64,000 nt of DNA from the NCBI GenBank assembly GCA_022842165.1, contig JALHQC010000007.1, positions 1 through 64,000 on the forward strand, in the 5' to 3' direction. This document shows positions 1 through 64,000 of the stretch, one piece after another. The translations under genes were made by a program, and so were the position numbers. Every line of letters begins with the position of its first letter. Within the stretch, counting starts at the first letter, position 1. This DNA comes from a bacterium (GTDB taxonomy: Bacteria > Pseudomonadota > Alphaproteobacteria > Rhizobiales > Aestuariivirgaceae). The notes beneath the pieces were generated by a model, which saw only the letters and a list, made by a program, of their open reading frames with translations, ran no database searches and had not been told where the DNA came from.

Positions 1-8
1 GTGTAATT

Positions 9-84
9 CCTCATGCTGAGAGCCTGCCACCGGGCTTGACCCGGTGGTGCCCGCCGCGTTGCGGCGGGCCTCGAAGCATCCGCT
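9..84. repeat. Palindromic intergenic repeat downstream of trpS
   Basis: Two adjacent hairpins are visible: 8-bp arms CCACCGGG/CCCGGTGG at 27-47 and 9-bp arms GCCCGCCGC/GCGGCGGGC at 49-69. The flanks (CCTCATGCTGAG and GCCTCGAAGCAT) resemble the palindromic intergenic repeats common in Rhizobiales. It lies directly after the trpS stop, so it may end that transcript, although no T-run follows. Confidence 0.6.
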
Positions 85-1128
85 TCAGCTTACCACGAAG
101 CCGACGATTTCGCGGGCCTTGCGGGTGATGGGGGCGGCGATGGCGCGGGCGCGGTCCGAGCCGTCCTTCAGCACCGACTCCACATAGGCGCGGTCCTGGG
201 TCTGCAGGCGCTTGGTTTCGTTGCCCACGGGGCCGAGCTTGGCGACCGCGAGATCGGCCAGCGCGTTCTTGAAGATCGAGAACTGCCCGCCGCCATACTG
301 CGCCAGCACCTTGGTCACCGGTTCGCCCGAGAGGGCCGCATAGATGCCGGTGAGATTGTCGGCCTCGGGACGGCCCTTGAGACCTTCCTTCTCGGTCGGC
401 AGCGGTTCGGGATCGGTCTTGGCCTTGCGGATCTTTTTCGCAATCGTGTCGGCATCATCCGTCAGGTTGAGGCGCGAGAGGTCCGAGGGGTCCGACTTCG
501 ACATCTTCTTGGTGCCATCGCGCAGGCTCATCACGCGCGTGGCGGGGCCAGTGATGTAAGGTTCGGGCGGCACGAAGAACTGCCCGTCCTCGATCCCCGC
601 TTCCTTGATCGCATCGGCATAGTCGATGTTGAACTTGTTGGCGATGTCGCGCGCCAGTTCAAGGTGCTGCTTCTGGTCCTCGCCCACCGGCACATGCGTG
701 GCGTGATAGCCGAGGATGTCGGCGGCCATCAGCACGGGGTAGGTATAGAGGCCTACGGAGGCGGCTTCCTTGTCTTTCCCCGCCTTGTCCTTGAACTGCG
801 TCATCCGGTTCAGCCAGCCGACGCGGCCGGTGCAGCCCAGGATCCAGCCAAGCTCGGCATGTTCCGCCACCTGGGACTGGTTGAAGATGATGCTTTTCTT
901 CGGGTCGAGCCCGCAGGCGAGATAGGCGGCGGTGACATCGACGATCGCCCGGCGCAGTTCCTTCGGTTCCTGCCACATGGTGATGGCGTGCATGTCGACG
1001 ACGCAATAGATGCACTCATGCGTATCCTGCATGTGGATCCAGTTCAGCATGGCGCCGAGATAATTGCCCAGATGCAGGTTGCCGGTGGGCTGCATGCCGG
1101 AAAAGACGCGCGGAACGAACTTGGACAT
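85..1128 (-). CDS. trpS: Tryptophanyl-tRNA synthetase
   Basis: Class I aminoacyl-tRNA synthetase that charges tRNA-Trp with tryptophan using ATP in the cytoplasm. The 347-residue length is normal for bacterial TrpS. The HIGH-type ATP-binding motif is [10 protein letters not shown] at residues 16-25. The KMSKS loop ([10 protein letters not shown]) sits near residue 208. [15 protein letters not shown] is the conserved adenylate and tRNA-contact segment. The ATG at 1126-1128 gives the canonical start [16 protein letters not shown]. It is divergent from mutM with about 115 bp between them, and a palindromic repeat follows its stop. Identification is secure. Confidence 0.97.
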
Positions 1129-1243
1129 CGAAAAACCCTTCTAGCGAAAGCAGGCGCGCTTATGCCCGCAATTCACGTCCGAGAAAAGAGCTTGCGATGG
1201 CACCCTTGCCAGCTTCCGCGCAACGCGGTCTATAGGGGTCACC

Positions 1244-2128
1244 ATGCCAGAACTACCCGAAGTCGAAACGGTGATGCGGGGCCTGAAGCCCGTGCTCGAA
1301 GGGCGGCGGATCGCCGGCGTGACCTTGCGGCGCGACGGCCTGCGCTTTCCCTTTCCGCAAGGCTTCGCGCAACGCCTGACGGGGCAGAAGATCGTGAGCC
1401 TCGCCCGCCGCGCCAAATATATCCTGATGTCCTTGGATAGCGGCGACTGCCTGCTGGTGCATCTCGGCATGACCGGGCGCTTCACCGTGTTCAGCCCATC
1501 GGGGCGGCAGAACCTGGGCGAATTCTATTTCGAGACGGCGGCCGGCGAAGGTGGCGGCGGCACGCACGACCATGTGGTGCTGAGCCTCGATGACGGGACC
1601 CGCGTCGTCTATACCGATCCCCGCCGCTTCGGCATCATGGACCTGTTTGCCGGGAGCGAAGCGGCGGCCCACAAGCTGCTCGCCGCGATCGGCGTGGAGC
1701 CGCTGGGCAACGAGCTGAACGCCGCCTATCTGGCCGAGCGCTTTCGCGGCAAGAGCGCACCCCTGAAGGCCGCACTCCTCGACCAGCGCATCATCGCGGG
1801 GCTTGGCAACATTTACGTGAGCGAGGCGCTGCACCGGGCGGGCCTGTCGCCCAAACGCAAGAGCCGCACGCTGGTGAAAAAATCCGGCGCCGACGCGCGG
1901 CTCGAGGAGCTGGTGCGCCACATCCGCGAGATCTTGAACGAGGCGATCGTGGCCGGCGGCTCGACGCTGCAGGATTTCGCCGGTGCCGATGGCGCCGCGG
2001 GCGAATTCCAGCGGCGCTTCCTGGTCTATGACCGCGAGGGCGAGCCCTGCGCCAGATGCGGAGCACCCATCGAAAGGCTTGTGCAGGCCGGCCGTTCCAC
2101 CTTTTACTGCCGCTCCTGCCAGAAATAG
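1244..2128 (+). CDS. mutM: Formamidopyrimidine-DNA glycosylase (Fpg)
   Basis: Bifunctional base-excision repair enzyme that removes 8-oxoguanine and FapyG and nicks the abasic site. The N-terminus MPELPEVET supplies the catalytic Pro (after Met removal) and the following Glu. The C-terminal zinc finger has Cys269, Cys272, Cys289 and Cys292 in a C-x2-C-x16-C-x2-C arrangement, and 294 residues is the usual size. An enoyl-CoA hydratase follows after 7 bp, so the two are probably cotranscribed. In many Rhizobiales this pair is followed by rpsT and dnaA; neither is present here. Confidence 0.97.
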
Positions 2129-2135
2129 GATCATC

Positions 2136-2909
2136 ATGGCCTACGAATACATCATCGTTGAAACGACGGGCCGCGTCGGGCTCGTCACGCTCAACCGCCC
2201 CAAGGCGCTGAACGCGCTGAACCAGGCGCTGATCGAGGAACTGAACCGGGCGCTTGCGGGCTTCGAGGCCGACGATGCGATCGGCTGCATGATCATCACC
2301 GGGAGCGAGAAGGCCTTCGCCGCCGGGGCCGACGTGAAGGAGATGGCGGAGAAGACCTATGTCGATGCCTATCTGGGAAAATTCCTCGAAGGCTGGTCTG
2401 GCCCATCGCAGGCAAGCAAGCCCATCATCGCGGCGGTCTCGGGCTTCTGTCTGGGGGGTGGCTGCGAGCTGGCCATGATGTGCGACTTCATCATCGCGTC
2501 CGACACCGCGAAATTCGGCTTGCCCGAAATCACGCTCGGCATCATGCCGGGTGCGGGCGGCACCCAGCGCCTGCCGCGAACGATCGGCAAGGCCAAGGCC
2601 ATGGACATGATCCTGACCGGCCGCATGATGGAGGCCGCCGAAGCCGAACGCTGCGGGTTGGTGGCGCGTATCGTTCCCACCGAGAAGCTGATGGACGAGG
2701 CGATGGCGGCGGCGGAGAAGATCGCCTCCTATTCGCGGCCCATCGTGATGATGGCCAAGGAGACGGTCAACCGCGCGCAGGAGGTTGCGCTTTCCGAGGG
2801 CATCCGCTTCGAGCGGAGATTATTCCTCTCGATGTTCGCGACGCAAGACCAGAAGGAAGGCATGAAGGCCTTCATCGAGAAGCGCAAGCCGGAGTTCGGG
2901 AATAGGTAG
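2136..2909 (+). CDS. Enoyl-CoA hydratase
   Basis: Crotonase-superfamily enzyme of 257 residues that hydrates trans-2-enoyl-CoA in fatty-acid beta-oxidation. Visible signatures are the oxyanion-hole segments around AAGADVKEM and [16 protein letters not shown], the latter holding the first catalytic Glu. The second catalytic Glu is in [16 protein letters not shown]. The frame stays open upstream to 1983 inside mutM, but the ATG at 2136 gives the family N-terminus ([20 protein letters not shown]) and lies just after the mutM stop. The chain length of its substrate cannot be read from sequence. Confidence 0.93.
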
Positions 2910-2912
2910 TTA

Positions 2913-3038
2913 TCCCTCCTCGCGTCAGCGGGGAGGGTGGCTGCGCAGCAGCCGGGTGGGGTCGTCCGTGGCGCCACCCCATCCGTCCGCTTCGCGTCCA
3001 CCTTCCCCACCCGCTTTGCGGGCGGAGAAGGAGAGGGA
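2913..3038. repeat. Palindromic repeat unit between convergent genes
   Basis: Imperfect nested palindrome in the convergent gap between echA and the rbsD/fucU-like gene. It starts TCCCTC and ends GAGGGA, with internal hairpins such as GGCTGCGCAGCAGCC and CCCGCTTTGCGGG. It may act as a bidirectional terminator or mRNA-stabilising element. No small gene is evident in the gap. Confidence 0.55.
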
Positions 3039-3048
3039 CCTCCCCCGT

Positions 3049-3477
3049 CTACGGATAGATCACGCCCTTCTTCACGATGATGTTGCCATAAAGCCGCGGC
3101 TCGCTGGAGGCGACGATGGCGAAGCAGGCCTTCACCTTGTTGTAGAAGGCATCGCCCGTCAGCGGCACGATTCTTTGCTTCGGCTCGTGCTTCAGGAGCA
3201 CGGCGGTGAAATCCTCGAACACCGGCTCCATGCGTGAGGCATCGAGATAGGCGGCGGGCCGCCATACGGCTTCCGGCACCATGTCGTCGACCGGCATTAC
3301 CGAGAGGATGGCATCGAGGATGCGGGGGCTGCCATGTCCGTCGAGGCGGATGACGCGCCGCCCATGTTCTTCCGCCGGATAATTGCCGTCGACGATGGCG
3401 ATTTCGTCGCCATGGCCCATGGCGCGTAAAGTCCGCAGCAGGTCCGGGCTGAGCAGCGGATCGAGTCCCTTGAGCAT
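3049..3477 (-). CDS. RbsD/FucU family sugar mutarotase
   Basis: A 142-residue member of the RbsD/FucU family, which interconverts sugar anomers (D-ribose pyranase or L-fucose mutarotase). MGHGDEIAIVDGNYPA near residues 20-35 is the family's conserved His/Asp segment, and the C-terminal Tyr-Gly-Asn (LYGNIIVKKG) is also typical. The true start is the ATG at 3475-3477, which overlaps the stop of the upstream ROK gene as TGATG. That implies translational coupling. With a ROK regulator and a divergent fructose-type ABC transporter beside it, it probably prepares the imported sugar. Ribose versus fucose specificity cannot be settled. Confidence 0.85.
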   Translation of the reverse strand: MLKGLDPLLSPDLLRTLRAMGHGDEIAIVDGNYPAEEHGRRVIRLDGHGSPRILDAILSVMPVDDMVPEAVWRPAAYLDASRMEPVFEDFTAVLLKHEPKQRIVPLTGDAFYNKVKACFAIVASSEPRLYGNIIVKKGVIYP

Positions 3478-4706
3478 CAGGCTTCTTCCTTGAACAAGAC
3501 GTTGCGGTCGATGATGAAATTGTCGAACAGCGGCAGGCTGGCCGCCCCCATGGCGCGCGCATCGGCCCCGATCGTGCCCTCGACGATGGGAAAGGGCGCA
3601 ATCCCCTGCATGTCCACAGTCGTGATGGCGAGGCGCACGGCGGCGGCGAGGCGCTGGCGCACGCGAACGGGAATGGCGCCGTCGATGACGACGGCCGCGC
3701 AGTCGAGCACCGACATGACGCCCGCCGCGGCGATGGCGATGTCGGCTGCCGCGGTGGCGATCCAGCCGTCGAGCGCATCGCCCGCGCCCTCCCAGCCGGA
3801 GAGGTCGTTCCACAGGACCTCCGGGTCGCCGCCCGCCTTGCGGATCTCGCGTTCGAGCCCCGCAAGCGACGTGCTGTGCACCAGCTGCCCGGTTTTCCCC
3901 GGCGCGGAGGCGATGGGAAAGGACGCGAAGGCGCCGGCATTGCCGCGCGTGCCGAGGTATAGGCTGCCGTTGAGAACGATGCCGCCGCCGATGAAATATC
4001 CGAGGTAGAAATAGGCGAAGTCGCGATAGGCCTGGCCCTGGCCGAACAGGAGTTCGGCCGCGCAGGCGGCAGAGGCATCATTGCAGAACTGCACCGGCCA
4101 CGGTACCAGTGCGGCAATTTCAGCCTCGAGGTCGAAGCCCCGCCAGGCCTCCATGACGCCATGTGGCGCTCCGGCTTCTTCTTCCCAGTTCCACAACTCG
4201 AAGGGCGATGCGATGCCGAGCCCCGAGATGCGCCGGCGCTGTTCGGTGCCGAGATCCGAAATCAGTTCCTCGACGCTCGTCCTGACGAAGCCGAGGAGGT
4301 CCTGCGGCGAGGGAAAGCGGTAGGGCCGGTGGATGGTGCGGCGGACCTTTCCCGTCAGGTCGAGCAGCATCAGGTCGCCCGAGCGCCGCCCGACCTTGAG
4401 GCCGATTGCAAAGGCGCCGTCGGGATCGAGCGCGAAGGGAACGAGCGGCTGTCCCACCTTGCCGCGCTGGGGGGCCAGCCGTTTCAGCAGCCCATCGCCT
4501 TCGAGCTGCCTGACGATCACCGAAACCGTCTGCGCCGAAAGCCCCGTGAGCCGCGCCATTCCGGCCTTGGGAAGCGACCCGTGAAGCCGGATCAAGGAGA
4601 GCACCAGACGCTCGTTATAGAGCCTGACGCCCGATTGCGACGTGCCGCGCGACAGCGCCGGGCTGCGCTCGGCCCGCGCGGTGCTGCTGTCCCAATCCGC
4701 TTTCAT
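3477..4706 (-). CDS. ROK-family transcriptional regulator (FrcR-like)
   Basis: About 409 residues: an N-terminal winged HTH (LTGLSAQTVSVIVRQLEGDGL) followed by a ROK sugar-kinase-like domain, the NagC/XylR architecture. The ROK Zn-binding Cys cluster is not obvious, so it is probably a regulator and not a kinase. The frame opens at 4751, but the ATG at 4704-4706 (MKADWDSS) is chosen because upstream codons read as non-conserved leader. It is divergent from the frcBCA-type operon across about 220 bp that contain an inverted repeat at 4760-4794, a natural operator. Confidence 0.88.
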   Translation of the reverse strand: MKADWDSSTARAERSPALSRGTSQSGVRLYNERLVLSLIRLHGSLPKAGMARLTGLSAQTVSVIVRQLEGDGLLKRLAPQRGKVGQPLVPFALDPDGAFAIGLKVGRRSGDLMLLDLTGKVRRTIHRPYRFPSPQDLLGFVRTSVEELISDLGTEQRRRISGLGIASPFELWNWEEEAGAPHGVMEAWRGFDLEAEIAALVPWPVQFCNDASAACAAELLFGQGQAYRDFAYFYLGYFIGGGIVLNGSLYLGTRGNAGAFASFPIASAPGKTGQLVHSTSLAGLEREIRKAGGDPEVLWNDLSGWEGAGDALDGWIATAAADIAIAAAGVMSVLDCAAVVIDGAIPVRVRQRLAAAVRLAITTVDMQGIAPFPIVEGTIGADARAMGAASLPLFDNFIIDRNVLFKEEA

Positions 4707-4759
4707 GCCCGCATGTCTCTGATACCCCACCGTCCAGATTTCCAGCAGCATCGCGAAGT

Positions 4760-4794
4760 GTCAATGAATAAATCACTCCGGTTTACTTATTGAC
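4760..4794. promoter_or_regulatory. Candidate ROK operator, inverted repeat
   Basis: GTCAATGAATAAA (4760-4772) faces TTTACTTATTGAC (4782-4794). The arms match at 11 of 13 positions with a 9-nt AT/GC-mixed spacer. The site lies between the divergent ROK gene and the frcB-like gene, where an autoregulatory and operon operator would be expected. Binding by this ROK protein is inferred. Confidence 0.5.
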
Positions 4795-4925
4795 TCTCTC
4801 CGCGTTTTAAGTTGTGATCGGGGGGAGTGCGGAGGAAGGCCCAAGGCTAGATGCCGCCACTTGCGAAGGCAAACTGCAACCCAAGCCTAACCCCTGACGG
4901 GGCTTTTTTCCATGGGAGGATTGAC

Positions 4926-5951
4926 GTGAAGACTGTTCTGAAAGCCGCTCTCTTCGGCGCCGCCACGCTGGCGCTGTTCTCTGCCGCTCCGGCCCAGGCC
5001 GCCGGCATCGGTGCCTGCCTCATCACCAAGACCGAAACCAATCCCTTCTTCGTCAAGATGAAGGAAGGCGCGCAGGCCAAGGCCGCCGAACTGGGCGTCG
5101 ATCTCAAGGCCTATGCCGGCAAGGACGACGGCGACAACGAAGGCCAGGTCGCGGCCGTCGAAACCTGCATCGCCGATGGCGTGAAGGGTATCCTGATCAC
5201 GCCGTCGAACACCAAGGCCATCGTGCCCTCGATCCAGAAGGCGCGCGAAGCCGGCATTCTGGTGATCGCCCTCGACACGCCCCTGGACCCGATCGATGCC
5301 GCCGACCAGACCATGGCCACCGACAACTTCCAGGCCGGCTTCCTGATCGGCGCCTATGCCAAGGCCAAGATGGGCGATGCCGCGAAGGACGCCAAGATCG
5401 GCTTCCTCGACATCAACCCGCAGCAGGTCACCGTCGACGTGCTCCGCGACCAGGGCTTCATGAAGGGCTTCGGCATCGACGTGAAGGACCCGAACGTGAT
5501 CGGCGACGAGGATGATCCGCGCATCGTCGGCCACGATTACACCAACGGCAATCCGGAAGGCGGCCGCAAGGCCATGGAGAACCTTCTCCAGATCAATCCG
5601 GACATCAACGTGATCCACACCATCAACGAACCCGCTGCAGCTGGTGCTTACGAAGCGCTGAAGGCCGTGGGCAAGGAAGGTCAGGTTCTGATCATGTCGG
5701 TGGACGGCGGCTGCCCGGGTGTCAAGGACGTGGCGGCCGGCATCATCGGCGGCACCTCGCAGCAGTATCCGCTGCTGATGGCCTCGATGGGCGTCGAAGC
5801 GATCAAGAAGTTCGCCGACACCGGCGAGAAGCCGAAGGCTACCGAAGGCAAGAACTTCTTCGACACCGGCGTTGCGCTCATCACCGACAATCCGGTCGAA
5901 GGCGTGCCCTCGATCACCACCAAGGAAGGCCTGGAGAAGTGCTGGGGTTGA
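4926..5951 (+). CDS. frcB: Sugar ABC transporter periplasmic binding protein (FrcB-like)
   Basis: Periplasmic-binding-protein-like I family receptor of 341 residues, close in layout to Sinorhizobium FrcB (fructose, mannose, ribose). A signal peptide spans roughly residues 1-24 (hydrophobic core, AQA-A cleavage region). The mature protein begins [16 protein letters not shown], the usual first sugar-contact segment. The start is GTG at 4926, preceded by GGAGGA at 4915-4920. The frame runs open to 4851, but the ATG there has no ribosome site and would bury the signal peptide. It is first in the operon with permease and ATPase genes. Confidence 0.88.
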
Positions 5952-5990
5952 TCCCCTGACTCTTTCGGTCAATCATTAGAACGGCAAGTA

Positions 5991-6018
5991 CCCGGGCGGC
6001 TGGCAACGGCCGCCCGGG
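5991..6018 (+). other. Intercistronic stem-loop between frcB and frcC
   Basis: A perfect 10-bp GC stem (CCCGGGCGGC/GCCGCCCGGG) with an 8-nt loop lies between the binding-protein and permease genes, without a T-run. Such hairpins typically protect the binding-protein mRNA and lower expression of the downstream membrane genes. That role is inferred. Confidence 0.65.
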
Positions 6019-6058
6019 ACCCAAAAAGCAACAAGGCGGAAAATCCGCCGCGAGGGAG

Positions 6059-7126
6059 ATGGGAATGGCGCAGGCCCAGGAATTCGAAAAGGTCCTCGAC
6101 GACAGCGACACATCGGTGGTGTCCTTCGAGGATCAGCACCGATCGATCCTGAAAAAGGCCCAGCACACGCTGCATTCCAATCAGGCGCTGGTGCCGCTGA
6201 TCGTGCTGATCCTGTCGGTGGCGATCTTCGGCGTGCTGGTCGGCGGCAAGTTCTTCAACGCCTTCACGCTCACACTCATCATCCAGCAGGTGGCGATCGT
6301 CGGCATCGTCGGCGCGGCGCAGACCCTCGTCATCCTCACCGCCGGCATCGACCTCTCGGTCGGCGCGATCATGGTGCTCTCGTCCGTGGTGATGGGGCAG
6401 TTCACATTCCGCTATGGCATTCCGGTGCCGATCTCGATCGTCTGCGGCCTGCTCTGCGGCACGCTGTGCGGCTTCATCAATGGCTGGCTCGTCGCCTACA
6501 TGAAGCTGCCGCCCTTCATCGTGACGCTCGGCACCTGGCAGATTTTCAACGCCACCAAGTATCTCTATTCTGCGAACGAGACGATCCGCACCCAGGACAT
6601 CGAGGCGCAGGCCCCGCTGCTGCAGTTCTTCGGAACCCAGCTCAAGATGGGGGGCGCGGTGTTCACGCTGGGCGTCATCTTCATGGTGCTGCTGGTGCTC
6701 TATCTCTGGTACGTGCTGAACTACACGGCCTGGGGGCGAAGGCTCTATGCGGTGGGCGATGATCCCGATGCCGCCGACCTTTCCGGCGTTCCGGTGAAGA
6801 AGATGCTGCTCACGACCTATACACTGTCGGGCCTCATCTGCGGCATGGCCGGCTGGGTGCTGATCGGCCGCATCGGCTCGGTCTCGCCCACGGCGGGCGA
6901 ATTCGCCAACATCGAATCGATCACCGCCGTGGTGATCGGCGGCATCTCGCTGTTCGGCGGCCGGGGCTCGATCCTCGGCATGATCTTCGGCGCGCTGATC
7001 GTCGGCGTGTTCTCGCTGGGACTGAGGCTTTATGGCGCCGACCCGCAATGGACCTATCTGTTGATCGGTGTGCTGATCATCGCCGCCGTCGCCGTCGACC
7101 AGTGGATCAGAAAGGTAGCAGGCTGA
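6059..7126 (+). CDS. frcC: Sugar ABC transporter permease (FrcC-like)
   Basis: RbsC-type inner-membrane permease of 355 residues. It has a cytoplasmic N-terminal extension (about 45 residues) and then about ten hydrophobic segments. The family signature VILTAGIDLSVGAIM and the late motif TAVVIGGISLFGGRGSILG are present. Two in-frame ATGs occur at 6059 and 6065; a GAGGGAG ribosome site just upstream (about 6051-6057) favours 6065, though either is possible. It sits between frcB and frcA and forms the channel of the transporter. Confidence 0.9.
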   Translation: MGMAQAQEFEKVLDDSDTSVVSFEDQHRSILKKAQHTLHSNQALVPLIVLILSVAIFGVLVGGKFFNAFTLTLIIQQVAIVGIVGAAQTLVILTAGIDLSVGAIMVLSSVVMGQFTFRYGIPVPISIVCGLLCGTLCGFINGWLVAYMKLPPFIVTLGTWQIFNATKYLYSANETIRTQDIEAQAPLLQFFGTQLKMGGAVFTLGVIFMVLLVLYLWYVLNYTAWGRRLYAVGDDPDAADLSGVPVKKMLLTTYTLSGLICGMAGWVLIGRIGSVSPTAGEFANIESITAVVIGGISLFGGRGSILGMIFGALIVGVFSLGLRLYGADPQWTYLLIGVLIIAAVAVDQWIRKVAG

Positions 7127-7184
7127 GCATCATCCGCAAAAGTGCCTTGTGGTTTTGCGAACAGATGATGCGAAAGGAAAGATC

Positions 7185-7967
7185 ATGACACAGGAACCGA
7201 TTCTTACCGCGCGCGGCCTCGTCAAGCGCTATGGCCGCGTGACGGCCCTCGATAACGCCGATTTCGATCTCTACCCCGGCGAGATCCTCGCGGTGATTGG
7301 CGACAATGGTGCCGGAAAATCGACCTTGATCAAGGCGATCTGCGGTGCCGTGACGCCTGATGAAGGCGAGATCAGGCTCGAGGGCAGGACGCTCCACTTC
7401 AAGACGCCGATGGACGCCCGCAATGCCGGGATCGAAACGGTCTACCAGAACCTCGCCTTGTCGCCCGCGCTGTCGATCTCCGACAACATGTTCCTGGGGC
7501 GCGAGATGCGGAAGCCCGGTGCCCTGGGGTCGATCTTCCGCATGCTCGACCGTTCGGAAATGGAGCGCCGCGCCCGCGCCAAGCTGACCGAGCTTGGCCT
7601 GCTGACCATCCAGAACATCGCGCAGGCCGTCGAAACGCTCTCGGGCGGGCAGCGCCAGGGTGTTGCCGTGGCCCGCGCCGCGGCCTTCGGCTCCAAGGTC
7701 ATCATCATGGACGAGCCGACGGCGGCGCTGGGCGTCAAGGAATCACGCCGCGTGCTGGAACTGATCCTCGACGTCAAGAAGCGCGGCCTGCCGATCGTGC
7801 TCATTTCGCACAACATGCCGCATGTCTTCGAGGTGGCCGACCGCATCCACATCCACCGGCTGGGACGCAGGCTCTGCACCATCAACCCGAAGGAATACCG
7901 CATGGAAGATGCCGTCGCCTTCATGACCGGCGCCAAGACCCCGCCGGCGGAACTGCTGGCTGCATAA
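7185..7967 (+). CDS. frcA: Sugar ABC transporter ATP-binding protein (FrcA-like)
   Basis: Single-domain ABC ATPase of 260 residues. It shows Walker A GDNGAGKST, signature LSGGQRQGVAVARA, Walker B VIIMDEPTAALG and the switch His in VLISHN. Unlike RbsA it has only one ABC domain, as in the FrcBCA type. The ATG at 7185 (MTQEPILTARGLVKRYG) is preceded by GAAAGGAAAG; the open frame back to 7149 is not needed. It closes the operon and is followed at once by a terminator-like hairpin. No fructokinase gene follows, unlike in the Sinorhizobium frc locus. Confidence 0.92.
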   Translation: MTQEPILTARGLVKRYGRVTALDNADFDLYPGEILAVIGDNGAGKSTLIKAICGAVTPDEGEIRLEGRTLHFKTPMDARNAGIETVYQNLALSPALSISDNMFLGREMRKPGALGSIFRMLDRSEMERRARAKLTELGLLTIQNIAQAVETLSGGQRQGVAVARAAAFGSKVIIMDEPTAALGVKESRRVLELILDVKKRGLPIVLISHNMPHVFEVADRIHIHRLGRRLCTINPKEYRMEDAVAFMTGAKTPPAELLAA

Positions 7968-7998
7968 AAAGCACTACTCAGGCTCATCGCAATCCTGC

Positions 7999-8028
7999 AT
8001 AAATCCCGCCTTCAAGGGCGGGATTTAT
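7999..8028 (+). terminator. Terminator-like hairpin after frcA
   Basis: A 12-bp stem ATAAATCCCGCC/GGCGGGATTTAT with a TTCAAG loop. It ends the frc operon, yet its 3' arm contains the ribosome-binding region and reaches the first ATG (8027) of the next gene. Confidence 0.75.
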
Positions 8029-9055
8029 GTTTATGGCAACCGGCGGCAACAAGCTTCTCCTCGATCTCTACCGTACCATGCGGCGCATTCGCACTTTCGA
8101 GGAACGGGTGAACGAGCTTTTCGTGCGGGGCGAAACCGCAGGCTCGATGCTGCACATGTCGATCGGCGAGGAAGCGATTTCGGGCGTGTGCGAGACGATG
8201 GAGCAGGGCGACAGCTTCACCACGCATCACCGGGGCCACGGCATCTTCATCGCGCGCGGCGCCGACCCCAATCGCATGATGAGCGAGATTGCCGGCAAGG
8301 CCGATGGCTATTGCTCCGGCAAGGGCGGCTCGATGCATATCGCCGACATGGGGCTGGGCGCTTTGGGTGCCAATGCCATCGTCGGCGGCGGCATTCCGCA
8401 TGTGGTGGGGGCCGGCATGTCGTACCGCAACCGAGGCCTGAAGAATGTTTCCGTCGCGTTCTTCGGCGATGGCGCCTCGCAGCAGGGCATCCTGTACGAA
8501 GCGATGAACATGGCGGCGCTGTGGAAGCTGCCCGTCGTCTTCTGTTGCATCAATAACCAGTATGGAATGGGCACGCGCATTGACCGCGCGGCGGCGAACA
8601 CCAATCTTCACGAGCGCGCCATTGCCTGCGGGCTGAATGGCGTTGCCGTCGACGGCGGCGATGTCGAGGAGGTGCACGAGGCCTCCGAACGCATCATGAC
8701 GGCGGCGCGGAACGGCAGGCCGGGCTTCATCACGCTCACCTGCTATCGCTTCTATGGCCATGCGCGACTGGACAAGAGTCCCTATCGCGATGAGGCGGAA
8801 GAAGCGGAAGGCCGCAAGCGCGATGCTCTGGTCAATGCGCGGGCAAGGCTGATCGACAGGAAGACGGCGGACGCCGCGAGCCTCGATGCGCTGGACGAGG
8901 CGGCGGCCGAAGAGATGAACGCCGCCGTGGCGCATGCAATTGCGGCACTGCCGCCGGACCAGGACTCGATGTTCCGCGATGTCTATGCCGAGGGGGAATT
9001 GCGGCCGAGGCCCTTGCGCGAGCATCTCTCGATGATCCTGGGCGAGGCACGCTGA
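8027..9055 (+). CDS. acoA: Thiamine-diphosphate dehydrogenase E1 alpha (acetoin/2-oxoacid dehydrogenase type)
   Basis: Alpha subunit of a 2-oxoacid-dehydrogenase-type E1, about 342 residues. The ThDP motif GDGASQQG through INNQYG (GDG-x-NN form) is clear. Substrate-channel and phosphorylation-loop segments GRGxHI-like HHRGHGIF and YRFYGHARLD are present. With a paired E1 beta and an E2 carrying an alpha/beta-hydrolase domain, an acetoin dehydrogenase is the best guess. ATGs occur at 8027 and 8033; the second is further from the terminator stem. The stop overlaps the next start by one base (TGATG). Confidence 0.85.
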   Translation: MFMATGGNKLLLDLYRTMRRIRTFEERVNELFVRGETAGSMLHMSIGEEAISGVCETMEQGDSFTTHHRGHGIFIARGADPNRMMSEIAGKADGYCSGKGGSMHIADMGLGALGANAIVGGGIPHVVGAGMSYRNRGLKNVSVAFFGDGASQQGILYEAMNMAALWKLPVVFCCINNQYGMGTRIDRAAANTNLHERAIACGLNGVAVDGGDVEEVHEASERIMTAARNGRPGFITLTCYRFYGHARLDKSPYRDEAEEAEGRKRDALVNARARLIDRKTADAASLDALDEAAAEEMNAAVAHAIAALPPDQDSMFRDVYAEGELRPRPLREHLSMILGEAR

Positions 9056-10059
9056 TGGCCGCGATCGAGACGACCTACCGCGATGCGCTGCGCCAGGCGC
9101 TGATCGACGCGATGAACGAGGACCCGAGCGTCTTCATCATGGGCGAGGAAGTGGGCCGCTATGGCGGCGCCTATGGCGTGACCAAGGGTCTGCTCGAAAT
9201 CTTCGGCGAGAATCGCGTGGTCGATACGCCCATTGCCGAGCCCGGCATCATCGGCGCGGCGGTGGGTGCCGCGATGACCGGATCGCGGCCTGTCGCCGAA
9301 CTGATGTATGTCGATTTCGCCGGCCTCACCATGGACCAGGTGGCGAACCAGGCCGCCAAAAGCCGCTACATGTTCGGCGGGCAGATCGGTGTGCCCATGG
9401 TACTGCGCACCCAAGGCGGCACCGGGCGCTCCGGCGCCGCCCAGCATTCGCAATCGCTCGAAGCGTGGTTCACCCATGTGCCGGGCCTCCGCGTCGTGAT
9501 GCCCGCCACGGTGAACGATGCCTATCATCTGCTACGCATGGCGCTGAAATGCCCGGACCCGGTGATCTTCATCGAGCACAAGGGGCTTTATGTGCGCAAA
9601 GGCGAGATGGATGTGGCGAAGCCCGATGGCGCATGGGGGAAATCCGTCATTCGCCGCGAGGGTTCGGACGTCACCATCGTGACCTACTCCAAGATGGTGC
9701 ACGAATCTCTCGCCGCCGCCGAGACGCTGGCGCAGGAGGGTGTGGAGGCGGAAGTCGTCGATATCCGCTGCCTCAACCCATTGGATGACGAGTCCTTCTT
9801 GGCGTCCGTGATGAAGACGGGCCGCGCCATGGTGGTGACGGAAGCCGTGCTGACGAGCGGCTTCGCCGCCGAACTCTCCGCCCGGATTTCGGAGCGCTGC
9901 TTCGATTATCTGGAAGAACCGGTAATCCGCGTGGCGGGAGAAGACATTCCCATTCCGGTATCGCCCGCACTGGAGCGGGGCTCCGTGCCCTCTGCCCAGC
10001 TTATCGCGGAAACAGGCCTGTGGCTGGTGAAGAGGGTTGCGCCATCATGGGCCGCATAG
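9055..10059 (+). CDS. acoB: Thiamine-diphosphate dehydrogenase E1 beta (acetoin/2-oxoacid dehydrogenase type)
   Basis: Beta subunit of the E1 component, 334 residues, with an N-terminal transketolase pyrimidine-binding domain and a C-terminal transketolase domain. The segment FIMGEEVGRYGGAYGVTKGL holds the Glu that activates ThDP, and the C-terminal HLLRMALKCPDPVIFIEHKG region is typical. It forms the alpha2beta2 E1 with the preceding product. The ATG at 9055 overlaps the E1 alpha stop, and its end overlaps the E2 start at 10047 by 13 bp, so the three genes are coupled. Confidence 0.88.
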   Translation: MAAIETTYRDALRQALIDAMNEDPSVFIMGEEVGRYGGAYGVTKGLLEIFGENRVVDTPIAEPGIIGAAVGAAMTGSRPVAELMYVDFAGLTMDQVANQAAKSRYMFGGQIGVPMVLRTQGGTGRSGAAQHSQSLEAWFTHVPGLRVVMPATVNDAYHLLRMALKCPDPVIFIEHKGLYVRKGEMDVAKPDGAWGKSVIRREGSDVTIVTYSKMVHESLAAAETLAQEGVEAEVVDIRCLNPLDDESFLASVMKTGRAMVVTEAVLTSGFAAELSARISERCFDYLEEPVIRVAGEDIPIPVSPALERGSVPSAQLIAETGLWLVKRVAPSWAA

Positions 10060-11270
10060 TCGAGATGCCGCTTCCCCGTCTGGGGGAGACGATGGAGGAA
10101 GGCCGCATCGGCCTCATCGTCAAGCAGCCGGGAGACAGGTTCCGGCGCGGCGAGACGCTCCTGGAAGTCGAGAGCGACAAGACGACGGTGGAAGTGCCGG
10201 CCCTGCAGGACGGCATCCTCATCGAATGGCTTGTCGGCAGCGACGACATGGTGCCCGTCGAAAGCGCCATCGCGCGGATCGAGATCGAAGGCGAAGCGGT
10301 GGCTGAGGTGAAAGCTGCTGCTCCATCCCCCGATCCGTCATCCCGGCGAAGGCCGGGATCCAGCTCTCCCGCGTCTCTGGGTTCCGGCTTTCGCCGGAAT
10401 GACGATCATCTGAGACCACGCACATCCACCGCCGCGCGGGCTGCGGCGCGGCGTAGCAATGTCGATCTCACCAATATCTCAGGCTCTGGCCGCAATGGCC
10501 GCATCATGCGGGCAGACCTTGAAGCCGCCGCCCGGCCTGCGCGCGCCGCCTATCATGTGGAAACGCCACAGGGAAAAATCTTCTTCCGCGAATGGCCAGC
10601 CCAAGGGCAGGCGAAAGGCAATGTGCTGCTGCTGCACGGGCTGTTCGCCGATTCGCAGAGCTTCACGACACTGGGCCGCAAGATTGCTGCGAAGGGCTAT
10701 CGCACCATTGCGCTCGATCTGCCCGGCCATGGCGAGACGCTCTCTGATGCTGCATTGGTCGATGACATTGCAACTGCAGTAGCGGCGAGCCTGGCGCCGG
10801 CGAAGTTCCATATCGTCGGGCATTCCTTCGGCGCGATCATCGCCGCGAGACTTCTTGACCGCGCGATCTCGCTCACACTGCTTTCACCTGCCGGTTGCGG
10901 CGAGGAGATCAACGGCGAGTTCGTGGATGCCATGCTTGGCGGCCATGCTGATCATGCCATCGGATTTCTTGGTGAAGCCGTGCCGGCGGAAGCACAGGCG
11001 GGCCTCGCCGATCAACTTGGCGTGCATGGCAGCCAACTTCGCGCCATTGCTTCGGGCGTGGCGGTGAATGGCAGCCAGACGGTTTCCATTCTCGCCGCGC
11101 TGGCGAAGGCCACGGTTCCGGTGCAGGCCGTGTTCATGCGCGATGACCGGATCATTCCGGCGCATCACGCGCTGAACCTGCCCTTCAACGTCGCAACGCG
11201 CATTCTTCCCGGCGCCAGCCACCTGCCGCATTGGCGCGATCCGGATGCGATTGCGGGACTGATCAGCTAA
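10047..11270 (+). CDS. acoC: Acetoin-dehydrogenase E2: lipoyl domain, E1/E3-binding domain and alpha/beta-hydrolase
   Basis: Dihydrolipoamide acetyltransferase of the AcoC type, 407 residues. The lipoyl domain spans residues 1-78, with the lipoylated Lys45 in ESDKTTVEV. A peripheral-subunit-binding segment lies at about 123-158. An alpha/beta-hydrolase fold (about 165-407) has nucleophile motif GHSFG, acid MRDD and His in ASHLPHW; it replaces the usual catalytic E2 domain. The start at 10047 (MGRIVEMPLPRLGE) is chosen over an upstream ATG at 10020. Residues 97-119 are encoded by an inserted palindromic repeat. No E3 gene is nearby. The 3' end overlaps the convergent gene by 8 bp. Confidence 0.87.
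   Translation: MGRIVEMPLPRLGETMEEGRIGLIVKQPGDRFRRGETLLEVESDKTTVEVPALQDGILIEWLVGSDDMVPVESAIARIEIEGEAVAEVKAAAPSPDPSSRRRPGSSSPASLGSGFRRNDDHLRPRTSTAARAAARRSNVDLTNISGSGRNGRIMRADLEAAARPARAAYHVETPQGKIFFREWPAQGQAKGNVLLLHGLFADSQSFTTLGRKIAAKGYRTIALDLPGHGETLSDAALVDDIATAVAASLAPAKFHIVGHSFGAIIAARLLDRAISLTLLSPAGCGEEINGEFVDAMLGGHADHAIGFLGEAVPAEAQAGLADQLGVHGSQLRAIASGVAVNGSQTVSILAALAKATVPVQAVFMRDDRIIPAHHALNLPFNVATRILPGASHLPHWRDPDAIAGLIS
10336..10404. repeat. Palindromic repeat read in frame inside the E2 gene
   Basis: The arms CGTCATCCCGGCGAAGGCCGG (10336-10356; 21 nt) and the reverse complement of 10384-10404 differ at only two positions. The unit is 69 bp, exactly 23 codons. The motif resembles dispersed intergenic palindromes of alphaproteobacteria. 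It encodes an Arg/Ser/Pro-rich stretch in the linker after the lipoyl domain. Confidence 0.75.
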
Positions 11271-12201
11271 GCGACTTCTTCTCGGCATTCCGTTTGTGAA
11301 CGGCCAGCGCCATCAGGCGCCGGTCGCGCCAGGCCGTTGCATCGTTCAGCTTGCCGCGCGGAACTTTTGATCGCATTTCTGCATCGAGCTGATCGCCGAC
11401 GGAATCGGGCCATGGCTTGGCGGCGGATTGCGATTCGCCGATGCGGCGGATGGTCGGGCCATAGCGCACCATATAGTCGGCCACACCCTGAGGCGCGTTG
11501 AGGTCGATCGTTTCGATCGGCCCCATGAAGCTCCAGCGGAGTGCGAGGCCTTCCTTGATGGTGGTGTCGAGATCATCCGCCGAGACATAGCCATCGGCGA
11601 TCAAGCGGAAAGCTTCGTTCAGCACTGCAAGCTGCAGGCGGTTCAGGATGAAGCCCTCGATCTCGCGCTTCACCATGATGGGGGCCATGCCGCAGCCGGC
11701 CATGAAATCCCGCGCCGTATCGAGTGCCGAGGCAGCGGTAAAATCCGCGCCGCAGAGTTCCACGATGGGCGCGAGATGCGGCGGGTTCATGGGATGCGCG
11801 ACGATGCAGCGATGACGCGTCTTCAACGCATTGAAAATGATCGACGGCATGATGGCCGAGGTAGAGCTGGACAGCACGGCATCAGGACTCGCGAGCGCTT
11901 CGATCTCGGCGAAGAGTTTCTGCTTCGGCTCCGCAAGCTCCGCGATATTCTCCTGAACGAAGCCCGCACCACTGAGCGCTTCCGCCAGCGTGGCGGCACC
12001 TTTGATCCGTGAACGAACGGATTTCGGGTCATCGATCAGCCCGGCATCCGCCATCAGCGGCAGCGACTGTGCGATGCTGGCAAGGGCCTTGTCGACTTGC
12101 GCTGCGTCCTGATCCCACAGCGCCACATCATGGCCGCCGCGGGCGAAGACCATGGCCCATGACCGGCCGATCAGGCCGGAGCCTGCGATGGCCGTTTTCA
12201 C
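11263..12201 (-). CDS. 3-hydroxyacyl-CoA dehydrogenase-like NAD-dependent dehydrogenase
   Basis: A 312-residue protein of the lambda-crystallin/L-carnitine dehydrogenase branch of the 3-hydroxyacyl-CoA dehydrogenase family. These oxidise 3-hydroxy acids with NAD. The Rossmann motif IAGSGLIGRSW is at the N-terminus. The catalytic region CIVAHPMNPPHLAPIVEL contains the conserved His, and LRWSFMGPIETIDLNAPQG is a family block. The start is GTG at 12199-12201, overlapping the upstream stop as GTGA. It is a clear paralogue of the gene at 44365. Its substrate is unknown; its neighbour is an aldo/keto reductase. Confidence 0.82.
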   Translation of the reverse strand: MKTAIAGSGLIGRSWAMVFARGGHDVALWDQDAAQVDKALASIAQSLPLMADAGLIDDPKSVRSRIKGAATLAEALSGAGFVQENIAELAEPKQKLFAEIEALASPDAVLSSSTSAIMPSIIFNALKTRHRCIVAHPMNPPHLAPIVELCGADFTAASALDTARDFMAGCGMAPIMVKREIEGFILNRLQLAVLNEAFRLIADGYVSADDLDTTIKEGLALRWSFMGPIETIDLNAPQGVADYMVRYGPTIRRIGESQSAAKPWPDSVGDQLDAEMRSKVPRGKLNDATAWRDRRLMALAVHKRNAEKKSLS

Positions 12202-13232
12202 TTCGGCACCGGTGCGTTGGGGTGCAGCAGGCCCTGGACTTTGAGATCCTTCCACAGGGCCTTTGGCAGTTTGACGCCCATGGTCTTCGCATTCAGCGAC
12301 ACTTCCTTCGGGCTGACGCCGCCGGGGATGACGCTGACGACGCAAGGATGATGCAGCGGAAAGCGCAGTGCCGCTTCCGCCAGCTTCACCTTGTGCGCCT
12401 TGCACACGGCATCGAGCTTCTTGACGCGCTCGATGATGTCCTTGGGGGCGGGATCATAGTTGTACATGGCGCCGGGCTTCGGACCCATTGCGAGAATGCC
12501 GGAATTGTAAGGCCCGCCCAGCACGATGCCGATGCCGCGTTCTTGCGCAAGCGGCAGGAAGGAGTTGAGCGCTTCCTGTTCCAGCAGCGTATAGCGCCCG
12601 GCCAGCAGGAAGATGTCGAAGTCGCCGGCGCGCGTGAGTGTCTCTGCCACCTGCCACTCGTTGATGCCCGCACCGAAGGCCTTGATGACGCCCTGCTCGC
12701 GGAGCTTCACGAGGGCCTCGTAGCCGCCGGTTTTCTTTGCCATCAGTGTCTTCACATGCGCGTCGCGCGCGGCTTCGGACTTGTGCGTGAAGACATCGCA
12801 GTCATGCACGAAGACGATGTCGATTGAATCGATGCCGAGACGTTCGAGCGAGAATTCCAGCGAACGCATCACGCCGTCGTAAGTATAGTCGAAGCGCTCC
12901 TTGCGGTTTGGCGTGTCGAAGAACTTGCCGATGCCGGTGCGCTGCTCTGGCGGGCAGACGTCGAGAAGGCGGCCGACCTTGGTGGAGATCACATAGTCTT
13001 TCCGCTTCTTGGTTTTCAGGAAGCGGTTCAGCCGCGTTTCGGAGAGGCCGAGGCCATAGAGGGGTGCGGTGTCATAATAGCGGATGCCCTCCTTCCATGC
13101 GGACTCCAGCGTTTTCTGCGCCTCCTCCTGATCGACCGCGCGGTAGAGATTGGCGATGGGTGCCGCGCCGAAACCAAGCTCGGTGAAGGTGATGCTCTGG
13201 CCCGATGGCGCCTTGAAAACGCGCTTCTTCAT
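12198..13232 (-). CDS. Aldo/keto reductase (L-fucose / D-threo-aldose dehydrogenase type)
   Basis: NAD(P)-dependent aldo/keto reductase of 344 residues. The catalytic tetrad is visible as Asp54 and Tyr59 (YYDTAPLYG), Lys85 (STKVGRLL) and His143 (FVHDCD). Its layout resembles D-threo-aldose 1-dehydrogenase, L-fucose dehydrogenase and pyridoxal 4-dehydrogenase, which oxidise sugar-like substrates to lactones. It is coupled at both ends: ATGA with the GntR gene upstream and GTGA with the dehydrogenase downstream. A role in sugar or sugar-acid oxidation is likely, but the exact substrate is not readable. Confidence 0.82.
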   Translation of the reverse strand: MKKRVFKAPSGQSITFTELGFGAAPIANLYRAVDQEEAQKTLESAWKEGIRYYDTAPLYGLGLSETRLNRFLKTKKRKDYVISTKVGRLLDVCPPEQRTGIGKFFDTPNRKERFDYTYDGVMRSLEFSLERLGIDSIDIVFVHDCDVFTHKSEAARDAHVKTLMAKKTGGYEALVKLREQGVIKAFGAGINEWQVAETLTRAGDFDIFLLAGRYTLLEQEALNSFLPLAQERGIGIVLGGPYNSGILAMGPKPGAMYNYDPAPKDIIERVKKLDAVCKAHKVKLAEAALRFPLHHPCVVSVIPGGVSPKEVSLNAKTMGVKLPKALWKDLKVQGLLHPNAPVPK

Positions 13233-13963
13233 TTGGTGTTGCCTCCAGTGGCGTTGAGATCTGCGAAAAGTTCGGGGTTGTCGTTTGCGAAGGATTCAAG
13301 CTCGGCCAGAACCGCTTCGAGGTGATCGTTCATGGCTGCTGCGGCTTGCGCGCCATCACGCGCTTCGATTGCCGTAACGATGGCGCGGTGCTCGGCCAGG
13401 GTCAGTTCCAGCCGCCGCCGCGTGTTCAGGAGGCGCCGCACCCGGTCGAGGCTGAGGCGCGCGGTTTCGGTGGCGGTCTTGATGCGCTCGAACCCTAAGT
13501 GATCCTGCAGCATGGCGTGGAAGGCGAGGTCGAAGGCGTGGAAGCCATTGAGGTCGCCAGATTCGATGGCGGCCTGCTGGTAACGGAGGTTGCTGGCAAG
13601 CTGCTCGATCAGTGGCGGTCCGGCTTCGGCCGCGACCTTCCGCACCGTCTCGACTTCCAGCGCGCGGCGAAGAAACATGCTCTCGCGGGCATCCGAAATC
13701 CGGATCAGCGCCACACGCGATCCGCTTTGCGGGATGATGTCGACGAGGCCTTCAGCGGCCAGCCGGTTCATCGCCTCGCTCACGGGAAAGCGTGACACGC
13801 CAAAGCGCATGGCAATGGCCTGCTTGTCCAGCATTTCGCCGGGTTTCAGTTCCAGCAGGACGATGGCCTCGCGGAGCGCCGCATGGACGCGCGCCGTCGC
13901 CCCACCCTTAGGGCTGTTTCTGCCGGACGGCAGAAAATCATAGGTGACGGCGGCAACTGGCAT
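13229..13963 (-). CDS. GntR-family regulator, FCD (FadR) subfamily
   Basis: A 244-residue protein with an N-terminal winged HTH (LDKQAIAMRFGVSRFPVSEAMNRLAAEGLV) and a C-terminal all-helical FCD ligand domain (FHAFDLAFHAMLQDHL, LAEHRAIVTAIEARD) with the metal-coordinating His positions. Such proteins usually repress sugar-acid or organic-acid genes. Its start codon abuts a perfect palindrome at 13965-13976. It is divergent from the altronate-dehydratase-type gene and heads the operon with the aldo/keto reductase and dehydrogenase. Confidence 0.88.
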   Translation of the reverse strand: MPVAAVTYDFLPSGRNSPKGGATARVHAALREAIVLLELKPGEMLDKQAIAMRFGVSRFPVSEAMNRLAAEGLVDIIPQSGSRVALIRISDARESMFLRRALEVETVRKVAAEAGPPLIEQLASNLRYQQAAIESGDLNGFHAFDLAFHAMLQDHLGFERIKTATETARLSLDRVRRLLNTRRRLELTLAEHRAIVTAIEARDGAQAAAAMNDHLEAVLAELESFANDNPELFADLNATGGNTK

Positions 13964-13964
13964 G

Positions 13965-13976
13965 CTAACATGTTAG
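13965..13976. promoter_or_regulatory. Perfect 12-bp palindrome, candidate GntR operator
   Basis: CTAACATGTTAG is a perfect palindrome one base upstream of the GntR start codon, in the 63-bp gap to the divergent dehydratase gene. Its size suits GntR/FCD operators. One site could control both directions. Confidence 0.55.
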
Positions 13977-14026
13977 TCGAATTCAATCTTCTGGCAAGCC
14001 CCGGAAAGCGCAAAAGAGAGCCTGAC

Positions 14027-15562
14027 ATGATCGCCACCGTGCCGAAAACCCCCCGCATGCTTCGCCTCACCGCCGAAGACAATGTCCTTGTCGCCATCGA
14101 CACGGTCGACAAGGGTGCGGCGGCACCAGAAGGCATCACGGCGCTGGACCGCATCGGCAAGGGCCACAAGATGGCCTCGACCGACATCAAGGCCGGCGAG
14201 CCGGTACGGAAGTTCGGACAGATCATCGGCTTCGCGAAGCAGGACATCCCCAAGGGCACATGGGTACATGAGCACAACACCGGCGTTCATGATTTCGAGC
14301 GCGACTATGCCTTCGCTGAAGAAGCCAAGCCTGAGGACATCCTGCCGCTCGCCAACCAAGCGACCTTCCAGGGCTATCGCCGTGCCAATGGCAAGGTGGG
14401 CACCCGCAACTATATCGGTGTCCTCACCTCGGTGAATTGCTCGGCAACGGTGGCGGGCTTCATCGCGGAGGAAGTGAAGCGCTCCGGCATGCTGAAGGAT
14501 TACCCGAACATCGACGGCATCGTGGCGCTGAAGATGGACAATGGCTGCGTGATCGATTACCGGGGTGCTATCTTCGACATTCTGAAGCGCACCGCCTGGG
14601 GCTATGCGACGAACCCGAACATGGGCGGCGTGCTGATGGTGGGTCTGGGCTGCGAGGGCTTCCAGATCCCGCGCTTCAAGGAGGCCTATAACGTCACCGA
14701 GAACGAGCTTTTCCGGACGATGACGATCCAGGAGACGGGCGGCACGAAAAAGACGGTTGCCGCTGGTGTTGAAGCTATCGCCAAGATGCTGCCGCATGTG
14801 AACAACGTGAAGCGCGAGACGTGCCATGCCTCCGAACTGATCGTGGCGCTGCAATGCGGTGGCTCGGATGGCTATTCCGGCATCACCGCCAATCCGGCTC
14901 TCGGCGCGGCGGTCGATATTCTGGTGAAGCACGGCGGCACCGGCATTTTGTCCGAGACGCCGGAGATCTATGGCGCCGAGCATCTGCTCACGCGCCGCGC
15001 AGCGAGCCGCGAGGTGGGCGAGAAGCTCGTCGACATCATCAAGTGGTGGGAAGACTATACGAAGCGCAACAACATGGAGATGAACAACAACCCGTCTCCG
15101 GGCAACAAGCTGGGCGGGCTCACGTCCATTCTCGAAAAGTCGCTGGGTGCGGCGGCCAAGGGTGGGACCACCACGCTCCGCCATGTCTACCGCTATGCGG
15201 AGCCGGTGACGGGCAAGGGCTTCGTCTTCATGGATACGCCGGGATATGATCCCGTCGCGGCAACAGGGCAGGTGGCGGGTGGCGCAAACCTGTTATGCTT
15301 CACCACGGGGCGGGGCTCGGCCTATGGCTGCAAGCCGGTGCCATCGATCAAGCTGGCGACCAACACCGACATCTACCAGCGCATGATCGACGACATGGAC
15401 ATCAACTGCGGCGACGTGCTGGACGGCGTGTCGATCCAGGACAAGGGCCAGCAGATCTTCGAGATGATGCTGAAGGTTGCTTCCGGCGAGCACACGAAAT
15501 CCGAAGACTTGGGCTATGGCGACAATGAATATGTGCCCTGGCAGGTCGGCGCGGTGATGTGA
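14027..15562 (+). CDS. UxaA-family altronate dehydratase-type enzyme
   Basis: A 511-residue sugar-acid dehydratase of the altronate/galactarate dehydratase family. It has an N-terminal SAF-type domain (about residues 10-90) fused to the large catalytic domain, as in full-length UxaA. Conserved blocks are YRRANGKVGTRNYIGV, MVGLGCEGFQIPRF, LQCGGSDGYSGITANPALG and LLCFTTGRGSAYG. The ATG at 14027 is preceded by AAGAGAG; the frame stays open upstream through the GntR gene. It is probably controlled by the divergent GntR regulator. The substrate could be altronate or another aldonate. Confidence 0.85.
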   Translation: MIATVPKTPRMLRLTAEDNVLVAIDTVDKGAAAPEGITALDRIGKGHKMASTDIKAGEPVRKFGQIIGFAKQDIPKGTWVHEHNTGVHDFERDYAFAEEAKPEDILPLANQATFQGYRRANGKVGTRNYIGVLTSVNCSATVAGFIAEEVKRSGMLKDYPNIDGIVALKMDNGCVIDYRGAIFDILKRTAWGYATNPNMGGVLMVGLGCEGFQIPRFKEAYNVTENELFRTMTIQETGGTKKTVAAGVEAIAKMLPHVNNVKRETCHASELIVALQCGGSDGYSGITANPALGAAVDILVKHGGTGILSETPEIYGAEHLLTRRAASREVGEKLVDIIKWWEDYTKRNNMEMNNNPSPGNKLGGLTSILEKSLGAAAKGGTTTLRHVYRYAEPVTGKGFVFMDTPGYDPVAATGQVAGGANLLCFTTGRGSAYGCKPVPSIKLATNTDIYQRMIDDMDINCGDVLDGVSIQDKGQQIFEMMLKVASGEHTKSEDLGYGDNEYVPWQVGAVM

Positions 15563-15683
15563 GGCCAGTCATCTTTGCACCATGTTTTGCGGCAATGAGA
15601 AACGGCCCCGCGCCGGCGCGGTTCACGATACGTAAAGCGTGAGCTGCTAGCACGTTCCGGGGACGTGGGGTGCCGGGAACAGG

Positions 15684-17768
15684 ATGGGTCTTTTCCGCTC
15701 GAAGAAGGTGAGCCGGGGCAAGCAGCGGGTTGAACCGCAGCTCTTCTCCGGCAAAGGCCGTGGCAAGCAGCCCGCCAAGGCCCCGCCGCGCCGCCGCCGC
15801 TCGGTTCTGGGCGGGCTTTTCCGTTTCACCTTTAGCGTGGCGCTGCTGGGCGGCGTCGGCCTTGCCGCCGTCTTCGGCTATATCTGGCTGACGCTGAACG
15901 AAAACGGCCTTCTCAAGATTCCGGACCGTGAGCCGGGCATGATGGTGCTGGCCGCCGACGGCACGGTGCTGGCCGAGCAGGGCGCCTTCAACGGCGACGA
16001 GGCGCGGCTGACGGAACTGCCGAACTATGTGCCCAATGCCGTCATCGCCATCGAGGACCGGCGCTTCCGCAGCCACTTCGGCATCGATCCGATCGGCCTC
16101 GTAAGGGCGATCGTCACCAACTACCAGTCTGGCCGGGTCGTGCAGGGCGGCTCGACGATTACCCAGCAGCTCGCCAAGAATCTTTTCCTTACCCACGACC
16201 GCACCATGCAGCGCAAGCTGCAGGAAGTGGTGCTCGCCGTCTGGCTCGAGACCAAGTTCAGCAAGGACGAGATCCTCCAGCTCTATCTGAACCGCGTCTA
16301 TTACGGCTCCGGCGCCACCGGGATCGAGAAGGCGGCGCGCACCTATTATCAGAAATCCGCTTCCGAGCTTACCCTGATGGAGGCGGCAACACTGGCCGGC
16401 GTGCTGAAGTCGCCCAGCAACACCAATCCCTCCGCCGACCCTGAAGCTGCCGCCGAGCGTGCGCGGCTTGTCGTCGTCGCCATGGCGGATGCGGGCTTCA
16501 TCACCGAGTTCGAGGCCGCCGAAGTGGCCGACCAGCCCGCCGAACTGCGTGCTTCGAATTATGTGCCGGCCAAGCAATTCATCGTCGACTGGGTGAACGA
16601 GCAGCTTCCGGAATTCGTGAAGGATTATGAGCAGTCGCTGATCGTCGAGACGACGATCGATCCGGCCCTGCAGGCGACGGCCGAACTCGCCCTGCGCAAG
16701 CGCCTCGCGAAGGATGGCGTGGCGATGAACGCCAGCGAAGGAGCCCTCGTGGTGCTCGACGGGTCGGGTGCGGTTCGCGCCATGGTGGGCGGCAAATCCT
16801 ACAAGAAGAGCCAATTCAACCGCGCCACCAAGGCCAAGCGCCAGCCCGGTTCCGCCTTCAAGCCGTTTCTGTTTCTTGCGGCCCTCGAACAGGGCTACCG
16901 GCCCGACTCGATCGAGATCGACGAGCCCGTCCGCGTCGGCGACTGGGAGCCCGAGAACTACCGCAAGAAGTATCTGGGGGCAGTCACGCTCGAGAAGGCG
17001 CTGGCCTTGTCGCTCAATACGGTGGCCGTCAAACTGGTGATGAAGGTGGGGCCCGAGAACCTGGCCGCCGTGGCGCACCGGCTCGGCATCACCTCGAAGC
17101 TTGGTGCCGACGCCTCGCTGGCGCTTGGCACGTCCGAAGTGACGCTGCTGGAAATGACCTCCGCCTTCGTGCCCTTTGCGAACGGCGGCCATCCGGTGGT
17201 GCCCTATTCGGTGAAGCGCATCCTGACGCGCGATGGCGTGGTCGTCTACGAGCGGAACGGCAGCGGCTTTCCGCAGGCGGTCACCAGCCATGACCTGGGC
17301 GCGATGAACCAGATGATGCGCGCCGTTGTCACCGAGGGAACCGGAACGCGCGCCGGTTTTCCGGGCTACGAGATCGCCGGCAAGACCGGCACCAGCCAGG
17401 ATTACCGCGATGCCTGGTTCGTGGGCTATACCGCCGACCTGATCGCCGGCGTCTGGATTGGCAACGACGACAACACACCGACCAAGCGGGTCACCGGCGG
17501 CTCGATCCCCGCCGACATCTGGAAGGATGTGATGGAACCCGCGCACGCAGGCCTTCTGCCCCGGCCCCTTCCCGGCGACACCGGGCTGCTGGCCAACGCC
17601 CCGGCAACCATCTCGCAGATCGATGTCGCGGATGACGAGCCGCGCATGGAAAACGACGGCTTCTTCGAGGCGATCTTCGGCGGCTCGAAGAAGAAAGCGG
17701 AGGACAAGCCGCAGAAGAAGGGCATGTCCGCCTACGAGCGGATGAAGCGCAATCAGGAAAACCGCTAG
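15684..17768 (+). CDS. Penicillin-binding protein 1A (bifunctional glycosyltransferase/transpeptidase)
   Basis: Class A PBP of 694 residues that polymerises and crosslinks peptidoglycan. It has a basic cytoplasmic N-terminus and one transmembrane anchor at about residues 46-70. The GT51 domain shows EDRRFRSHFG (catalytic Glu near 124) and GGSTITQQLAKNLFL. The transpeptidase domain has SxxK in QPGSAFKPF (Ser near 390), SLN and KTGTS near 567. The C-terminus ends in a Lys-rich tail. It is a monocistronic gene in appearance, convergent with the metallopeptidase gene, with only 2 bp between stops. Confidence 0.95.
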   Translation: MGLFRSKKVSRGKQRVEPQLFSGKGRGKQPAKAPPRRRRSVLGGLFRFTFSVALLGGVGLAAVFGYIWLTLNENGLLKIPDREPGMMVLAADGTVLAEQGAFNGDEARLTELPNYVPNAVIAIEDRRFRSHFGIDPIGLVRAIVTNYQSGRVVQGGSTITQQLAKNLFLTHDRTMQRKLQEVVLAVWLETKFSKDEILQLYLNRVYYGSGATGIEKAARTYYQKSASELTLMEAATLAGVLKSPSNTNPSADPEAAAERARLVVVAMADAGFITEFEAAEVADQPAELRASNYVPAKQFIVDWVNEQLPEFVKDYEQSLIVETTIDPALQATAELALRKRLAKDGVAMNASEGALVVLDGSGAVRAMVGGKSYKKSQFNRATKAKRQPGSAFKPFLFLAALEQGYRPDSIEIDEPVRVGDWEPENYRKKYLGAVTLEKALALSLNTVAVKLVMKVGPENLAAVAHRLGITSKLGADASLALGTSEVTLLEMTSAFVPFANGGHPVVPYSVKRILTRDGVVVYERNGSGFPQAVTSHDLGAMNQMMRAVVTEGTGTRAGFPGYEIAGKTGTSQDYRDAWFVGYTADLIAGVWIGNDDNTPTKRVTGGSIPADIWKDVMEPAHAGLLPRPLPGDTGLLANAPATISQIDVADDEPRMENDGFFEAIFGGSKKKAEDKPQKKGMSAYERMKRNQENR

Positions 17769-17770
17769 GC

Positions 17771-18520
17771 TCAGGCGACGACGCGGTGGACGTCGTGACC
17801 GTGGGCTTTGAGCCATTTCTTGGCGCGCGCCGCGTTGGGACAATGGATGAGCACCAGCCGCCAGAAGCGCGGGCTGTGGTCGAGATGCTTCAGATGCGCC
17901 ACCTCGTGGGCCGCCACATAATCGAGCACATAGGAAGGTGCGAGGATGAGCCGCCAGGAATAGGACAGTTCGCCCGACGCCGAGCACGAGCCCCAGCGGG
18001 TCTTCTGGTCGCGGATGGTGATGCGCCGGTAGCTGACGCCCATCATCTGGGCATAGCGCTGCGAGGCGGCCGTCAGATCGGCCTTGGCGGCGGATTTCAG
18101 GAAATCAGCCAAGCGGCGTGGCACATGCGGCGGCTCGCCCGGCACATGGATGACGCCCTCCGCCGGATCGGCCGCGACACTGCCGCGGCGCTTCGGAACA
18201 TGGCGAATCTCGTGCTCGACGCCGCGCAGCGGAATGCGGTGGCCGGGCAGCAGATGCACATTGCCGCCCCGGCTCCTGACGCGTTCCTCGATCCACGGCC
18301 GCGAGCGTTCGGTGAAATCCAGCGCCCGTGCCCGCGACACGCCGCGGGGAACGGTAACAAGAACCGACGTGCCCTGGCTGTCGAGCCGCAGCACCAGGCG
18401 GCGTGCCTGGGCATGGCGGCGGAAGACGACATCGAGCAAGTCCGCGCCGATCCGGATAGAGGACGGCGCAAGCGGCTTCGGCGCGACGGCGCGCTGCAAG
18501 GTACGGAGCAGGCCTATCAT
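17771..18520 (-). CDS. YgjP-type (DUF45) metal-dependent hydrolase
   Basis: A 249-residue protein of the YgjP/SprT-like metallopeptidase family. The zinc motif HEVAHLKHLDHSPRFW (HExxH plus a downstream His) is near residue 203. The block ITIRDQKTRWGSCSASGELSYSWRL just before it is the family signature. Function in the cell is poorly defined. It is separated from the PHB depolymerase gene upstream by 19 bp on the same strand, so cotranscription is plausible. Confidence 0.88.
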   Translation of the reverse strand: MIGLLRTLQRAVAPKPLAPSSIRIGADLLDVVFRRHAQARRLVLRLDSQGTSVLVTVPRGVSRARALDFTERSRPWIEERVRSRGGNVHLLPGHRIPLRGVEHEIRHVPKRRGSVAADPAEGVIHVPGEPPHVPRRLADFLKSAAKADLTAASQRYAQMMGVSYRRITIRDQKTRWGSCSASGELSYSWRLILAPSYVLDYVAAHEVAHLKHLDHSPRFWRLVLIHCPNAARAKKWLKAHGHDVHRVVA

Positions 18521-18539
18521 GTGTTCGGGCGTTCGGGCT

Positions 18540-19811
18540 TCAGGCGTTGGCGTTCACGAATTCGACGATGCGCGGCACGATGTCCTTGCGGAACCGCGAG
18601 CCGTTGAACACACCGTAATGGCCAACACCCGGCTGCAGATGATGCAGCTTCTTCTTCGGCGCGAGACGGGAGCACAGGTCGTGTGCGGCCTCGGTCTGTC
18701 CCACACCGGAGATATCGTCGCGCTCGCCTTCGATGGTCATCAGCGCAGTCTGCGTGATTCGCGACGGATCGACCAGCTTGTTGCGATGGGTGAGCGTGCC
18801 TTTCGGCAGATCGTGATTGCAGAACACCTTCTCGACGGTCTGCAGATAGAACTCCGCCGTGAGGTCCATCACCGACATGTATTCGTCGTAGAATTCGCGG
18901 TGCTTGTCGGCCGAATCGCCGTCGCCGTCGACGAGATGCCAGAACAGTTCGCGATGCGCGTCGACATGGCGGTCGAGGTTCATCTGCATGAAGCCGCCGA
19001 GCTGCAGGAAGCCCGGATAGACATCGCGCATCATGCCGGCATGAGGCGCGGGCACCTTCATGATCACATTGTTGCGGAACCACTCCACGCCCTTGTCCTT
19101 CGCCAGCTTGTTGACGGCGGTGGGGTTGCGGCGCGTGTCGATCGGCCCGCCCATGAGGATCATGGTCTTCGGCGCGCAAGTATCCTTCGCGTCGTTCATC
19201 AGCGATACGGCAGCCAGCACTGGAACCGAAGGCTGGCACACCGCCATGACGCTGGCACCCGGCCCCAGATGGCGCAGGAACTCGGTGACATAGTCGACAT
19301 AGTCATCGAGGTCGAAGCTGCCATGCATCACCGGCACGGTGCGCGCGTCGAGCCAGTCGGTGATGTAGACGTCGTAATGGGGCAGCATGGCCTCGACCGT
19401 GCCGCGCAGCAGCGTTGCATAATGCCCCGACATCGGCGCGACGATCAGCAGCTTGTGCTCCGGCACCTTCTGGCTGTCCCGCATCTTGCGGAAATTAAGC
19501 AGTTCGCAGAAGTCTTTCTTCAGCGACACCACCTCCTCGATGGCCACCGGCTCGTCGTTGACGATGGTTTCGGCGATGTCGAAAGGGGGTTTCCCATAGC
19601 GCCTTGTGGTGCGCTCGAACATCTCGAGCGACGCCGCGAAGGACCGGCCGATCTGCGTGGCGGCCATGGGATTGGCGGGGCTGGTCCAGAAATTCAGTCC
19701 GGCATCGGCAACCGCCCGCCACGGCGCCAGCGCGGCATGGTTCATCTCGTAAAGATAATAAAGCACGGCGTGTTGCCCCCATTGTAGCCAGAAAGGGTAC
19801 CAACTCCCCAT
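18540..19811 (-). CDS. phaZ: Intracellular polyhydroxybutyrate depolymerase
   Basis: A 423-residue intracellular PHB depolymerase that hydrolyses amorphous storage polyester granules. The nucleophile is the Cys of VMAVCQPSVPVLAA near residue 191, replacing Ser of a lipase box, as in characterised PhaZ1 enzymes. Further conserved blocks are APMSGHYATLLRGTVE, YITDWLDARTVPVMHGSFDLDD and HHLQPGVGHYGVFNGSRF with the catalytic His. It implies the organism stores PHB. The upstream gap to the SCO1 gene is 30 bp. Confidence 0.93.
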   Translation of the reverse strand: MGSWYPFWLQWGQHAVLYYLYEMNHAALAPWRAVADAGLNFWTSPANPMAATQIGRSFAASLEMFERTTRRYGKPPFDIAETIVNDEPVAIEEVVSLKKDFCELLNFRKMRDSQKVPEHKLLIVAPMSGHYATLLRGTVEAMLPHYDVYITDWLDARTVPVMHGSFDLDDYVDYVTEFLRHLGPGASVMAVCQPSVPVLAAVSLMNDAKDTCAPKTMILMGGPIDTRRNPTAVNKLAKDKGVEWFRNNVIMKVPAPHAGMMRDVYPGFLQLGGFMQMNLDRHVDAHRELFWHLVDGDGDSADKHREFYDEYMSVMDLTAEFYLQTVEKVFCNHDLPKGTLTHRNKLVDPSRITQTALMTIEGERDDISGVGQTEAAHDLCSRLAPKKKLHHLQPGVGHYGVFNGSRFRKDIVPRIVEFVNANA

Positions 19812-19841
19812 ATGGGGAGCAACCGGTGATTTGCTCGTACT

Positions 19842-20447
19842 TTAGGGGGAGAGCGTTACGGCTTCCTTTAAGGCATCGGCGAGCTTCTGGGCATCGGTCG
19901 TGTAGGTAAAATGCTTCACGAAGCGGCCATCGGGGCCCATGAGATAGACGATGCTGGAATGGTCCATGGTGTATTCGTCCGTACCCGTCTTTCCGGCTTT
20001 TGCGTAGTAGACGCGGTAGGCCCTGGCCACCGCGGCGATCTCATCGGGGCTTCCCGTCAGCCCCATGAGACGCGGTCCGAAATTCTCGACATAGGCTTTC
20101 ATGACTTCGGGTGTGTCGCGCTCGGGATCGATGGTGATGAACACGGGCTGTATCTTTTCGCCCTCGGGCCCCATCATGTCGAGCGCCGCCGTCATCACCT
20201 GAAGCTCGGTCGGGCAGATGTCGGGGCAATAGGTGAAGCCGAAGAACACCAGCATGTGGCGGCCGAGAAAGTCCTTCTCCGTCACGCGCTTGCCCGTCTG
20301 GTCGGTGAGCGTGAAGGGGCCGCCCACCAGCGCGGTGCCCGTGCCGCCGCCATCCGGCAGCGGCCGGTTGAGAAACGCGAAGGTTCCGACGCCGGCGGCC
20401 AGCACCAGCATCATCAGCGCAAGTATCAGGATCGACCGCCGCGGCAT
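19842..20447 (-). CDS. SCO1/SenC family copper chaperone
   Basis: A 201-residue membrane-anchored thioredoxin-fold protein involved in CuA assembly of cytochrome oxidase or in redox signalling. The N-terminal anchor is at about residues 5-24. The copper-binding CxxxC is in FGFTYCPDICPTEL (Cys74 and Cys78), and the third ligand His is in TMDHSSIVYLMGPDG. It is divergent from regB with a 94-bp gap. In Rhodobacter the SenC homologue PrrC lies in the same locus as the two-component genes, so the link is conserved here. Confidence 0.93.
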   Translation of the reverse strand: MPRRSILILALMMLVLAAGVGTFAFLNRPLPDGGGTGTALVGGPFTLTDQTGKRVTEKDFLGRHMLVFFGFTYCPDICPTELQVMTAALDMMGPEGEKIQPVFITIDPERDTPEVMKAYVENFGPRLMGLTGSPDEIAAVARAYRVYYAKAGKTGTDEYTMDHSSIVYLMGPDGRFVKHFTYTTDAQKLADALKEAVTLSP

Positions 20448-20541
20448 GATGGCTTCCTCATTTCAAGTCGCACTTCTATCGCAGACCCGATAGGCCTAAT
20501 CTCCGCGCATCTCAATATCTGTTCATGTCACGAAAGCGCCA

Positions 20542-21891
20542 ATGACTGAGGAATATCCAGCCGCACCGCTGCGCCCGGCCAGCGAGGTCGAGATCGGCAT
20601 GGTCCGGCTGCGCACACTCGTCCGGCTGCGCTGGCTGGCGATCGTCGGGCAGACGGGGGCTGTGCTTTTCGTCGAATTCTTCCTGGGGTTCCCGCTGCCG
20701 CTGGGGGCCTGCCTTGCGGCCATCGCGCTCAGCGCCTGGCTCAACATCTTTCTCACCATCCGCTGGCGAAAAAGCGTCCGGCTGCAGGAAACCCATGCCG
20801 GTCTGCTGCTGGTCTATGACGTCGCACAGCTGGCCGTCCTGCTCTATCTCACCGGCGGTCTCGAAAATCCCTTTGCCTTCCTGTTCCTCGTGCCCGTCAC
20901 CATTTCGGCAACCTCGCTGTCGATCCGCTGGACGCTGTGGCTCGGTTTCATGGCGTTTGGCTGCGCCAGCTTTCTGGCCTTCGAGCATTTTCCGCTGCCC
21001 TGGATACCGGGCGAGCGGATGGAGCTGCCTGACATCTATATCGGCGGCATGTGGGCGGCGATCATATCGGGTGTCGTCTTCTCCGCGATCTATGCGCGCC
21101 GCATCGCCGATGAAGCGCGCCAGATGTCGGCGGCGCTCTCGGCGACCGAGATGGTCCTAGCCCGCGAGCAGCGGCTCTCGGCGCTCGACGGGCTGGCCGC
21201 TGCCGCCGCGCACGAGCTGGGAACGCCGCTCGCCACCATCGCGCTTGTCGCCAAGGAGCTGAAACGCGAACTGCCGCCCGAAGGTCCGCATACGGAGGAT
21301 ATCGGCCTCCTGATCAGCCAGACGGCGCGCTGCCGGGAAATTCTCGCCAGGCTGTCGAGCCGCGAGGCCCAGACCGACGAGGTCTATCAGCGCACCAAGC
21401 TTCTCGTCATGGTGGAAGACCTGATCGCGCCGCTCCGGGGCTCTGACGTCGTCATCGCGGTGACGAGCTCGGCCGACAATGACGACAAGGCGGCGGCAAG
21501 CGAACCGGTGTTCCGGCGCAATCCCGGCATCACCTACGGGCTCGGAAACCTGCTCGAGAATGCGGTCGACTTTGCCGAGGCCCGCGTCGAGGTCGATGCC
21601 AGGTGGACGCCTTCGCAGGTCTCTCTCACCGTGCGCGACGATGGGCCGGGTTTTCACCAGAACATTTTCGACCGGCTGGGCGATCCTTTCGTGACGACCC
21701 GTCCGGGCTATGGCGAAGAGACCGGCGAGCCCGGCCGCCACGAGGGCATGGGGCTTGGCTTCTTCATCGCCAAGACGCTGCTGGAGCGTTCCGGCGCCAG
21801 CGTTTCCCTGGCAAATCGTCAGGCCCCGGAACACGGAGCGGTTGTCTACGTTGTCTGGCCGAGAAGTGCCGTTGATCTCGGCAAGGGCTGA
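20542..21891 (+). CDS. regB: Redox-sensing histidine kinase RegB/PrrB/ActS
   Basis: Membrane sensor kinase of 449 residues that adjusts respiration, photosynthesis, nitrogen or carbon metabolism to redox state. About six transmembrane segments span residues 30-185. The ubiquinone-binding heptapeptide GGLENPF is at 105-111. The H-box AAAAAHELGTPLATIAL holds His224. The redox-active Cys is Cys264 in QTARCREIL. The N and G boxes are NLLENAVDFAEA, DDGPGF and GMGLGFFIAKTLL. It is followed by regA after 85 bp. All hallmark residues for quinone and thiol sensing are intact. Confidence 0.96.
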   Translation: MTEEYPAAPLRPASEVEIGMVRLRTLVRLRWLAIVGQTGAVLFVEFFLGFPLPLGACLAAIALSAWLNIFLTIRWRKSVRLQETHAGLLLVYDVAQLAVLLYLTGGLENPFAFLFLVPVTISATSLSIRWTLWLGFMAFGCASFLAFEHFPLPWIPGERMELPDIYIGGMWAAIISGVVFSAIYARRIADEARQMSAALSATEMVLAREQRLSALDGLAAAAAHELGTPLATIALVAKELKRELPPEGPHTEDIGLLISQTARCREILARLSSREAQTDEVYQRTKLLVMVEDLIAPLRGSDVVIAVTSSADNDDKAAASEPVFRRNPGITYGLGNLLENAVDFAEARVEVDARWTPSQVSLTVRDDGPGFHQNIFDRLGDPFVTTRPGYGEETGEPGRHEGMGLGFFIAKTLLERSGASVSLANRQAPEHGAVVYVVWPRSAVDLGKG

Positions 21892-21976
21892 GAGCGTAAG
21901 TGTATGCATTGAACCCGCCCTCCCAAAAGGCTACACAGCGGCAACCCCGCACGAACGCCGGACAGGTCAGCGCCGA

Positions 21977-22522
21977 ATGACAAATGCCTTACTTCCCGCC
22001 GACAGGACCTTGCTTCTGGTCGACGACGACAAGCCCTTCCTGACCAGGCTGGCGCGCGCCATGGAAACGCGGGGCTTCGAGGTGCTGATGGCGGAATCGG
22101 TGGCCGAGGGCGTAGCCCATGTGAAACGGGCGGCCCCCTCTTTCGCGGTCGTCGACCTGCGCCTGGCCGACGGCAACGGCCTCGACGTGATCGAGGCACT
22201 GCACCAGGCGCGGCCCGAGGCGCGCGCCGTGGTGCTGACGGGCTATGGCAACATCGCCACCGCCGTGACTGCGGTGAAGCTCGGCGCCATCGACTATCTG
22301 GCGAAGCCCGCCGATGCCGACGCCGTTTATGGCGCGCTGGTGGGCGACACCGACAGCCGCGCCGTGCTGCCCGACAACCCCATGTCTGCCGACCGGGTGC
22401 GCTGGGAACATATCCAGCGCGTCTATGAACTCTGCGGGCGCAACGTGTCGGAAACCGCACGCCGTCTCAACATGCACCGCCGCACCCTGCAGCGCATCCT
22501 CGCCAAGCGCGCCCCGAAGTGA
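21977..22522 (+). CDS. regA: Redox response regulator RegA/PrrA/ActR
   Basis: A 181-residue response regulator partner of RegB. The receiver domain has acidic pocket LLLVDDD, phosphoacceptor Asp60 in AVVDLRLADG, Thr in VVLTGYGN and Lys110 in YLAKP. The C-terminal Fis-type HTH (NVSETARRLNMHRRTLQRILAKRAP) is the almost invariant RegA DNA-recognition helix. The ATG at 21977 is selected; the frame is open upstream into regB but without family similarity. The usual Pro-rich linker is short. Confidence 0.95.
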   Translation: MTNALLPADRTLLLVDDDKPFLTRLARAMETRGFEVLMAESVAEGVAHVKRAAPSFAVVDLRLADGNGLDVIEALHQARPEARAVVLTGYGNIATAVTAVKLGAIDYLAKPADADAVYGALVGDTDSRAVLPDNPMSADRVRWEHIQRVYELCGRNVSETARRLNMHRRTLQRILAKRAPK

Positions 22523-22628
22523 TTTTTTAAGGATTGATTAACCCTAAGGTCCGGCACCTTACAGTCCCGTAATGTCGGCACGGGCATTGCAACTGCTGTT
22601 TCTCGAGTATCATAGAGGAACAAGTGCC

Positions 22629-23306
22629 ATGCCGTTCAAGCGCGATCTTGCCGCCTACCACGAACAGCTGCAGCGTGACGGATTCATCCTGTTGAAGGAT
22701 GTCCTTTCGGACGATCTGATGGCCGCGCTCAAGACCTATCTCGCGCAGGCGAAATCGGGGCAGGTGGCCGAGTATGGCCAGTGGCGGATCGGCGGCAAGA
22801 AGCAGCAGTTCCTCTTCGACTTTCCCTCGCAGGCGATGGCCGGCCGCTTCCGCGACGCCGTCGCGGCGCTGACCGGGCTGTCGCGCGACGGCTTCACCAT
22901 CTCGGAGCGCCACCTGAAGCAGTATGAGGAAGACGCGCCCGCCTACCCGGCCCCCCACAAGGACCGCGGCGCCTCCAAATTCTCGATCGGGCTGCCGGTC
23001 TATCTGGGGCCTGAAACCAGCGTCTGCGTGTTCCCGAACCTCGACCGGACGCCCAACGGCAGCGAGCGCGCCGTGTTCATGACCGAGCAGGACCACCCGG
23101 GCCTGAAGGATATCTACCACTCGCCCGAGGCCCTGCCGCTCAACGAGGAACTGGGCGACATGATCGTCTTCCTGGGTTCGGCAATCTATCACGAGCGCAT
23201 CCGCCCGCGCGGCACTTCCGTCATCTACATCAAGGTGAACGACGAGGGCTTCGACCCGTTGGGCGAGAACATCTATGCGGCAGAAAAGGTGCCGGAATTG
23301 GCCTAG
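22629..23306 (+). CDS. Phytanoyl-CoA-dioxygenase-like Fe(II)/2-oxoglutarate oxygenase
   Basis: A 225-residue protein with a jelly-roll dioxygenase layout. The facial triad is visible as His110 and Asp112 (APHKDRGAS) and His188 (IYHERIRPRG), with the 2-oxoglutarate-binding Arg probably 192 or 194. This resembles PhyH/ectoine-hydroxylase-type enzymes. The start at 22629 follows an AGAGGAAC ribosome site. An in-frame start at 22572 is less convincing. Substrate is not evident from neighbours (regA upstream, mmcB convergent with no gap). Confidence 0.7.
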   Translation: MPFKRDLAAYHEQLQRDGFILLKDVLSDDLMAALKTYLAQAKSGQVAEYGQWRIGGKKQQFLFDFPSQAMAGRFRDAVAALTGLSRDGFTISERHLKQYEEDAPAYPAPHKDRGASKFSIGLPVYLGPETSVCVFPNLDRTPNGSERAVFMTEQDHPGLKDIYHSPEALPLNEELGDMIVFLGSAIYHERIRPRGTSVIYIKVNDEGFDPLGENIYAAEKVPELA

Positions 23307-23762
23307 CTACTCCGCCAGCGGATCATGCAACCCGTGAAGCCTCAGGGCCGCGGCGCGCGCGAAGGCGAGCGTCACGGCCTTGCGGCGCGAGGCGTGCAGC
23401 ACCAGCGCCTCCGGGTGGCGGAGGATGTCGGCCCCCCAGCTGTCGGCGATCATCAGCCCGCAATCATCCGGAATGATCTCGGGCGGCACCGCGGGCGGGA
23501 TTGCGAAGAACAGCCGGTCGCAATAGTCGCGGTATTCCGGCCATTTCGTGTCGCAGCGGTAGTCCTCGACCGAGGATTTGATCTCGACAATCCAGATCTG
23601 TCCCGCATCGCTGAGGCCGATGATGTCGGCGCGCCGTCCGCTCGCCAGCGTGAATTCCGGCAGCGTCGCAAAGCCTGAAGCGCGCAGCAGCCGGCACACG
23701 CCGCGCTGGACATTGAGTGCAGTATCGGACTGCCGGCCGTCGGGTTTGATCAGAAGCCGCAT
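23307..23762 (-). CDS. mmcB: MmcB-family DNA repair protein
   Basis: A 151-residue protein of the MmcB family, named for mitomycin C sensitivity in Caulobacter and widespread in alphaproteobacteria. The restriction-endonuclease-like core is visible: ASGRRADIIGLSDAGQIWIVEIKSS contains the Asp and the ExK catalytic pattern, followed by DYRCDTKWPEYRDYCDRLFFA. The ATG at 23760-23762 (MRLLIKPDGR) is used. In Caulobacter the gene is SOS-controlled, but no GTTC-N7-GTTC box was seen upstream here. Confidence 0.88.
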   Translation of the reverse strand: MRLLIKPDGRQSDTALNVQRGVCRLLRASGFATLPEFTLASGRRADIIGLSDAGQIWIVEIKSSVEDYRCDTKWPEYRDYCDRLFFAIPPAVPPEIIPDDCGLMIADSWGADILRHPEALVLHASRRKAVTLAFARAAALRLHGLHDPLAE

Positions 23763-23851
23763 CTTTGCCTCTTGTTGCGGGCGCCGTCCTGACCCTAATC
23801 TCTGCCCCACAAACGATGCGCCGGTCAACGGCCACCCCGGGGAGAAACAGG

Positions 23852-24426
23852 ATGGGACTATTGCTTGGCCTCAGCAGGGCCATCGATGCGCTGACGCATT
23901 TCGCCGGCTATCATGTCAGGTGGCTCATCCTCGTGGCGGTGCTGGTGTCCGCCGTCAATGCCATCATCCGCAAGACCTTCGACATGAGTTCCAATGCCTG
24001 GCTGGAACTGCAATGGCTGCTGTTCGGGGCCGTCTTCATGCTGGCCGCCGCCTATACGCTGCAGAAGAACGCCCATGTGCGGATCGACGTCGTCTCGAAC
24101 CGGCTGTCGAAAAAGGCGCGCGACGTGATCGACCTCGTGGGCCATCTCGTCATGCTGGCGCCGATCACGCTGATCCTGCTCTGGCTGTCGGGCCCGTTCT
24201 TTCTCGAAAGCTATGCCGGGAACGAGATGTCGAGCAATGCCGGAGGCCTCCCTGTATGGCCAGCGAAGCTCGTCATCCTCGTCGGTTTCGCGCTGCTGTT
24301 CCTGCAGATGATTTCCGAGGTCATCAAGCGCGCCGCGGTGCTGATGGGCGTGATCGCCGACCCCGTGACCCAGCCCGTCCATGGCCACGCGCCCGCCGAC
24401 ACTTCGGTGAAGGGAGGGCACAACGA

Positions 24427-24430
<4 letters not shown>
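23852..24430 (+). CDS. TRAP transporter small permease (DctQ)
   Basis: A 192-residue membrane protein with four hydrophobic segments, the DctQ topology. The conserved block MLAAAYTLQKNAHVRIDVV is characteristic. The ATG at 23852 follows GGAGAAACAGG. Its stop overlaps the start of the large permease (ATGA at 24427-24430). Together with the large permease and the convergent binding protein it forms a TRAP uptake system driven by an ion gradient. Confidence 0.92.
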
Positions 24431-26082
<1,652 letters not shown>

Positions 26083-26084
26083 CG

Positions 26085-26111
26085 AAAAAGGGCCCCTTCG
26101 CAGGGGCCCTT
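26085..26111. terminator. Bidirectional terminator between TRAP genes
   Basis: A 9-bp stem AAGGGCCCC (26088-26096) / GGGGCCCTT (26103-26111) with a TTCGCA loop, preceded by an A-run on the + strand. It lies between the convergent large permease and binding-protein genes and could end transcription from both sides. Confidence 0.8.
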
Positions 26112-26134
26112 CCGCAGGTGGCGACCGGACCGGC

Positions 26135-27310
<1,176 letters not shown>

Positions 27311-27400
27311 CTACAGGAGAAACCGGAACTTCGGCAATCATCCCCGCATTGCCTGAAAACCGGGCTAGGATGGGGGCTAGCCAGCAAGGAGAATCATGGC

Positions 27401-28795
<1,395 letters not shown>

Positions 28796-28808
28796 TGGGA
28801 GCATCATA

Positions 28809-28942
28809 GTGTCCTCGCCCCGCGCGAGCGGGGAGAGGAAAGGGGCCCAAGCGTAGCTTGGGATAGGAGAGGGGCAACCGGGCCCTCTCTTGAGCAAAGT
28901 CCGGGTGCCCCTCTTCTCCCCGCTCGCGCGGGGCGAAGACAC
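28809..28942. repeat. Long inverted repeat (BIME-like) between aspA and dhaK
   Basis: Outer arms of about 35 bp begin GTGTCCTCGCCCCGCGCGAG at 28809 and end in the matching complement at 28942, with only a few mismatches. A small internal hairpin CCAAGCGTAGCTTGG lies near 28847-28861. The unit fills the convergent gap between aspA and dhaK and probably ends both transcripts. Confidence 0.7.
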
Positions 28943-28979
28943 GAGACCGCATGTGGCATCCTGCAAGATAAGACGAAAA

Positions 28980-29963
28980 TCACAACCCCCAGCGCAGCGA
29001 TGGCGTGTGGACGGGCGCGTCCCAGTCCTTTGTGATCTGGTCGTCCAGCATCGTCACCGTGATCGAGCAGCCCGCCATGTCGAGCGAGGTGACGTAGTTG
29101 CCGACCAGCGAACGCGCCGCCCGGATGCCGTGCTTCGCGAGCTGCGCTACCGCTGCGTGGTACATGAGATAGAGTTCCATCGCCGGCGTGCCGCCGAAAC
29201 CGTTGATGAAGACGAGCGCATCGCCCTGGGCGTTGAGGTCGCCGGCGATCGCTGCGACCATTTCTTCCGCGATCTCGTTTGCCGTGCGGAGGGCGACCCG
29301 TCGGCGGCCCGGCTCGCCGTGAATGCCCACACCCATCTCCATTTCCGTGTCGCTGAGCTGGAAGGTGGGCTTGCCGGCGGCCGGCACCGTGCAACTCGTC
29401 AGCGCCACGCCCATCGAGCGCGTCGCCTTGTTGACATGATCGCCCAGCGCCTTGAGTGATTTGAGACCGGCGCCTTGCTCGGCTGCTGCACCGACGACCT
29501 TCTCGACCACCAGTGTTCCAGCCACGCCGCGCCGGCCTGTGGTGTAAAGCGAGTTCTCGACCGCGACATCATCGTCGGTGATCACGGTCTCGATGTCGCG
29601 CCCGCTCATCTCGCGCGCCATCTCGAAATTCATGACGTCGCCTTCATAATTCTTGACGATGAAGAGGAGGCCCGCGCCCGTGTCCACGGCATCTGCCGCC
29701 GCCATCATCTGGTCCGGCGTGGGCGAGGTGAAGACCTGGCCGGGGCAGGCCGCATCGAGCATGCCCAGCCCCACGAATCCGGTATGCAGCGGCTCGTGGC
29801 CGGCACCGCCGCCCGAGATCAGCCCGACCTTGCCGGGCTTCAGCACTTTCCGCTGCACGAACTTGTGCTCGGCACCCAGCGTCACGATATCGCCATGCGC
29901 GGCGGCAAAGCCGTCGAGGCTTTCGGTCAAGACATTGCCGACATCATTGATCAGTTTCTTCAT
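28980..29963 (-). CDS. dhaK: Dihydroxyacetone kinase, substrate-binding subunit DhaK
   Basis: A 327-residue subunit that binds dihydroxyacetone covalently through a hemiaminal on His215 (MGVGIHGEPGRRR). Other family blocks are LISGGGAGHEPLHTGFVG and LFIVKNYEGDVMNFEMA. With DhaL and the PTS proteins upstream it forms a PEP-dependent dihydroxyacetone kinase feeding glycolysis. It is last in a six-gene leftward operon, and its ATG overlaps the preceding stop (ATGA at 29960-29963). Confidence 0.95.
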   Translation of the reverse strand: MKKLINDVGNVLTESLDGFAAAHGDIVTLGAEHKFVQRKVLKPGKVGLISGGGAGHEPLHTGFVGLGMLDAACPGQVFTSPTPDQMMAAADAVDTGAGLLFIVKNYEGDVMNFEMAREMSGRDIETVITDDDVAVENSLYTTGRRGVAGTLVVEKVVGAAAEQGAGLKSLKALGDHVNKATRSMGVALTSCTVPAAGKPTFQLSDTEMEMGVGIHGEPGRRRVALRTANEIAEEMVAAIAGDLNAQGDALVFINGFGGTPAMELYLMYHAAVAQLAKHGIRAARSLVGNYVTSLDMAGCSITVTMLDDQITKDWDAPVHTPSLRWGL

Positions 29964-30397
29964 CGCCGTTTCATTCCTCCGTTGCCGTCATCGATCAGCT
30001 TCACGATCTGCCGCACGAAGCCGCTGACGAGGCCGTGCAGCTTGCGGTTCTTATCCTCATCGCCCAGATCGGGGAGATGCACCGCCAGTGTCGAGCGCCC
30101 CTGTCCGTCCACGCCGGCGCGTTTCGGATGCGCCAGCGCATAGAGCCTGGTGAAGTCGCGCCGCTCGGCTGCTGAAAAATGGCAGACCTCGAAGATAAGG
30201 TCGAGATGGTTTGCGGGGATCGGCGTTGCATAGGCCGGATTGGTGATCTGGCTGACGAAGCTGCGGTTCTTGGCGAGTGCGGTAGCGAGCCGCTGGCGTG
30301 TGCCCGATGGCCGCCTGTCGATGATGTCGCCGAGCATGCGCTTGTAGGCCGAGACGGCATCGGCGGGAGCAAGATCGCGCAATGCGGCCTCTGCCAT
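29960..30397 (-). CDS. Small HTH-like protein embedded in the DHA kinase operon
   Basis: A 145-residue, mostly helical protein of unassigned family. The stretch RQRLATALAKNRSFVSQITNP looks like an XRE-style helix-turn-helix, followed by DLIFEVCHFSAAERRDFTRLYALAHP. A basic C-terminus ends KLIDDGNGGMKRR. It sits between EI (2-bp gap) and dhaK (4-bp overlap), so it must be made together with the kinase. A regulator that senses DhaK/DhaL or PTS state is an attractive guess, by analogy with DhaR, but unproven. Confidence 0.6.
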   Translation of the reverse strand: MAEAALRDLAPADAVSAYKRMLGDIIDRRPSGTRQRLATALAKNRSFVSQITNPAYATPIPANHLDLIFEVCHFSAAERRDFTRLYALAHPKRAGVDGQGRSTLAVHLPDLGDEDKNRKLHGLVSGFVRQIVKLIDDGNGGMKRR

Positions 30398-30399
30398 CT

Positions 30400-31983
30400 C
30401 TATATCTCCGCCAGCGCCGCCTTGATGCGGCCAAGGCGCGAGGGCGCGACCGAGAGCGAAGTGAGGCCACAATCGAGCAGCGTCTTGAGATGCCGCGTAT
30501 CGCTTGCCATGTCGCCGCAGAGGCTGACCGGAATATCATTGTCCCGCCCGTACTGCGCCACCGCCACAATGAGCCGCGTTACCGCCGGGTGGCCTGCATC
30601 GTTGAGGGCTGCGACGCGCGCATCATCGCGCGAGGAGGCGGTGACATATTGCGTGAGGTCGTTGGAGCCGATGGAGAAGAAGGCGGCTTCACGGAACAGG
30701 TCAGGCGCCACCGCGACGGCAGGCACTTCGACCATGATGCCGAGCGGCGGCAGCGCGCAGGGGGCGCCTTCAGCCCTCAGTTCTGCCACGCATGACTGAA
30801 GCAGTTGGGCGCTACGCGAGAGTTCCTCCGGTACCGTCACCATGGGGATCATGACCTTGAGGGTCCCATGCACAGCAGCACGGGCCAGCGCACGCAGCTG
30901 CGTGCGGAACACGTCTTCGCGGGCGAGCGTGAGGCGCACGCCGCGCAGCCCGAGGAAAGGATTGGATTCGCCCGAGGGCGTCAGGCCTGCGATGGGCTTG
31001 TCGCCGCCGATGTCGAGCGTGCGGATGGTGACGGGCTTCGCCCCCGCCCATTCGAGAAAGCGGCGGTAGGCGCGATACTGCTGCTCCTCATCGGGCAGCG
31101 GCGCGCCATCGCGGAACAGGAATTCCGAACGCATGAGTCCGATGCCGTCGCAGGAGCGGGGGTCGATTGCGTCGAGTTCCTCAACACCGGCGACGTTGAT
31201 GAGAATGTCGATCACGCCGCCATCCTTGCGGCGTGCGGGCTCGAACAGGAATGTCCGCTCGATACCGTGCCGCGCCGCAAGTTCTGCATGATCGCGCGTG
31301 AAGGCTGATTGCGCAGTCTCATCCGGGTCTGCAATGACGAGGCCGCGCGATCCATCCACGATGAGAGCGCTGGCAGAGAAAATACTCTCGTCGCCAAGCC
31401 CCACAATCATCGGCACACCGCGGGCGCGGGCGAGCATCGCCACATGGCTGGTGGTACTGCCCTTGATGAGCGCGATGGCACCGCCCTTCGACCAGTCGGT
31501 TTCGAGAAACGCCGTGGGCGGAAGATCGTCACCGACCAGCACCAAGCCGACCGCAGCACCCGAATGATTGTCACCACTCAGATGCCGCAGCACACGGTCG
31601 CGCATGTCCTTCAGGTCGGCGGCGCGGGCCCGGAAGTAATCATCCTCGGACGATTCATATCCGGCGATTTCAGCTGCCATGGCTTGCGACCATGCCGCAT
31701 CCGCCGCAATGCCTTGCGAAATGGCCGTCATCGCAGGCGCTGCCAGTGCCTCATCCTCCAGCATCGCCACCTGAAAACCGAGGATATCGGCGGCCTCGCC
31801 CTCGACCCGGCCCATGAGAGCTCCGAGTTCGGTGATCGATTGTGCTAGCGCAGTCTCTAGAGCTTCACGCTCCTGTGCGAGATCGCCTGTCGGGACACGC
31901 GTCTTCAGCGCAAAAGACAGCTTCCGCACCTGCCCCATGAAGAGACCGTCAGATGCGGTGATGCCTTTGAACTCAGTTCCCAT
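30400..31983 (-). CDS. PTS enzyme I-like PEP-protein phosphotransferase of the DHA system
   Basis: A 527-residue enzyme I homologue that passes phosphate from PEP to HPr. The active-site His180 lies in KGSTTSHVAMLARARGVP. The PEP-binding domain shows GIGLMRSEFLF, TLDIGGDKP, NPFLGLRGVR, GIMVEVPA and FFSIGSNDLTQY. In E. coli EIIA, HPr and a partial EI are fused as DhaM; here EI is full-length and separate. It starts at 31983 and overlaps the HPr gene by 11 bp. Confidence 0.92.
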   Translation of the reverse strand: MGTEFKGITASDGLFMGQVRKLSFALKTRVPTGDLAQEREALETALAQSITELGALMGRVEGEAADILGFQVAMLEDEALAAPAMTAISQGIAADAAWSQAMAAEIAGYESSEDDYFRARAADLKDMRDRVLRHLSGDNHSGAAVGLVLVGDDLPPTAFLETDWSKGGAIALIKGSTTSHVAMLARARGVPMIVGLGDESIFSASALIVDGSRGLVIADPDETAQSAFTRDHAELAARHGIERTFLFEPARRKDGGVIDILINVAGVEELDAIDPRSCDGIGLMRSEFLFRDGAPLPDEEQQYRAYRRFLEWAGAKPVTIRTLDIGGDKPIAGLTPSGESNPFLGLRGVRLTLAREDVFRTQLRALARAAVHGTLKVMIPMVTVPEELSRSAQLLQSCVAELRAEGAPCALPPLGIMVEVPAVAVAPDLFREAAFFSIGSNDLTQYVTASSRDDARVAALNDAGHPAVTRLIVAVAQYGRDNDIPVSLCGDMASDTRHLKTLLDCGLTSLSVAPSRLGRIKAALAEI

Positions 31984-32266
31984 GTCCCGCTTCGTCGAAA
32001 TCGCGGGCGACAAGCGACGTGATCGCCTCGACTGCGGCTGGCGCATCGGCACCCGATGCCCGCACATGCAGCGTCGAATGCTGCTTGGCCTTCATCGCCA
32101 TCACCTTCACGATGCTTTTCGCATCGATCCACGGGCCATCCGCATTGCCGGCAATTTCAAGCACCGAGGAAAAGCCCTTGGCCACCTTCGTCAGCTTCAC
32201 CGAAGGCCGGGCATGAAGGCCGACGTCATGGGCGATCACCACCGATCCCGAAATCCAATCGCTCAT
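31973..32266 (-). CDS. HPr-like phosphocarrier protein of the DHA system
   Basis: A 97-residue HPr homologue. The phosphorylated His18 is in DVGLHARPSVKLTKVA, and the AKSIVKVMAMKAKQHSTLHV block is the region that in HPr(Ser) holds Ser46. It relays phosphate from the adjacent EI to DhaM. The ATG at 32264-32266 overlaps the DhaM stop, and its own end overlaps the EI start. A longer open frame upstream lacks similarity. Confidence 0.93.
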   Translation of the reverse strand: MSDWISGSVVIAHDVGLHARPSVKLTKVAKGFSSVLEIAGNADGPWIDAKSIVKVMAMKAKQHSTLHVRASGADAPAAVEAITSLVARDFDEAGHGN

Positions 32267-32649
32267 TGCGGCGAAAGCTCCTCTGCGGTGCGCTTGACCT
32301 CGGCGAGCGTTCCGCCGCCCCAGGCCTCCGTCGCCGCCATCACCGCACCCTCGACCACCGGCGCATTGCAGATGACGATCTTCGCTTGCCGGTCCGGCGC
32401 CAGCATCTCGATTGCCATTTCGCTGTTGGTCTCCGCTCCGCCAAGATCGACCAAAATCGCGACACCATCTTCCGACCATGCGGCATCGATGGCGCCGAGA
32501 ATTTTCTCCACGCTCGTGCCAAGTCCGCCATCCGGGTTGCCGCCGCAGAAGCCGAGCGGCACGTTGTCTCCCACCATCTGGCGCACCATGTCGGCGGCAC
32601 CCCGGGCGACATCGGGCGAATGCGAGACGATGACGATGCCCACGGTCAT
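32263..32649 (-). CDS. dhaM: DhaM, EIIA-mannose-type phosphotransfer subunit
   Basis: A 128-residue EIIA-Man-family domain. The active-site His10 is in GIVIVSHSPDVARG, and VAILVDLGGAETNSEMAIEML is the family core. It takes phosphate from HPr and regenerates ATP from ADP held by DhaL. Start at 32649 gives the canonical MTVGIVIVSHS; it overlaps dhaL by four bases. Confidence 0.93.
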   Translation of the reverse strand: MTVGIVIVSHSPDVARGAADMVRQMVGDNVPLGFCGGNPDGGLGTSVEKILGAIDAAWSEDGVAILVDLGGAETNSEMAIEMLAPDRQAKIVICNAPVVEGAVMAATEAWGGGTLAEVKRTAEELSPQ

Positions 32650-33248
32650 GATCTGCCCTCCAGCACGTCGCATACGGTCTCGATCATGATCTGACTCGAT
32701 CGCGAGCCGGGATCCATGTGGCCGATGGAACGCTCGCCCAGAAACGAGGCGCGGCCCTTGATGGCCTTCATCGGAATCGTCGCCCTGGCGCTCTCGTCTG
32801 CCAGCGCCCGGATGCTGGCGAGGCTGGCACTGCCGGAGGAGAGATGCGTGGCCACCGGTCCCAGAACGTCCAGCATCGTCTTGTTGTTGAAATCCGCCTT
32901 GCCGCGCGCCTTGATTGCTTCGACGGCGGCATTGAGCGCGCGCGCCATGTCCGCCGCCGTGGGCTCAGGCGGCAACTCCTTGCCGAGCGTCATGAACAGC
33001 GTGCCGTAGAGCGGGCCGGAGGCGCCGCCCACCTTCATCACCAGCGTCATGCCGATGGCTTTCAGCGCATCCGGAAGAGGCTTGGCGAGGATGTTCGCCT
33101 TGTCGGCCAGCACGGCCTCGAAGCCGCGCTTCATGTTGAGGCCATGATCGGCATCGCCGATCGCCGAATCGAGCTCCGTCAGTTCATCGGCTGCCGCGAT
33201 GATGCGGCTGGACACAGCGTCGACAAGACGTTCGAGGGAGAGGGCCAT
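32646..33248 (-). CDS. dhaL: Dihydroxyacetone kinase ADP-binding subunit DhaL
   Basis: A 200-residue nucleotide-binding subunit that phosphorylates dihydroxyacetone bound to DhaK. The Mg-ADP site is seen as DSAIGDADHGLNMKRGFEAV, and GGASGPLYGTLF and GSRSSQIM are further family blocks. It is the first gene of the operon dhaL-dhaM-HPr-EI-HTH-dhaK. A repeat-rich region upstream (33260-33300) is the likely control site. Confidence 0.94.
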   Translation of the reverse strand: MALSLERLVDAVSSRIIAAADELTELDSAIGDADHGLNMKRGFEAVLADKANILAKPLPDALKAIGMTLVMKVGGASGPLYGTLFMTLGKELPPEPTAADMARALNAAVEAIKARGKADFNNKTMLDVLGPVATHLSSGSASLASIRALADESARATIPMKAIKGRASFLGERSIGHMDPGSRSSQIMIETVCDVLEGRS

Positions 33249-33259
33249 GCGCCATCCTG

Positions 33260-33300
33260 TGTTTAGTGAATGTGTTTAATGAACATGATTTCACTAAACA
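33260..33300. promoter_or_regulatory. Three-copy TGTTTARTGAA operator-like array
   Basis: TGTTTAGTGAA (33260-33270) and TGTTTAATGAA (33273-33283) are direct copies, 13 bp apart. An inverted copy TTCACTAAACA occupies 33290-33300. The outer pair forms a perfect 11-bp inverted repeat. The array lies between the divergent dhaL and glpP-like genes. Confidence 0.6.
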
Positions 33301-33400
33301 TCGCAAGACCCCTGCTTCGCATCTGCGAAAAGACGCGCTGTTGCCTTCGGCGGGAGGTGCAAGCTAGACTCTCCGGCATGCGAATGATGGCCGAAGCAGC

Positions 33401-34285
33401 GTGAGCACCGAACGCCGGAACGGCATGGCCTTTGCCTATCTCGCGCCCGCGCTCATCGTGATGGGCTTGAGCGGCGTGCTGCCCATGATGTTTGTCGGCT
33501 ACTACGCGCTGCACGATACGTTCGCGGGCAACAGCTTCGTGTGGGTCGGCCTGACGTGGTTCGGGCAAGTGCTGACCTCGCCCGAATTCTATGGCGCGGC
33601 CGCCCGCAGCCTCGGCTTCGCGCTGCTGGTGCTGGCGATCCAGGTGCCGCTCGGCATCTATATCGCATTGCGCCTGCCGCCGAAGGGCGTGCTGTCCTCG
33701 ATCTACATCGTGCTGATGACGATCCCGCTGCTGACGCCGTCGATCGTCGTCGGCTATCTCTGGAAGGTGCTGACGCTGCCGCAGGCCGGCCTGCTGTTCG
33801 AGGGGCTGCGCTGGCTGGGCGGCGGGCTCGACATGAACAGCCCCGCCGTCACTTGGGCGGTGCTGTTGCTGATGGATGCCTGGCACTGGACGAGCCTCGT
33901 GGTGCTGCTGTGCTTCGCCGGCCTCCGTGCGATCCCCGATGACTACTACCGGGCCGCCAGCATCGACGGGGCCGGCCGCTGGGCGGTATTCCGCCACATC
34001 CAGTTGCCGAAGCTCAGGCTCGTGCTGCTGATCGCCGTGCTGCTGCGCTTCATGGATGCCTTCATGATTTATTCCGAGGCCTATGTGGTGACGCGCGGTG
34101 GCCCCGGCGTCTCGACAACCTTCCTCAGCCATGAACTTGTCCAGACCGCGTTGATCCAGTTCGACCTGGGCCAGGGCGGGGCAATGGCCGTCATCTATTT
34201 CGCTATCATGGTCTGCGTCTCATGGGCCTTCTTCCGGCTCATCGTGCCGCGCGCGCCCGCCGCCGCCGGGGAACGCGCCACATGA
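33401..34285 (+). CDS. glpP: ABC transporter permease (GlpP-like, glycerol type)
   Basis: A 294-residue MalF-type permease with six predicted membrane spans. The EAA loop is YYRAASIDGAGRWAVFRHIQLPK. The block LLRFMDAFMIYSEAYVVTRGGP strongly recalls GlpP of the rhizobial GlpSTPQV glycerol importer. The start is GTG at 33401, giving MSTERRNGMAFAYLAPAL; an ATG at 33425 is the alternative. It is divergent from the dihydroxyacetone kinase operon and overlaps glpQ by ATGA. No binding protein or ATPase is adjacent. Confidence 0.8.
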   Translation: MSTERRNGMAFAYLAPALIVMGLSGVLPMMFVGYYALHDTFAGNSFVWVGLTWFGQVLTSPEFYGAAARSLGFALLVLAIQVPLGIYIALRLPPKGVLSSIYIVLMTIPLLTPSIVVGYLWKVLTLPQAGLLFEGLRWLGGGLDMNSPAVTWAVLLLMDAWHWTSLVVLLCFAGLRAIPDDYYRAASIDGAGRWAVFRHIQLPKLRLVLLIAVLLRFMDAFMIYSEAYVVTRGGPGVSTTFLSHELVQTALIQFDLGQGGAMAVIYFAIMVCVSWAFFRLIVPRAPAAAGERAT

Positions 34286-35085
34286 GACATCGCTTTTCCC
34301 TGGCACCCCTGATCTATGTCACGCTGCTGATGGTGCCGGTCTACTGGCTCATCGTCATGAGCCTCAAGACTAATGCTGAGATCAAGTCCGGCATCACGCT
34401 TCTTCCCCGGGAGCCGACGATCGCCAACTTCCGGATGATCCTCGGCGATCCCGACTGGTACATGGGCTATGTCAACGCGCTGGCCTATGTGCTGATCAAT
34501 GTGGCGATCTCGGTAACAGTGGCGATCCCCGCGGCCTATGCCTTCTCGCGCTACCGCTTTGCCGGCGACCGATTGCTGTTCTTCGGCTTCCTGATGTTCC
34601 GCATGATGGCGCCGGCCATATTGCTGGTGCCCTTCGTGCAGATCTTCTCGGACCTCGGGCTGATCGACACCTATATCGCGGTGGCGATCGCGCATTGCTT
34701 CTTCAACGTGCCGCTGGCGATCTGGATTCTCGAAGGCTTCATCTCCGCGGTGCCGCGCGAGATGGACGAAAGCGCCAGGATCGATGGTTATGGAACCTGG
34801 GGCTTCTTCCACCGCATCCTGCTGCCGCAGATCGCGCCCGGCATCGCCGTCACCGCTTTTTTCTGCTTCATGTTCTCGTGGGTCGAGTTCCTGCTCGCCA
34901 ATGCGCTGACGACGATCGACGCAAAACCGATCGGCGGCATCATGACGAGGGCGGGCGGCGTTCTCGCGGCGGATATCTCGCTTCTCGCCGCCGCAAGCGT
35001 CATCGGCCTCATTCCCGGCGTGGTGCTGATCTTCTTCATGAAGAACCATCTGGCGCGCGGCTTCTCGATGGGCCGCGTGACCTGA
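34282..35085 (+). CDS. glpQ: ABC transporter permease (GlpQ-like, glycerol type)
   Basis: A 267-residue MalG-type permease paired with the preceding gene. The EAA loop is EMDESARIDGYGTWGFFHRILLPQ, and FCFMFSWVEFLLANALTTIDAKPI matches the rhizobial GlpQ style. The ATG at 34282 overlaps the glpP stop. After 17 bp the convergent UdgX gene ends, so the usual glpV receptor gene is missing. Partner subunits must be encoded elsewhere or have been lost. Confidence 0.8.
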   Translation: MRHRFSLAPLIYVTLLMVPVYWLIVMSLKTNAEIKSGITLLPREPTIANFRMILGDPDWYMGYVNALAYVLINVAISVTVAIPAAYAFSRYRFAGDRLLFFGFLMFRMMAPAILLVPFVQIFSDLGLIDTYIAVAIAHCFFNVPLAIWILEGFISAVPREMDESARIDGYGTWGFFHRILLPQIAPGIAVTAFFCFMFSWVEFLLANALTTIDAKPIGGIMTRAGGVLAADISLLAAASVIGLIPGVVLIFFMKNHLARGFSMGRVT

Positions 35086-35102
35086 AATTCGGCGGAAATG
35101 CC

Positions 35103-36539
35103 TTAGCCCAAGGCGGCGAGTGCCGACTTCGCCGCCACAAGATCGCGCACGAAATCATCATAGGCCTGCGCCGAGGCGGACCTGTCCGGCGTGCGCAGGA
35201 TCGATGAGGGGTGAACCGTGATGAAGACCGGCGGCAATCCCTCGGGACGCTCCAGCACGCCGCGCCGCCGCAGAACGCCCGCCGAAACGCCGGTGAGGCT
35301 CAGCGCCGCGGTGCCGCCCAAGGCCACGATGAGGCGGGGCCGGACCAGCTCGATCTCCTTCCGGAGCCACCAGCGGCAGTGCTCCACCTCATGTCTGTCG
35401 GGGCTCTTGTGCAGCCGGACCTTGCCGCGCGGCTCGCATTTGAAATGCTTCACCGCATTGGTGAGATAGGTCTCGGCGCGCAGGATGCCGGCCTCCTTCA
35501 GCGCACGGTCGAGCAATTGTCCCGCAGGCCCCACGAAGGGCCGCCCGTCGAGATCCTCGCGGTCGCCGGGCTGTTCGCCCACAAGCATCAGCCCCGCCTG
35601 CGAATGGCCTTCTCCGAACACCGCCTGCGTGGCGTTGCGGTAGAGCGGGCAGCGGCGGCAAGAGGCGGTGAGGGCGGCGAGCTGTTCGAGCGTGGCGGCA
35701 TCCTCTTCCGGCGGATGAGGCTCAGAAATGCCGCGCGCAGGGATGCGGCGCGATGGCTCCGTCGGGGCTGCCTCGCGCATGCCCGCCGCGCGTTCGGCCG
35801 CATGCGCGACGAGTTCCGGAATGAGTGCGGCCTCCGGCAGGTTCTTCCAGTATTTCGCCGGCATCTCGGCCTTCATTGCCTTCACCTTCAGCCGCGCGGG
35901 GTTGAAGATCGAGGCATAATAGGTCTGCCACAGCCCGATGGTGGGATCGGGCAATGCCGGCGGACGCTCCGACGTCGGCGCGAAGGAAAGCTCGCCTGAT
36001 TCGAAGATTGCCGTCACCAGCGGCGTGGCGATGATCCAGTCCATGTCGGCGAAGCGGCTTGCGAAGAAGGGTGCCGTCAGTTCCGTGATGTTGTGATCGG
36101 GTTCGAACCAGGCGACGAAGCGGCGGCGCGGCGCATCGGCATTGGCCTCGTCCTCGCGGAAGCGCACGAAGGCTTTCATCTTGTGGCAATCGCGGCTGAC
36201 GGCCTTGGTGAGCTGGCGGATGGCGGAGACCAGCGCGTCGCTCTCGTCTTCAAGGAGCGAAGGCTGGCGCTGCAGCCGCCACAGCATGTCATAGAGAAGC
36301 GCGAAGCGCTGCGGGTCGCGGTGGCAGATCGCCCGCTGTGCAGAATCGACGAAGGCGCCCGGCACCATGATCCTGGCTGCCGGAGGATCGGCAGTCAGCG
36401 CCTCGCCAAAGAGGCCGGATTCAGCACCTTCTTCCGACCACGAAATGAGCTGCGGTTCGACGCCGAGTGCCACGAAGCTCCGCGCCGCGTTGCGCCACGC
36501 TGCGAAGCTTCCCGTCAGCGGTATCGATTGCCGGTACAT
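35103..36539 (-). CDS. UdgX-family uracil-DNA glycosylase with N-terminal DUF4130 domain
   Basis: A 478-residue two-domain protein. Residues 1 to about 250 match the DUF4130 type found beside radical SAM repair proteins (FRFREDEANADAPRRRFVAWFEPDHNI). Residues about 280-478 form a family-4-like uracil-DNA glycosylase of the UdgX class. Four Fe-S cysteines are plausible (CRRCPLY and others), motif A is GEQPGDREDLDGRPFVGPAG, and motif C is VHPSSILR. The loop reads GKVRLHKSP near residue 376, keeping the His that in UdgX bonds covalently to the abasic sugar. The start overlaps the upstream radical SAM stop (TGATG). Confidence 0.88.
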   Translation of the reverse strand: MYRQSIPLTGSFAAWRNAARSFVALGVEPQLISWSEEGAESGLFGEALTADPPAARIMVPGAFVDSAQRAICHRDPQRFALLYDMLWRLQRQPSLLEDESDALVSAIRQLTKAVSRDCHKMKAFVRFREDEANADAPRRRFVAWFEPDHNITELTAPFFASRFADMDWIIATPLVTAIFESGELSFAPTSERPPALPDPTIGLWQTYYASIFNPARLKVKAMKAEMPAKYWKNLPEAALIPELVAHAAERAAGMREAAPTEPSRRIPARGISEPHPPEEDAATLEQLAALTASCRRCPLYRNATQAVFGEGHSQAGLMLVGEQPGDREDLDGRPFVGPAGQLLDRALKEAGILRAETYLTNAVKHFKCEPRGKVRLHKSPDRHEVEHCRWWLRKEIELVRPRLIVALGGTAALSLTGVSAGVLRRRGVLERPEGLPPVFITVHPSSILRTPDRSASAQAYDDFVRDLVAAKSALAALG

Positions 36540-37774
36540 CAGAACAGCGTCAATTGCTCGGGCGGCGGCGCGAAGCGTTCGCGGAGATGGGCGGAATCGG
36601 TAAGTGCGCCGGGCGACCACCCGGGGAGGGTGATGAAGGGCCTGGCCTTCGCGGCCCGTGCGCCCAGCCGCAGCAGATCGTCATAGGCGAGACGCTTCTG
36701 ACGCCGGGCAGAAAGAATGCGCGCAACGCAGCGCGTTCCGAGCCCCGGCACGCGCAGCAGCAGTTCGCGGGGTGCGGTGTTGATGTCGACCGGAAACATT
36801 TGCCGGTTGGCAAGCGCCCATGAAAGTTTCGGATCGAGCGCCAGATCGAGCATACCGCCAGGCGCCGCGCTCACGATTTCCGTGGGCGAGAAACCATAGA
36901 AACGCATCAGCCAGTCGGCCTGATAAAGCCGGTGTTCGCGCAGCAGCGGCGGCTGGACCAGTGGCAGGCTCTTCGAGGCATCGGGAATGGGCGAGAAGGC
37001 CGAATAATAGACCCGCTTCATGCCATAGCTGCCATAGAGAGACGCGCTGCGGCTGAGAATTGTGGCATCGCTGCTCTGGTCCGCCCCGATGATCATCTGC
37101 GTGCTTTGCCCGGCCGGCGTGAAATGCCGCACCTTGCGCGACAAGGCCGAAGGTTCGCGGTGATCATCGATAGCCGACCTGAGCGAGGCCATGGATTTGC
37201 GGATGCCCGTCGGGCTCTTGTCGGGCGCGAAGCGTTCGATCGCCTCGTCGCTCGGCAATTCGATGTTGATCGACAGCCGGTCGGCATAGAGCCCGGCTTC
37301 CTCGATGAGCGCGTGCGCTGCGTTGGGAATGGTCTTCAGGTGGATATAGCCGCGAAAGCCGTGATCCTGCCGCAGGCCCTTCGCCACGCGGATCATTTCC
37401 TCCATCGTGTAGTCGGGCGTCTGGATGATGCCGGAGGAGAGAAACAGTCCCTCGATGTAGTTGCGGCGGTAGAACTCGATCGTGAGACGCACGATTTCGG
37501 CAGGCGTAAAACGCGCCCGCTCCACATTGCTCGACACGCGGTTGACGCAATAGACGCAATCGAAGACGCAGAAATTCGTCATCAGGATCTTGAGAAGCGA
37601 AATGCAGCGGCCATCCGGCGCATAGGCATGGCAGATGCCGTTACCCTCGGTGGAGCCAAGCCCGCCGTCTGGCCCCGAGCGGCGCTTCGCCGTCCCGCTG
37701 GAAGCGCAGGACGCATCGTATTTCGCGGCATCGCTGAGGATCGCGAGCTTCTGGATCAGGGTGTGGCGGGCCAT
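36539..37774 (-). CDS. Putative DNA modification/repair radical SAM protein
   Basis: A 411-residue radical SAM protein of the family that partners DUF4130/UdgX proteins. The Fe-S motif is CVFDCVYC (C-x3-C-x2-C) near residues 69-76. A C-terminal helix-hairpin-helix DNA-binding segment is seen in NTAPRELLLRVPGLGTRCVARILSARR. The N-terminus has CASSGTAKRR and GICHAYAPDG. Its chemistry is unknown. It is translationally coupled to the UdgX gene. A LexA-type box lies 2 bp upstream of the ATG, so the pair is probably SOS-induced. Confidence 0.88.
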   Translation of the reverse strand: MARHTLIQKLAILSDAAKYDASCASSGTAKRRSGPDGGLGSTEGNGICHAYAPDGRCISLLKILMTNFCVFDCVYCVNRVSSNVERARFTPAEIVRLTIEFYRRNYIEGLFLSSGIIQTPDYTMEEMIRVAKGLRQDHGFRGYIHLKTIPNAAHALIEEAGLYADRLSINIELPSDEAIERFAPDKSPTGIRKSMASLRSAIDDHREPSALSRKVRHFTPAGQSTQMIIGADQSSDATILSRSASLYGSYGMKRVYYSAFSPIPDASKSLPLVQPPLLREHRLYQADWLMRFYGFSPTEIVSAAPGGMLDLALDPKLSWALANRQMFPVDINTAPRELLLRVPGLGTRCVARILSARRQKRLAYDDLLRLGARAAKARPFITLPGWSPGALTDSAHLRERFAPPPEQLTLF

Positions 37775-37776
37775 GA

Positions 37777-37791
37777 GTTCACTATATGTTC
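37777..37791 (-). promoter_or_regulatory. LexA (SOS) box overlapping a probable leaderless promoter
   Basis: GTTC-ACTATAT-GTTC fits the alphaproteobacterial LexA consensus GTTC-N7-GTTC exactly. On the coding (minus) strand, TATAGT forms a -10 element inside the box, 6 nt before the ATG. TTTAAA lies 17 nt further upstream as a -35. Transcription would start at about the A of the ATG. No Shine-Dalgarno sequence is present. Confidence 0.75.
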
Positions 37792-37903
37792 TCTAAGCCC
37801 GGTTTTAAAGATCACAAATGCCCGGAAGGCCCGGCGCATGCGGAATCTGACGCAGTCCATTGCATGGGATGAGTGCGGGCCTCGCCAGCCGAGAGTCCGC
37901 GGG

Positions 37904-38578
37904 CTAGTCGATCAGGTCGACGAGAACCCGGTAGGCGCTATCCAGATCGGCGCGCAGTGCCGCTTCCGCCTTCGTCTCGTCGCGGGCGCGCAGCGCATCC
38001 ACCATGTCCTGGTGGTGGGTGTTGGCAACGCTGTAGGAGCCGCCGAGATTGTTGAAGTAAGGGCTGATCTGCAGCCAGAGATTCTCGATGATCGCGACGA
38101 GCCGCGCCGAGCGCGAGGCGCGGTAGATCGAGAAGTGGAAGGCGTGGTTGGCGCGCAGATAGGACTTCACGTCGCCGGCGGCATTGGCTGCTTCCAGCCT
38201 CCGGCATTCCGCTGCAAGCTCATCCAGTTCGGCTTCGCTGATATGGCGCGCCGCCCAGACCGCCGCCAGCGCTTCGACCTCGAGGCGGACATTCCGGAGG
38301 TCGGTGAGCGCCGCACGGCTGAGACTGGGAATGCCGATCGAACGGCCTGAAACGACAGTCAGCGCATTGGCGGCGATCAGCCGCTTCAGCGCCTCGCGCA
38401 CCGGCATGTGGCTGACGCCGCAGGCATCGGCTACCGCCTGGATGGTCACCTGCTTTCCCGGCTCGATCTCGCCGTCGAGGATCATGTCGCAGATCCGCCG
38501 GTAGACGCGGTCCTGCAGCGTCTCGCGATTGAGCGGGATGACTTTCAGGCGGGGCTTGCGGAGCGTGGACTGGGACAT
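37904..38578 (-). CDS. GntR-family regulator, FCD subfamily
   Basis: A 224-residue regulator: winged HTH (TIQAVADACGVSHMPVREALKRLIA) followed by an FCD domain (RANHAFHFSIYRAS, ANTHHQDMVDALRARDE). The ATG at 38576-38578 is chosen because residues upstream show no similarity. It is divergent from the sugar-binding-protein gene that opens the 38.7-48.0 kb locus. A TTTGATCAAA palindrome lies in the shared gap. It probably represses that locus and responds to a sugar acid or pathway intermediate. Confidence 0.88.
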   Translation of the reverse strand: MSQSTLRKPRLKVIPLNRETLQDRVYRRICDMILDGEIEPGKQVTIQAVADACGVSHMPVREALKRLIAANALTVVSGRSIGIPSLSRAALTDLRNVRLEVEALAAVWAARHISEAELDELAAECRRLEAANAAGDVKSYLRANHAFHFSIYRASRSARLVAIIENLWLQISPYFNNLGGSYSVANTHHQDMVDALRARDETKAEAALRADLDSAYRVLVDLID

Positions 38579-38643
38579 CGCGGCACCTGTTATCGCGTGA
38601 TTTACATCGCGGCAATCCACGCCCGTGAAATTGACCATTGATC

Positions 38644-38653
38644 TTTGATCAAA
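38644..38653. promoter_or_regulatory. Candidate GntR operator palindrome
   Basis: TTTGATCAAA is a perfect 10-bp palindrome, preceded by TTGATC a few bases earlier. It lies between the divergent GntR and binding-protein genes. Short AT-rich palindromes like this fit FCD-type operators. Confidence 0.4.
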
Positions 38654-38737
38654 ACAAGGGGAATAATCCCGGCGCCGCCCCGCGATAAGGCTGTCGAACC
38701 GGCGGGGCGTAACCACTGAACTCTGGGAGGATTCGAG

Positions 38738-39868
38738 ATGAGATTTCTGAAAGGTCTGAAATCACTTGCCGCCTGCACGGCCCTGGCTGCCGGCATCATG
38801 GCAGCCGGCAATACCGCCGGGGCCGCGGACAAGCACAAGATCTTCCTGAGCATGAGCTACATCGGCAATGACTGGCAGGCCGAGGCCGCCAACATGGTCA
38901 AGGCCATGGCCGCTCACAAGAGCATGGTCGACAAGGTGGACCTGCAGGTGCAGGTCGCAGGGCCCAACGCCCAGCGCCAGATCCAGCAGATCAACGCCAT
39001 GGTGCAGGCCGGCGCCGAAGCCATCGTGATTTATCCGATTTCACCCACCGCCCTCAACAGCGTGATCAAGAATGCCTGCGACAAGGGCGTCAAGATCTTC
39101 GCCTATGACGGCGACATCAGCGAACCCTGCGCCCACAATATCTCGATCGACCAGACCGAAGCTGGCCGCGTCACCGCCGAGTGGCTCGCACAGAAGCTGA
39201 ACGGCAAGGGCGACATCGTGATGATCACCGGCGTGCCGGGAACCTCCGTCGACGACCTCCGCACCAAGGCCGCGAAGGACGTCTTCGCAAAATATCCCGA
39301 CATCAAGATCGTCGGCGAGGCCGTCGGCATGTGGAGCCAGGCCGTGGCCCGCACCGAACTCTCGAAGATCACCGCCACCCGCAGCTGGGACCAGATCAAC
39401 GGCCTGTGGACGCAGGTCGGCTGCTACACCGCCAACGCCATGCAGCTCGAATCCGGCAAGACTCCCGAACAGCTTCTGCCCTGCGCCGGGGAAGGCTCGA
39501 ACGGCGGCCGCATCCAGATGCTGCCGGTCGGAACCGAGGTCGAAGGCGCTGCCTCGCCCTATGCGCCGCTCGGCGCGCAGCGCATCTCCTACGCGTCGCC
39601 GCCCTATTCCGGCGCGCTGGCGCTGAAGCTCGCCGTCGCGGCGCTCGAGGGCCAGGACGTACCGAAGCGCGTGACCCTGCCGCTGCCGATCGTCACCAAC
39701 GAGACGGTGAAGCTCTGCAACGAGGGCACATGGGAAGAGATGAAGGCCGGCTGCAATGCCTTCCTGCCCTCGCTCGTCTCGAACCCCGGCTGGTTCGGCT
39801 CGATCTTCTCCGAGCAGACCCCCGAGATCGGCCTCGCCGCCGCGCTCGTCGGCCAGCCCGAACCCTGA
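38738..39868 (+). CDS. Sugar ABC transporter periplasmic binding protein
   Basis: A 376-residue type I periplasmic sugar receptor. The signal peptide covers about residues 1-30 (LAACTALAAGIMAAG, cleavage near AGAAD). The mature start HKIFLSMSYIGNDWQAEAANM, and the central AEAIVIYPISPTALNSVIKNACDKGVKIFAYDGDIS are typical of the RbsB-like group. It is long for the family and Cys-rich (five or more Cys in the mature part). The ATG follows a GGGAGG site. It leads the operon running to 48045. Confidence 0.88.
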   Translation: MRFLKGLKSLAACTALAAGIMAAGNTAGAADKHKIFLSMSYIGNDWQAEAANMVKAMAAHKSMVDKVDLQVQVAGPNAQRQIQQINAMVQAGAEAIVIYPISPTALNSVIKNACDKGVKIFAYDGDISEPCAHNISIDQTEAGRVTAEWLAQKLNGKGDIVMITGVPGTSVDDLRTKAAKDVFAKYPDIKIVGEAVGMWSQAVARTELSKITATRSWDQINGLWTQVGCYTANAMQLESGKTPEQLLPCAGEGSNGGRIQMLPVGTEVEGAASPYAPLGAQRISYASPPYSGALALKLAVAALEGQDVPKRVTLPLPIVTNETVKLCNEGTWEEMKAGCNAFLPSLVSNPGWFGSIFSEQTPEIGLAAALVGQPEP

Positions 39869-39883
39869 TCGCCGCGATCCCGG

Positions 39884-39906
39884 TGGGGTGGCGGAGTGCC
39901 ACCCCA
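39884..39906 (+). other. Intercistronic stem-loop after the binding-protein gene
   Basis: TGGGGTGGC (39884-39892) pairs with GCCACCCCA (39898-39906) around a GGAGT loop, in the gap before the ATPase gene. There is no T-run. It parallels the hairpin between frcB and frcC and probably stabilises the upstream mRNA. Confidence 0.6.
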
Positions 39907-39956
39907 TCTCTTGCTCTTGCGATGCGTTTCGGCCCCCCGCCAGCGATCGGGAACTC

Positions 39957-41504
39957 ATGACCATGACCACAGGAAGCGCCGGCCCCGCGGTCAGCGTGAT
40001 AGGCGTCCGCAAGGCCTTCGGGCCGACCGTCGCCGTCGACGATGTGTCCTTCGCCATCAAGGCCGGAAGCGTTCATGCGCTGCTGGGCGAGAACGGCGCC
40101 GGGAAATCGACGATCGTCAAGCTCCTCTCCGGCCTGCTCCAGCCCGATGCCGGACGGATCGAAATCAATGGCAGCGCCGTCGCGCTCTCCTCGCCCCGCG
40201 CCGCGCATGCCCAGGGCATCCAGACGGCGTTCCAGGAAATGACCCTGGTGCGCGATCTCTCGGTGCTCGACAACATGATGCTGCCCTACGCGCCGATGGG
40301 CATCACCGGCATGGTCCGCCGGAAACAGGCGCGCGCCGCCGTCGCGCAGCATCTCGGCCGCCTGGGCTTCGCCGTCGATCTCGATGCCGAGGTGGGCCGC
40401 CTCGACCTGGCCCTGCAGCAGAAGATCGAGATCGCCCGCGCCATCTACCGCAATCCCCGGATCCTGCTGCTCGACGAGCCGACCTCGACGCTGTCGGGAG
40501 GCGACGTCGACTGGCTCGGCCGCCTCATCGCCGGCCTCAAGTCGGAAGGCAAGACAATCGTCTTCATCTCGCACCGCATGCGCGAGGTCCGCGCCTTCTG
40601 CGACACGCTCACCGTGCTGCGCAACGGCCAGCACATCATGACGGGGGATGTGAGTGCCATATCCGATGCCGACGTGATCGAGAAAATCGTCGGCCGCTCG
40701 ATCGCGCAGACCTTTCCCCCGCGTCCTGCCGATCCCTCGGTCTTTGGCGAACCCGTCCTCTCGGCGCGGGGCCTGCGGGCCGGAGTGAAGCTCGAGGATG
40801 CGAGCTTCGACCTCCGCAAGGGCGAGATCCTCGGCATCGCGGGCCTGCAGGGCATGGGCCAGCTCGATCTCTTCCTCGCCTGCTTCGGCATGGCGGAGAT
40901 CAAGGCCGGGCATATCCTCGTCGACGGCCAGAAGGCCGCCATCACGTCGCCCGTCGACGCCATGCGGCCCAACATCGGGATCGGCTTCGTGCCCGAGGAC
41001 CGCAAGACCGAAGGCCTTTTCCTCAAGCTCAGCGGCAAGACCAATGCCTCGATCCCGGTCATCGGACGCTTCGCGCCGCACGGCCTCATCCGCGCCGGAC
41101 GCGAGGAAGCCGCCGTCCGCCAGGCCTTCGGCACCGTCGAGGTGAACGAGCGCGCGCTGTGGACGAGGGCCGGCGCATTCTCCGGCGGCAACCAGCAGAA
41201 GATCGCCATCTCGAAGTGGCTGGTGGCGCAGAGCCGCATCCTGCTGCTCTTCGATCCGACGCGCGGCATCGACGTCGGCACCAAGCATGAACTCTATGTG
41301 ATGATGCGCGACTTCACCAATGCCGGCGGCGCGATCCTTTTCCATTCGACCGAGATCCCCGAACTCGTGCACCTCTGCGACCGGGTCCTGGTCCTCTATG
41401 GCGGAAGACTGGCGGCAGAGATCGCCGGCGCCGATCTCACCGAGGGCGCCATCATGCGCCCGGCCCTGGGGCACGACGGCGCCCCTCGCGGAGCCGCCGC
41501 ATGA
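39957..41504 (+). CDS. Sugar ABC transporter ATP-binding protein, two ABC domains (RbsA type)
   Basis: A 515-residue double ABC ATPase. Domain 1 has Walker A GENGAGKST and Walker B ILLLDEPTSTLS, with a degenerate signature (LDLALQQKIEIARAI). Domain 2 has a degenerate Walker A (GLQGMGQLDL) and an intact signature FSGGNQQKIAISKWL. This asymmetry is normal in RbsA-like proteins. Tandem ATGs at 39957 and 39963 are both possible. Its stop overlaps the permease start as ATGA. Confidence 0.92.
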   Translation: MTMTTGSAGPAVSVIGVRKAFGPTVAVDDVSFAIKAGSVHALLGENGAGKSTIVKLLSGLLQPDAGRIEINGSAVALSSPRAAHAQGIQTAFQEMTLVRDLSVLDNMMLPYAPMGITGMVRRKQARAAVAQHLGRLGFAVDLDAEVGRLDLALQQKIEIARAIYRNPRILLLDEPTSTLSGGDVDWLGRLIAGLKSEGKTIVFISHRMREVRAFCDTLTVLRNGQHIMTGDVSAISDADVIEKIVGRSIAQTFPPRPADPSVFGEPVLSARGLRAGVKLEDASFDLRKGEILGIAGLQGMGQLDLFLACFGMAEIKAGHILVDGQKAAITSPVDAMRPNIGIGFVPEDRKTEGLFLKLSGKTNASIPVIGRFAPHGLIRAGREEAAVRQAFGTVEVNERALWTRAGAFSGGNQQKIAISKWLVAQSRILLLFDPTRGIDVGTKHELYVMMRDFTNAGGAILFHSTEIPELVHLCDRVLVLYGGRLAAEIAGADLTEGAIMRPALGHDGAPRGAAA

Positions 41505-43561
41505 AGGCTGCTCCGTCATCATCCGGCGCGCCGGTCGGCCGCCTGCTCGCCAGGCACCGCGGCGTGCTGATCGCGGCGATCGTGTTCCTCGTCCTGCTCG
41601 GAACCGTCGACTTGATCAGCGCCGGACCGCTCACCTATTTCGACATCGCATTCCTGTCGAGCGGCGGCGCCACCTCGGCGCTCGCCGCCATTGGCCAGAC
41701 CATCGTCATCCTGTCGGGCGGATTCGACCTTTCGGCCGGCGCCGTCATCTCGCTCGTGAACGTCGTGCTGGCGCGCTCCATGGACCCCATGGACATGGAA
41801 GCGAGCGTGGTGCTGTGGACCGCCGTGGGGATCGGCATCGGCATGCTGACCGGCGCCTTCAACGGGTTCTTCATCGCCTTCCTGAGGCTTCAGCCCATCG
41901 TGGTGACGCTCTCCACCATGTTCATCATCCAAGGCGTGACGCTGCTGGTGATGGACAAGCCCGGCGGCGCCGTCGCCCCCTCGCTCGGCACCTTCTATCT
42001 GGGTGACGCCGTGACTGGCTGGCTTCCGATGCCGCTCGTCGTCATCGGCGTGGTGCTGCTCGCCTGGCTGTGGCTCAAGAACACCAGGCTCGGCACCGCG
42101 ATCTACGCGGTGGGCAGCGATGCCGACGCGGCCGCTGCTGCCGGGGTGCGCGTCGCCTGGGTCCGCTTCCTCGTCTACGTCATCGCCGGCGGCTGCTACG
42201 GCCTCGCCGGCGTCTTCATCAGCGCGCAGACCGGCAGCGGCGATCCGCTCGTCGGCAACCCCCTGCTGCTGGCGATGTTCGCTGCCGTGGTCGTCGGCGG
42301 AACGAGGCTTGGCGGCGGGCGCGGCGGACCGCTCGGCAGCGCCATCGGCGCCTATATCCTGATGATCGTCGTCAACATCCTGCTCGTGCTCAATGTCTCG
42401 GCCTACTATTCGACCATCGCCGAGGGCGCGATCCTCATCCTCGCCGTTCTTGCCGGGTCGGTTTCGCGGCAGTCGGTGCTGGCCAGGCAACTCCGCATGC
42501 TGGGCACCAGGCTCAGCGCCAGGCAGGCCGGAACGCTGGTCTCGCAGCTCCGCCAGGACGACCGCCGTCTGGCGCTGCAGCGCGATGCAAGGCCGCGGGG
42601 CGCGGCGGAACGGCCCTCCCTGTTCGTGCGCAATGCCGAGATTCTGCGCTACGCGCTTCCCGCCTATATCTGCTTCGTCATCGTGGTGGTGGTGACGCAA
42701 GCCTGGCTTGGAGGCGCGATCCTCAACCCCGGCTACTGGAATTCGCTCATCGTCCTCTCCTGCTTCCTCGCCATCCTGGCGCTCGGACAGGGCACGGTGA
42801 TCCTCACGGGCGGCCTCGATCTCTCGGTCCCCTGGACCATCGGCCTCTGTGGCATCATCCTCGCCGGCATGGTGAAAGGCTCCGACGCGGCCCTCCTCTA
42901 CGCGCTTCCCGCCGTACTGCTGCTCGCCTGCGTGATCGGCCTCGTCAATGGGCTGGGCATCGTCTTCCTCGGCCTGTCGCCCATCGTCATGACGCTCGCC
43001 ACCAACGGCCTTCTGCAAGGCGCGGCGCTGCTCTATTCCAACGGCACGCCCGATGGCTTCTCGTCGCCCATGCTGCGCTGGTTCATGACCGGCAAGATCG
43101 GCGTCTTCGCCCCGGTCGTGCTGTTCATGGCGCTCTTCGTCATCGCCGCCGTGACGCTCCTGGGCCGCACGCCCTTCGGCCGCCGCGTCTACGGCATCGG
43201 CAACGGCGTCAGGGCGGCCGAACTCTCGGGCATCGCGGTCGGCCGCACCCTGGTGCTGGTCTATATGCTCTCGGCGCTGTGCTCCGGGCTGGTGGGCGTG
43301 CTGCTCACCGGCTTCTCCGGGCAAGCGAGCCTCGGCATGGGCGACGATTACCTGCTGCCCTCGATCGCCGTGGTCGTGGTCGGCGGCGCGCTGATCACCG
43401 GCGGGCGCGGCCACTATCTCGGCATGCTCGGCGGCGTGCTGCTGCTGACCGGCCTGCAGACGCTTCTGGCGGGCACCACCCTGCCATACGCCACGCGCGC
43501 GATCCTGTTCGGCCTGGTGGTGCTGGGCGCGGTGATCGCCCTGCGCGACAAGAAGACGTGA
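41501..43561 (+). CDS. Fused double sugar ABC permease (two RbsC domains)
   Basis: A 686-residue protein made of two RbsC-type permease domains in tandem. The first (about 1-330) carries TIVILSGGFDLSAGAVI and MFAAVVVGGTRLGGGRG. The second (about 385-683) carries GTVILTGGLDLSVPWTI and SIAVVVVGGALITGGRG. A charged linker of about 55 residues (RQLRMLGTRLSARQAG onward) joins them. Most related transporters use one 330-residue permease as a dimer, so this fusion fixes a pseudo-heterodimer. Start overlaps the ATPase gene. Confidence 0.9.
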   Translation: MKAAPSSSGAPVGRLLARHRGVLIAAIVFLVLLGTVDLISAGPLTYFDIAFLSSGGATSALAAIGQTIVILSGGFDLSAGAVISLVNVVLARSMDPMDMEASVVLWTAVGIGIGMLTGAFNGFFIAFLRLQPIVVTLSTMFIIQGVTLLVMDKPGGAVAPSLGTFYLGDAVTGWLPMPLVVIGVVLLAWLWLKNTRLGTAIYAVGSDADAAAAAGVRVAWVRFLVYVIAGGCYGLAGVFISAQTGSGDPLVGNPLLLAMFAAVVVGGTRLGGGRGGPLGSAIGAYILMIVVNILLVLNVSAYYSTIAEGAILILAVLAGSVSRQSVLARQLRMLGTRLSARQAGTLVSQLRQDDRRLALQRDARPRGAAERPSLFVRNAEILRYALPAYICFVIVVVVTQAWLGGAILNPGYWNSLIVLSCFLAILALGQGTVILTGGLDLSVPWTIGLCGIILAGMVKGSDAALLYALPAVLLLACVIGLVNGLGIVFLGLSPIVMTLATNGLLQGAALLYSNGTPDGFSSPMLRWFMTGKIGVFAPVVLFMALFVIAAVTLLGRTPFGRRVYGIGNGVRAAELSGIAVGRTLVLVYMLSALCSGLVGVLLTGFSGQASLGMGDDYLLPSIAVVVVGGALITGGRGHYLGMLGGVLLLTGLQTLLAGTTLPYATRAILFGLVVLGAVIALRDKKT

Positions 43562-43574
43562 GGAGAATGACATC

Positions 43575-44381
43575 ATGAGTAACGCAGCGCCGGCATCGGC
43601 GGCGGATTTTATAAGGGGCCTCGCGGGCCAGCGCGTGCTGGTGACGGCCGGCGCATCGGGCATCGGCTTCGCCATCGCCAGCACGCTGTCCGCCCTCGGC
43701 GCCCGCGTCGCGGTCTGCGACGTATCGGAGGAAGCGATCGCGCAGGCGAGGAAGAACCTGCCGGGTCTTCTCGCCTGCAAGGCCGACGTGTCTTCCGAGG
43801 AGGACGTGGACGCCATGTTCAGGGCGGTGGCGCGCGACTTGGGCGGCCTCGATGCGCTGATCAACAATGCCGGCATCGCCGGTCCGACGGGCGGCGTCGA
43901 CGAGATTGCGCCCGCCGACTGGCGGCGCTGCATCGACATCTGCATCACCGGGCAGTTCCTCTGCGCCAGGCTTGCGGTGCCGATGCTGAAGGCGTCGGGC
44001 GGCGGCTCGATCGTCAACATGTCCTCGGCCGCCGGCCGTCATGGCTATGCGTTCCGCACGCCCTATTCCTCGGCCAAGTTCGCCGTCGTCGGCTTTACCC
44101 AGAGCCTTGCCAAGGAACTCGGACCTTCGCGCATCCGCGTCAACGCCATCCTGCCCGGCATCGTGGAGGGTCCGCGCATGGACAAGGTGATCGCCGACCG
44201 CGCGAAGCAGATCGGCATCAGCCACAAGGAAATGGAGGAGCGCTATCTCGAGAAGGTCTCGCTCCGCCGCATGGTGAGCCCCTACGATGTCGCCAGCATG
44301 GTGGCCTTCCTCCTGTCGGACGCAGGCGCGAATGTTTCAGGTCAATCGCTGGGAGTGGACGGCAATGTCGAAGCCCTCTGA
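43575..44381 (+). CDS. Short-chain dehydrogenase/reductase
   Basis: A classical SDR of 268 residues. The cofactor motif is VLVTAGASGIGFAIA, NNAG is present, the catalytic Ser is in SIVNMSSAAG and the YxxxK pair is in TPYSSAKFA. The C-terminal LSDAGANVSGQSLGVDGN is typical. A preference for NAD is suggested by the Asp after the second strand (VAVCDVS). In this operon it probably oxidises the imported sugar or its aldonate. It overlaps the next gene by 17 bp. Confidence 0.9.
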   Translation: MSNAAPASAADFIRGLAGQRVLVTAGASGIGFAIASTLSALGARVAVCDVSEEAIAQARKNLPGLLACKADVSSEEDVDAMFRAVARDLGGLDALINNAGIAGPTGGVDEIAPADWRRCIDICITGQFLCARLAVPMLKASGGGSIVNMSSAAGRHGYAFRTPYSSAKFAVVGFTQSLAKELGPSRIRVNAILPGIVEGPRMDKVIADRAKQIGISHKEMEERYLEKVSLRRMVSPYDVASMVAFLLSDAGANVSGQSLGVDGNVEAL

Positions 44382-45336
44382 GACGGCAGCGGCCAGGACC
44401 GCCATCATCGGTTCGGGCTTCATCGGACGCGCCTGGGCCATCAGCTTCGCGCGGGCCGGCTGCAGCGTGCGTCTCTGGGACCGGGAGGACGGCGCGGCGG
44501 CCAAGGCCATCGGCTATATTTCGGGCGTCCTCGACGATCTCGAAAGGAACGATCTCCTCAACGGACAAGCCCCGGCCGCCGTGCTGGCGCGCATCTCGGC
44601 GGCCGCCACGCTGGAGGAAGCCGTGGCCGACGCCAGCCACGTCCAGGAGAACACGCCCGAGATCCTCGAAGTGAAGATCGAGGTCTTCAAGATGCTCGAT
44701 GCGGCGGCCAGGCCCGATGCCGTGCTGTCGAGTTCGACCTCGGCGCTTCTGCCGTCGCGCTTTACCGCGGGCCTCAAGGGCCGCCACCGCTGCCTCGTCG
44801 TGCACCCGATCAATCCGCCCTATCTCATCCCCGCCGCCGAAGTGGTGCCGGCACCCTGGACCAGCCCCGAAACGGTGGAGCGCACCCGCGCCTTTCTCGT
44901 TGCCGCCGGGCATGCGCCGCTGGTGATGAAGAAGGAACTGGACGGTTTCATCATGAACCGCATGCAGGGAGCACTCCTCGAAGAGGCCTTCCGCCTCGTG
45001 GCCGATGGTTACGCGAGCGTCGAAGACGTCGACAGCGGCATCCGCGACGGGCTGGCGCTGCGCTGGTCCTTCATGGGGCCATTCGAGACGATCGACCTCA
45101 ACGCGCCGGGCGGCATCCGCGACTATTGCGAGCGCTACCAGGGCATCTATTCGAACATCTTCCCGCAGATGCTGCGCCGCGTCGACTGGGCAGGCGAGGT
45201 GATGGACTCAATCGAGCCGGAACGCCGCAAGCGGCTGCCGGCCGAGCAGCTGCAGCAGCGCCAGATGTGGCGCGACAAGAGACTGATGGCGCTTGCCGCG
45301 CACAAGCGGCGCGCCGCGAAGGAGATCGGAAAATGA
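44365..45336 (+). CDS. 3-hydroxyacyl-CoA dehydrogenase-like 3-hydroxyacid dehydrogenase
   Basis: A 323-residue protein of the carnitine dehydrogenase/lambda-crystallin branch. The Rossmann motif is IIGSGFIGRAW, the catalytic-His region is CLVVHPINPPYLIPAAEV, and LRWSFMGPFETIDLNAPGG matches the paralogue at 11263-12201. In carnitine degradation this kind of enzyme makes a 3-keto acid that a BKACE then cleaves. A BKACE is the very next gene (ATGA overlap), so the same logic is likely here on a sugar acid. The ATG at 44365 is inferred from the end of SDR overlap. Confidence 0.85.
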   Translation: MSKPSETAAARTAIIGSGFIGRAWAISFARAGCSVRLWDREDGAAAKAIGYISGVLDDLERNDLLNGQAPAAVLARISAAATLEEAVADASHVQENTPEILEVKIEVFKMLDAAARPDAVLSSSTSALLPSRFTAGLKGRHRCLVVHPINPPYLIPAAEVVPAPWTSPETVERTRAFLVAAGHAPLVMKKELDGFIMNRMQGALLEEAFRLVADGYASVEDVDSGIRDGLALRWSFMGPFETIDLNAPGGIRDYCERYQGIYSNIFPQMLRRVDWAGEVMDSIEPERRKRLPAEQLQQRQMWRDKRLMALAAHKRRAAKEIGK

Positions 45337-46268
45337 CTGTTCCCGCAGGCCGGATCATCATCACCTGCGCCGTGACCGGCGCGATCCACACGCCCACCAT
45401 GTCGCCCTACCTGCCGATCACGCCGGACGAGATCGCGCGGGAAGCGATCGCCGCGGCCGAAGCCGGCGCCGCGATCCTGCATCTTCACGCGCGCAACCCC
45501 GAAAACGGCAAGCCCGACCAGACGCCGGAGGCCTTCGCGCGTTTCCTGCCGCGCATCAAGCAGGCCACGAATGCCGCCATCAACATCACCACCGGTGGCA
45601 GCCCCTACATGAAGGTCGAGGAACGCGTGCTGCCCGCCGCCACCTTCAAGCCCGAAGTGGCCTCGCTCAACATGGGCTCGATCAATTTCGGGCTCTACCA
45701 CCTCGCCGCCAAGTACAAGACCTTCAAGTTCGACTGGGAGAAGCCCCACCTCGAGGCGACGCGCGACCTCGTCTTCCGCAACAGCTTCAAGGATATCGAG
45801 TTCATCCTGAAGACCTGTTACGACAATGGCACGCGCTTCGAGTTCGAGTGCTACGATATCGCGCATCTCTACAATCTCGCGCATTTCGCCGACCGCGGGC
45901 TGGTGCGGCCGCCGTTCTTCGTGCAATCGGTCTTCGGCCTGCTGGGCGGCATCGGCAGCCACCCCGAGGACGTCGCCCACATGAAGCGCACGGCGGACCG
46001 GCTCTTCGGCGACAAGTTCCGCTGGTCGGTGCTGGGGGCGGGCGCCAGCCAGCTCCGCATCGCGGCGCAGGCGGCGGCCCTGGGCGGCAACATCCGCGTC
46101 GGCCTCGAAGACAGTCTGTGGGCCGGGCGCGGCAAGCTTGCGACCTCCAACGCCGAACAGGTGGCGCTGGCCCGCAAGATCGTCGAGGGTCTCGGCATGG
46201 CGGTGGCGACGCCCGACGAGGCGCGCGCCATCCTCGAGCTCAAGGGCGCCGACAAGGTTTCATTCTGA
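45333..46268 (+). CDS. Beta-keto acid cleavage enzyme (BKACE, DUF849)
   Basis: A 311-residue TIM-barrel enzyme of the BKACE family. These cleave a 3-keto acid with acetyl-CoA to give acetoacetate and a CoA ester. The zinc-binding HxH is His50 and His52 in AILHLHARNPENGKPDQ, and the catalytic-Glu region is NIRVGLEDSLWAGRG. It follows the 3-hydroxyacid dehydrogenase directly. Family members act on 3-ketoadipate-like acids, dehydrocarnitine and 2-deoxy-3-ketoribonate; the last fits this sugar context best. Confidence 0.9.
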   Translation: MTVPAGRIIITCAVTGAIHTPTMSPYLPITPDEIAREAIAAAEAGAAILHLHARNPENGKPDQTPEAFARFLPRIKQATNAAINITTGGSPYMKVEERVLPAATFKPEVASLNMGSINFGLYHLAAKYKTFKFDWEKPHLEATRDLVFRNSFKDIEFILKTCYDNGTRFEFECYDIAHLYNLAHFADRGLVRPPFFVQSVFGLLGGIGSHPEDVAHMKRTADRLFGDKFRWSVLGAGASQLRIAAQAAALGGNIRVGLEDSLWAGRGKLATSNAEQVALARKIVEGLGMAVATPDEARAILELKGADKVSF

Positions 46269-46279
46269 GGAGCCCTCCC

Positions 46280-47152
46280 ATGCTGCGCATCGAAGTCTTC
46301 AGCGATACCCGCGATGCCCTCGGCGAAGGGCCGCTGTGGGATGACCGCGAGCAGCGGCTCTACTGGATCGATTCCTACGCGCCCGCCGTTTATTCCGCCG
46401 ATGCCGATGGCGGAAACCGCAAGCGCTGGCCGGTGCCGGAGCCCATCGGCTCGCTGGCGCTGCGCGAGAAAGGCGGCGCCATCCTGGCATTGCGGAACGG
46501 TTTCTACACATTGGATTTCGAGACGGGCGAAGTCGCGCTCATTGCCGAGACACAACCCGGCGAGCTCACCCCGCGCATGAACGACGGCAAGGTCGACCGG
46601 CAAGGCCGCTTCGTTGCCGGGTCGATGGATTTCGAAGAGCGCAATCCGGTCGGCAAGCTGTTCCGGCTCGATAGCGATCTTTCGGTGCATCAGCTGGACC
46701 ACGGCATCATCTGTTCGAATGGCCCGTGCTTCAGCCTCGACGGCAGGACGCTGTATTTCGCCGACACCGGCAAGAAGGCGATCTACGCCTATGACTACGA
46801 CACGGCGAGCGGCAATGTGAGATCGCGCCGCGTCTTCGCCAGTTTCGAAAATCAGCGCGGGCTCCCCGATGGCGCAACCGTCGATTCCGAGGGTTGCGTG
46901 TGGAGTTGCGAAGTCTATTCCGGGCGGCTCATCCGCTTCGATCCCGATGGCGTCGTCGATCGCATTATCGGCCTGCCGGTGCAGTCGACAACCAGCCTCA
47001 CTTTCGGCGGCGCCGGTCTCGACATTGCCTACGTCACATCGATGGCCCGTCCCTACAACGGTGCCTATCATCGCGAACGCGAAGCCGGCTGCGTGTTCGC
47101 CGTCCATGGGCTGGGCGTGCGCGGCGTGCCCGAGCCAAGATTCAAAGGTTGA
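46280..47152 (+). CDS. SMP-30/gluconolactonase family lactonase, copy 1
   Basis: A 290-residue six-bladed propeller lactonase. Divalent-metal ligands expected in SMP-30 are visible: Glu in LGEGPLWDD, Asn in CSNGPCFS and Asp in LPDGATVDSEG. The segment RMNDGKVDRQGRFVAGSMD is a family block. It hydrolyses sugar lactones to aldonic acids, the step after the sugar dehydrogenase. ATG at 46280 follows the BKACE stop by 11 bp. Copy 2 follows within 14 bp. Confidence 0.9.
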   Translation: MLRIEVFSDTRDALGEGPLWDDREQRLYWIDSYAPAVYSADADGGNRKRWPVPEPIGSLALREKGGAILALRNGFYTLDFETGEVALIAETQPGELTPRMNDGKVDRQGRFVAGSMDFEERNPVGKLFRLDSDLSVHQLDHGIICSNGPCFSLDGRTLYFADTGKKAIYAYDYDTASGNVRSRRVFASFENQRGLPDGATVDSEGCVWSCEVYSGRLIRFDPDGVVDRIIGLPVQSTTSLTFGGAGLDIAYVTSMARPYNGAYHREREAGCVFAVHGLGVRGVPEPRFKG

Positions 47153-47166
47153 GACAGGAGAACGGT

Positions 47167-48045
47167 ATGAAGATCGAAGTTCTGGTCGATGTGAAGACGA
47201 CGCTGGGCGAGGGCCCCTTGTGGGACGTCGAGCAGCAGCGCCTCTACTGGATCGATGCGTCCGGCATGCGGGTCTTCCGCGCCACCGCCGGCGGCACCGA
47301 GATCCGCGCCTGGGACATTCCCTCCCGCGTCGGCTCGATCGCCATCAGAAAGGACGGCAGGGGCGCCATCTGCTCGCTCGCCAAGGGCTTTCACGCGCTC
47401 GACTTCGCAACCGGCGACTCGACGCTGATCGCCGAGATCGAGCCGGAACGCCCCACCAACTGGATCAATGACGGCAAGGTCGACCGCAGGGGCCGCTTCT
47501 TCGCCGGCACCATGGACAGCCAGGAGTCCGGCCCCAACGGCGCGCTCTACCGGCTCGATCCGGATTTCAAGGTCACCAAGGTCGAGTCCGGCATCATCGT
47601 GTCGAATGGCCCGTGCTGGAGCCCGGACGACAAGGTCTTCTACTTCGCCGACTCCTGGTCCGGCGAAATCTGGGCCTATGACTACGACATCGCCCGGGGC
47701 ACGCTCGCCAACCGCCGCACCTTCACCAAGGTGAACACGGCCAATGGCGGCGCGGCGGACGGTTCGACGGTCGATGCCGAAGGCTGCCTGTGGAACGCCA
47801 ATGTCTATGACAGCAGGCTTTACCGCTATACGCCCGACGGCAAGGTCGACCGCGTCATCGAAATGCCGGTAAAGAAGGTAACCTCCGTGATGTTCGGCGG
47901 CCCCAACCTCGATGTGCTCTACGTCACCTCGATGGCGAGGCCTCCGCTGCCGCGCTTCCCCGGCGACGGCGTGTTGCGCGGCAGCCTCTTCGCCATCACC
48001 GGACTTGGCATCAAGGGCATCCCGGAACCCCGCTTCGGGGCATGA
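47167..48045 (+). CDS. SMP-30/gluconolactonase family lactonase, copy 2
   Basis: A 292-residue paralogue of the preceding lactonase, with the same metal ligands: LGEGPLWDV, VSNGPCWS and AADGSTVDAEG. NWINDGKVDRRGRFFAGTMD is present. The two differ enough (for example in the loop around IPSRVGSIAIRKDG) that different lactones or anomers are possible. It is the last gene of the sugar locus. The island attachment site starts about 65 bp after its stop. Confidence 0.9.
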   Translation: MKIEVLVDVKTTLGEGPLWDVEQQRLYWIDASGMRVFRATAGGTEIRAWDIPSRVGSIAIRKDGRGAICSLAKGFHALDFATGDSTLIAEIEPERPTNWINDGKVDRRGRFFAGTMDSQESGPNGALYRLDPDFKVTKVESGIIVSNGPCWSPDDKVFYFADSWSGEIWAYDYDIARGTLANRRTFTKVNTANGGAADGSTVDAEGCLWNANVYDSRLYRYTPDGKVDRVIEMPVKKVTSVMFGGPNLDVLYVTSMARPPLPRFPGDGVLRGSLFAITGLGIKGIPEPRFGA

Positions 48046-48326
48046 CGCCAACAAGGCCCAAGCACCGGCGCCGTGGCTTCCGTTATTGAGCATCATTTCA
48101 ATGACTTGATGGCGCACCCGACAGGATTCGAACCTGTGACCTCTGCCTTCGGAGAGCTAAAGACAGAGCATTCTTGACATTCCTGTAAATTCCCCAAGAA
48201 GCCAAAAAGACCTAATAGTGCGGGTTTATGCTGTATCCATGAGCGCCAACGTTCCTTGCGTTTCTGTCTTGCGTGATTACTATGTGCTTCTTCCGATAGG
48301 AAGTAATCACAGAGGCCGGGATTGCC
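48046..48326. other. Intergenic region at the island boundary
   Basis: A 281-bp stretch without a gene. It holds the tRNA-Arg 3' remnant (48110-48154) and then AT-rich DNA with promoter-like character ahead of the integrase. Base composition drops visibly from the GC-rich sugar locus to the right of the remnant. Confidence 0.7.
48110..48154 (-). repeat. tRNA-Arg(CCG) 3' remnant, island attachment site
   Basis: On the minus strand these 45 nt read from the anticodon loop (CTCCGAA) through the variable region, T-arm (ACAGG-TTCGAAT-CCTGT) and acceptor 3' strand to an encoded CCA. No D-arm or 5' acceptor strand follows upstream. It therefore is the duplicated 3' end left when a tyrosine integrase inserts DNA into a tRNA gene. 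Confidence 0.85.
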
Positions 48327-49559
48327 ATGCCGAAAGTAAGAATAATCAAGACGGTTGTCGATTCTGCAAAGCCAAGGTCTGCTGACTGGTTTCTTTGGGA
48401 CAGTGAATTAATAGGATTTGGGCTCAAAATATCGGAGGGCGGCCGCAAAAGCTATGTTTGCCAGTACAGAACGGCGGGGGGCCGTTCAGGAGTCACAAGG
48501 CGGTTGACAATAGGTCCACACGGATCGCCATGGACAGTGGAAACTGCCCGATCTGAGGCGAAGAGAATTCTTGGGAGGGCAGCTAACGGTCAAGACCCCG
48601 CGCAAGAGAAGCAAGCCGTCAGGAAGCGACTATCAGTTACCGAACTCTGCGATCTATATGTTCAACATGGATGTGGAACGAAAAAAGCCAGCACCTTGGC
48701 GACCGACCGAGGTCGGATAGAGCGTCATATTAAACCATTGATTGGGAAATTAAAGGTGCCAGATGTTACAAGGGCGGAAATCAAACGATTCTTGCAGGAC
48801 GTTGCTGAAGGCAAGACGGCCACTGACATCAAGACTGGTAAGCGCGGTCGCGCTATAGTACGTGGCGGTCAAGGTACGGCGACTCGAACTGTAGGACTTC
48901 TCGGCGGTATTTTTTCTTACGCAGTCGACTGCGATTTGATCAAATTTAGTCCCGTCATTGGAGTGAAGAGGTATACCGACAAAAGGGGCACCAGGTATCT
49001 CAACGAACAGGAATTGTTCGCTTTAGGTGCCGCTCTCCGAAGAGCTGAGATTGAAGGTGAAAACCCTTCAGCGTTGGCTATCCTCAAGCTACTTGTTTTC
49101 ACTGGTGCGCGCAAAGGTGAGATCGAGCAATTGACTTGGCATGAAGTGGACTTTTCTACGGGGTATTTGAACCTCATAGACTCCAAGACTGGACAGAAAG
49201 CGATTCCACTCAATACCGGGGCCATGCAAGTGCTGCGAAATCAGTGCCGGATCGAAGGAAACAAGTATGTCTTCCCAGCTTATCGTGGTGACGGACACTA
49301 CGAGGGAACTCCCAAAGTCTGGCAGCGTCTTCGACTTCTGACTAATCTCGCTAACGTACGTCTCCACGATCTCCGCCATAGCTTCGCCAGCGTTGCTGTT
49401 TCTAATGGGGCAAGTCTACCAATCATCGGTGCATTGCTTGGTCATGCTCACGCTGCCACGACCCAACGTTATGCTCATTTAAGCGACGATCCTCTACGAG
49501 CAACTAGCGAAGCTGTAGGAAATCATATTACGGCGATCATGGAAGGGACTAAAGAATAA
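48327..49559 (+). CDS. int: Tyrosine integrase of a tRNA-targeting island
   Basis: A 410-residue P4-type integrase. It has an N-terminal arm-binding domain (about 1-95, ELIGFGLKISEGGRKSYVCQYR), a core-binding SAM-like domain and a catalytic domain. The catalytic residues are Arg in TGARKGEIEQL, HDLRH, GH in LLGHAHAATTQ and nucleophile Tyr in QRYAHLSDD. All are intact. The gene begins 172 bp from the tRNA remnant and its codon use is more AT-rich than the core genes. It should catalyse insertion at tRNA-Arg. Confidence 0.95.
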   Translation: MPKVRIIKTVVDSAKPRSADWFLWDSELIGFGLKISEGGRKSYVCQYRTAGGRSGVTRRLTIGPHGSPWTVETARSEAKRILGRAANGQDPAQEKQAVRKRLSVTELCDLYVQHGCGTKKASTLATDRGRIERHIKPLIGKLKVPDVTRAEIKRFLQDVAEGKTATDIKTGKRGRAIVRGGQGTATRTVGLLGGIFSYAVDCDLIKFSPVIGVKRYTDKRGTRYLNEQELFALGAALRRAEIEGENPSALAILKLLVFTGARKGEIEQLTWHEVDFSTGYLNLIDSKTGQKAIPLNTGAMQVLRNQCRIEGNKYVFPAYRGDGHYEGTPKVWQRLRLLTNLANVRLHDLRHSFASVAVSNGASLPIIGALLGHAHAATTQRYAHLSDDPLRATSEAVGNHITAIMEGTKE

Positions 49560-49632
49560 CAAGTGCTCATTATTATAATAAAGAGCATCCGGAAAGCCTG
49601 ACGAGTTTGGAAATCATGTAAACGTAGCAGGA

Positions 49633-50325
49633 ATGCTAATGCGTCACAGTACGAAACCACCACTCGGTGCAAATGACGAAGAGCTCTACGAGTTTGAAAA
49701 CCTTGCCGATGAGTTTGAGAACCAGCAGACGTTGGAAAAATACTTAGAACTGCGGCAACAGTTCCCCTCTGGTGATATATCACTGGATCGATTTTCCGAC
49801 CTATTGACGCTCACGAATGTCGATGACGAGCTGCATCGTCATGATATATTCTACGGCGACATTAGTAGGGCGGCAGGAGGTGATGCCAGTGCAATGGATC
49901 GATGCGCAGTGTCAATTATCAAGGCGCTCTGCATTCGGCGGAACATTGAACTGACTGGCAAAACCCATGTCACAAGTCGTGATCTTGCCATTTCGGACGA
50001 GCTAATAAATTTCAGCCTCGCGATTATACTCGAATCGTCAGCAAGGCATCAAACAGCATTGCCAACATCTGTGGCACTTTTAATTCGCGAACACTATCTT
50101 GGCGGCCCGCATACTAAACGATTCCAAAAACATGAGGCCAGAATAGATCGCGCTGAGGCTGTTTGGATCGGCTCTGAAATCAAGAAATCCGAAAAGGTTC
50201 CTACGTTTCGGGGAATTGCGAAGAAGATGGGTGTGGCGCCGAGCACCGTGAGTCGATGGTTTCCTGGTAATGAATTGGCAATTGCTATTGAAAGACATGA
50301 CAATATGTGGGCTGATCGTTCTTAG
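49633..50325 (+). CDS. Hypothetical protein with C-terminal HTH
   Basis: A 230-residue protein without a recognised family. The N-terminal half is acidic (EELYEFENLADEFEN). The C-terminus has a clear helix-turn-helix (FRGIAKKMGVAPSTVSRWFPGNEL), so it probably binds DNA. Two ATGs (49633, 49639) are close together. The stop TAG lies within the CTTAG target duplication of an IS5-family element, so the reading frame was not changed by insertion. It is AT-rich like the integrase and may regulate island genes. Confidence 0.6.
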   Translation: MLMRHSTKPPLGANDEELYEFENLADEFENQQTLEKYLELRQQFPSGDISLDRFSDLLTLTNVDDELHRHDIFYGDISRAAGGDASAMDRCAVSIIKALCIRRNIELTGKTHVTSRDLAISDELINFSLAIILESSARHQTALPTSVALLIREHYLGGPHTKRFQKHEARIDRAEAVWIGSEIKKSEKVPTFRGIAKKMGVAPSTVSRWFPGNELAIAIERHDNMWADRS

Positions 50326-50407
50326 TGTCCATCCGGGATGTTTTCGAATCGCATGAATCGGTAATGATTTTCAGCGGACGGCGTGGTTTGGCGAGGAGTG
50401 AGCCGCC

Positions 50408-50869
50408 ATGTGGACGAGTGAGAACCGGCAACGTTACGAGCGCAGGGCAATGCGCTATCCGAGCGATTTGAAGGATGAGGAGTTCGCGCTTGTGGAGCCG
50501 CTGATCCCGCCTGCCAAGCGCGGTGGACGGCGGCGCGGGGTTGATATTCATGAGGTTTTGAACGGGCTTCTCTACGTGTTGTCGACGGGCTGCCAGTGGG
50601 CGGCGTTGCCCAAGGACCTGCCGCCGAAGAGCACGGTGTATGACTACTTTGATCTGTGGAGCTGGGACGGCACGCTGGCGCGCATCCATGATGCGCTCTA
50701 CGTGGCTTGCCGGGAACAAGGCGGGCGCGAGGTCTCGCCTACGGCGGCGATTATCGATAGCCAAAGCGTGAAAGGCGCCGAAAAAGGGGGGTCCGCGTGG
50801 ACCCCGGTGGCTATGATGCAGGCAAGAAGATCAAGGGCAAGAAACGCCATGTCCTGGTCGATACGTTAG
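50408..50869 (+). CDS. IS5-family transposase, first frame (OrfA)
   Basis: A 153-residue product of the first transposase frame. It contains the DUF4096-type N-terminal domain (YPSDLKDEEFALVEPLIPP, GCQWAALPKDLPPKSTVYDYF) and the first catalytic Asp in AAIIDSQSVKGAEKGG. After the A5G6 tract at 50781-50791 the frame reads nonsense. A -1 shift there joins it to the second frame, giving a full DDE transposase. Confidence 0.85.
   Translation: MWTSENRQRYERRAMRYPSDLKDEEFALVEPLIPPAKRGGRRRGVDIHEVLNGLLYVLSTGCQWAALPKDLPPKSTVYDYFDLWSWDGTLARIHDALYVACREQGGREVSPTAAIIDSQSVKGAEKGGSAWTPVAMMQARRSRARNAMSWSIR
50781..50791 (+). other. Slippery A5G6 tract, probable -1 frameshift site
   Basis: AAAAAGGGGGG lies exactly where family similarity leaves the first frame (AEKGG) and resumes in the -1 frame (VRVDPGGYDAGKK). 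Programmed frameshifting is usual in this IS group. A simple mutation is the alternative. Confidence 0.6.
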
Positions 50870-51246
50870 GCCTTCTGCTCGACGCCATCGTGCATCCCGC
50901 CGATATCCAGGACCGTGATGGCGGCGCTTTGTTGCTCGCCACGCTGTTCGGGCGCTGGGCATTCCTGGAAAAGCTTTTCGCTGACGGCGGCTATGCCGGC
51001 CCCCGGTTCCAGATCGCAGCGCGGAAGGCCGTCGCCAAACTCAAAGTCGAAATCGTCAAGCGTTCGGACATCGCCAAGGGCTTCGAGGTGTTGCCCAAAC
51101 GCTGGATCGTTGAGCGCACCATCGCTTGGCTCTGCCGCTGCCGGACGCTCGCCAAAGACCTCGAGTGCCTGACGCAAAAAGCACTCGCATTCCTGCGCCT
51201 CGCTTCAATCCGCTTCATGCTCCGCAAGCTATGCAATCCGCGGTGA
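50797..51246 (+). CDS. IS5-family transposase, second frame (OrfB)
   Basis: A 149-residue frame holding the rest of the DDE domain. The second Asp is in FADGGYAGPRF and the Glu is in RWIVERTIAWL, with the Y-2-R-3-E-6-K-like spacing modified. DAGKKIKGKKRHVLVDTLGLL is the conserved block after the first Asp. It is probably translated only as a frameshift fusion with the first frame. Confidence 0.85.
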   Translation: MDPGGYDAGKKIKGKKRHVLVDTLGLLLDAIVHPADIQDRDGGALLLATLFGRWAFLEKLFADGGYAGPRFQIAARKAVAKLKVEIVKRSDIAKGFEVLPKRWIVERTIAWLCRCRTLAKDLECLTQKALAFLRLASIRFMLRKLCNPR

Positions 51247-51372
51247 ACTTCCCGGATGGACTCTTAGGAAGTCACTGTTGCAGCAAGTTTGTGATGCGCA
51301 ACATTGGCTCTGCGGCCTAGGGATTGTTCATTGTCCGGTATGGTCCGGAGTGAGCAAGATTGGTCCTTAGCA

Positions 51373-51618
51373 ATGACAGAGTTTCCGAAAACAGTGTCTG
51401 CTCAGCAAGCAGCGCAAATAGTTGGCCTTTCCCCCAGTACTCTCGCAAAACTTCGACTTAGCGGCAGAGGGCCACTTTACTGCAAGCTTGGGCGTCGCGT
51501 CCTGTACCTCCAAAACGATATTGCCAAATGGCTCATTGAATGCCGCCGCACTTCGACTTCGGGTGACCAACACTCGCATTTATTAGGAAATGGCGCACGA
51601 AGCCAGAAGAGCGAGTGA
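51373..51618 (+). CDS. Excisionase-like HTH protein 1
   Basis: An 81-residue protein with a MerR/excisionase-type winged helix: VSAQQAAQIVGLSPSTLAKLRLSGRGPLYCKLGRRVLYLQNDIAKWL. Start taken at the ATG at 51373 (MTEFPKTVSA). A second protein of the same type starts 3 bp after its stop. Such small proteins usually direct or control a recombinase, and two tandem recombinase genes follow. Confidence 0.72.
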   Translation: MTEFPKTVSAQQAAQIVGLSPSTLAKLRLSGRGPLYCKLGRRVLYLQNDIAKWLIECRRTSTSGDQHSHLLGNGARSQKSE

Positions 51619-51621
51619 ATT

Positions 51622-51900
51622 ATGAAAAGTCCGAAATTGATGACGGCAGACGTTCCGAAATTCTATTCCATTTCAGACATTGCCACTTTACTAAACGTTA
51701 ATGAACGCACTGTGCGGCGTTGGATTGGGCGCGGAAGGCTTCAGTCCCATCGCCTTGGCAACTTGGTGCGTATCAGCGATGAAGCTTTCAATAGGTTTAT
51801 TACCGAGGCTGAAGTCCCGAATGTTGCCGCTCAGAAAATGGCCGGGAATTATCAAGTTAAATCAGTGATGCCGAAACGTCTCGGGAAGACCCGCCGTTAG
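51622..51900 (+). CDS. Excisionase-like HTH protein 2
   Basis: A 92-residue protein with an excisionase-family HTH: YSISDIATLLNVNERTVRRWIGRGRLQSHRLGNLVRISDEAFNRFI. The C-terminus is basic (MPKRLGKTRR). It lies 97 bp ahead of the large recombinase gene. With protein 1 it makes an unusual pair of DNA-bending factors in one operon. Confidence 0.75.
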   Translation: MKSPKLMTADVPKFYSISDIATLLNVNERTVRRWIGRGRLQSHRLGNLVRISDEAFNRFITEAEVPNVAAQKMAGNYQVKSVMPKRLGKTRR

Positions 51901-51997
51901 ACAATATCCCATTGTGCTACGAAGGGTCTTCCCGTTTGTCCGTGCCTGTCACTTGTTGTCCTGCGCCGTCATCCCATGTCCACAAAAGGAGCCTGAA

Positions 51998-53836
51998 ATG
52001 CTGCAGCTTGTTGCCCGTACCGGCGCGCCGGTTGACGTGTCAAAGACACTGGCCGACGTCATCCTGGCTATCGATAATATTCAGCACCTCTCCAAAGGCC
52101 GCCGCTGCGACCTCAAAACCGCGTGCCGTACGATAGCACGGATCATGGACCGCCCACCGTCGGGCATCGCAGTCGATCTCGGTATGATCCGGGAGGCACT
52201 CGAAGGCACAATACCGGCACAGCATGGACTGACGGAGAAACGCTGGTCTTCGATCCGCTCGGACTTTGTGGGCGCCCTGCGCCTCACAGGAATCGCCGAA
52301 CCCCTGGCGACTTCGAAGGCGGTCCTGTCGGACGGGTGGAGTGCCTTTCTAGCTAAAGTGAAAAGTCGTGACTACATGATAGGCCTGTCGCGCTTCGCCC
52401 GGTTCTGCAGCCTGAAGGGCATCGAACCGGAGAAAGTGAATGACTGTGTGATGCAATCATTTGCAACGGCGCTGACGGAGACAACACTCGTCAGCAAGCC
52501 TGGCTACATCTTACGAAAGACCGCCCGGTGCTGGAATGCCACGCGGGGTGTTGGCGACAATGAGATCGGGGCGGCTCTGACCGTGCAATCCAACCGTCCG
52601 CCCCTGAAACGCGTGCCGGTGTCCGCGATGCCGGAGAGCTTTCGCAACGATCTTGAAGCTTGGCTCAGGAGCCTTGAGGCGAGTGATCCGTTTGCCGCCG
52701 ATGCCCGCGAAAAGCCGCTGAGGCCTGTGACCATCTCAGGCTACCGCGATCGGGTGATCTCGGCTGTGGCTGCCGCTGTCGGCGGGGAAGTTGACCTCCA
52801 CAGCATCAAGTCTTTGCATCGCTTGGTAGAACCCAATGTGTTCAAGGCTATTCTCAGCCACCGCCACAGGATGTCAGAGGGCAAGCCTGGGCCCCAGACT
52901 CAGGGGATCGCCACCGTCCTGCTGATCCTTGCGAAAACCTGGTGCCAAGTGCCAGAGCCCCAAATCAAAGTTTTGCAAGAGATCCGCAGCAAGCTCCCCG
53001 CGCTGAAACAGGGCATGGTCGAGAAAAATCGCAGGCTTCTTGATGCTTTCGAGGATCCGCGACAATTGTCACGCTTCCTGGCCATCCCCAGCCAGCTCTG
53101 GCGCAAGGCGAAGAGCCAGAACACACGGCCTGATCGTCGCCTTGTTGCAGCCCAGCTCTCGCTGCTCATCGACATTGTCACCGTAGTGCCGCTGAGGTTG
53201 AGGAATCTCTCGGCTCTCAACTTCAAGGACAATCTCTCTTGGCCACGTGGGTCCAAGGGACCGGCCTTGCTCTTCGTGCCGGGCGCCGAGATGAAGAACG
53301 GTGAGGACTTCATGGCCGAACTCCCAGCCGAGCTGGCGCAGCGGCTGCTGATCTACCGTACACAGCTGGCACCCAAGGTGCTTGGGCATATGCCTGATGA
53401 CCTGTTTGTCACCCGCCATGGCAAGCGCAAGGCTATGGCACCGATTGCCGTCGAGTTCAAGACGATCGTAAGCCGTGAGTTGGGGATCAAGATGACAATC
53501 CACCAGACTCGACATCTGGCAGCCAAGGTGATCCTTGATGCACATCCAGAAGCATACCCACTGGTCCAGCAGCTGCTCGGCCACAGCAACCTCTCAACCA
53601 CTGTCAAGGCCTACGCCGGCGTCGACACGCGCCGGGCAAGCCGCAGCTATGCCGCCCTTCTCGACACCATGAAATCGACGCCAATAGCCTGTGCGGCTGG
53701 CTTGAAGCGCAGCAGAAGAAAGCTCACGCAGAAAGGTCCCGCGAAAGAGCCAAGTGCCAGCACGAAGGTCCAGTCACAGAACGCCAGCAGTAAAGGCAGA
53801 GGGAAGCCAAAACCCAAAACGAGCAGGGGAGTTTAG
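51998..53836 (+). CDS. Large tyrosine recombinase (first of a tandem pair)
   Basis: A 612-residue site-specific recombinase. The catalytic domain is C-terminal: Arg in VVPLRLRNLSAL, HQTRH, GH in LLGHSNLSTTV and Tyr in KAYAGVDTRR, all intact. The N-terminal 350 residues have no obvious similarity, apart from a probable core-binding helical domain. A basic tail (KRSRRKLTQKG and KGRGKPKPKTSRG) may bind DNA. The ATG at 51998 follows AAAGGAG. The next recombinase gene starts 3 bp after its stop. Confidence 0.85.
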   Translation: MLQLVARTGAPVDVSKTLADVILAIDNIQHLSKGRRCDLKTACRTIARIMDRPPSGIAVDLGMIREALEGTIPAQHGLTEKRWSSIRSDFVGALRLTGIAEPLATSKAVLSDGWSAFLAKVKSRDYMIGLSRFARFCSLKGIEPEKVNDCVMQSFATALTETTLVSKPGYILRKTARCWNATRGVGDNEIGAALTVQSNRPPLKRVPVSAMPESFRNDLEAWLRSLEASDPFAADAREKPLRPVTISGYRDRVISAVAAAVGGEVDLHSIKSLHRLVEPNVFKAILSHRHRMSEGKPGPQTQGIATVLLILAKTWCQVPEPQIKVLQEIRSKLPALKQGMVEKNRRLLDAFEDPRQLSRFLAIPSQLWRKAKSQNTRPDRRLVAAQLSLLIDIVTVVPLRLRNLSALNFKDNLSWPRGSKGPALLFVPGAEMKNGEDFMAELPAELAQRLLIYRTQLAPKVLGHMPDDLFVTRHGKRKAMAPIAVEFKTIVSRELGIKMTIHQTRHLAAKVILDAHPEAYPLVQQLLGHSNLSTTVKAYAGVDTRRASRSYAALLDTMKSTPIACAAGLKRSRRKLTQKGPAKEPSASTKVQSQNASSKGRGKPKPKTSRGV

Positions 53837-53839
53837 GCC

Positions 53840-54931
53840 ATGCCCAGCCGCTATATCCCGCGCCCACCACGTCGCCTGTTACATTTGCCCGTCAAGGACT
53901 GGCCTGAGTCCGACAGGTTGGCCTTTGAACGGGCGTTTGCAGATCATTTTGAACTGTTTGATGAGGGCGGGCAGGGGCGGCACTACGCGAAGCGAACTCG
54001 CGTCAGCATCATCTCCAGCTGGCGGCGCTGGCTTGGCTGGATCCAGTCGAGTGACCCCATAGCATTAGACCTGGCACCCGCAGAACGGATCACGCCTGAA
54101 CGAGTCAATGCGTATACAAAGAGTCTGGCAGAGACCAATCGAGCCCTTTCGATTGCCAATGCCATGCACTTCCTTCGCGACGGAGGTCAGCTCGTCGATT
54201 CTTCCAGAGACTGGCAATGGCTGAGCATACTGGAAAGACGTTTCATGGCTCAAGCGGGCTCATCCAGACGTCCGCCAATACCCTTCAACGGACGCCAGCT
54301 TCTCGATCTTGGTCTGGATCTGATGGACAAGGCAGTACGCGAACTCGCAGCTGCCACCGCCATTCCTGGTGTTCACGTCCCGAAGCAGATTGCCATCGAC
54401 CATCGGGATGGGTTGCTGCTGGCGATTCTTGCCGTCTTCCCGCTCCGCCGGTCCAACGTGGAGAGCCTCACCCTTGGCGAGAGCGTGGTCAGGGCCGGAG
54501 GACGCTGGCAGATCCGAATTGGCAGTGACGGCGTCAAGAACGATGAACCGCTCGAAACTACTCTGCCACATACTATCTCAACCCGCCTCGTTGAGCATCT
54601 CGAGCACTTCAGGCCGATGATCTACCAGTCTGACAGGCACCGGGGGCTATGGGCATCAGTCAAGGGCGGACCGGCTTGCGGCCAGGCTCTGTATGAAACC
54701 TTCACCAACAGGATACGCGCTCTCACCGGACACACGGTTCGCCTGCATGATGCGCGCGCCATTGCCGTGACAACATGGGCGATCGAAGACCCCGTGGGTT
54801 CCGCCGCCGCTCGCGATCTTCTCGGCAACCGCGATTCCAGGATCATCGAGAAGCACTATAATCGCGCTGAGGGAATTCAAGCGTCGCGAGTACTAGCAAA
54901 CATCAAACGTAAGTTCTCTTGCCGCCATTAG
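53840..54931 (+). CDS. Second tyrosine recombinase of the pair (variant active site)
   Basis: A 363-residue protein of the tyrosine recombinase fold. The first Arg is in AVFPLRRSNVESL, the HxxR motif is LHDARAIAV and the Tyr is in EKHYNRAEG. The second catalytic His is replaced, LLGNRDSR in place of LLGH, so activity may be reduced or need the partner. It is only 3 bp downstream of the larger recombinase, so they probably work as a complex. The 3' end overlaps an opposed IS21 remnant. Confidence 0.8.
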   Translation: MPSRYIPRPPRRLLHLPVKDWPESDRLAFERAFADHFELFDEGGQGRHYAKRTRVSIISSWRRWLGWIQSSDPIALDLAPAERITPERVNAYTKSLAETNRALSIANAMHFLRDGGQLVDSSRDWQWLSILERRFMAQAGSSRRPPIPFNGRQLLDLGLDLMDKAVRELAAATAIPGVHVPKQIAIDHRDGLLLAILAVFPLRRSNVESLTLGESVVRAGGRWQIRIGSDGVKNDEPLETTLPHTISTRLVEHLEHFRPMIYQSDRHRGLWASVKGGPACGQALYETFTNRIRALTGHTVRLHDARAIAVTTWAIEDPVGSAAARDLLGNRDSRIIEKHYNRAEGIQASRVLANIKRKFSCRH

Positions 54932-55409
54932 GCTCATAGCTCACTGAAGGTTCACTAGAATAATGTTTGCGATCCATCAACGTTGAAGTCTGATGGGCAT
55001 AAGTCAGTTTCTCCAGCACCGCAGTCTCCATGCGCTCCACCACTACCGACGCCATCCCCTGATGGTGGCTCTTGCGAATGGGCGAAAGGTCCTTCAGCCC
55101 CTTGAGCCCATCATAGCCGCCGTCATATCCTGCCCCGCGCAGCTCCTCATAGATCCGCGTCAGGGTTAGCTGTTCACGTGCCGGCTTCGCTGCATTCGCC
55201 AGCAACAGGGCATCCAGCCGCTCGCGCCACGGCCCGATCTTCGGCAAGGGCTGGTGCCCGCGTTCATAGTGGAACTCTGTCGCCCCCGACCGGATGACCT
55301 TGCGCACCACCTTGCGTGACAGACCAAGTTCCCGGCAAATCGCCTTGATCGCTTTGCCCTGCCCGAAGAACGCCCGACGTATCTTGGCAATCGTCTCCAC
55401 CACCAGCAT
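54903..55409 (-). pseudogene. Truncated IS21-family transposase (IstA)
   Basis: The first 90 or so residues match the IstA N-terminus: HTH IKAICRELGLSRKVVRKVIRSGATEFHYERG, then RLDALLLANAAKPAREQLTLTRIYEELRGAGYDGGYD. IstA is normally about 500 residues; here the frame departs after GYDGGYDGLKG and ends at 168. The remaining sequence is not recognised, so the gene is a fragment. No istB gene is present. Confidence 0.75.
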
Positions 55410-55481
55410 CCCAAACCGGCCTCCATCATCACTGGAGGCATTCTGGACCCGCTTGCTACCGGGGTCCCTTTTGGATGCCGA

Positions 55482-55712
55482 TCACCCCAATAACGGGGTC
55501 CTTATTCCATGCCGAAACACATTGAAGGCCTTGAGGGCGCGTTGGACTTCGGCAAAATCGGCTCGTTCATTTTTTCGCTCCTGGATGCTGGATAGAACGT
55601 CCGTAATATGGGCCATCCGAACGTAGCGCTTCTTCTGGATCCCGTTTTCGCGCCAGTAATGTGCAGCGTAGGGCCCTTTCGGGCAATATCCATCGCGGCT
55701 TCGTCTAACGGA
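55482..55712 (-). pseudogene. Fragment of an uncharacterised mobile-element-associated ORF
   Basis: A short minus-strand frame reads RDGYCPKGPYAAHYWRENG, then a basic stretch QKKRYVRMAHI and a helical tail QERKNERADFAEVQRALKAFNVF, ending at a TGA at 55482-55484. The Cys-Gly-Pro-Tyr-x4-Trp-Arg-Glu pattern recalls small zinc-ribbon-like proteins in mobile DNA. A TGA closes the frame upstream, so it is truncated or frameshifted. The family is not named with confidence. Confidence 0.4.
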
Positions 55713-55997
55713 TCACCAAGGTCTGCCCTGACTTCCAGCAAGACCGCCGCCATCATTCTCATATGGTCGGCAACGCCTGACCGCGGGCGTTTTCGCATAA
55801 TATTTCCTGGAACTAACAAAGGTGGCGAACGTCCCTTATCAATCTCAATCAGGGAACTTGCCAAGCCCACAAGCGGCGCCGCTAAATCGGGATTTTCCCA
55901 TCGCCGCAGTATGACTGCCTGAGCTGGCTTGACTGTGACTTGACCGGAATACTCTGAACCAGGCGATTTGAGAGAAGTTAGCCTGGAAGGGAGACAG

Positions 55998-56081
55998 ATG
56001 ACGCCCATGAAGAGATTTAGAACCGAGCAGATCGTTCCCAAGCTGCGAAAGATCGAGGTCAAGAGATCCACGATGCCGTGA
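55998..56081 (+). pseudogene. Remnant of an IS3-family OrfA
   Basis: A 27-codon frame MTPMKRFRTEQIVPKLRKIE continues for seven more residues and stops. The KRFRTEQIVPKLRKIEV stretch matches the N-terminus of IS3-family OrfA transposases. The rest of the element is gone. It marks repeated insertions at the right side of the mobile segment. Confidence 0.65.
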
Positions 56082-56098
56082 AGGTTACGACCGCAAGC

Positions 56099-57379
56099 CT
56101 ATCCGAAATAGGTAGGGAATGCATGGCGTACGTAGCCCTGCGAATCCAGGCCATACATCACGCGATGACGATCGATTGATGTACAGGCATGGGTCACGCC
56201 GAACTCGACGACGTCGCCGACTACGATGTCACAGGACTCTGGGACTGCAAGGAAGCAATGCTGGTCATTCAGCTTTGTCACGCCCGGCAGCGGAGCCACC
56301 TGCGAGAGAGGTACTCCATCACGATGGAGCTGGATTACCGCAGGAAAGCCTTGGTCAAAGGACACGTCGCGCATGCCGAGGCCGCAGATGGCAAGGCCAG
56401 GCTCGGGACGTGACAGGACGTCTGCCCACAATCGCAGGGCCGGATTGAACGGCATGTCGCCCCGCACGCGACTGCCAAGAAATCGATGACATATGCCATG
56501 ATCGTAGAAGAAGATCGCCCCGCTCCTTAGCACGAGCCGGGCATTGCCGTCATGACGGACGAGAGGTGCGAGTGAAGAGACGATCAGCTCAAAGAACAGT
56601 GATCCTCCGGCGGTCAAGATGAGATCCGACCGATCCCCCACCTGTCGACGTACATAGGCGAAGGCCCCCACGATCCGTGTGATTAGCTCCTCCATCGCAC
56701 GCTCGGTTTCAGCAGGGTCGGCCTGAATGGCATTGCCCTCATAAGACCCAACGCCTGCAAGCTGAAGACGCCCGCCCGATGACAGGATCGCATCGGCCAC
56801 GGACTCCGCCTCAGCGGAGGTCCGCGTTCCTGACCGCCCTGAACCCACGTCAACCAAAACGGCCAGAGGTGGCAGGCGTCTTGCCTCCCAAGTCTCCACC
56901 AGGGCCCTAACACCAGCGATCGAGTCTGCAAATACGTAGATACTGGTGTCGGGAAATGCCGAGACAAACTCCGCCAGCCGTCGCGCGCCGTTGTCGCCGC
57001 AGGTCTCGCTGGCGAGGATCAGTCGACCGAGACCCGCCCGCGCCATCACGCAGGCCTGTCGGATATCGGCAACGGTTGTCGCCCACGCCCCCGCATCGAT
57101 GAGGTTGCGGGCAAGATCCGGGGAGAGCGGTGTTTTCGCATGGGGAGCAATGTCAATGCCGTTGGCGCGGACATAGTCCATTACAATATCACGATTGGTG
57201 ATGAACGCAGGTTCGTCGAGCGTCAAAACAGGAAGCGCCATTTGGCCTTTCGCCGGATGCCAGGCCTTGCGGTGGATCTCACCACTGTCGAGCCCCGCTG
57301 TCCCGGGCGGCACGCCGCGGATCCGGTCATCGAGAATGAGGCGCTCGATGGGGTATGGAAGCATGTCGGAGCGAATCAC
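56099..57379 (-). CDS. DSD1-like PLP enzyme (D-serine/3-hydroxyamino-acid dehydratase-like)
   Basis: A 426-residue fold-type III PLP enzyme. The PLP Lys82 is in DIAPHAKTPLSP. The C-terminal Zn-site motif HxC is His397 and Cys399 in GVTHACTSID, as in eukaryotic-type D-serine dehydratase and D-threonine aldolase relatives. LNDQHCFLAV and AGGSLFFE are further blocks. It probably acts on a D-amino acid, perhaps hydroxylated. Start is GTG at 57377-57379, overlapping the upstream stop as GTGA; ATG 57364 is the alternative. It is the last gene of the operon. Confidence 0.82.
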   Translation of the reverse strand: MIRSDMLPYPIERLILDDRIRGVPPGTAGLDSGEIHRKAWHPAKGQMALPVLTLDEPAFITNRDIVMDYVRANGIDIAPHAKTPLSPDLARNLIDAGAWATTVADIRQACVMARAGLGRLILASETCGDNGARRLAEFVSAFPDTSIYVFADSIAGVRALVETWEARRLPPLAVLVDVGSGRSGTRTSAEAESVADAILSSGGRLQLAGVGSYEGNAIQADPAETERAMEELITRIVGAFAYVRRQVGDRSDLILTAGGSLFFELIVSSLAPLVRHDGNARLVLRSGAIFFYDHGICHRFLGSRVRGDMPFNPALRLWADVLSRPEPGLAICGLGMRDVSFDQGFPAVIQLHRDGVPLSQVAPLPGVTKLNDQHCFLAVPESCDIVVGDVVEFGVTHACTSIDRHRVMYGLDSQGYVRHAFPTYFG

Positions 57380-58503
57380 AGTCTCCTGTATTCCTCGGCA
57401 GCGCGCGCCACCGCGTCCGGATTCAACTCGAAACCAAGCCCCGGCAGGTCGGACACCGGCAAGGCGCCGTTTTTCGGAGTGAGATTGGGCCGCAAGACGC
57501 TATCCTCTTTCAGGAGCTGCCACATAATCTGGTTTCCGTCATCCATATTGCCGATAGTTGCCGCCACCTGATTGGTAGCCGACGTCGTGATGCCCGTTTC
57601 GAAGATGCCATGAATGCAAATATTGACGCCGGCCGCCTCGGCAACGGCTGCAGCCTTGCGGAAGCGCAGTACACCGCAGGTCTCGTGCATACCAAGCACG
57701 ATGACATCTGCCGAGCGGCAACGCACGATGTCATAGACATCCTCCGGCGAATAGACGGTTTGATCGGCGGCAATCGGAATGTCTGTGACGGCGCGGAGCC
57801 GTGCCAGGCCTTCAGGCCCAGTCGCGGCAGACACCGGTTGCTCGATGAATTCCGGATCGAAAGGCTTCAGGGCTTCGAACATGCGTCGGGCATTGAGCAT
57901 GTCCCACGCTTCGTTGGCGTCGAGCCTCAGCCTGACCTTCGCACCAACAGCCTTGCGGATCTCGCCAGCAATGGCAATGTCAATATCGTTGCCGCGACCG
58001 ACCTTGACATAAAGCACTTTGAACCCCTGGCGAACCAGATCCGCTGCGTGCGCGGCAAGTTCCCCGGGCGTATCGCCTTGCACGAATCCGAAATACTCAA
58101 CCGACTCTCGGAGCTTTCCGCCCAGCAGCTGATGAAGGGGCAACTTCACCTGCTTCCCGATCGCATCCCAGGAGGCGAGCTCAATGCCCGTCATTGCCTG
58201 AGAGAAGTAGCGTGGCGCACGGCCGATGCCCTTGGCGTTGAATCCATACTGGTAATAGGCCCAGATCAGCCTGTTGACGTCGAAGACCGACTGACCGATG
58301 AAGCGCGGCCGCGCATCTTCCAGGATGGCAAGGATCGGAGCATGGGTGGGGCTTGCTGAACACTCTCCGATGCCAATGACCCCCGCATCAGTTTCGATCT
58401 CGATCAGCACCACGGGTGCTCCATAGGTCACGCCCTGGGACCAGTGGTAAGGTTGCTTGAAAGGGCAGTGGAGCGGCGTGAGGCGAATATCCCTGATCTT
58501 CAT
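57376..58503 (-). CDS. Enolase-superfamily enzyme 1 (MR/MLE type)
   Basis: A 375-residue mandelate racemase/muconate lactonising enzyme relative. The capping domain covers about 1-130. Barrel residues visible are Lys in LYVKVG, Asp in LRLDANEAW, Glu in FIEQPV and Asp in IAADQTVY. There is a His in ICIHGIFETG, while the Lys expected after the metal ligands in the MLE subgroup is absent (VLGMHETCG). It could be a dehydratase or epimerase. It lies 9 bp downstream of a second superfamily member and is coupled to the PLP enzyme gene. Confidence 0.85.
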   Translation of the reverse strand: MKIRDIRLTPLHCPFKQPYHWSQGVTYGAPVVLIEIETDAGVIGIGECSASPTHAPILAILEDARPRFIGQSVFDVNRLIWAYYQYGFNAKGIGRAPRYFSQAMTGIELASWDAIGKQVKLPLHQLLGGKLRESVEYFGFVQGDTPGELAAHAADLVRQGFKVLYVKVGRGNDIDIAIAGEIRKAVGAKVRLRLDANEAWDMLNARRMFEALKPFDPEFIEQPVSAATGPEGLARLRAVTDIPIAADQTVYSPEDVYDIVRCRSADVIVLGMHETCGVLRFRKAAAVAEAAGVNICIHGIFETGITTSATNQVAATIGNMDDGNQIMWQLLKEDSVLRPNLTPKNGALPVSDLPGLGFELNPDAVARAAEEYRRL

Positions 58504-58512
58504 GCAGTCCTC

Positions 58513-59673
58513 CTAGGTGGTAGCGACGGCAAGTTTGCCGGCATAGGTCGGGAATTCACCAAACTGGCGATAAGCCTCATGATATCGCATGAGTTTGTCT
58601 TCATCGACCTCGACGCCCAGCCCTGGTTTTTCTATGCGCCCCCACCGCGGCCCATCCGCGATGGGAATGCGCTCAGTGAGGATGTCGTCCTCCATCATCT
58701 GCGCAGTCTGCTGGCTGCCGAGGGCGGCATTGGGGCATGCCAGCATTACATGATGACCTGCCGCAGCGGTCAGGCCGAGCTCACCATGGGTGTGCTTCAG
58801 AACCTGCCAGCCTTCGAGATGGCTGGTATAGTTGAGGGCATGCCAGCGGCTAAGCGATCCGACCCAGTACTGGCTGTAGCACAGATAGTCCCCACAACGG
58901 CTCTTGATCACGCGGTAGGCGTCGGCTTCCCGCCACAGACCTTCATTGACGCAGAACGGCACACTGACGCGGCTCCTCAGACCAATCATGTTTTCGACCG
59001 GGTCGATTGGCACCGGCGCCTCGACGAAGTCGAGGTCAAAGCGCGCCTGCCATCGCGTCAGGAGCTTGACGGCCTGCGGAGTGGTCCATGCCTGGTTGAC
59101 GTCGATCCGGATCAAAGCGTCGGGACCCGCGGACTCCCGCAGCGCCTCAAGCATCTCTTCTTCCCGCCGCGCGTCGACACCCGCCTTGATGTAATAGGCG
59201 CGATAGCCCTTGCTCGCCCCTTCACGACCTTGACGCGCGATCTCCTCAGGCGTGCCCCACTCCATGTAGTAGTAGTAGTCTACCTCCTCTCGCATGGCCC
59301 CACCAAGCATGCGATAGATGGGCTGTCCTGCGGCCTTGCCGCAAAGATCCCAGAGCGCGGTGTCAATCCCGGCAAAGGCAAAATTGCCCGTCATGGGTTG
59401 AAATGCCCACACGGCATAGATGGCAAGGTCACGGTGAATCGCCTCTTTGTCCCATGGATCACGACCAATCACGAGAGGCGCCATGTTGCGCACGGCACTC
59501 TCGATGCCTGCAGTATCGGCCGCACGCGTGCACTCACCCCAACCAACGAGCCCATTGTCTGCTGTGACCTTAACAATGACGTCTGTGATCCCCCCACGGT
59601 TGATCAGCGAGCTTGATTCCACGCGCTTGTAGGGAACACGAACGGGAATGGCCTCGAGTTTGATCACTTTCAC
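58513..59673 (-). CDS. Enolase-superfamily enzyme 2 (MR/MLE type)
   Basis: A 386-residue mandelate-racemase-like enzyme. Barrel residues are Lys in YYIKAG, Asp in IRIDVNQAW, Glu in FVEAPV and Glu in FCVNEGLW. The general-base His appears in LKHTHGELG. This is closer to the mandelate racemase subgroup than enzyme 1 and suggests dehydration of a hydroxy acid. Start ATG at 59671-59673. It lies 15 bp after the permease gene, in the same leftward operon. Confidence 0.85.
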   Translation of the reverse strand: MKVIKLEAIPVRVPYKRVESSSLINRGGITDVIVKVTADNGLVGWGECTRAADTAGIESAVRNMAPLVIGRDPWDKEAIHRDLAIYAVWAFQPMTGNFAFAGIDTALWDLCGKAAGQPIYRMLGGAMREEVDYYYYMEWGTPEEIARQGREGASKGYRAYYIKAGVDARREEEMLEALRESAGPDALIRIDVNQAWTTPQAVKLLTRWQARFDLDFVEAPVPIDPVENMIGLRSRVSVPFCVNEGLWREADAYRVIKSRCGDYLCYSQYWVGSLSRWHALNYTSHLEGWQVLKHTHGELGLTAAAGHHVMLACPNAALGSQQTAQMMEDDILTERIPIADGPRWGRIEKPGLGVEVDEDKLMRYHEAYRQFGEFPTYAGKLAVATT

Positions 59674-59688
59674 GGTCGTACCCTTTCT

Positions 59689-60372
59689 CTAGCCTGACAC
59701 CCTTAACCGTCGCTCCATGTAACGGACGGCGAGCGACAATGGATAACTCATGGCGAAGTAGATGACGGCCACAAGCACGAACACAGCCATGGGCTGATAG
59801 TCGGAAGAGGCAATACTCTTTGCCCCATTCATGATCTCGTTGACGCCAATGAGCGTGCAGAGTGACGTATCTTTCAGGAGGCCTATCGCGTAGTTTCCGG
59901 TAGGCGGAAGAACGATCCGAGCGGCCTGGGGCAAGATTATGTAGGTCATTGCCTTAGCTGGCGTCATTCCAAGGGAAATTGCTGCCTCGCGCTGGCCCTT
60001 GTGTAGGGCTTCAATACCCGATCGAAATACTTCTGCGAGAATTGCCCCTCCATGGAGACCCAGCCCCAAGACTGCCGCCGTGAAGTCACTGAACCACTGC
60101 CAGTTTATGCCAGGGAACAGCTGTGGGGGCACAAAGTAGACGATGTAGAGAACTACGACGATCGGAAGGCCACGAGCGATCTCGATGTACCCGATCGCAA
60201 ATCCTCTGAGAAACCTGTTTCGGGACGTCCGACAGAGGGCAAAGAACACACCAAAGAGAACGGCCAAGACGAACGAGAAAAAGCCGATCTTCAAGGTCGT
60301 CAGCGAGTAGTAGAGAAGCTCAGGAAGCCATCGATGGATGTTCTCAGCATAGATCTCTGGGAGCTGCAGCAT
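59689..60372 (-). CDS. Polar amino-acid ABC transporter permease 2
   Basis: A 227-residue HisM/GlnP-type permease with about five membrane segments. The EAA loop is EALHKGQREAAISLGMTPAKAM, and GFFSFVLAVLFGVFFALCRTSRN is the N-terminal signature. It is 9 bp downstream of permease 1, so the two form a heterodimer. It belongs to the polar amino-acid (PAAT) family. The substrate may be an unusual amino acid given the enzymes downstream. Confidence 0.9.
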   Translation of the reverse strand: MLQLPEIYAENIHRWLPELLYYSLTTLKIGFFSFVLAVLFGVFFALCRTSRNRFLRGFAIGYIEIARGLPIVVVLYIVYFVPPQLFPGINWQWFSDFTAAVLGLGLHGGAILAEVFRSGIEALHKGQREAAISLGMTPAKAMTYIILPQAARIVLPPTGNYAIGLLKDTSLCTLIGVNEIMNGAKSIASSDYQPMAVFVLVAVIYFAMSYPLSLAVRYMERRLRVSG

Positions 60373-60381
60373 CTAGGCCCC

Positions 60382-61047
60382 CTAATGCCACGCTTGGCGC
60401 TGGCGCTCGAGACGCGCCGCAACCCGAGCCATTGGAATCGTGACGCACAGATACATGGCCCCTGCCATCAGATAGATTGGTGCACTCATCAGCGTTTCAG
60501 TGACCAGTTGGCGGGCAAGAGCCATGACCTCCAGAACTCCAACGGTGAACACAATGGAAGTGTCCTTGAGCAGGACGATGGCGAAGTTCGTCATGGGGGG
60601 CAGCATGGTTCGTAGTGCCTGTGGCAACACGATGTACTGCATCGCTCGTCGTGGGGTCATGCCGAGCGTCAGGGCCGCTTCCATCTGGCCACGGTGGATC
60701 GACTCTATTCCTGCGCGATAGATCTCAGATAGATAGGCGGCGCCGTTCAGTCCAAGCCCGAGGATTGCCGCCTGAAACGGCGACGGCTGATAGCCCACGT
60801 CCGGAAACCCGAAGTAGATGACGAACAGCTGAACCAGTGCGGGCGTGCCACGAAAGAACTCCACATAGGCAGTCGCCGGCCAGCGCAGCAGCTTCCACCG
60901 CGACATCCTCATGAGAGCTACAATCAGGCCAAACACCAGGGCAAAGGCAAGTGATCCAATTGCGACCGTCAGCGTCGCCGGCCAACCACTGAGCAGTGTG
61001 GTGAAGAAGTACCACCCCTTGTCCTCGATGATCTGGAAGAAGTTCAT
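60382..61047 (-). CDS. Polar amino-acid ABC transporter permease 1
   Basis: A 221-residue permease of the same family. The EAA loop is ESIHRGQMEAALTLGMTPRRAM, followed by YIVLPQALRTMLPPMTNFAIVLLKDTS. VEFFRGTPALVQLFVIYFGF is the typical membrane block. It lies 12 bp after the ATPase gene. It differs from permease 2 mainly in its N-terminal third. Confidence 0.9.
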   Translation of the reverse strand: MNFFQIIEDKGWYFFTTLLSGWPATLTVAIGSLAFALVFGLIVALMRMSRWKLLRWPATAYVEFFRGTPALVQLFVIYFGFPDVGYQPSPFQAAILGLGLNGAAYLSEIYRAGIESIHRGQMEAALTLGMTPRRAMQYIVLPQALRTMLPPMTNFAIVLLKDTSIVFTVGVLEVMALARQLVTETLMSAPIYLMAGAMYLCVTIPMARVAARLERQRQAWH

Positions 61048-61059
61048 CGAACCTGCTTC

Positions 61060-61857
61060 CTACCTTGCCTGAATATGCTTGAGGAATTCGCGAGTGCGGG
61101 GTTCCCGCGGCTTGAACAGCACCTCCTTGGGTGGTCCCTGTTCAACAATCCGGCCCTGGTCCATGAAGATCACCCGATCTGATACCTCACTCGCAAATTG
61201 AATCTCGTGGGTTACGATGACCATGGTGCTTCCTTCATCCGCAAGCTGCCGCATCACACGCAGCACTTCCCCAATTAGCTCGGGATCAAGCGCTGAGGTG
61301 GCCTCGTCAAACAACATGAGCTTTGGTTGCATTGCGAGGACACGAGCAATTGCCACGCGCTGCTGCTGACCGCCTGACAGTCGCTCGGGATACTCATCAA
61401 CCTTATGACTGAGACCGACCTTTTGAAGCATTTCCCGGCCGCGCTTTTCAGCCACTTCACGAGAAAGGCCAAGAACACGTTGGGGCGCGATGGTGACGTT
61501 CCCGAGTGCCGTTAGATGGGGAAAGAGGTTGAACCGTTGAAAGACAAATCCGATCTCTTGGCGCTCTCGCGCGAGCTCGCGGTCGCTGAGATGAACATAG
61601 TTCTCGCCACTCTTCTTTTCACCGATCAGCGTTCCATCGATGTATATGTGACCGCCACTGGGCTTCTCAAGATAGTTGATGCAACGCAATAGCGTGGTCT
61701 TTCCAGACCCACTGGGTCCGATGATGGAGACCTTCTCGCCGCGCCGCACCTCAAGATCAACGCCCCGAAGTACCTCTAGCTCACCAAATCTTTTGTGTAG
61801 ATTTTCGATCTTCAGGAGCGGCTGTCGACCGTTCGCCTCACTGCCCACCGTGCTCAT
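61060..61857 (-). CDS. Polar amino-acid ABC transporter ATP-binding protein (GlnQ-like)
   Basis: A 265-residue ABC ATPase. Walker A is GPSGSGKTT, the signature is [15 protein letters not shown], Walker B is [12 protein letters not shown] and the switch His is in VIVTHE. The start [13 protein letters not shown] at 61857 is chosen; an in-frame ATG at 61893 adds an unconserved leader. It energises the transporter made by the two permeases. Confidence 0.93.
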
Positions 61858-61966
61858 TCTTGCTCCGCTCGACCCAACCGTTTTGAGGCACAACCGGATC
61901 CAGCCGGCTTTGCGAACGCCGAGTTCGCGGGCGGGATGATGTCCCGCCCGCGCGACAGTATGTCAG

Positions 61967-62878
61967 CTAGAAGCAATGATCGGCGTTGGGAGCCTGGTAG
62001 CCCTCTTCACGATCGACGCCTATGCGCGGATTCTTCTCCGGCGGGATGAACCACGCCTTATCGCCGAGACCATACTTGGCCATCGCCTTTACGTTTATGC
62101 AGTCCTTCCAAGCTTGTTTGATCGCTCCATTGATCGCTTCCGCGAGCTCGGGCTCATCTTTGTTGATACCAAAGATGACGTTGTACTTGGTTGACATGAC
62201 CGGATACTTGTCGGGCTCGGGCGTCACTGGCAACTGCTTCAACTTCCACTCCGGATGCTGAAAGATTGCATACTGGACAAGCGGCGGATCAAGAATAGCC
62301 ATGTCGATGCGGCCGGCAACCAGGTCCTGCATGACGCCGTCGGACGTGTCATAGAGCTTCACCTCGCCGATGCCCTCCACGCCTTTCAGTTCAGGTACAA
62401 GCGTGAATCCAGTGACGGTGCCGACCTTTCGACCCTTCATATCTGCAAAGGTCGTAAAGTTGTTCTCGTCCTTCTGAGCGAGAAGGGTACCAAAGTAGTA
62501 GATGGGTTCGCTCAGAATCATGATCTTGGTACGAGCTTCGAGCCAACCCATGGCACCGTGCATGACGTCCAGCTTACCCTGCTTCGTCGCTTCAATGAGT
62601 GCGGACCAATCCATCTGCACAACATTTGGCTCCAGTCCAATCTGCTTGGTGACAAAGACCATGACTTCGCCATCGGTGCCGCTGAGCTGACCATCTTTGT
62701 ATTGGGTCATCGGCATGTCGCCATTGATGCCGATGGTAAGCTTGCCGGGTTCGAGGGTCTTCATTTCGGCTTGAGCGATGCCTCCAGCCGTTACCAGCAA
62801 TGTCGCGGCCGATCCTAGTGTTGCAGCCCATTTTGCAACTGTCTGGGCGAACGTTTTCCGGATGAATGTGGGTTTCAT
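61967..62878 (-). CDS. Polar amino-acid ABC transporter substrate-binding protein
   Basis: A 303-residue type II receptor (SBP_bac_3). The signal peptide covers about residues 1-38 (WAATLGSAATLLVTAGGIAQAE). KLTIGINGDMPMTQYKDGQLSGTDGEVM is the usual first ligand strand region. MGWLEARTKIMILSEPIYYFG follows. The protein ends near a Cys (NADHCF). The ATG at 62876-62878 is chosen. It is the first transporter gene after the regulator and is separated from it by 184 bp, which may hold its own promoter. Confidence 0.9.
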   Translation of the reverse strand: MKPTFIRKTFAQTVAKWAATLGSAATLLVTAGGIAQAEMKTLEPGKLTIGINGDMPMTQYKDGQLSGTDGEVMVFVTKQIGLEPNVVQMDWSALIEATKQGKLDVMHGAMGWLEARTKIMILSEPIYYFGTLLAQKDENNFTTFADMKGRKVGTVTGFTLVPELKGVEGIGEVKLYDTSDGVMQDLVAGRIDMAILDPPLVQYAIFQHPEWKLKQLPVTPEPDKYPVMSTKYNVIFGINKDEPELAEAINGAIKQAWKDCINVKAMAKYGLGDKAWFIPPEKNPRIGVDREEGYQAPNADHCF

Positions 62879-62978
62879 GGATGTGTTCTTCCTCCTGACT
62901 GCGTTTGACGTCCCTCTGCTCGTCTCTGGCCGAGTGTGCACTCTGCGTTGCGCTTGCCTAGGTCAGGGTTTTGAGCCT

Positions 62979-62991
62979 ATCATCCTATGAT
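62979..62991. promoter_or_regulatory. Weak candidate FadR-type operator
   Basis: ATCAT-CCT-ATGAT is a short interrupted palindrome in the 184-bp gap between the FadR-type gene and the binding-protein gene. It is the most symmetric site there, but short and unsupported by a second copy. Confidence 0.25.
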
Positions 62992-63062
62992 TGAAAGATT
63001 CAAGAGGTGATTGGACTGGGGAGGCGGGTCGTCGACCAAATTCTTCTGAATGCGTCAGTCGG

Positions 63063-63821
63063 CTAGGGCAACAGCCCGCGATCGGGTGGATGAACCCACT
63101 CATGAAGATCGGTGTAAGGCATGTTCACCAGTTGCTGAGAGTAGAGTTCAGCCTTCTTCGGATTTCGATTGGCGATGGCCTGGGCCACTTTTCGATGCAG
63201 CGGCAGACCCTTCTCAAAGGCACCAGTCGGTTCGGTCGTGAGTACGACCTGGTTGCGCATGAGTGGCGTGATCAGCGAGCCTAAGTGTTTGAGCACCGCG
63301 TTGTGGGAGGCCTCGTAAATGCTGCGATGGAAAACTATGTCCGCCTCAGGAACCCTCGTGGGATGGCCAACGCAACTGCAGAGGCTTTCCAGTGCCGTTT
63401 CAATGCGGGTGATATCATCGTCAGTCGCACGGAGTGCAGCAAGATAGGAGGCCTTGGGCTCTATGATGCGGCGGAACTCAACAAAATCGAACGCGTTATG
63501 GAGGTCTTTGCCATCGAGCGAGAACCACCCAATGACGTCTGGATCAAGCACATTCCACTTGTCTCGGGTCCGAACGCGCGTTCCGGTCTTGGGGCGCACC
63601 TCAAGAAGGCCCTTGCTTGCAAGTACCTTAATGGCTTCCCGCAAGGCATTTCGGCTGATGCCAAGTTCGGCCGACAGCTCCGGCTCAGTTGGCAATCCAC
63701 CATTTCTTGCGAAGTCGCCCCTGACGATGCGGAGGCCAAGTTGCTCGACCGCCAGCTCAGGCAACGATCGCCGCCGGAACTTGCCAATAGCGTTCTTACG
63801 GAGGGTTTTCATCGAGGACAC
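63063..63821 (-). CDS. FadR-type GntR/FCD regulator
   Basis: A 252-residue regulator. The winged HTH is LPTEPELSAELGISRNALREAIKVLASKGLLEVRPKTGTRV. The FCD domain follows (FVEFRRIIEPKASYLAAL, FHRSIYEASHNAVL and LHRKVAQAIANRN). GTG at 63819-63821 gives the longest form; ATG at 63812 is the alternative. It is divergent from the ridA-like gene across 61 bp and upstream of the amino-acid operon, so it probably controls both. Confidence 0.9.
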   Translation of the reverse strand: MSSMKTLRKNAIGKFRRRSLPELAVEQLGLRIVRGDFARNGGLPTEPELSAELGISRNALREAIKVLASKGLLEVRPKTGTRVRTRDKWNVLDPDVIGWFSLDGKDLHNAFDFVEFRRIIEPKASYLAALRATDDDITRIETALESLCSCVGHPTRVPEADIVFHRSIYEASHNAVLKHLGSLITPLMRNQVVLTTEPTGAFEKGLPLHRKVAQAIANRNPKKAELYSQQLVNMPYTDLHEWVHPPDRGLLP

Positions 63822-63882
63822 TTAAGGTAGGGACCAATCTCACATTCGCAGTGCCATACACCCAATTCCAAGGAGGATCAAA

Positions 63883-64000
63883 ATGAAACAAGCCGTGAAG
63901 TCGGGCCTTCCCACTCCAAGCGCCCCCATTGAATGGGCAACCATCTCTGATGGAGTAATGTACACCGCCCAGATTCCAATCAAGGCTGATGGGACAATTG
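63883..64000 (+). CDS. RidA-family enamine/imine deaminase, partial (cut by window end)
   Basis: The first 39 codons of a RidA/YjgF-type protein: SGLPTPSAPIEWATISDGV, then YTAQIPIKADGTI, typical for the N-terminal strand and the Tyr/Gln region. RidA proteins hydrolyse reactive enamine/imine intermediates made by PLP dehydratases. That fits the DSD1-like enzyme in the divergent operon. A strong AGGAGG site is 7 bases upstream of the ATG. The C-terminal two thirds are outside the window. Confidence 0.8.
   Translation, partial: MKQAVKSGLPTPSAPIEWATISDGVMYTAQIPIKADGTI

Follow-up and report, generated by a model that had tools for sequence, protein, structure and literature searches.

The operon described here combines a sugar-class ABC transporter with an SDR, a 3-hydroxyacid dehydrogenase, a BKACE and two lactonases, and it raises the question of which compound is taken up and which of the two dehydrogenases makes the keto acid that the BKACE would cleave. 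It lies in a window of 64,000 nucleotides, by which we mean the whole stretch of DNA that was analysed. The first-pass annotation had read the genes as a complete oxidative pathway starting from a deoxy or related sugar, and the operon it listed (sugar uptake, SDR, two lactonases, 3-hydroxyacid dehydrogenase and BKACE) is present gene by gene, in agreement with Pfam.

Gene content and layout

Pfam matches and ORF positions give a regulator, an ABC transporter, an SDR, a lambda-crystallin-type dehydrogenase (HCDH), a BKACE and two SMP-30 lactonases, SGL1 and SGL2 (Table 1). All genes from the binding protein (SBP) to SGL2 are on one strand and either overlap or are separated by no more than about 85 bases, the HCDH and BKACE genes overlapping by 4 bases.

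Table 1. Features of the operon and its upstream region, with positions in the window
Feature	Position	Strand	Basis or remark
GntR/FCD transcriptional regulator	37904..38716	-	divergent; PF07729 and PF00392
Likelier start of the regulator	38578	-	begins MSQSTL...; alternative start, translated
Putative operator TTTGATCAAA	38644..38653		94-85 bases ahead of the SBP start
SBP, periplasmic, CUT2 type	38738..39868	+	PF13407
CUT2 ABC transporter ATPase, two ABC domains	39954..41504	+	PF00005, two stretches
CUT2 permease, two fused permease domains in one chain	41501..43561	+	PF02653, two stretches
SDR, proposed 2-deoxyaldonate (deoxyribonate) 3-dehydrogenase	43575..44381	+	identity to the L100 SDR, DGNVEAL tail, clade
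HCDH, lambda-crystallin-type 3-hydroxyacid dehydrogenase	44365..45336	+	PRK06129; 3ado; proposed L-3-hydroxy-specific
BKACE, proposed 3-keto acid cleavage with acetyl-CoA	45333..46268	+	PF05853, 356.5 bits
SGL1, SMP-30 lactonase 1	46280..47152	+	PF08450
SGL2, SMP-30 lactonase 2	47167..48045	+	candidate orthologue of P. simiae deoxyribonolactonase

Relation to known deoxyribonate clusters

The oxidative deoxyribonate pathway has been studied experimentally in four bacteria (Price et al. 2019, PMC6365646). The oxidative deoxyribose/deoxyribonate cluster of P. simiae WCS417 is PS417_07240-07265, with the locus-tag order GntR, SDR, BKACE, lactonase, MFS, MFS, and in P. bryophila the genes H281DRAFT_00640-00644 are important on deoxyribonate; a molybdenum deoxyribose dehydrogenase was important in P. 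simiae only (PMC6365646). The window operon is like the P. simiae system in its GntR, SDR and BKACE and in a lactonase whose primer-derived start is that of SGL2-type SMP-30 proteins. Its uptake system is a CUT2 ABC transporter where P. simiae has two MFS transporters; it further has an extra lambda-crystallin-type dehydrogenase and often a second lactonase, and it is without the molybdenum enzyme. The published clusters likewise vary in their remaining genes, so that the exchange of MFS for CUT2 suggests a variant of the pathway.

The P. bryophila cluster was compared through locus L100, which matches the P. bryophila genes in its order AraC-BKACE-MFS-SDR(KAR)-SDR. Between L100 and the window operon, identity is 55.6% for the SDR and 55.8% for BKACE. 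The P. bryophila type has an AraC regulator, an MFS transporter and no lactonase where the window has GntR, CUT2 and lactonases, and a FabG-like SDR takes the place of HCDH as second dehydrogenase. SDR and BKACE are thus shared with both published types of cluster, and the lactonase with the P. simiae type only. The P. simiae order recurs in L158 (divergent GntR, then SDR-BKACE-SGL-MFS-MFS), and C. grimmiae L098 is arranged as GntR-SDR-BKACE-lactonase-CUT2-HCDH-SGL. No Pseudomonas deoxyribonate cluster could be demonstrated in 398 genomes of the window's phylum and 295 genomes of the order of genome G234, so that the comparison with P. simiae is based on published primers, gene order and P. 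bryophila-type clusters. As judged by listings, abstracts and passages of the open-access literature, no description was found of a deoxyribonate operon with an ABC transporter or HCDH.

Conservation of the gene set

The operon is widely conserved and is common in many Alphaproteobacteria, several of them from soil or root nodules. Among 54 complete CUT2 loci, an SDR of the broad clade, HCDH and BKACE occur in all 54 and a lactonase in 52; a genome may be counted twice, and because most of the loci were retrieved via HCDH, its count follows in part from the search itself. The informative loci retrieved by the binding protein alone (n=20) have the SDR and the lactonase in 20 and HCDH and BKACE in 19 each, BKACE being linked to the SDR in 19 of these 20 operons. 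The association of the four genes is not due to chance.

SDR, HCDH and BKACE also occur together without a lactonase or a CUT2 transporter in 22 of 69 non-CUT2 loci (a sample with some short contigs and one duplicate pair), and such sets are found with TRAP and with branched-chain-type transporters too. HCDH-BKACE pairs without the SDR were seen at L043, L051, L054, L061, L064, L074, L075, L077, L084, L207 and the fragmentary L092, and in such clusters HCDH adjoins BKACE. Among the neighbours (n=10) at L043, L061, L074, L075 and L084, none common to them names a substrate. At L075, branched-chain-type ABC genes stand immediately ahead of HCDH. BKACE, HCDH and SDR of the window type were absent from the stretches covered at L187-L191, which carry SBP relatives of 44-47% identity.

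The two dehydrogenases

The SDR probably belongs with the deoxyribonate 3-dehydrogenases. It is 55.6% identical to one SDR of L100 and 31.7% to the other, and its C-terminus, DGNVEAL, resembles the GNVEYL of P. simiae PS417_07245 as read from a published primer. A tail of the form N[VM]ExL was found in 91 of 120 rows labelled as the window SDR type (duplicates included) vs 0 of 31 other SDR rows, and the window SDR falls with the deoxyribonate-type SDRs in one 66-row clade (SH-aLRT 99), inside which the branching order of the window-type and P. bryophila-type clades lacks resolution. The likeness to the tested enzymes is thereby taken from L100 as a proxy, from primer-derived ends and from gene order, in place of full P. 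simiae or P. bryophila sequences. There is variation: L158 carries a different SDR tail, four of the 54 complete loci (L053, L059, L062, L076) have an SDR of another subclade (47-49%) with another tail and apart from HCDH, and further SDR subtypes (46-50%) occur in clusters with branched-chain transporters. Against the glucose 1-dehydrogenase model the window SDR scores 201.0 bits, below the cut-off of 215. The P. simiae SDR, the deoxyribonate dehydrogenase, had no activity towards deoxyribose (PMC6365646).

HCDH had been annotated as carnitine-dehydrogenase-like. It passes NCBIfam PRK06129 (479.5 bits, cut-off 347), and the carnitine label is ruled out by scores far under the cut-offs of both carnitine dehydrogenase models (192.4 vs 592 and 184.9 vs 414). 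Among proteins of solved structure it comes closest to lambda-crystallins (3ado, E 2.4e-69), with which it aligns over nearly the whole length and shares the Ser, His-Glu, Asn and Arg motifs that we take to be catalytic in this family. Lambda-crystallin of the 3ado type is presumably L-gulonate 3-dehydrogenase, an aldonate 3-dehydrogenase, whereas HCDH is bacterial and stands in a BKACE operon. By the stereochemistry of the family, HCDH probably serves the other C3 epimer, with an L-configured hydroxyl.

HCDH is dispensable, as the SDR stays with BKACE where it is missing: the L205 operon is SBP-ATP-PERM-SDR-BKACE-SGL2, and the whole L205 genome gave no HCDH homologue at E<=1e-20. Because the SDR is of the deoxyribonate type and an operon without HCDH exists, it is most likely the SDR that makes the BKACE substrate. 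HCDH was retained in 19 of the 20 operons found through the SBP and is therefore hardly a luxury.

BKACE, lactonases and product size

E172 of the window BKACE, in FEFECYD, corresponds in the alignment to E171, the catalytic Glu of BKACE15. The window BKACE passes NF053538, the NCBIfam model for 3,5-dioxohexanoate:acetyl-CoA acetone transferase (537.1 bits, cut-off 430), as do 6 of 6 BKACEs tested from other clusters, such as L100 (512.7) and L098 (560.6). Since BKACEs of deoxyribonate-type clusters pass too, so broad a name does not identify the substrate. SGL1 and SGL2 are 50.3% identical, and SGL1 is missing from most Mesorhizobium operons. SGL2 resembles the P. simiae deoxyribonolactonase and is a candidate orthologue: its N-terminus, MKIEVLVD, compares with the primer-derived MRIEVLV of PS417_07255, a comparison confined to the ends, and it is 62.3% identical to the lactonase of L158.

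Candidate genes for the later steps accompany some orthologous operons. Glycerate kinase is found with three of them (L090, L091 and L205, where it adjoins GntR) and a 3-hydroxyisobutyryl-CoA hydrolase (HIBCH) homologue with L062, L076, L090 and L091. The two lie directly side by side in the plasmid-borne operons L090 and L091, L090 also having a LarA set; the two Ancylobacter loci, L062 and L076, have the HIBCH homologue without glycerate kinase. These two are also among the loci with an SDR of the other subclade. Counted over the 54 complete loci, HIBCH occurs in 4, CoA-transferase in 3, glycerate kinase and thiolase in 2 each and LarA in 1, in few lineages. In Lichenicoccus L080, CUT2-HCDH-BKACE-SGL is joined by a CoA-transferase, a thiolase and an SDR of the P. 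bryophila type (59%, tail DGNVEYL). The window genome itself has partial HIBCH family matches only and one PF13660 glycerate kinase gene (G000:C55), unlinked to the operon, with no PF02595 match in that genome. The presence of glycerate kinase, the HIBCH homologue and acetoacetate-activating genes near a few orthologous operons suggests glyceryl-CoA and acetoacetate as products, and with them a five-carbon acid. An unknown glyceryl-CoA hydrolase is listed for deoxyribonate oxidation by GapMind for carbon sources (PMC9007349), and the HIBCH homologue is a candidate for this missing enzyme.

Transporter and regulator

Mean column identity of the SBP is 76% in an alignment of 24 sequences and 77% in one of 21. 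Among the 50 listed matches of its predicted model (pLDDT 83.8), the best solved fold is 4pe6 (25% identity), followed at about 20% by ribose-, arabinose-type and other carbohydrate-binding proteins; because many sugar-binding proteins match at 15-25% identity, no ligand can be read from the model. The ATPase is AraG/XylG/RbsA-like and falls under the cut-offs of the best 25 of 187 NCBIfam families. A transporter of the sugar class suits an acid no better than a free sugar. What is imported could be either a lactone or an acid, probably a 2-deoxy sugar acid or the corresponding lactone.

A GntR match of at least 33% identity is present in 53 of the 54 complete CUT2 loci. In the oxidative deoxyribonate pathway the operator GTGATCAC precedes the regulator (Price et al. 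2019, PMC6365646). It was not found between the regulator and the SBP gene, with up to one mismatch allowed, and TTTGATCAAA stands there instead. With 0.02 matches expected, TTTGATCAAA occurs twice in the window, the second time inside an integrase gene, and it recurs ahead of SBP homologues in 31 of 56 upstream regions, a sample that contains the window itself, duplicates and a few non-orthologous SBPs.

Proposed pathway and alternatives

On balance, we consider it probable, by a modest degree, that this GntR-controlled operon serves to take up a 2-deoxypentonate, or the corresponding lactone, and to degrade it oxidatively, by a variant of the deoxyribonate pathway that has an ABC transporter and two C3 dehydrogenases. 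The CUT2 transporter would import a lactone-like or furanose-like compound, and SGL2, together with SGL1 where present, would open the lactone, as suggested by the P. simiae lactonase. By orthology, the C3 hydroxyl that the SDR would oxidise is D-configured, as in 2-deoxy-D-ribonate; HCDH would take the other epimer, with its L-configured hydroxyl, and the two reactions would yield one kind of 2-deoxy-3-keto acid. BKACE and acetyl-CoA would turn this acid into acetoacetate and glyceryl-CoA, the latter going to glycerate through an HIBCH-like enzyme or CoA transfer and on to 2-phosphoglycerate by glycerate kinase, with genes for these last steps outside the window operon and beside some orthologous ones. 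A tentative extension is that the pathway is stereo-convergent, so that the SDR and HCDH let one BKACE use both C3 epimers of 2-deoxypentonate, in the relative L090 a LarA-type racemase salvages the wrong glycerate enantiomer and the HIBCH homologue hydrolyses glyceryl-CoA. Carnitine degradation offers a likeness, as L- and D-carnitine dehydrogenases of opposite hand converge on one beta-keto acid, dehydrocarnitine. It differs in substrate, transporter, lactonases and a BKACE of another subfamily. At C24 of the window genome, a BKACE stands with a carnitine-dehydrogenase-like enzyme and an SDR of the window SDR's clade.

In the first-pass annotation, oxidation leads to a 2-deoxy-3-keto sugar acid that BKACE then cuts, in parallel with deoxyribonate degradation, and this is supported by the genes shared with the published types of cluster and by the glycerate kinases. 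It had, however, assigned the SDR to C1 of a free 2-deoxy sugar, with the lactonases giving the aldonate and HCDH alone acting at C3. A CUT2 transporter and lactonases would suit a cyclic sugar, the SDR does score, if below the cut-off, against a glucose 1-dehydrogenase model, lambda-crystallin is presumably an aldonate 3-dehydrogenase, and HCDH-BKACE loci without the SDR occur. We still regard this route as rather unlikely, as the SDR groups with deoxyribonate dehydrogenases, of which the P. simiae one was inactive on deoxyribose (PMC6365646), as it is kept with BKACE and SGL in L205 without HCDH, and as SDR-HCDH-BKACE sets without a lactonase occur, some with TRAP transporters. HCDH is thus probably no substitute for the usual SDR solution, which is present as well, and with the SDR acting at C3 no C1 dehydrogenase remains in the operon to make the pathway complete from a sugar.

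The same chemistry might act on a four- or six-carbon 2-deoxyaldonate or on a non-sugar 3-hydroxy acid, for example a 3,5-dioxohexanoate-like compound, as the NCBIfam name of the BKACE and the occurrence of the three enzymes with TRAP and branched-chain-type transporters would allow. This seems unlikely to us, since the name does not discriminate, glycerate kinase, the HIBCH homologue and LarA beside orthologues indicate a C3 acyl-CoA, and lactonases with a CUT2 transporter favour a sugar acid. It is more doubtful still that the target of HCDH is a different carbon, a CoA ester or a common aldonate, for instance L-gulonate, that does not pass to BKACE. The second dehydrogenase of P. bryophila is suspected by Price et al. 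to act on deoxyribonyl-CoA (PMC6365646), and HCDH can be missing, but its gene overlaps that of BKACE and adjoins it in SDR-less clusters, and the lambda-crystallin-type motifs suggest a free acid.

Implications

Our preferred reading, the deoxyribonate-pathway variant, would extend this pathway from the four experimentally studied bacteria to a common ABC-transporter form in many Alphaproteobacteria, and the HIBCH homologues at L090, L091, L062 and L076 are candidate genes for its orphan glyceryl-CoA hydrolase step. Caution is advisable where the NCBIfam name '3,5-dioxohexanoate' is attached to BKACEs of deoxyribonate-type clusters. The question is raised of which extracellular 2-deoxy sugar acids or lactones are common enough to select for an ABC importer. 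If the stereo-convergent pathway is true, diastereomeric 2-deoxypentonates would be real nutrients in soil and rhizosphere.

Results

Gene positions and domain searches confirmed the operon and the gene list of the first-pass annotation (see table), and a regulator of GntR/FCD type is divergent from it. The SDR and HCDH genes overlap, as do those of HCDH and BKACE (by 4 bases), and the carnitine-dehydrogenase-like label earlier given to HCDH was not borne out, the protein being instead a 3-hydroxyacid dehydrogenase of the lambda-crystallin type. The operon probably encodes a previously undescribed form of the oxidative breakdown of deoxyribonate.

Location of the operon and of other features in the window and in related loci (L numbers)
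Feature	Location	Strand
CUT2 binding protein, two-domain ATPase, fused double permease, SDR, HCDH, BKACE, two SMP-30 lactonases (SGL1, SGL2)	38738-48045	+
ROK-family gene, CUT2 binding protein and permease, ABC ATPase, then E1 alpha, E1 beta, E2-like protein (lipoyl domain fused to alpha/beta hydrolase)	3477-11270	
Second lambda-crystallin-type dehydrogenase (48% identical to operon HCDH); aldo/keto reductase and GntR/FCD regulator, divergent from galactarate/altronate dehydratase family gene	11263-15562	
DUF4130/uracil-DNA-glycosylase-family protein adjoining radical SAM protein	35103-37774	
Region with integrase directly after operon	48327-53836	
IS-like transposase ORFs (recognised by eye)	50408-51246	
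Second integrase-like gene	51914-53836	
Two enolase-superfamily (mandelate racemase-like) genes, family 3 solute-binding protein	57376-62941	-
Own genome, contig C24: BKACE, carnitine-dehydrogenase-like enzyme and SDR side by side; acyl-CoA dehydrogenase	L160:7978-11934	
Ancylobacter form: putative cyclase (PF04199) and 3-hydroxyisobutyryl-CoA hydrolase homologue near BKACE, SGL	L062:11602-14657	
Related CUT2 transporter with AraC-like regulator, HCDH of other kind, P. bryophila-like BKACE, no SDR	L207:5986-13141	

G+C content is 66.6% within the operon and drops to 56.3% beyond its end, which is a mobile-element boundary. Elsewhere in the window, the cluster with the second lambda-crystallin-type dehydrogenase is probably another sugar-acid cluster, and the E1/E2 genes beside the other sugar transporter resemble an acetoin-dehydrogenase-type complex.

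The gene order in Paraburkholderia largidicola (L100), AraC-BKACE-MFS-FabG-like SDR-SDR, matches P. bryophila H281DRAFT_00640-00644, a cluster whose genes H281DRAFT_00641 and 00644 are reported to be important on deoxyribonate (PMC6365646). Of the two P. largidicola SDRs, the one in the place of 00644 shares 55.6% identity with the window SDR and the other 31.7%; the P. simiae and P. bryophila enzymes share 50-60% with each other (PMC6365646). According to published primers PS417_07245 of P. simiae starts with MSVLQRL and ends with GNVEYL, the window SDR ends with DGNVEAL, and its close relative of solved structure, 5unl, with GNVEVL. Of 120 rows assigned to this SDR type (duplicates counted), 91 have the tail N[VM]ExL, compared with none of the 31 rows for other SDRs. 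A tree of 95 rows placed both the window-type SDRs (33 rows, SH-aLRT 95) and those of P. bryophila type (11 rows, 99) in a single 66-row clade (support 99), inside which the branching order is unsettled and outside which the FabG-like SDR lies.

The same operon was found in most of the best 80 of 571 confirmed matches to HCDH. Among the 123 loci analysed out of 182 fetched, 54 had a complete CUT2 transporter, and all of these carried HCDH, BKACE and a broad-clade SDR (in L053, L059, L062 and L076 from another subclade and away from HCDH), together with at least one lactonase in 52, two lactonases in 20 and a GntR-family match in 53. Since most of the 54 had been found by HCDH, conservation was retested starting from the binding protein in the window's class (385 genomes) and order (297 genomes; own genome in both counts), which gave 27 further places, L206 being broken off by a contig end. 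In the 20 informative ones (binding protein at least 65% identical and enough contig; 4 already read among the earlier loci) SDR and lactonase were present in 20, BKACE and HCDH in 19. BKACE is missing from the operon at L194, whose genome holds one elsewhere (68% identical), and HCDH from the L205 operon and whole genome (99% complete; searched at E<=1e-20). At L207 (binding protein 55%) HCDH is a different one, BKACE is like that of P. bryophila and SDR is absent; the cluster is possibly a sister pathway. None of the enzymes was found in the stretches fetched at five places with 44-47% binding-protein identity.

Two partial forms were also seen: five Mesorhizobium loci (L010, L018, L029, L037, L039) have SDR-HCDH-BKACE together and no CUT2 transporter, and HCDH-BKACE pairs at L054, L061, L064, L074, L075, L077 and L084 have no SDR, lactonase or CUT2 transporter nearby.

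Discussion

The first-pass scheme, in which the SDR oxidises a sugar at C1 and the other dehydrogenase acts at C3, was right in kind (a 2-deoxy sugar acid, cleaved by BKACE) and probably wrong in how it assigned roles to the enzymes. The purified P. simiae enzyme oxidised deoxyribonate and not deoxyribose, the carbon oxidised not being established there (PMC6365646). Of the 69 loci lacking a complete CUT2 set, 22 have SDR, HCDH and BKACE and no SMP-30 gene, a count that includes some short contigs and L148, a repeat of L049. Such loci include TRAP clusters (Sagittula; SDR tail CGNVETL) and branched-chain-type ABC clusters (Cereibacter, Sagittula, Microvirga; other SDR subtypes), and are better fitted by two acid dehydrogenases than by a sugar C1 dehydrogenase, although these clusters may have substrates of their own. 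If the SDR acts at C3, no enzyme of the operon is left to oxidise C1; either the compound would then arrive as a lactone or an aldonate, or its C1 would be oxidised elsewhere. Alignments show strong conservation of the binding protein, and its predicted model is similar to sugar-binding proteins at low identity.

HCDH is dispensable at L205, yet kept in 19 of 20 CUT2 operons. Known members of its family take L-configured 3-hydroxyls (L-gulonate, L-carnitine, L-3-hydroxyacyl-CoA) and FabG-like SDRs take D-configured ones, the configuration of 2-deoxy-D-ribonate at C3. Because of these preferences we propose that the SDR and HCDH pair would handle both C3 epimers. The proposed pair has a parallel in bacteria having both L- and D-carnitine dehydrogenases (PMC2131755). 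The window's own genome offers another parallel on C24, where the carnitine-dehydrogenase-like enzyme, whose 358 bits miss the cut-off of 414, stands with an SDR that also falls in the 66-row clade. These genes are likely to form a cluster of carnitine type, in which one dehydrogenase is a D-specific candidate. The available accounts of published deoxyribonate clusters do not mention HCDH.

For PS417_07255, the deoxyribonolactonase of P. simiae, the primer encodes MRIEVLV; SGL2 of the window begins with MKIEVLVD and its orthologues at L048 and L169 with MRIEVLVD. The P. simiae gene order is matched by L158 (divergent GntR, then SDR-BKACE-SGL-MFS-MFS), whose lactonase is 62.3% identical to SGL2 and whose SDR tail differs despite this order. 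Caballeronia grimmiae (L098; GntR-SDR-BKACE-MBL lactonase-SBP-ATP-PERM-HCDH-SGL) connects the two arrangements. Between regulator and binding protein lies an exact palindrome, TTTGATCAAA, found in 31 of 56 upstream regions (window counted); the operator predicted in P. simiae, GTGATCAC (PMC6365646), has the core TGATCA in common with it, which may be a coincidence.

A glycerate kinase adjoins the orthologous operons L090, L091 and L205, and a 3-hydroxyisobutyryl-CoA hydrolase homologue L062, L076, L090 and L091; an acetoacetate CoA-transferase is near L067, L080 and L090, a thiolase near L080 and L090, and a LarA/B/C/E-type gene set near L090, LarA relatives being able to racemise glycerate (PMC11770544). 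Together these genes, from few loci of few lineages, would take acetoacetate to acetyl-CoA and glyceryl-CoA to 2-phosphoglycerate, and therefore fit a five-carbon acid as the substrate. The window genome has one glycerate kinase, unlinked to the operon, and its matches to the hydrolase family are all partial, so another agent, e.g. CoA transfer, is expected for its glyceryl-CoA step. As GapMind enters the hydrolase for glyceryl-CoA in this pathway as unknown (PMC9007349), the hydrolase homologues, among them WSH62008.1 from Rhizobium ruizarguesonis and that of Ancylobacter, are concrete candidates and a useful, testable lead for this orphan enzyme.
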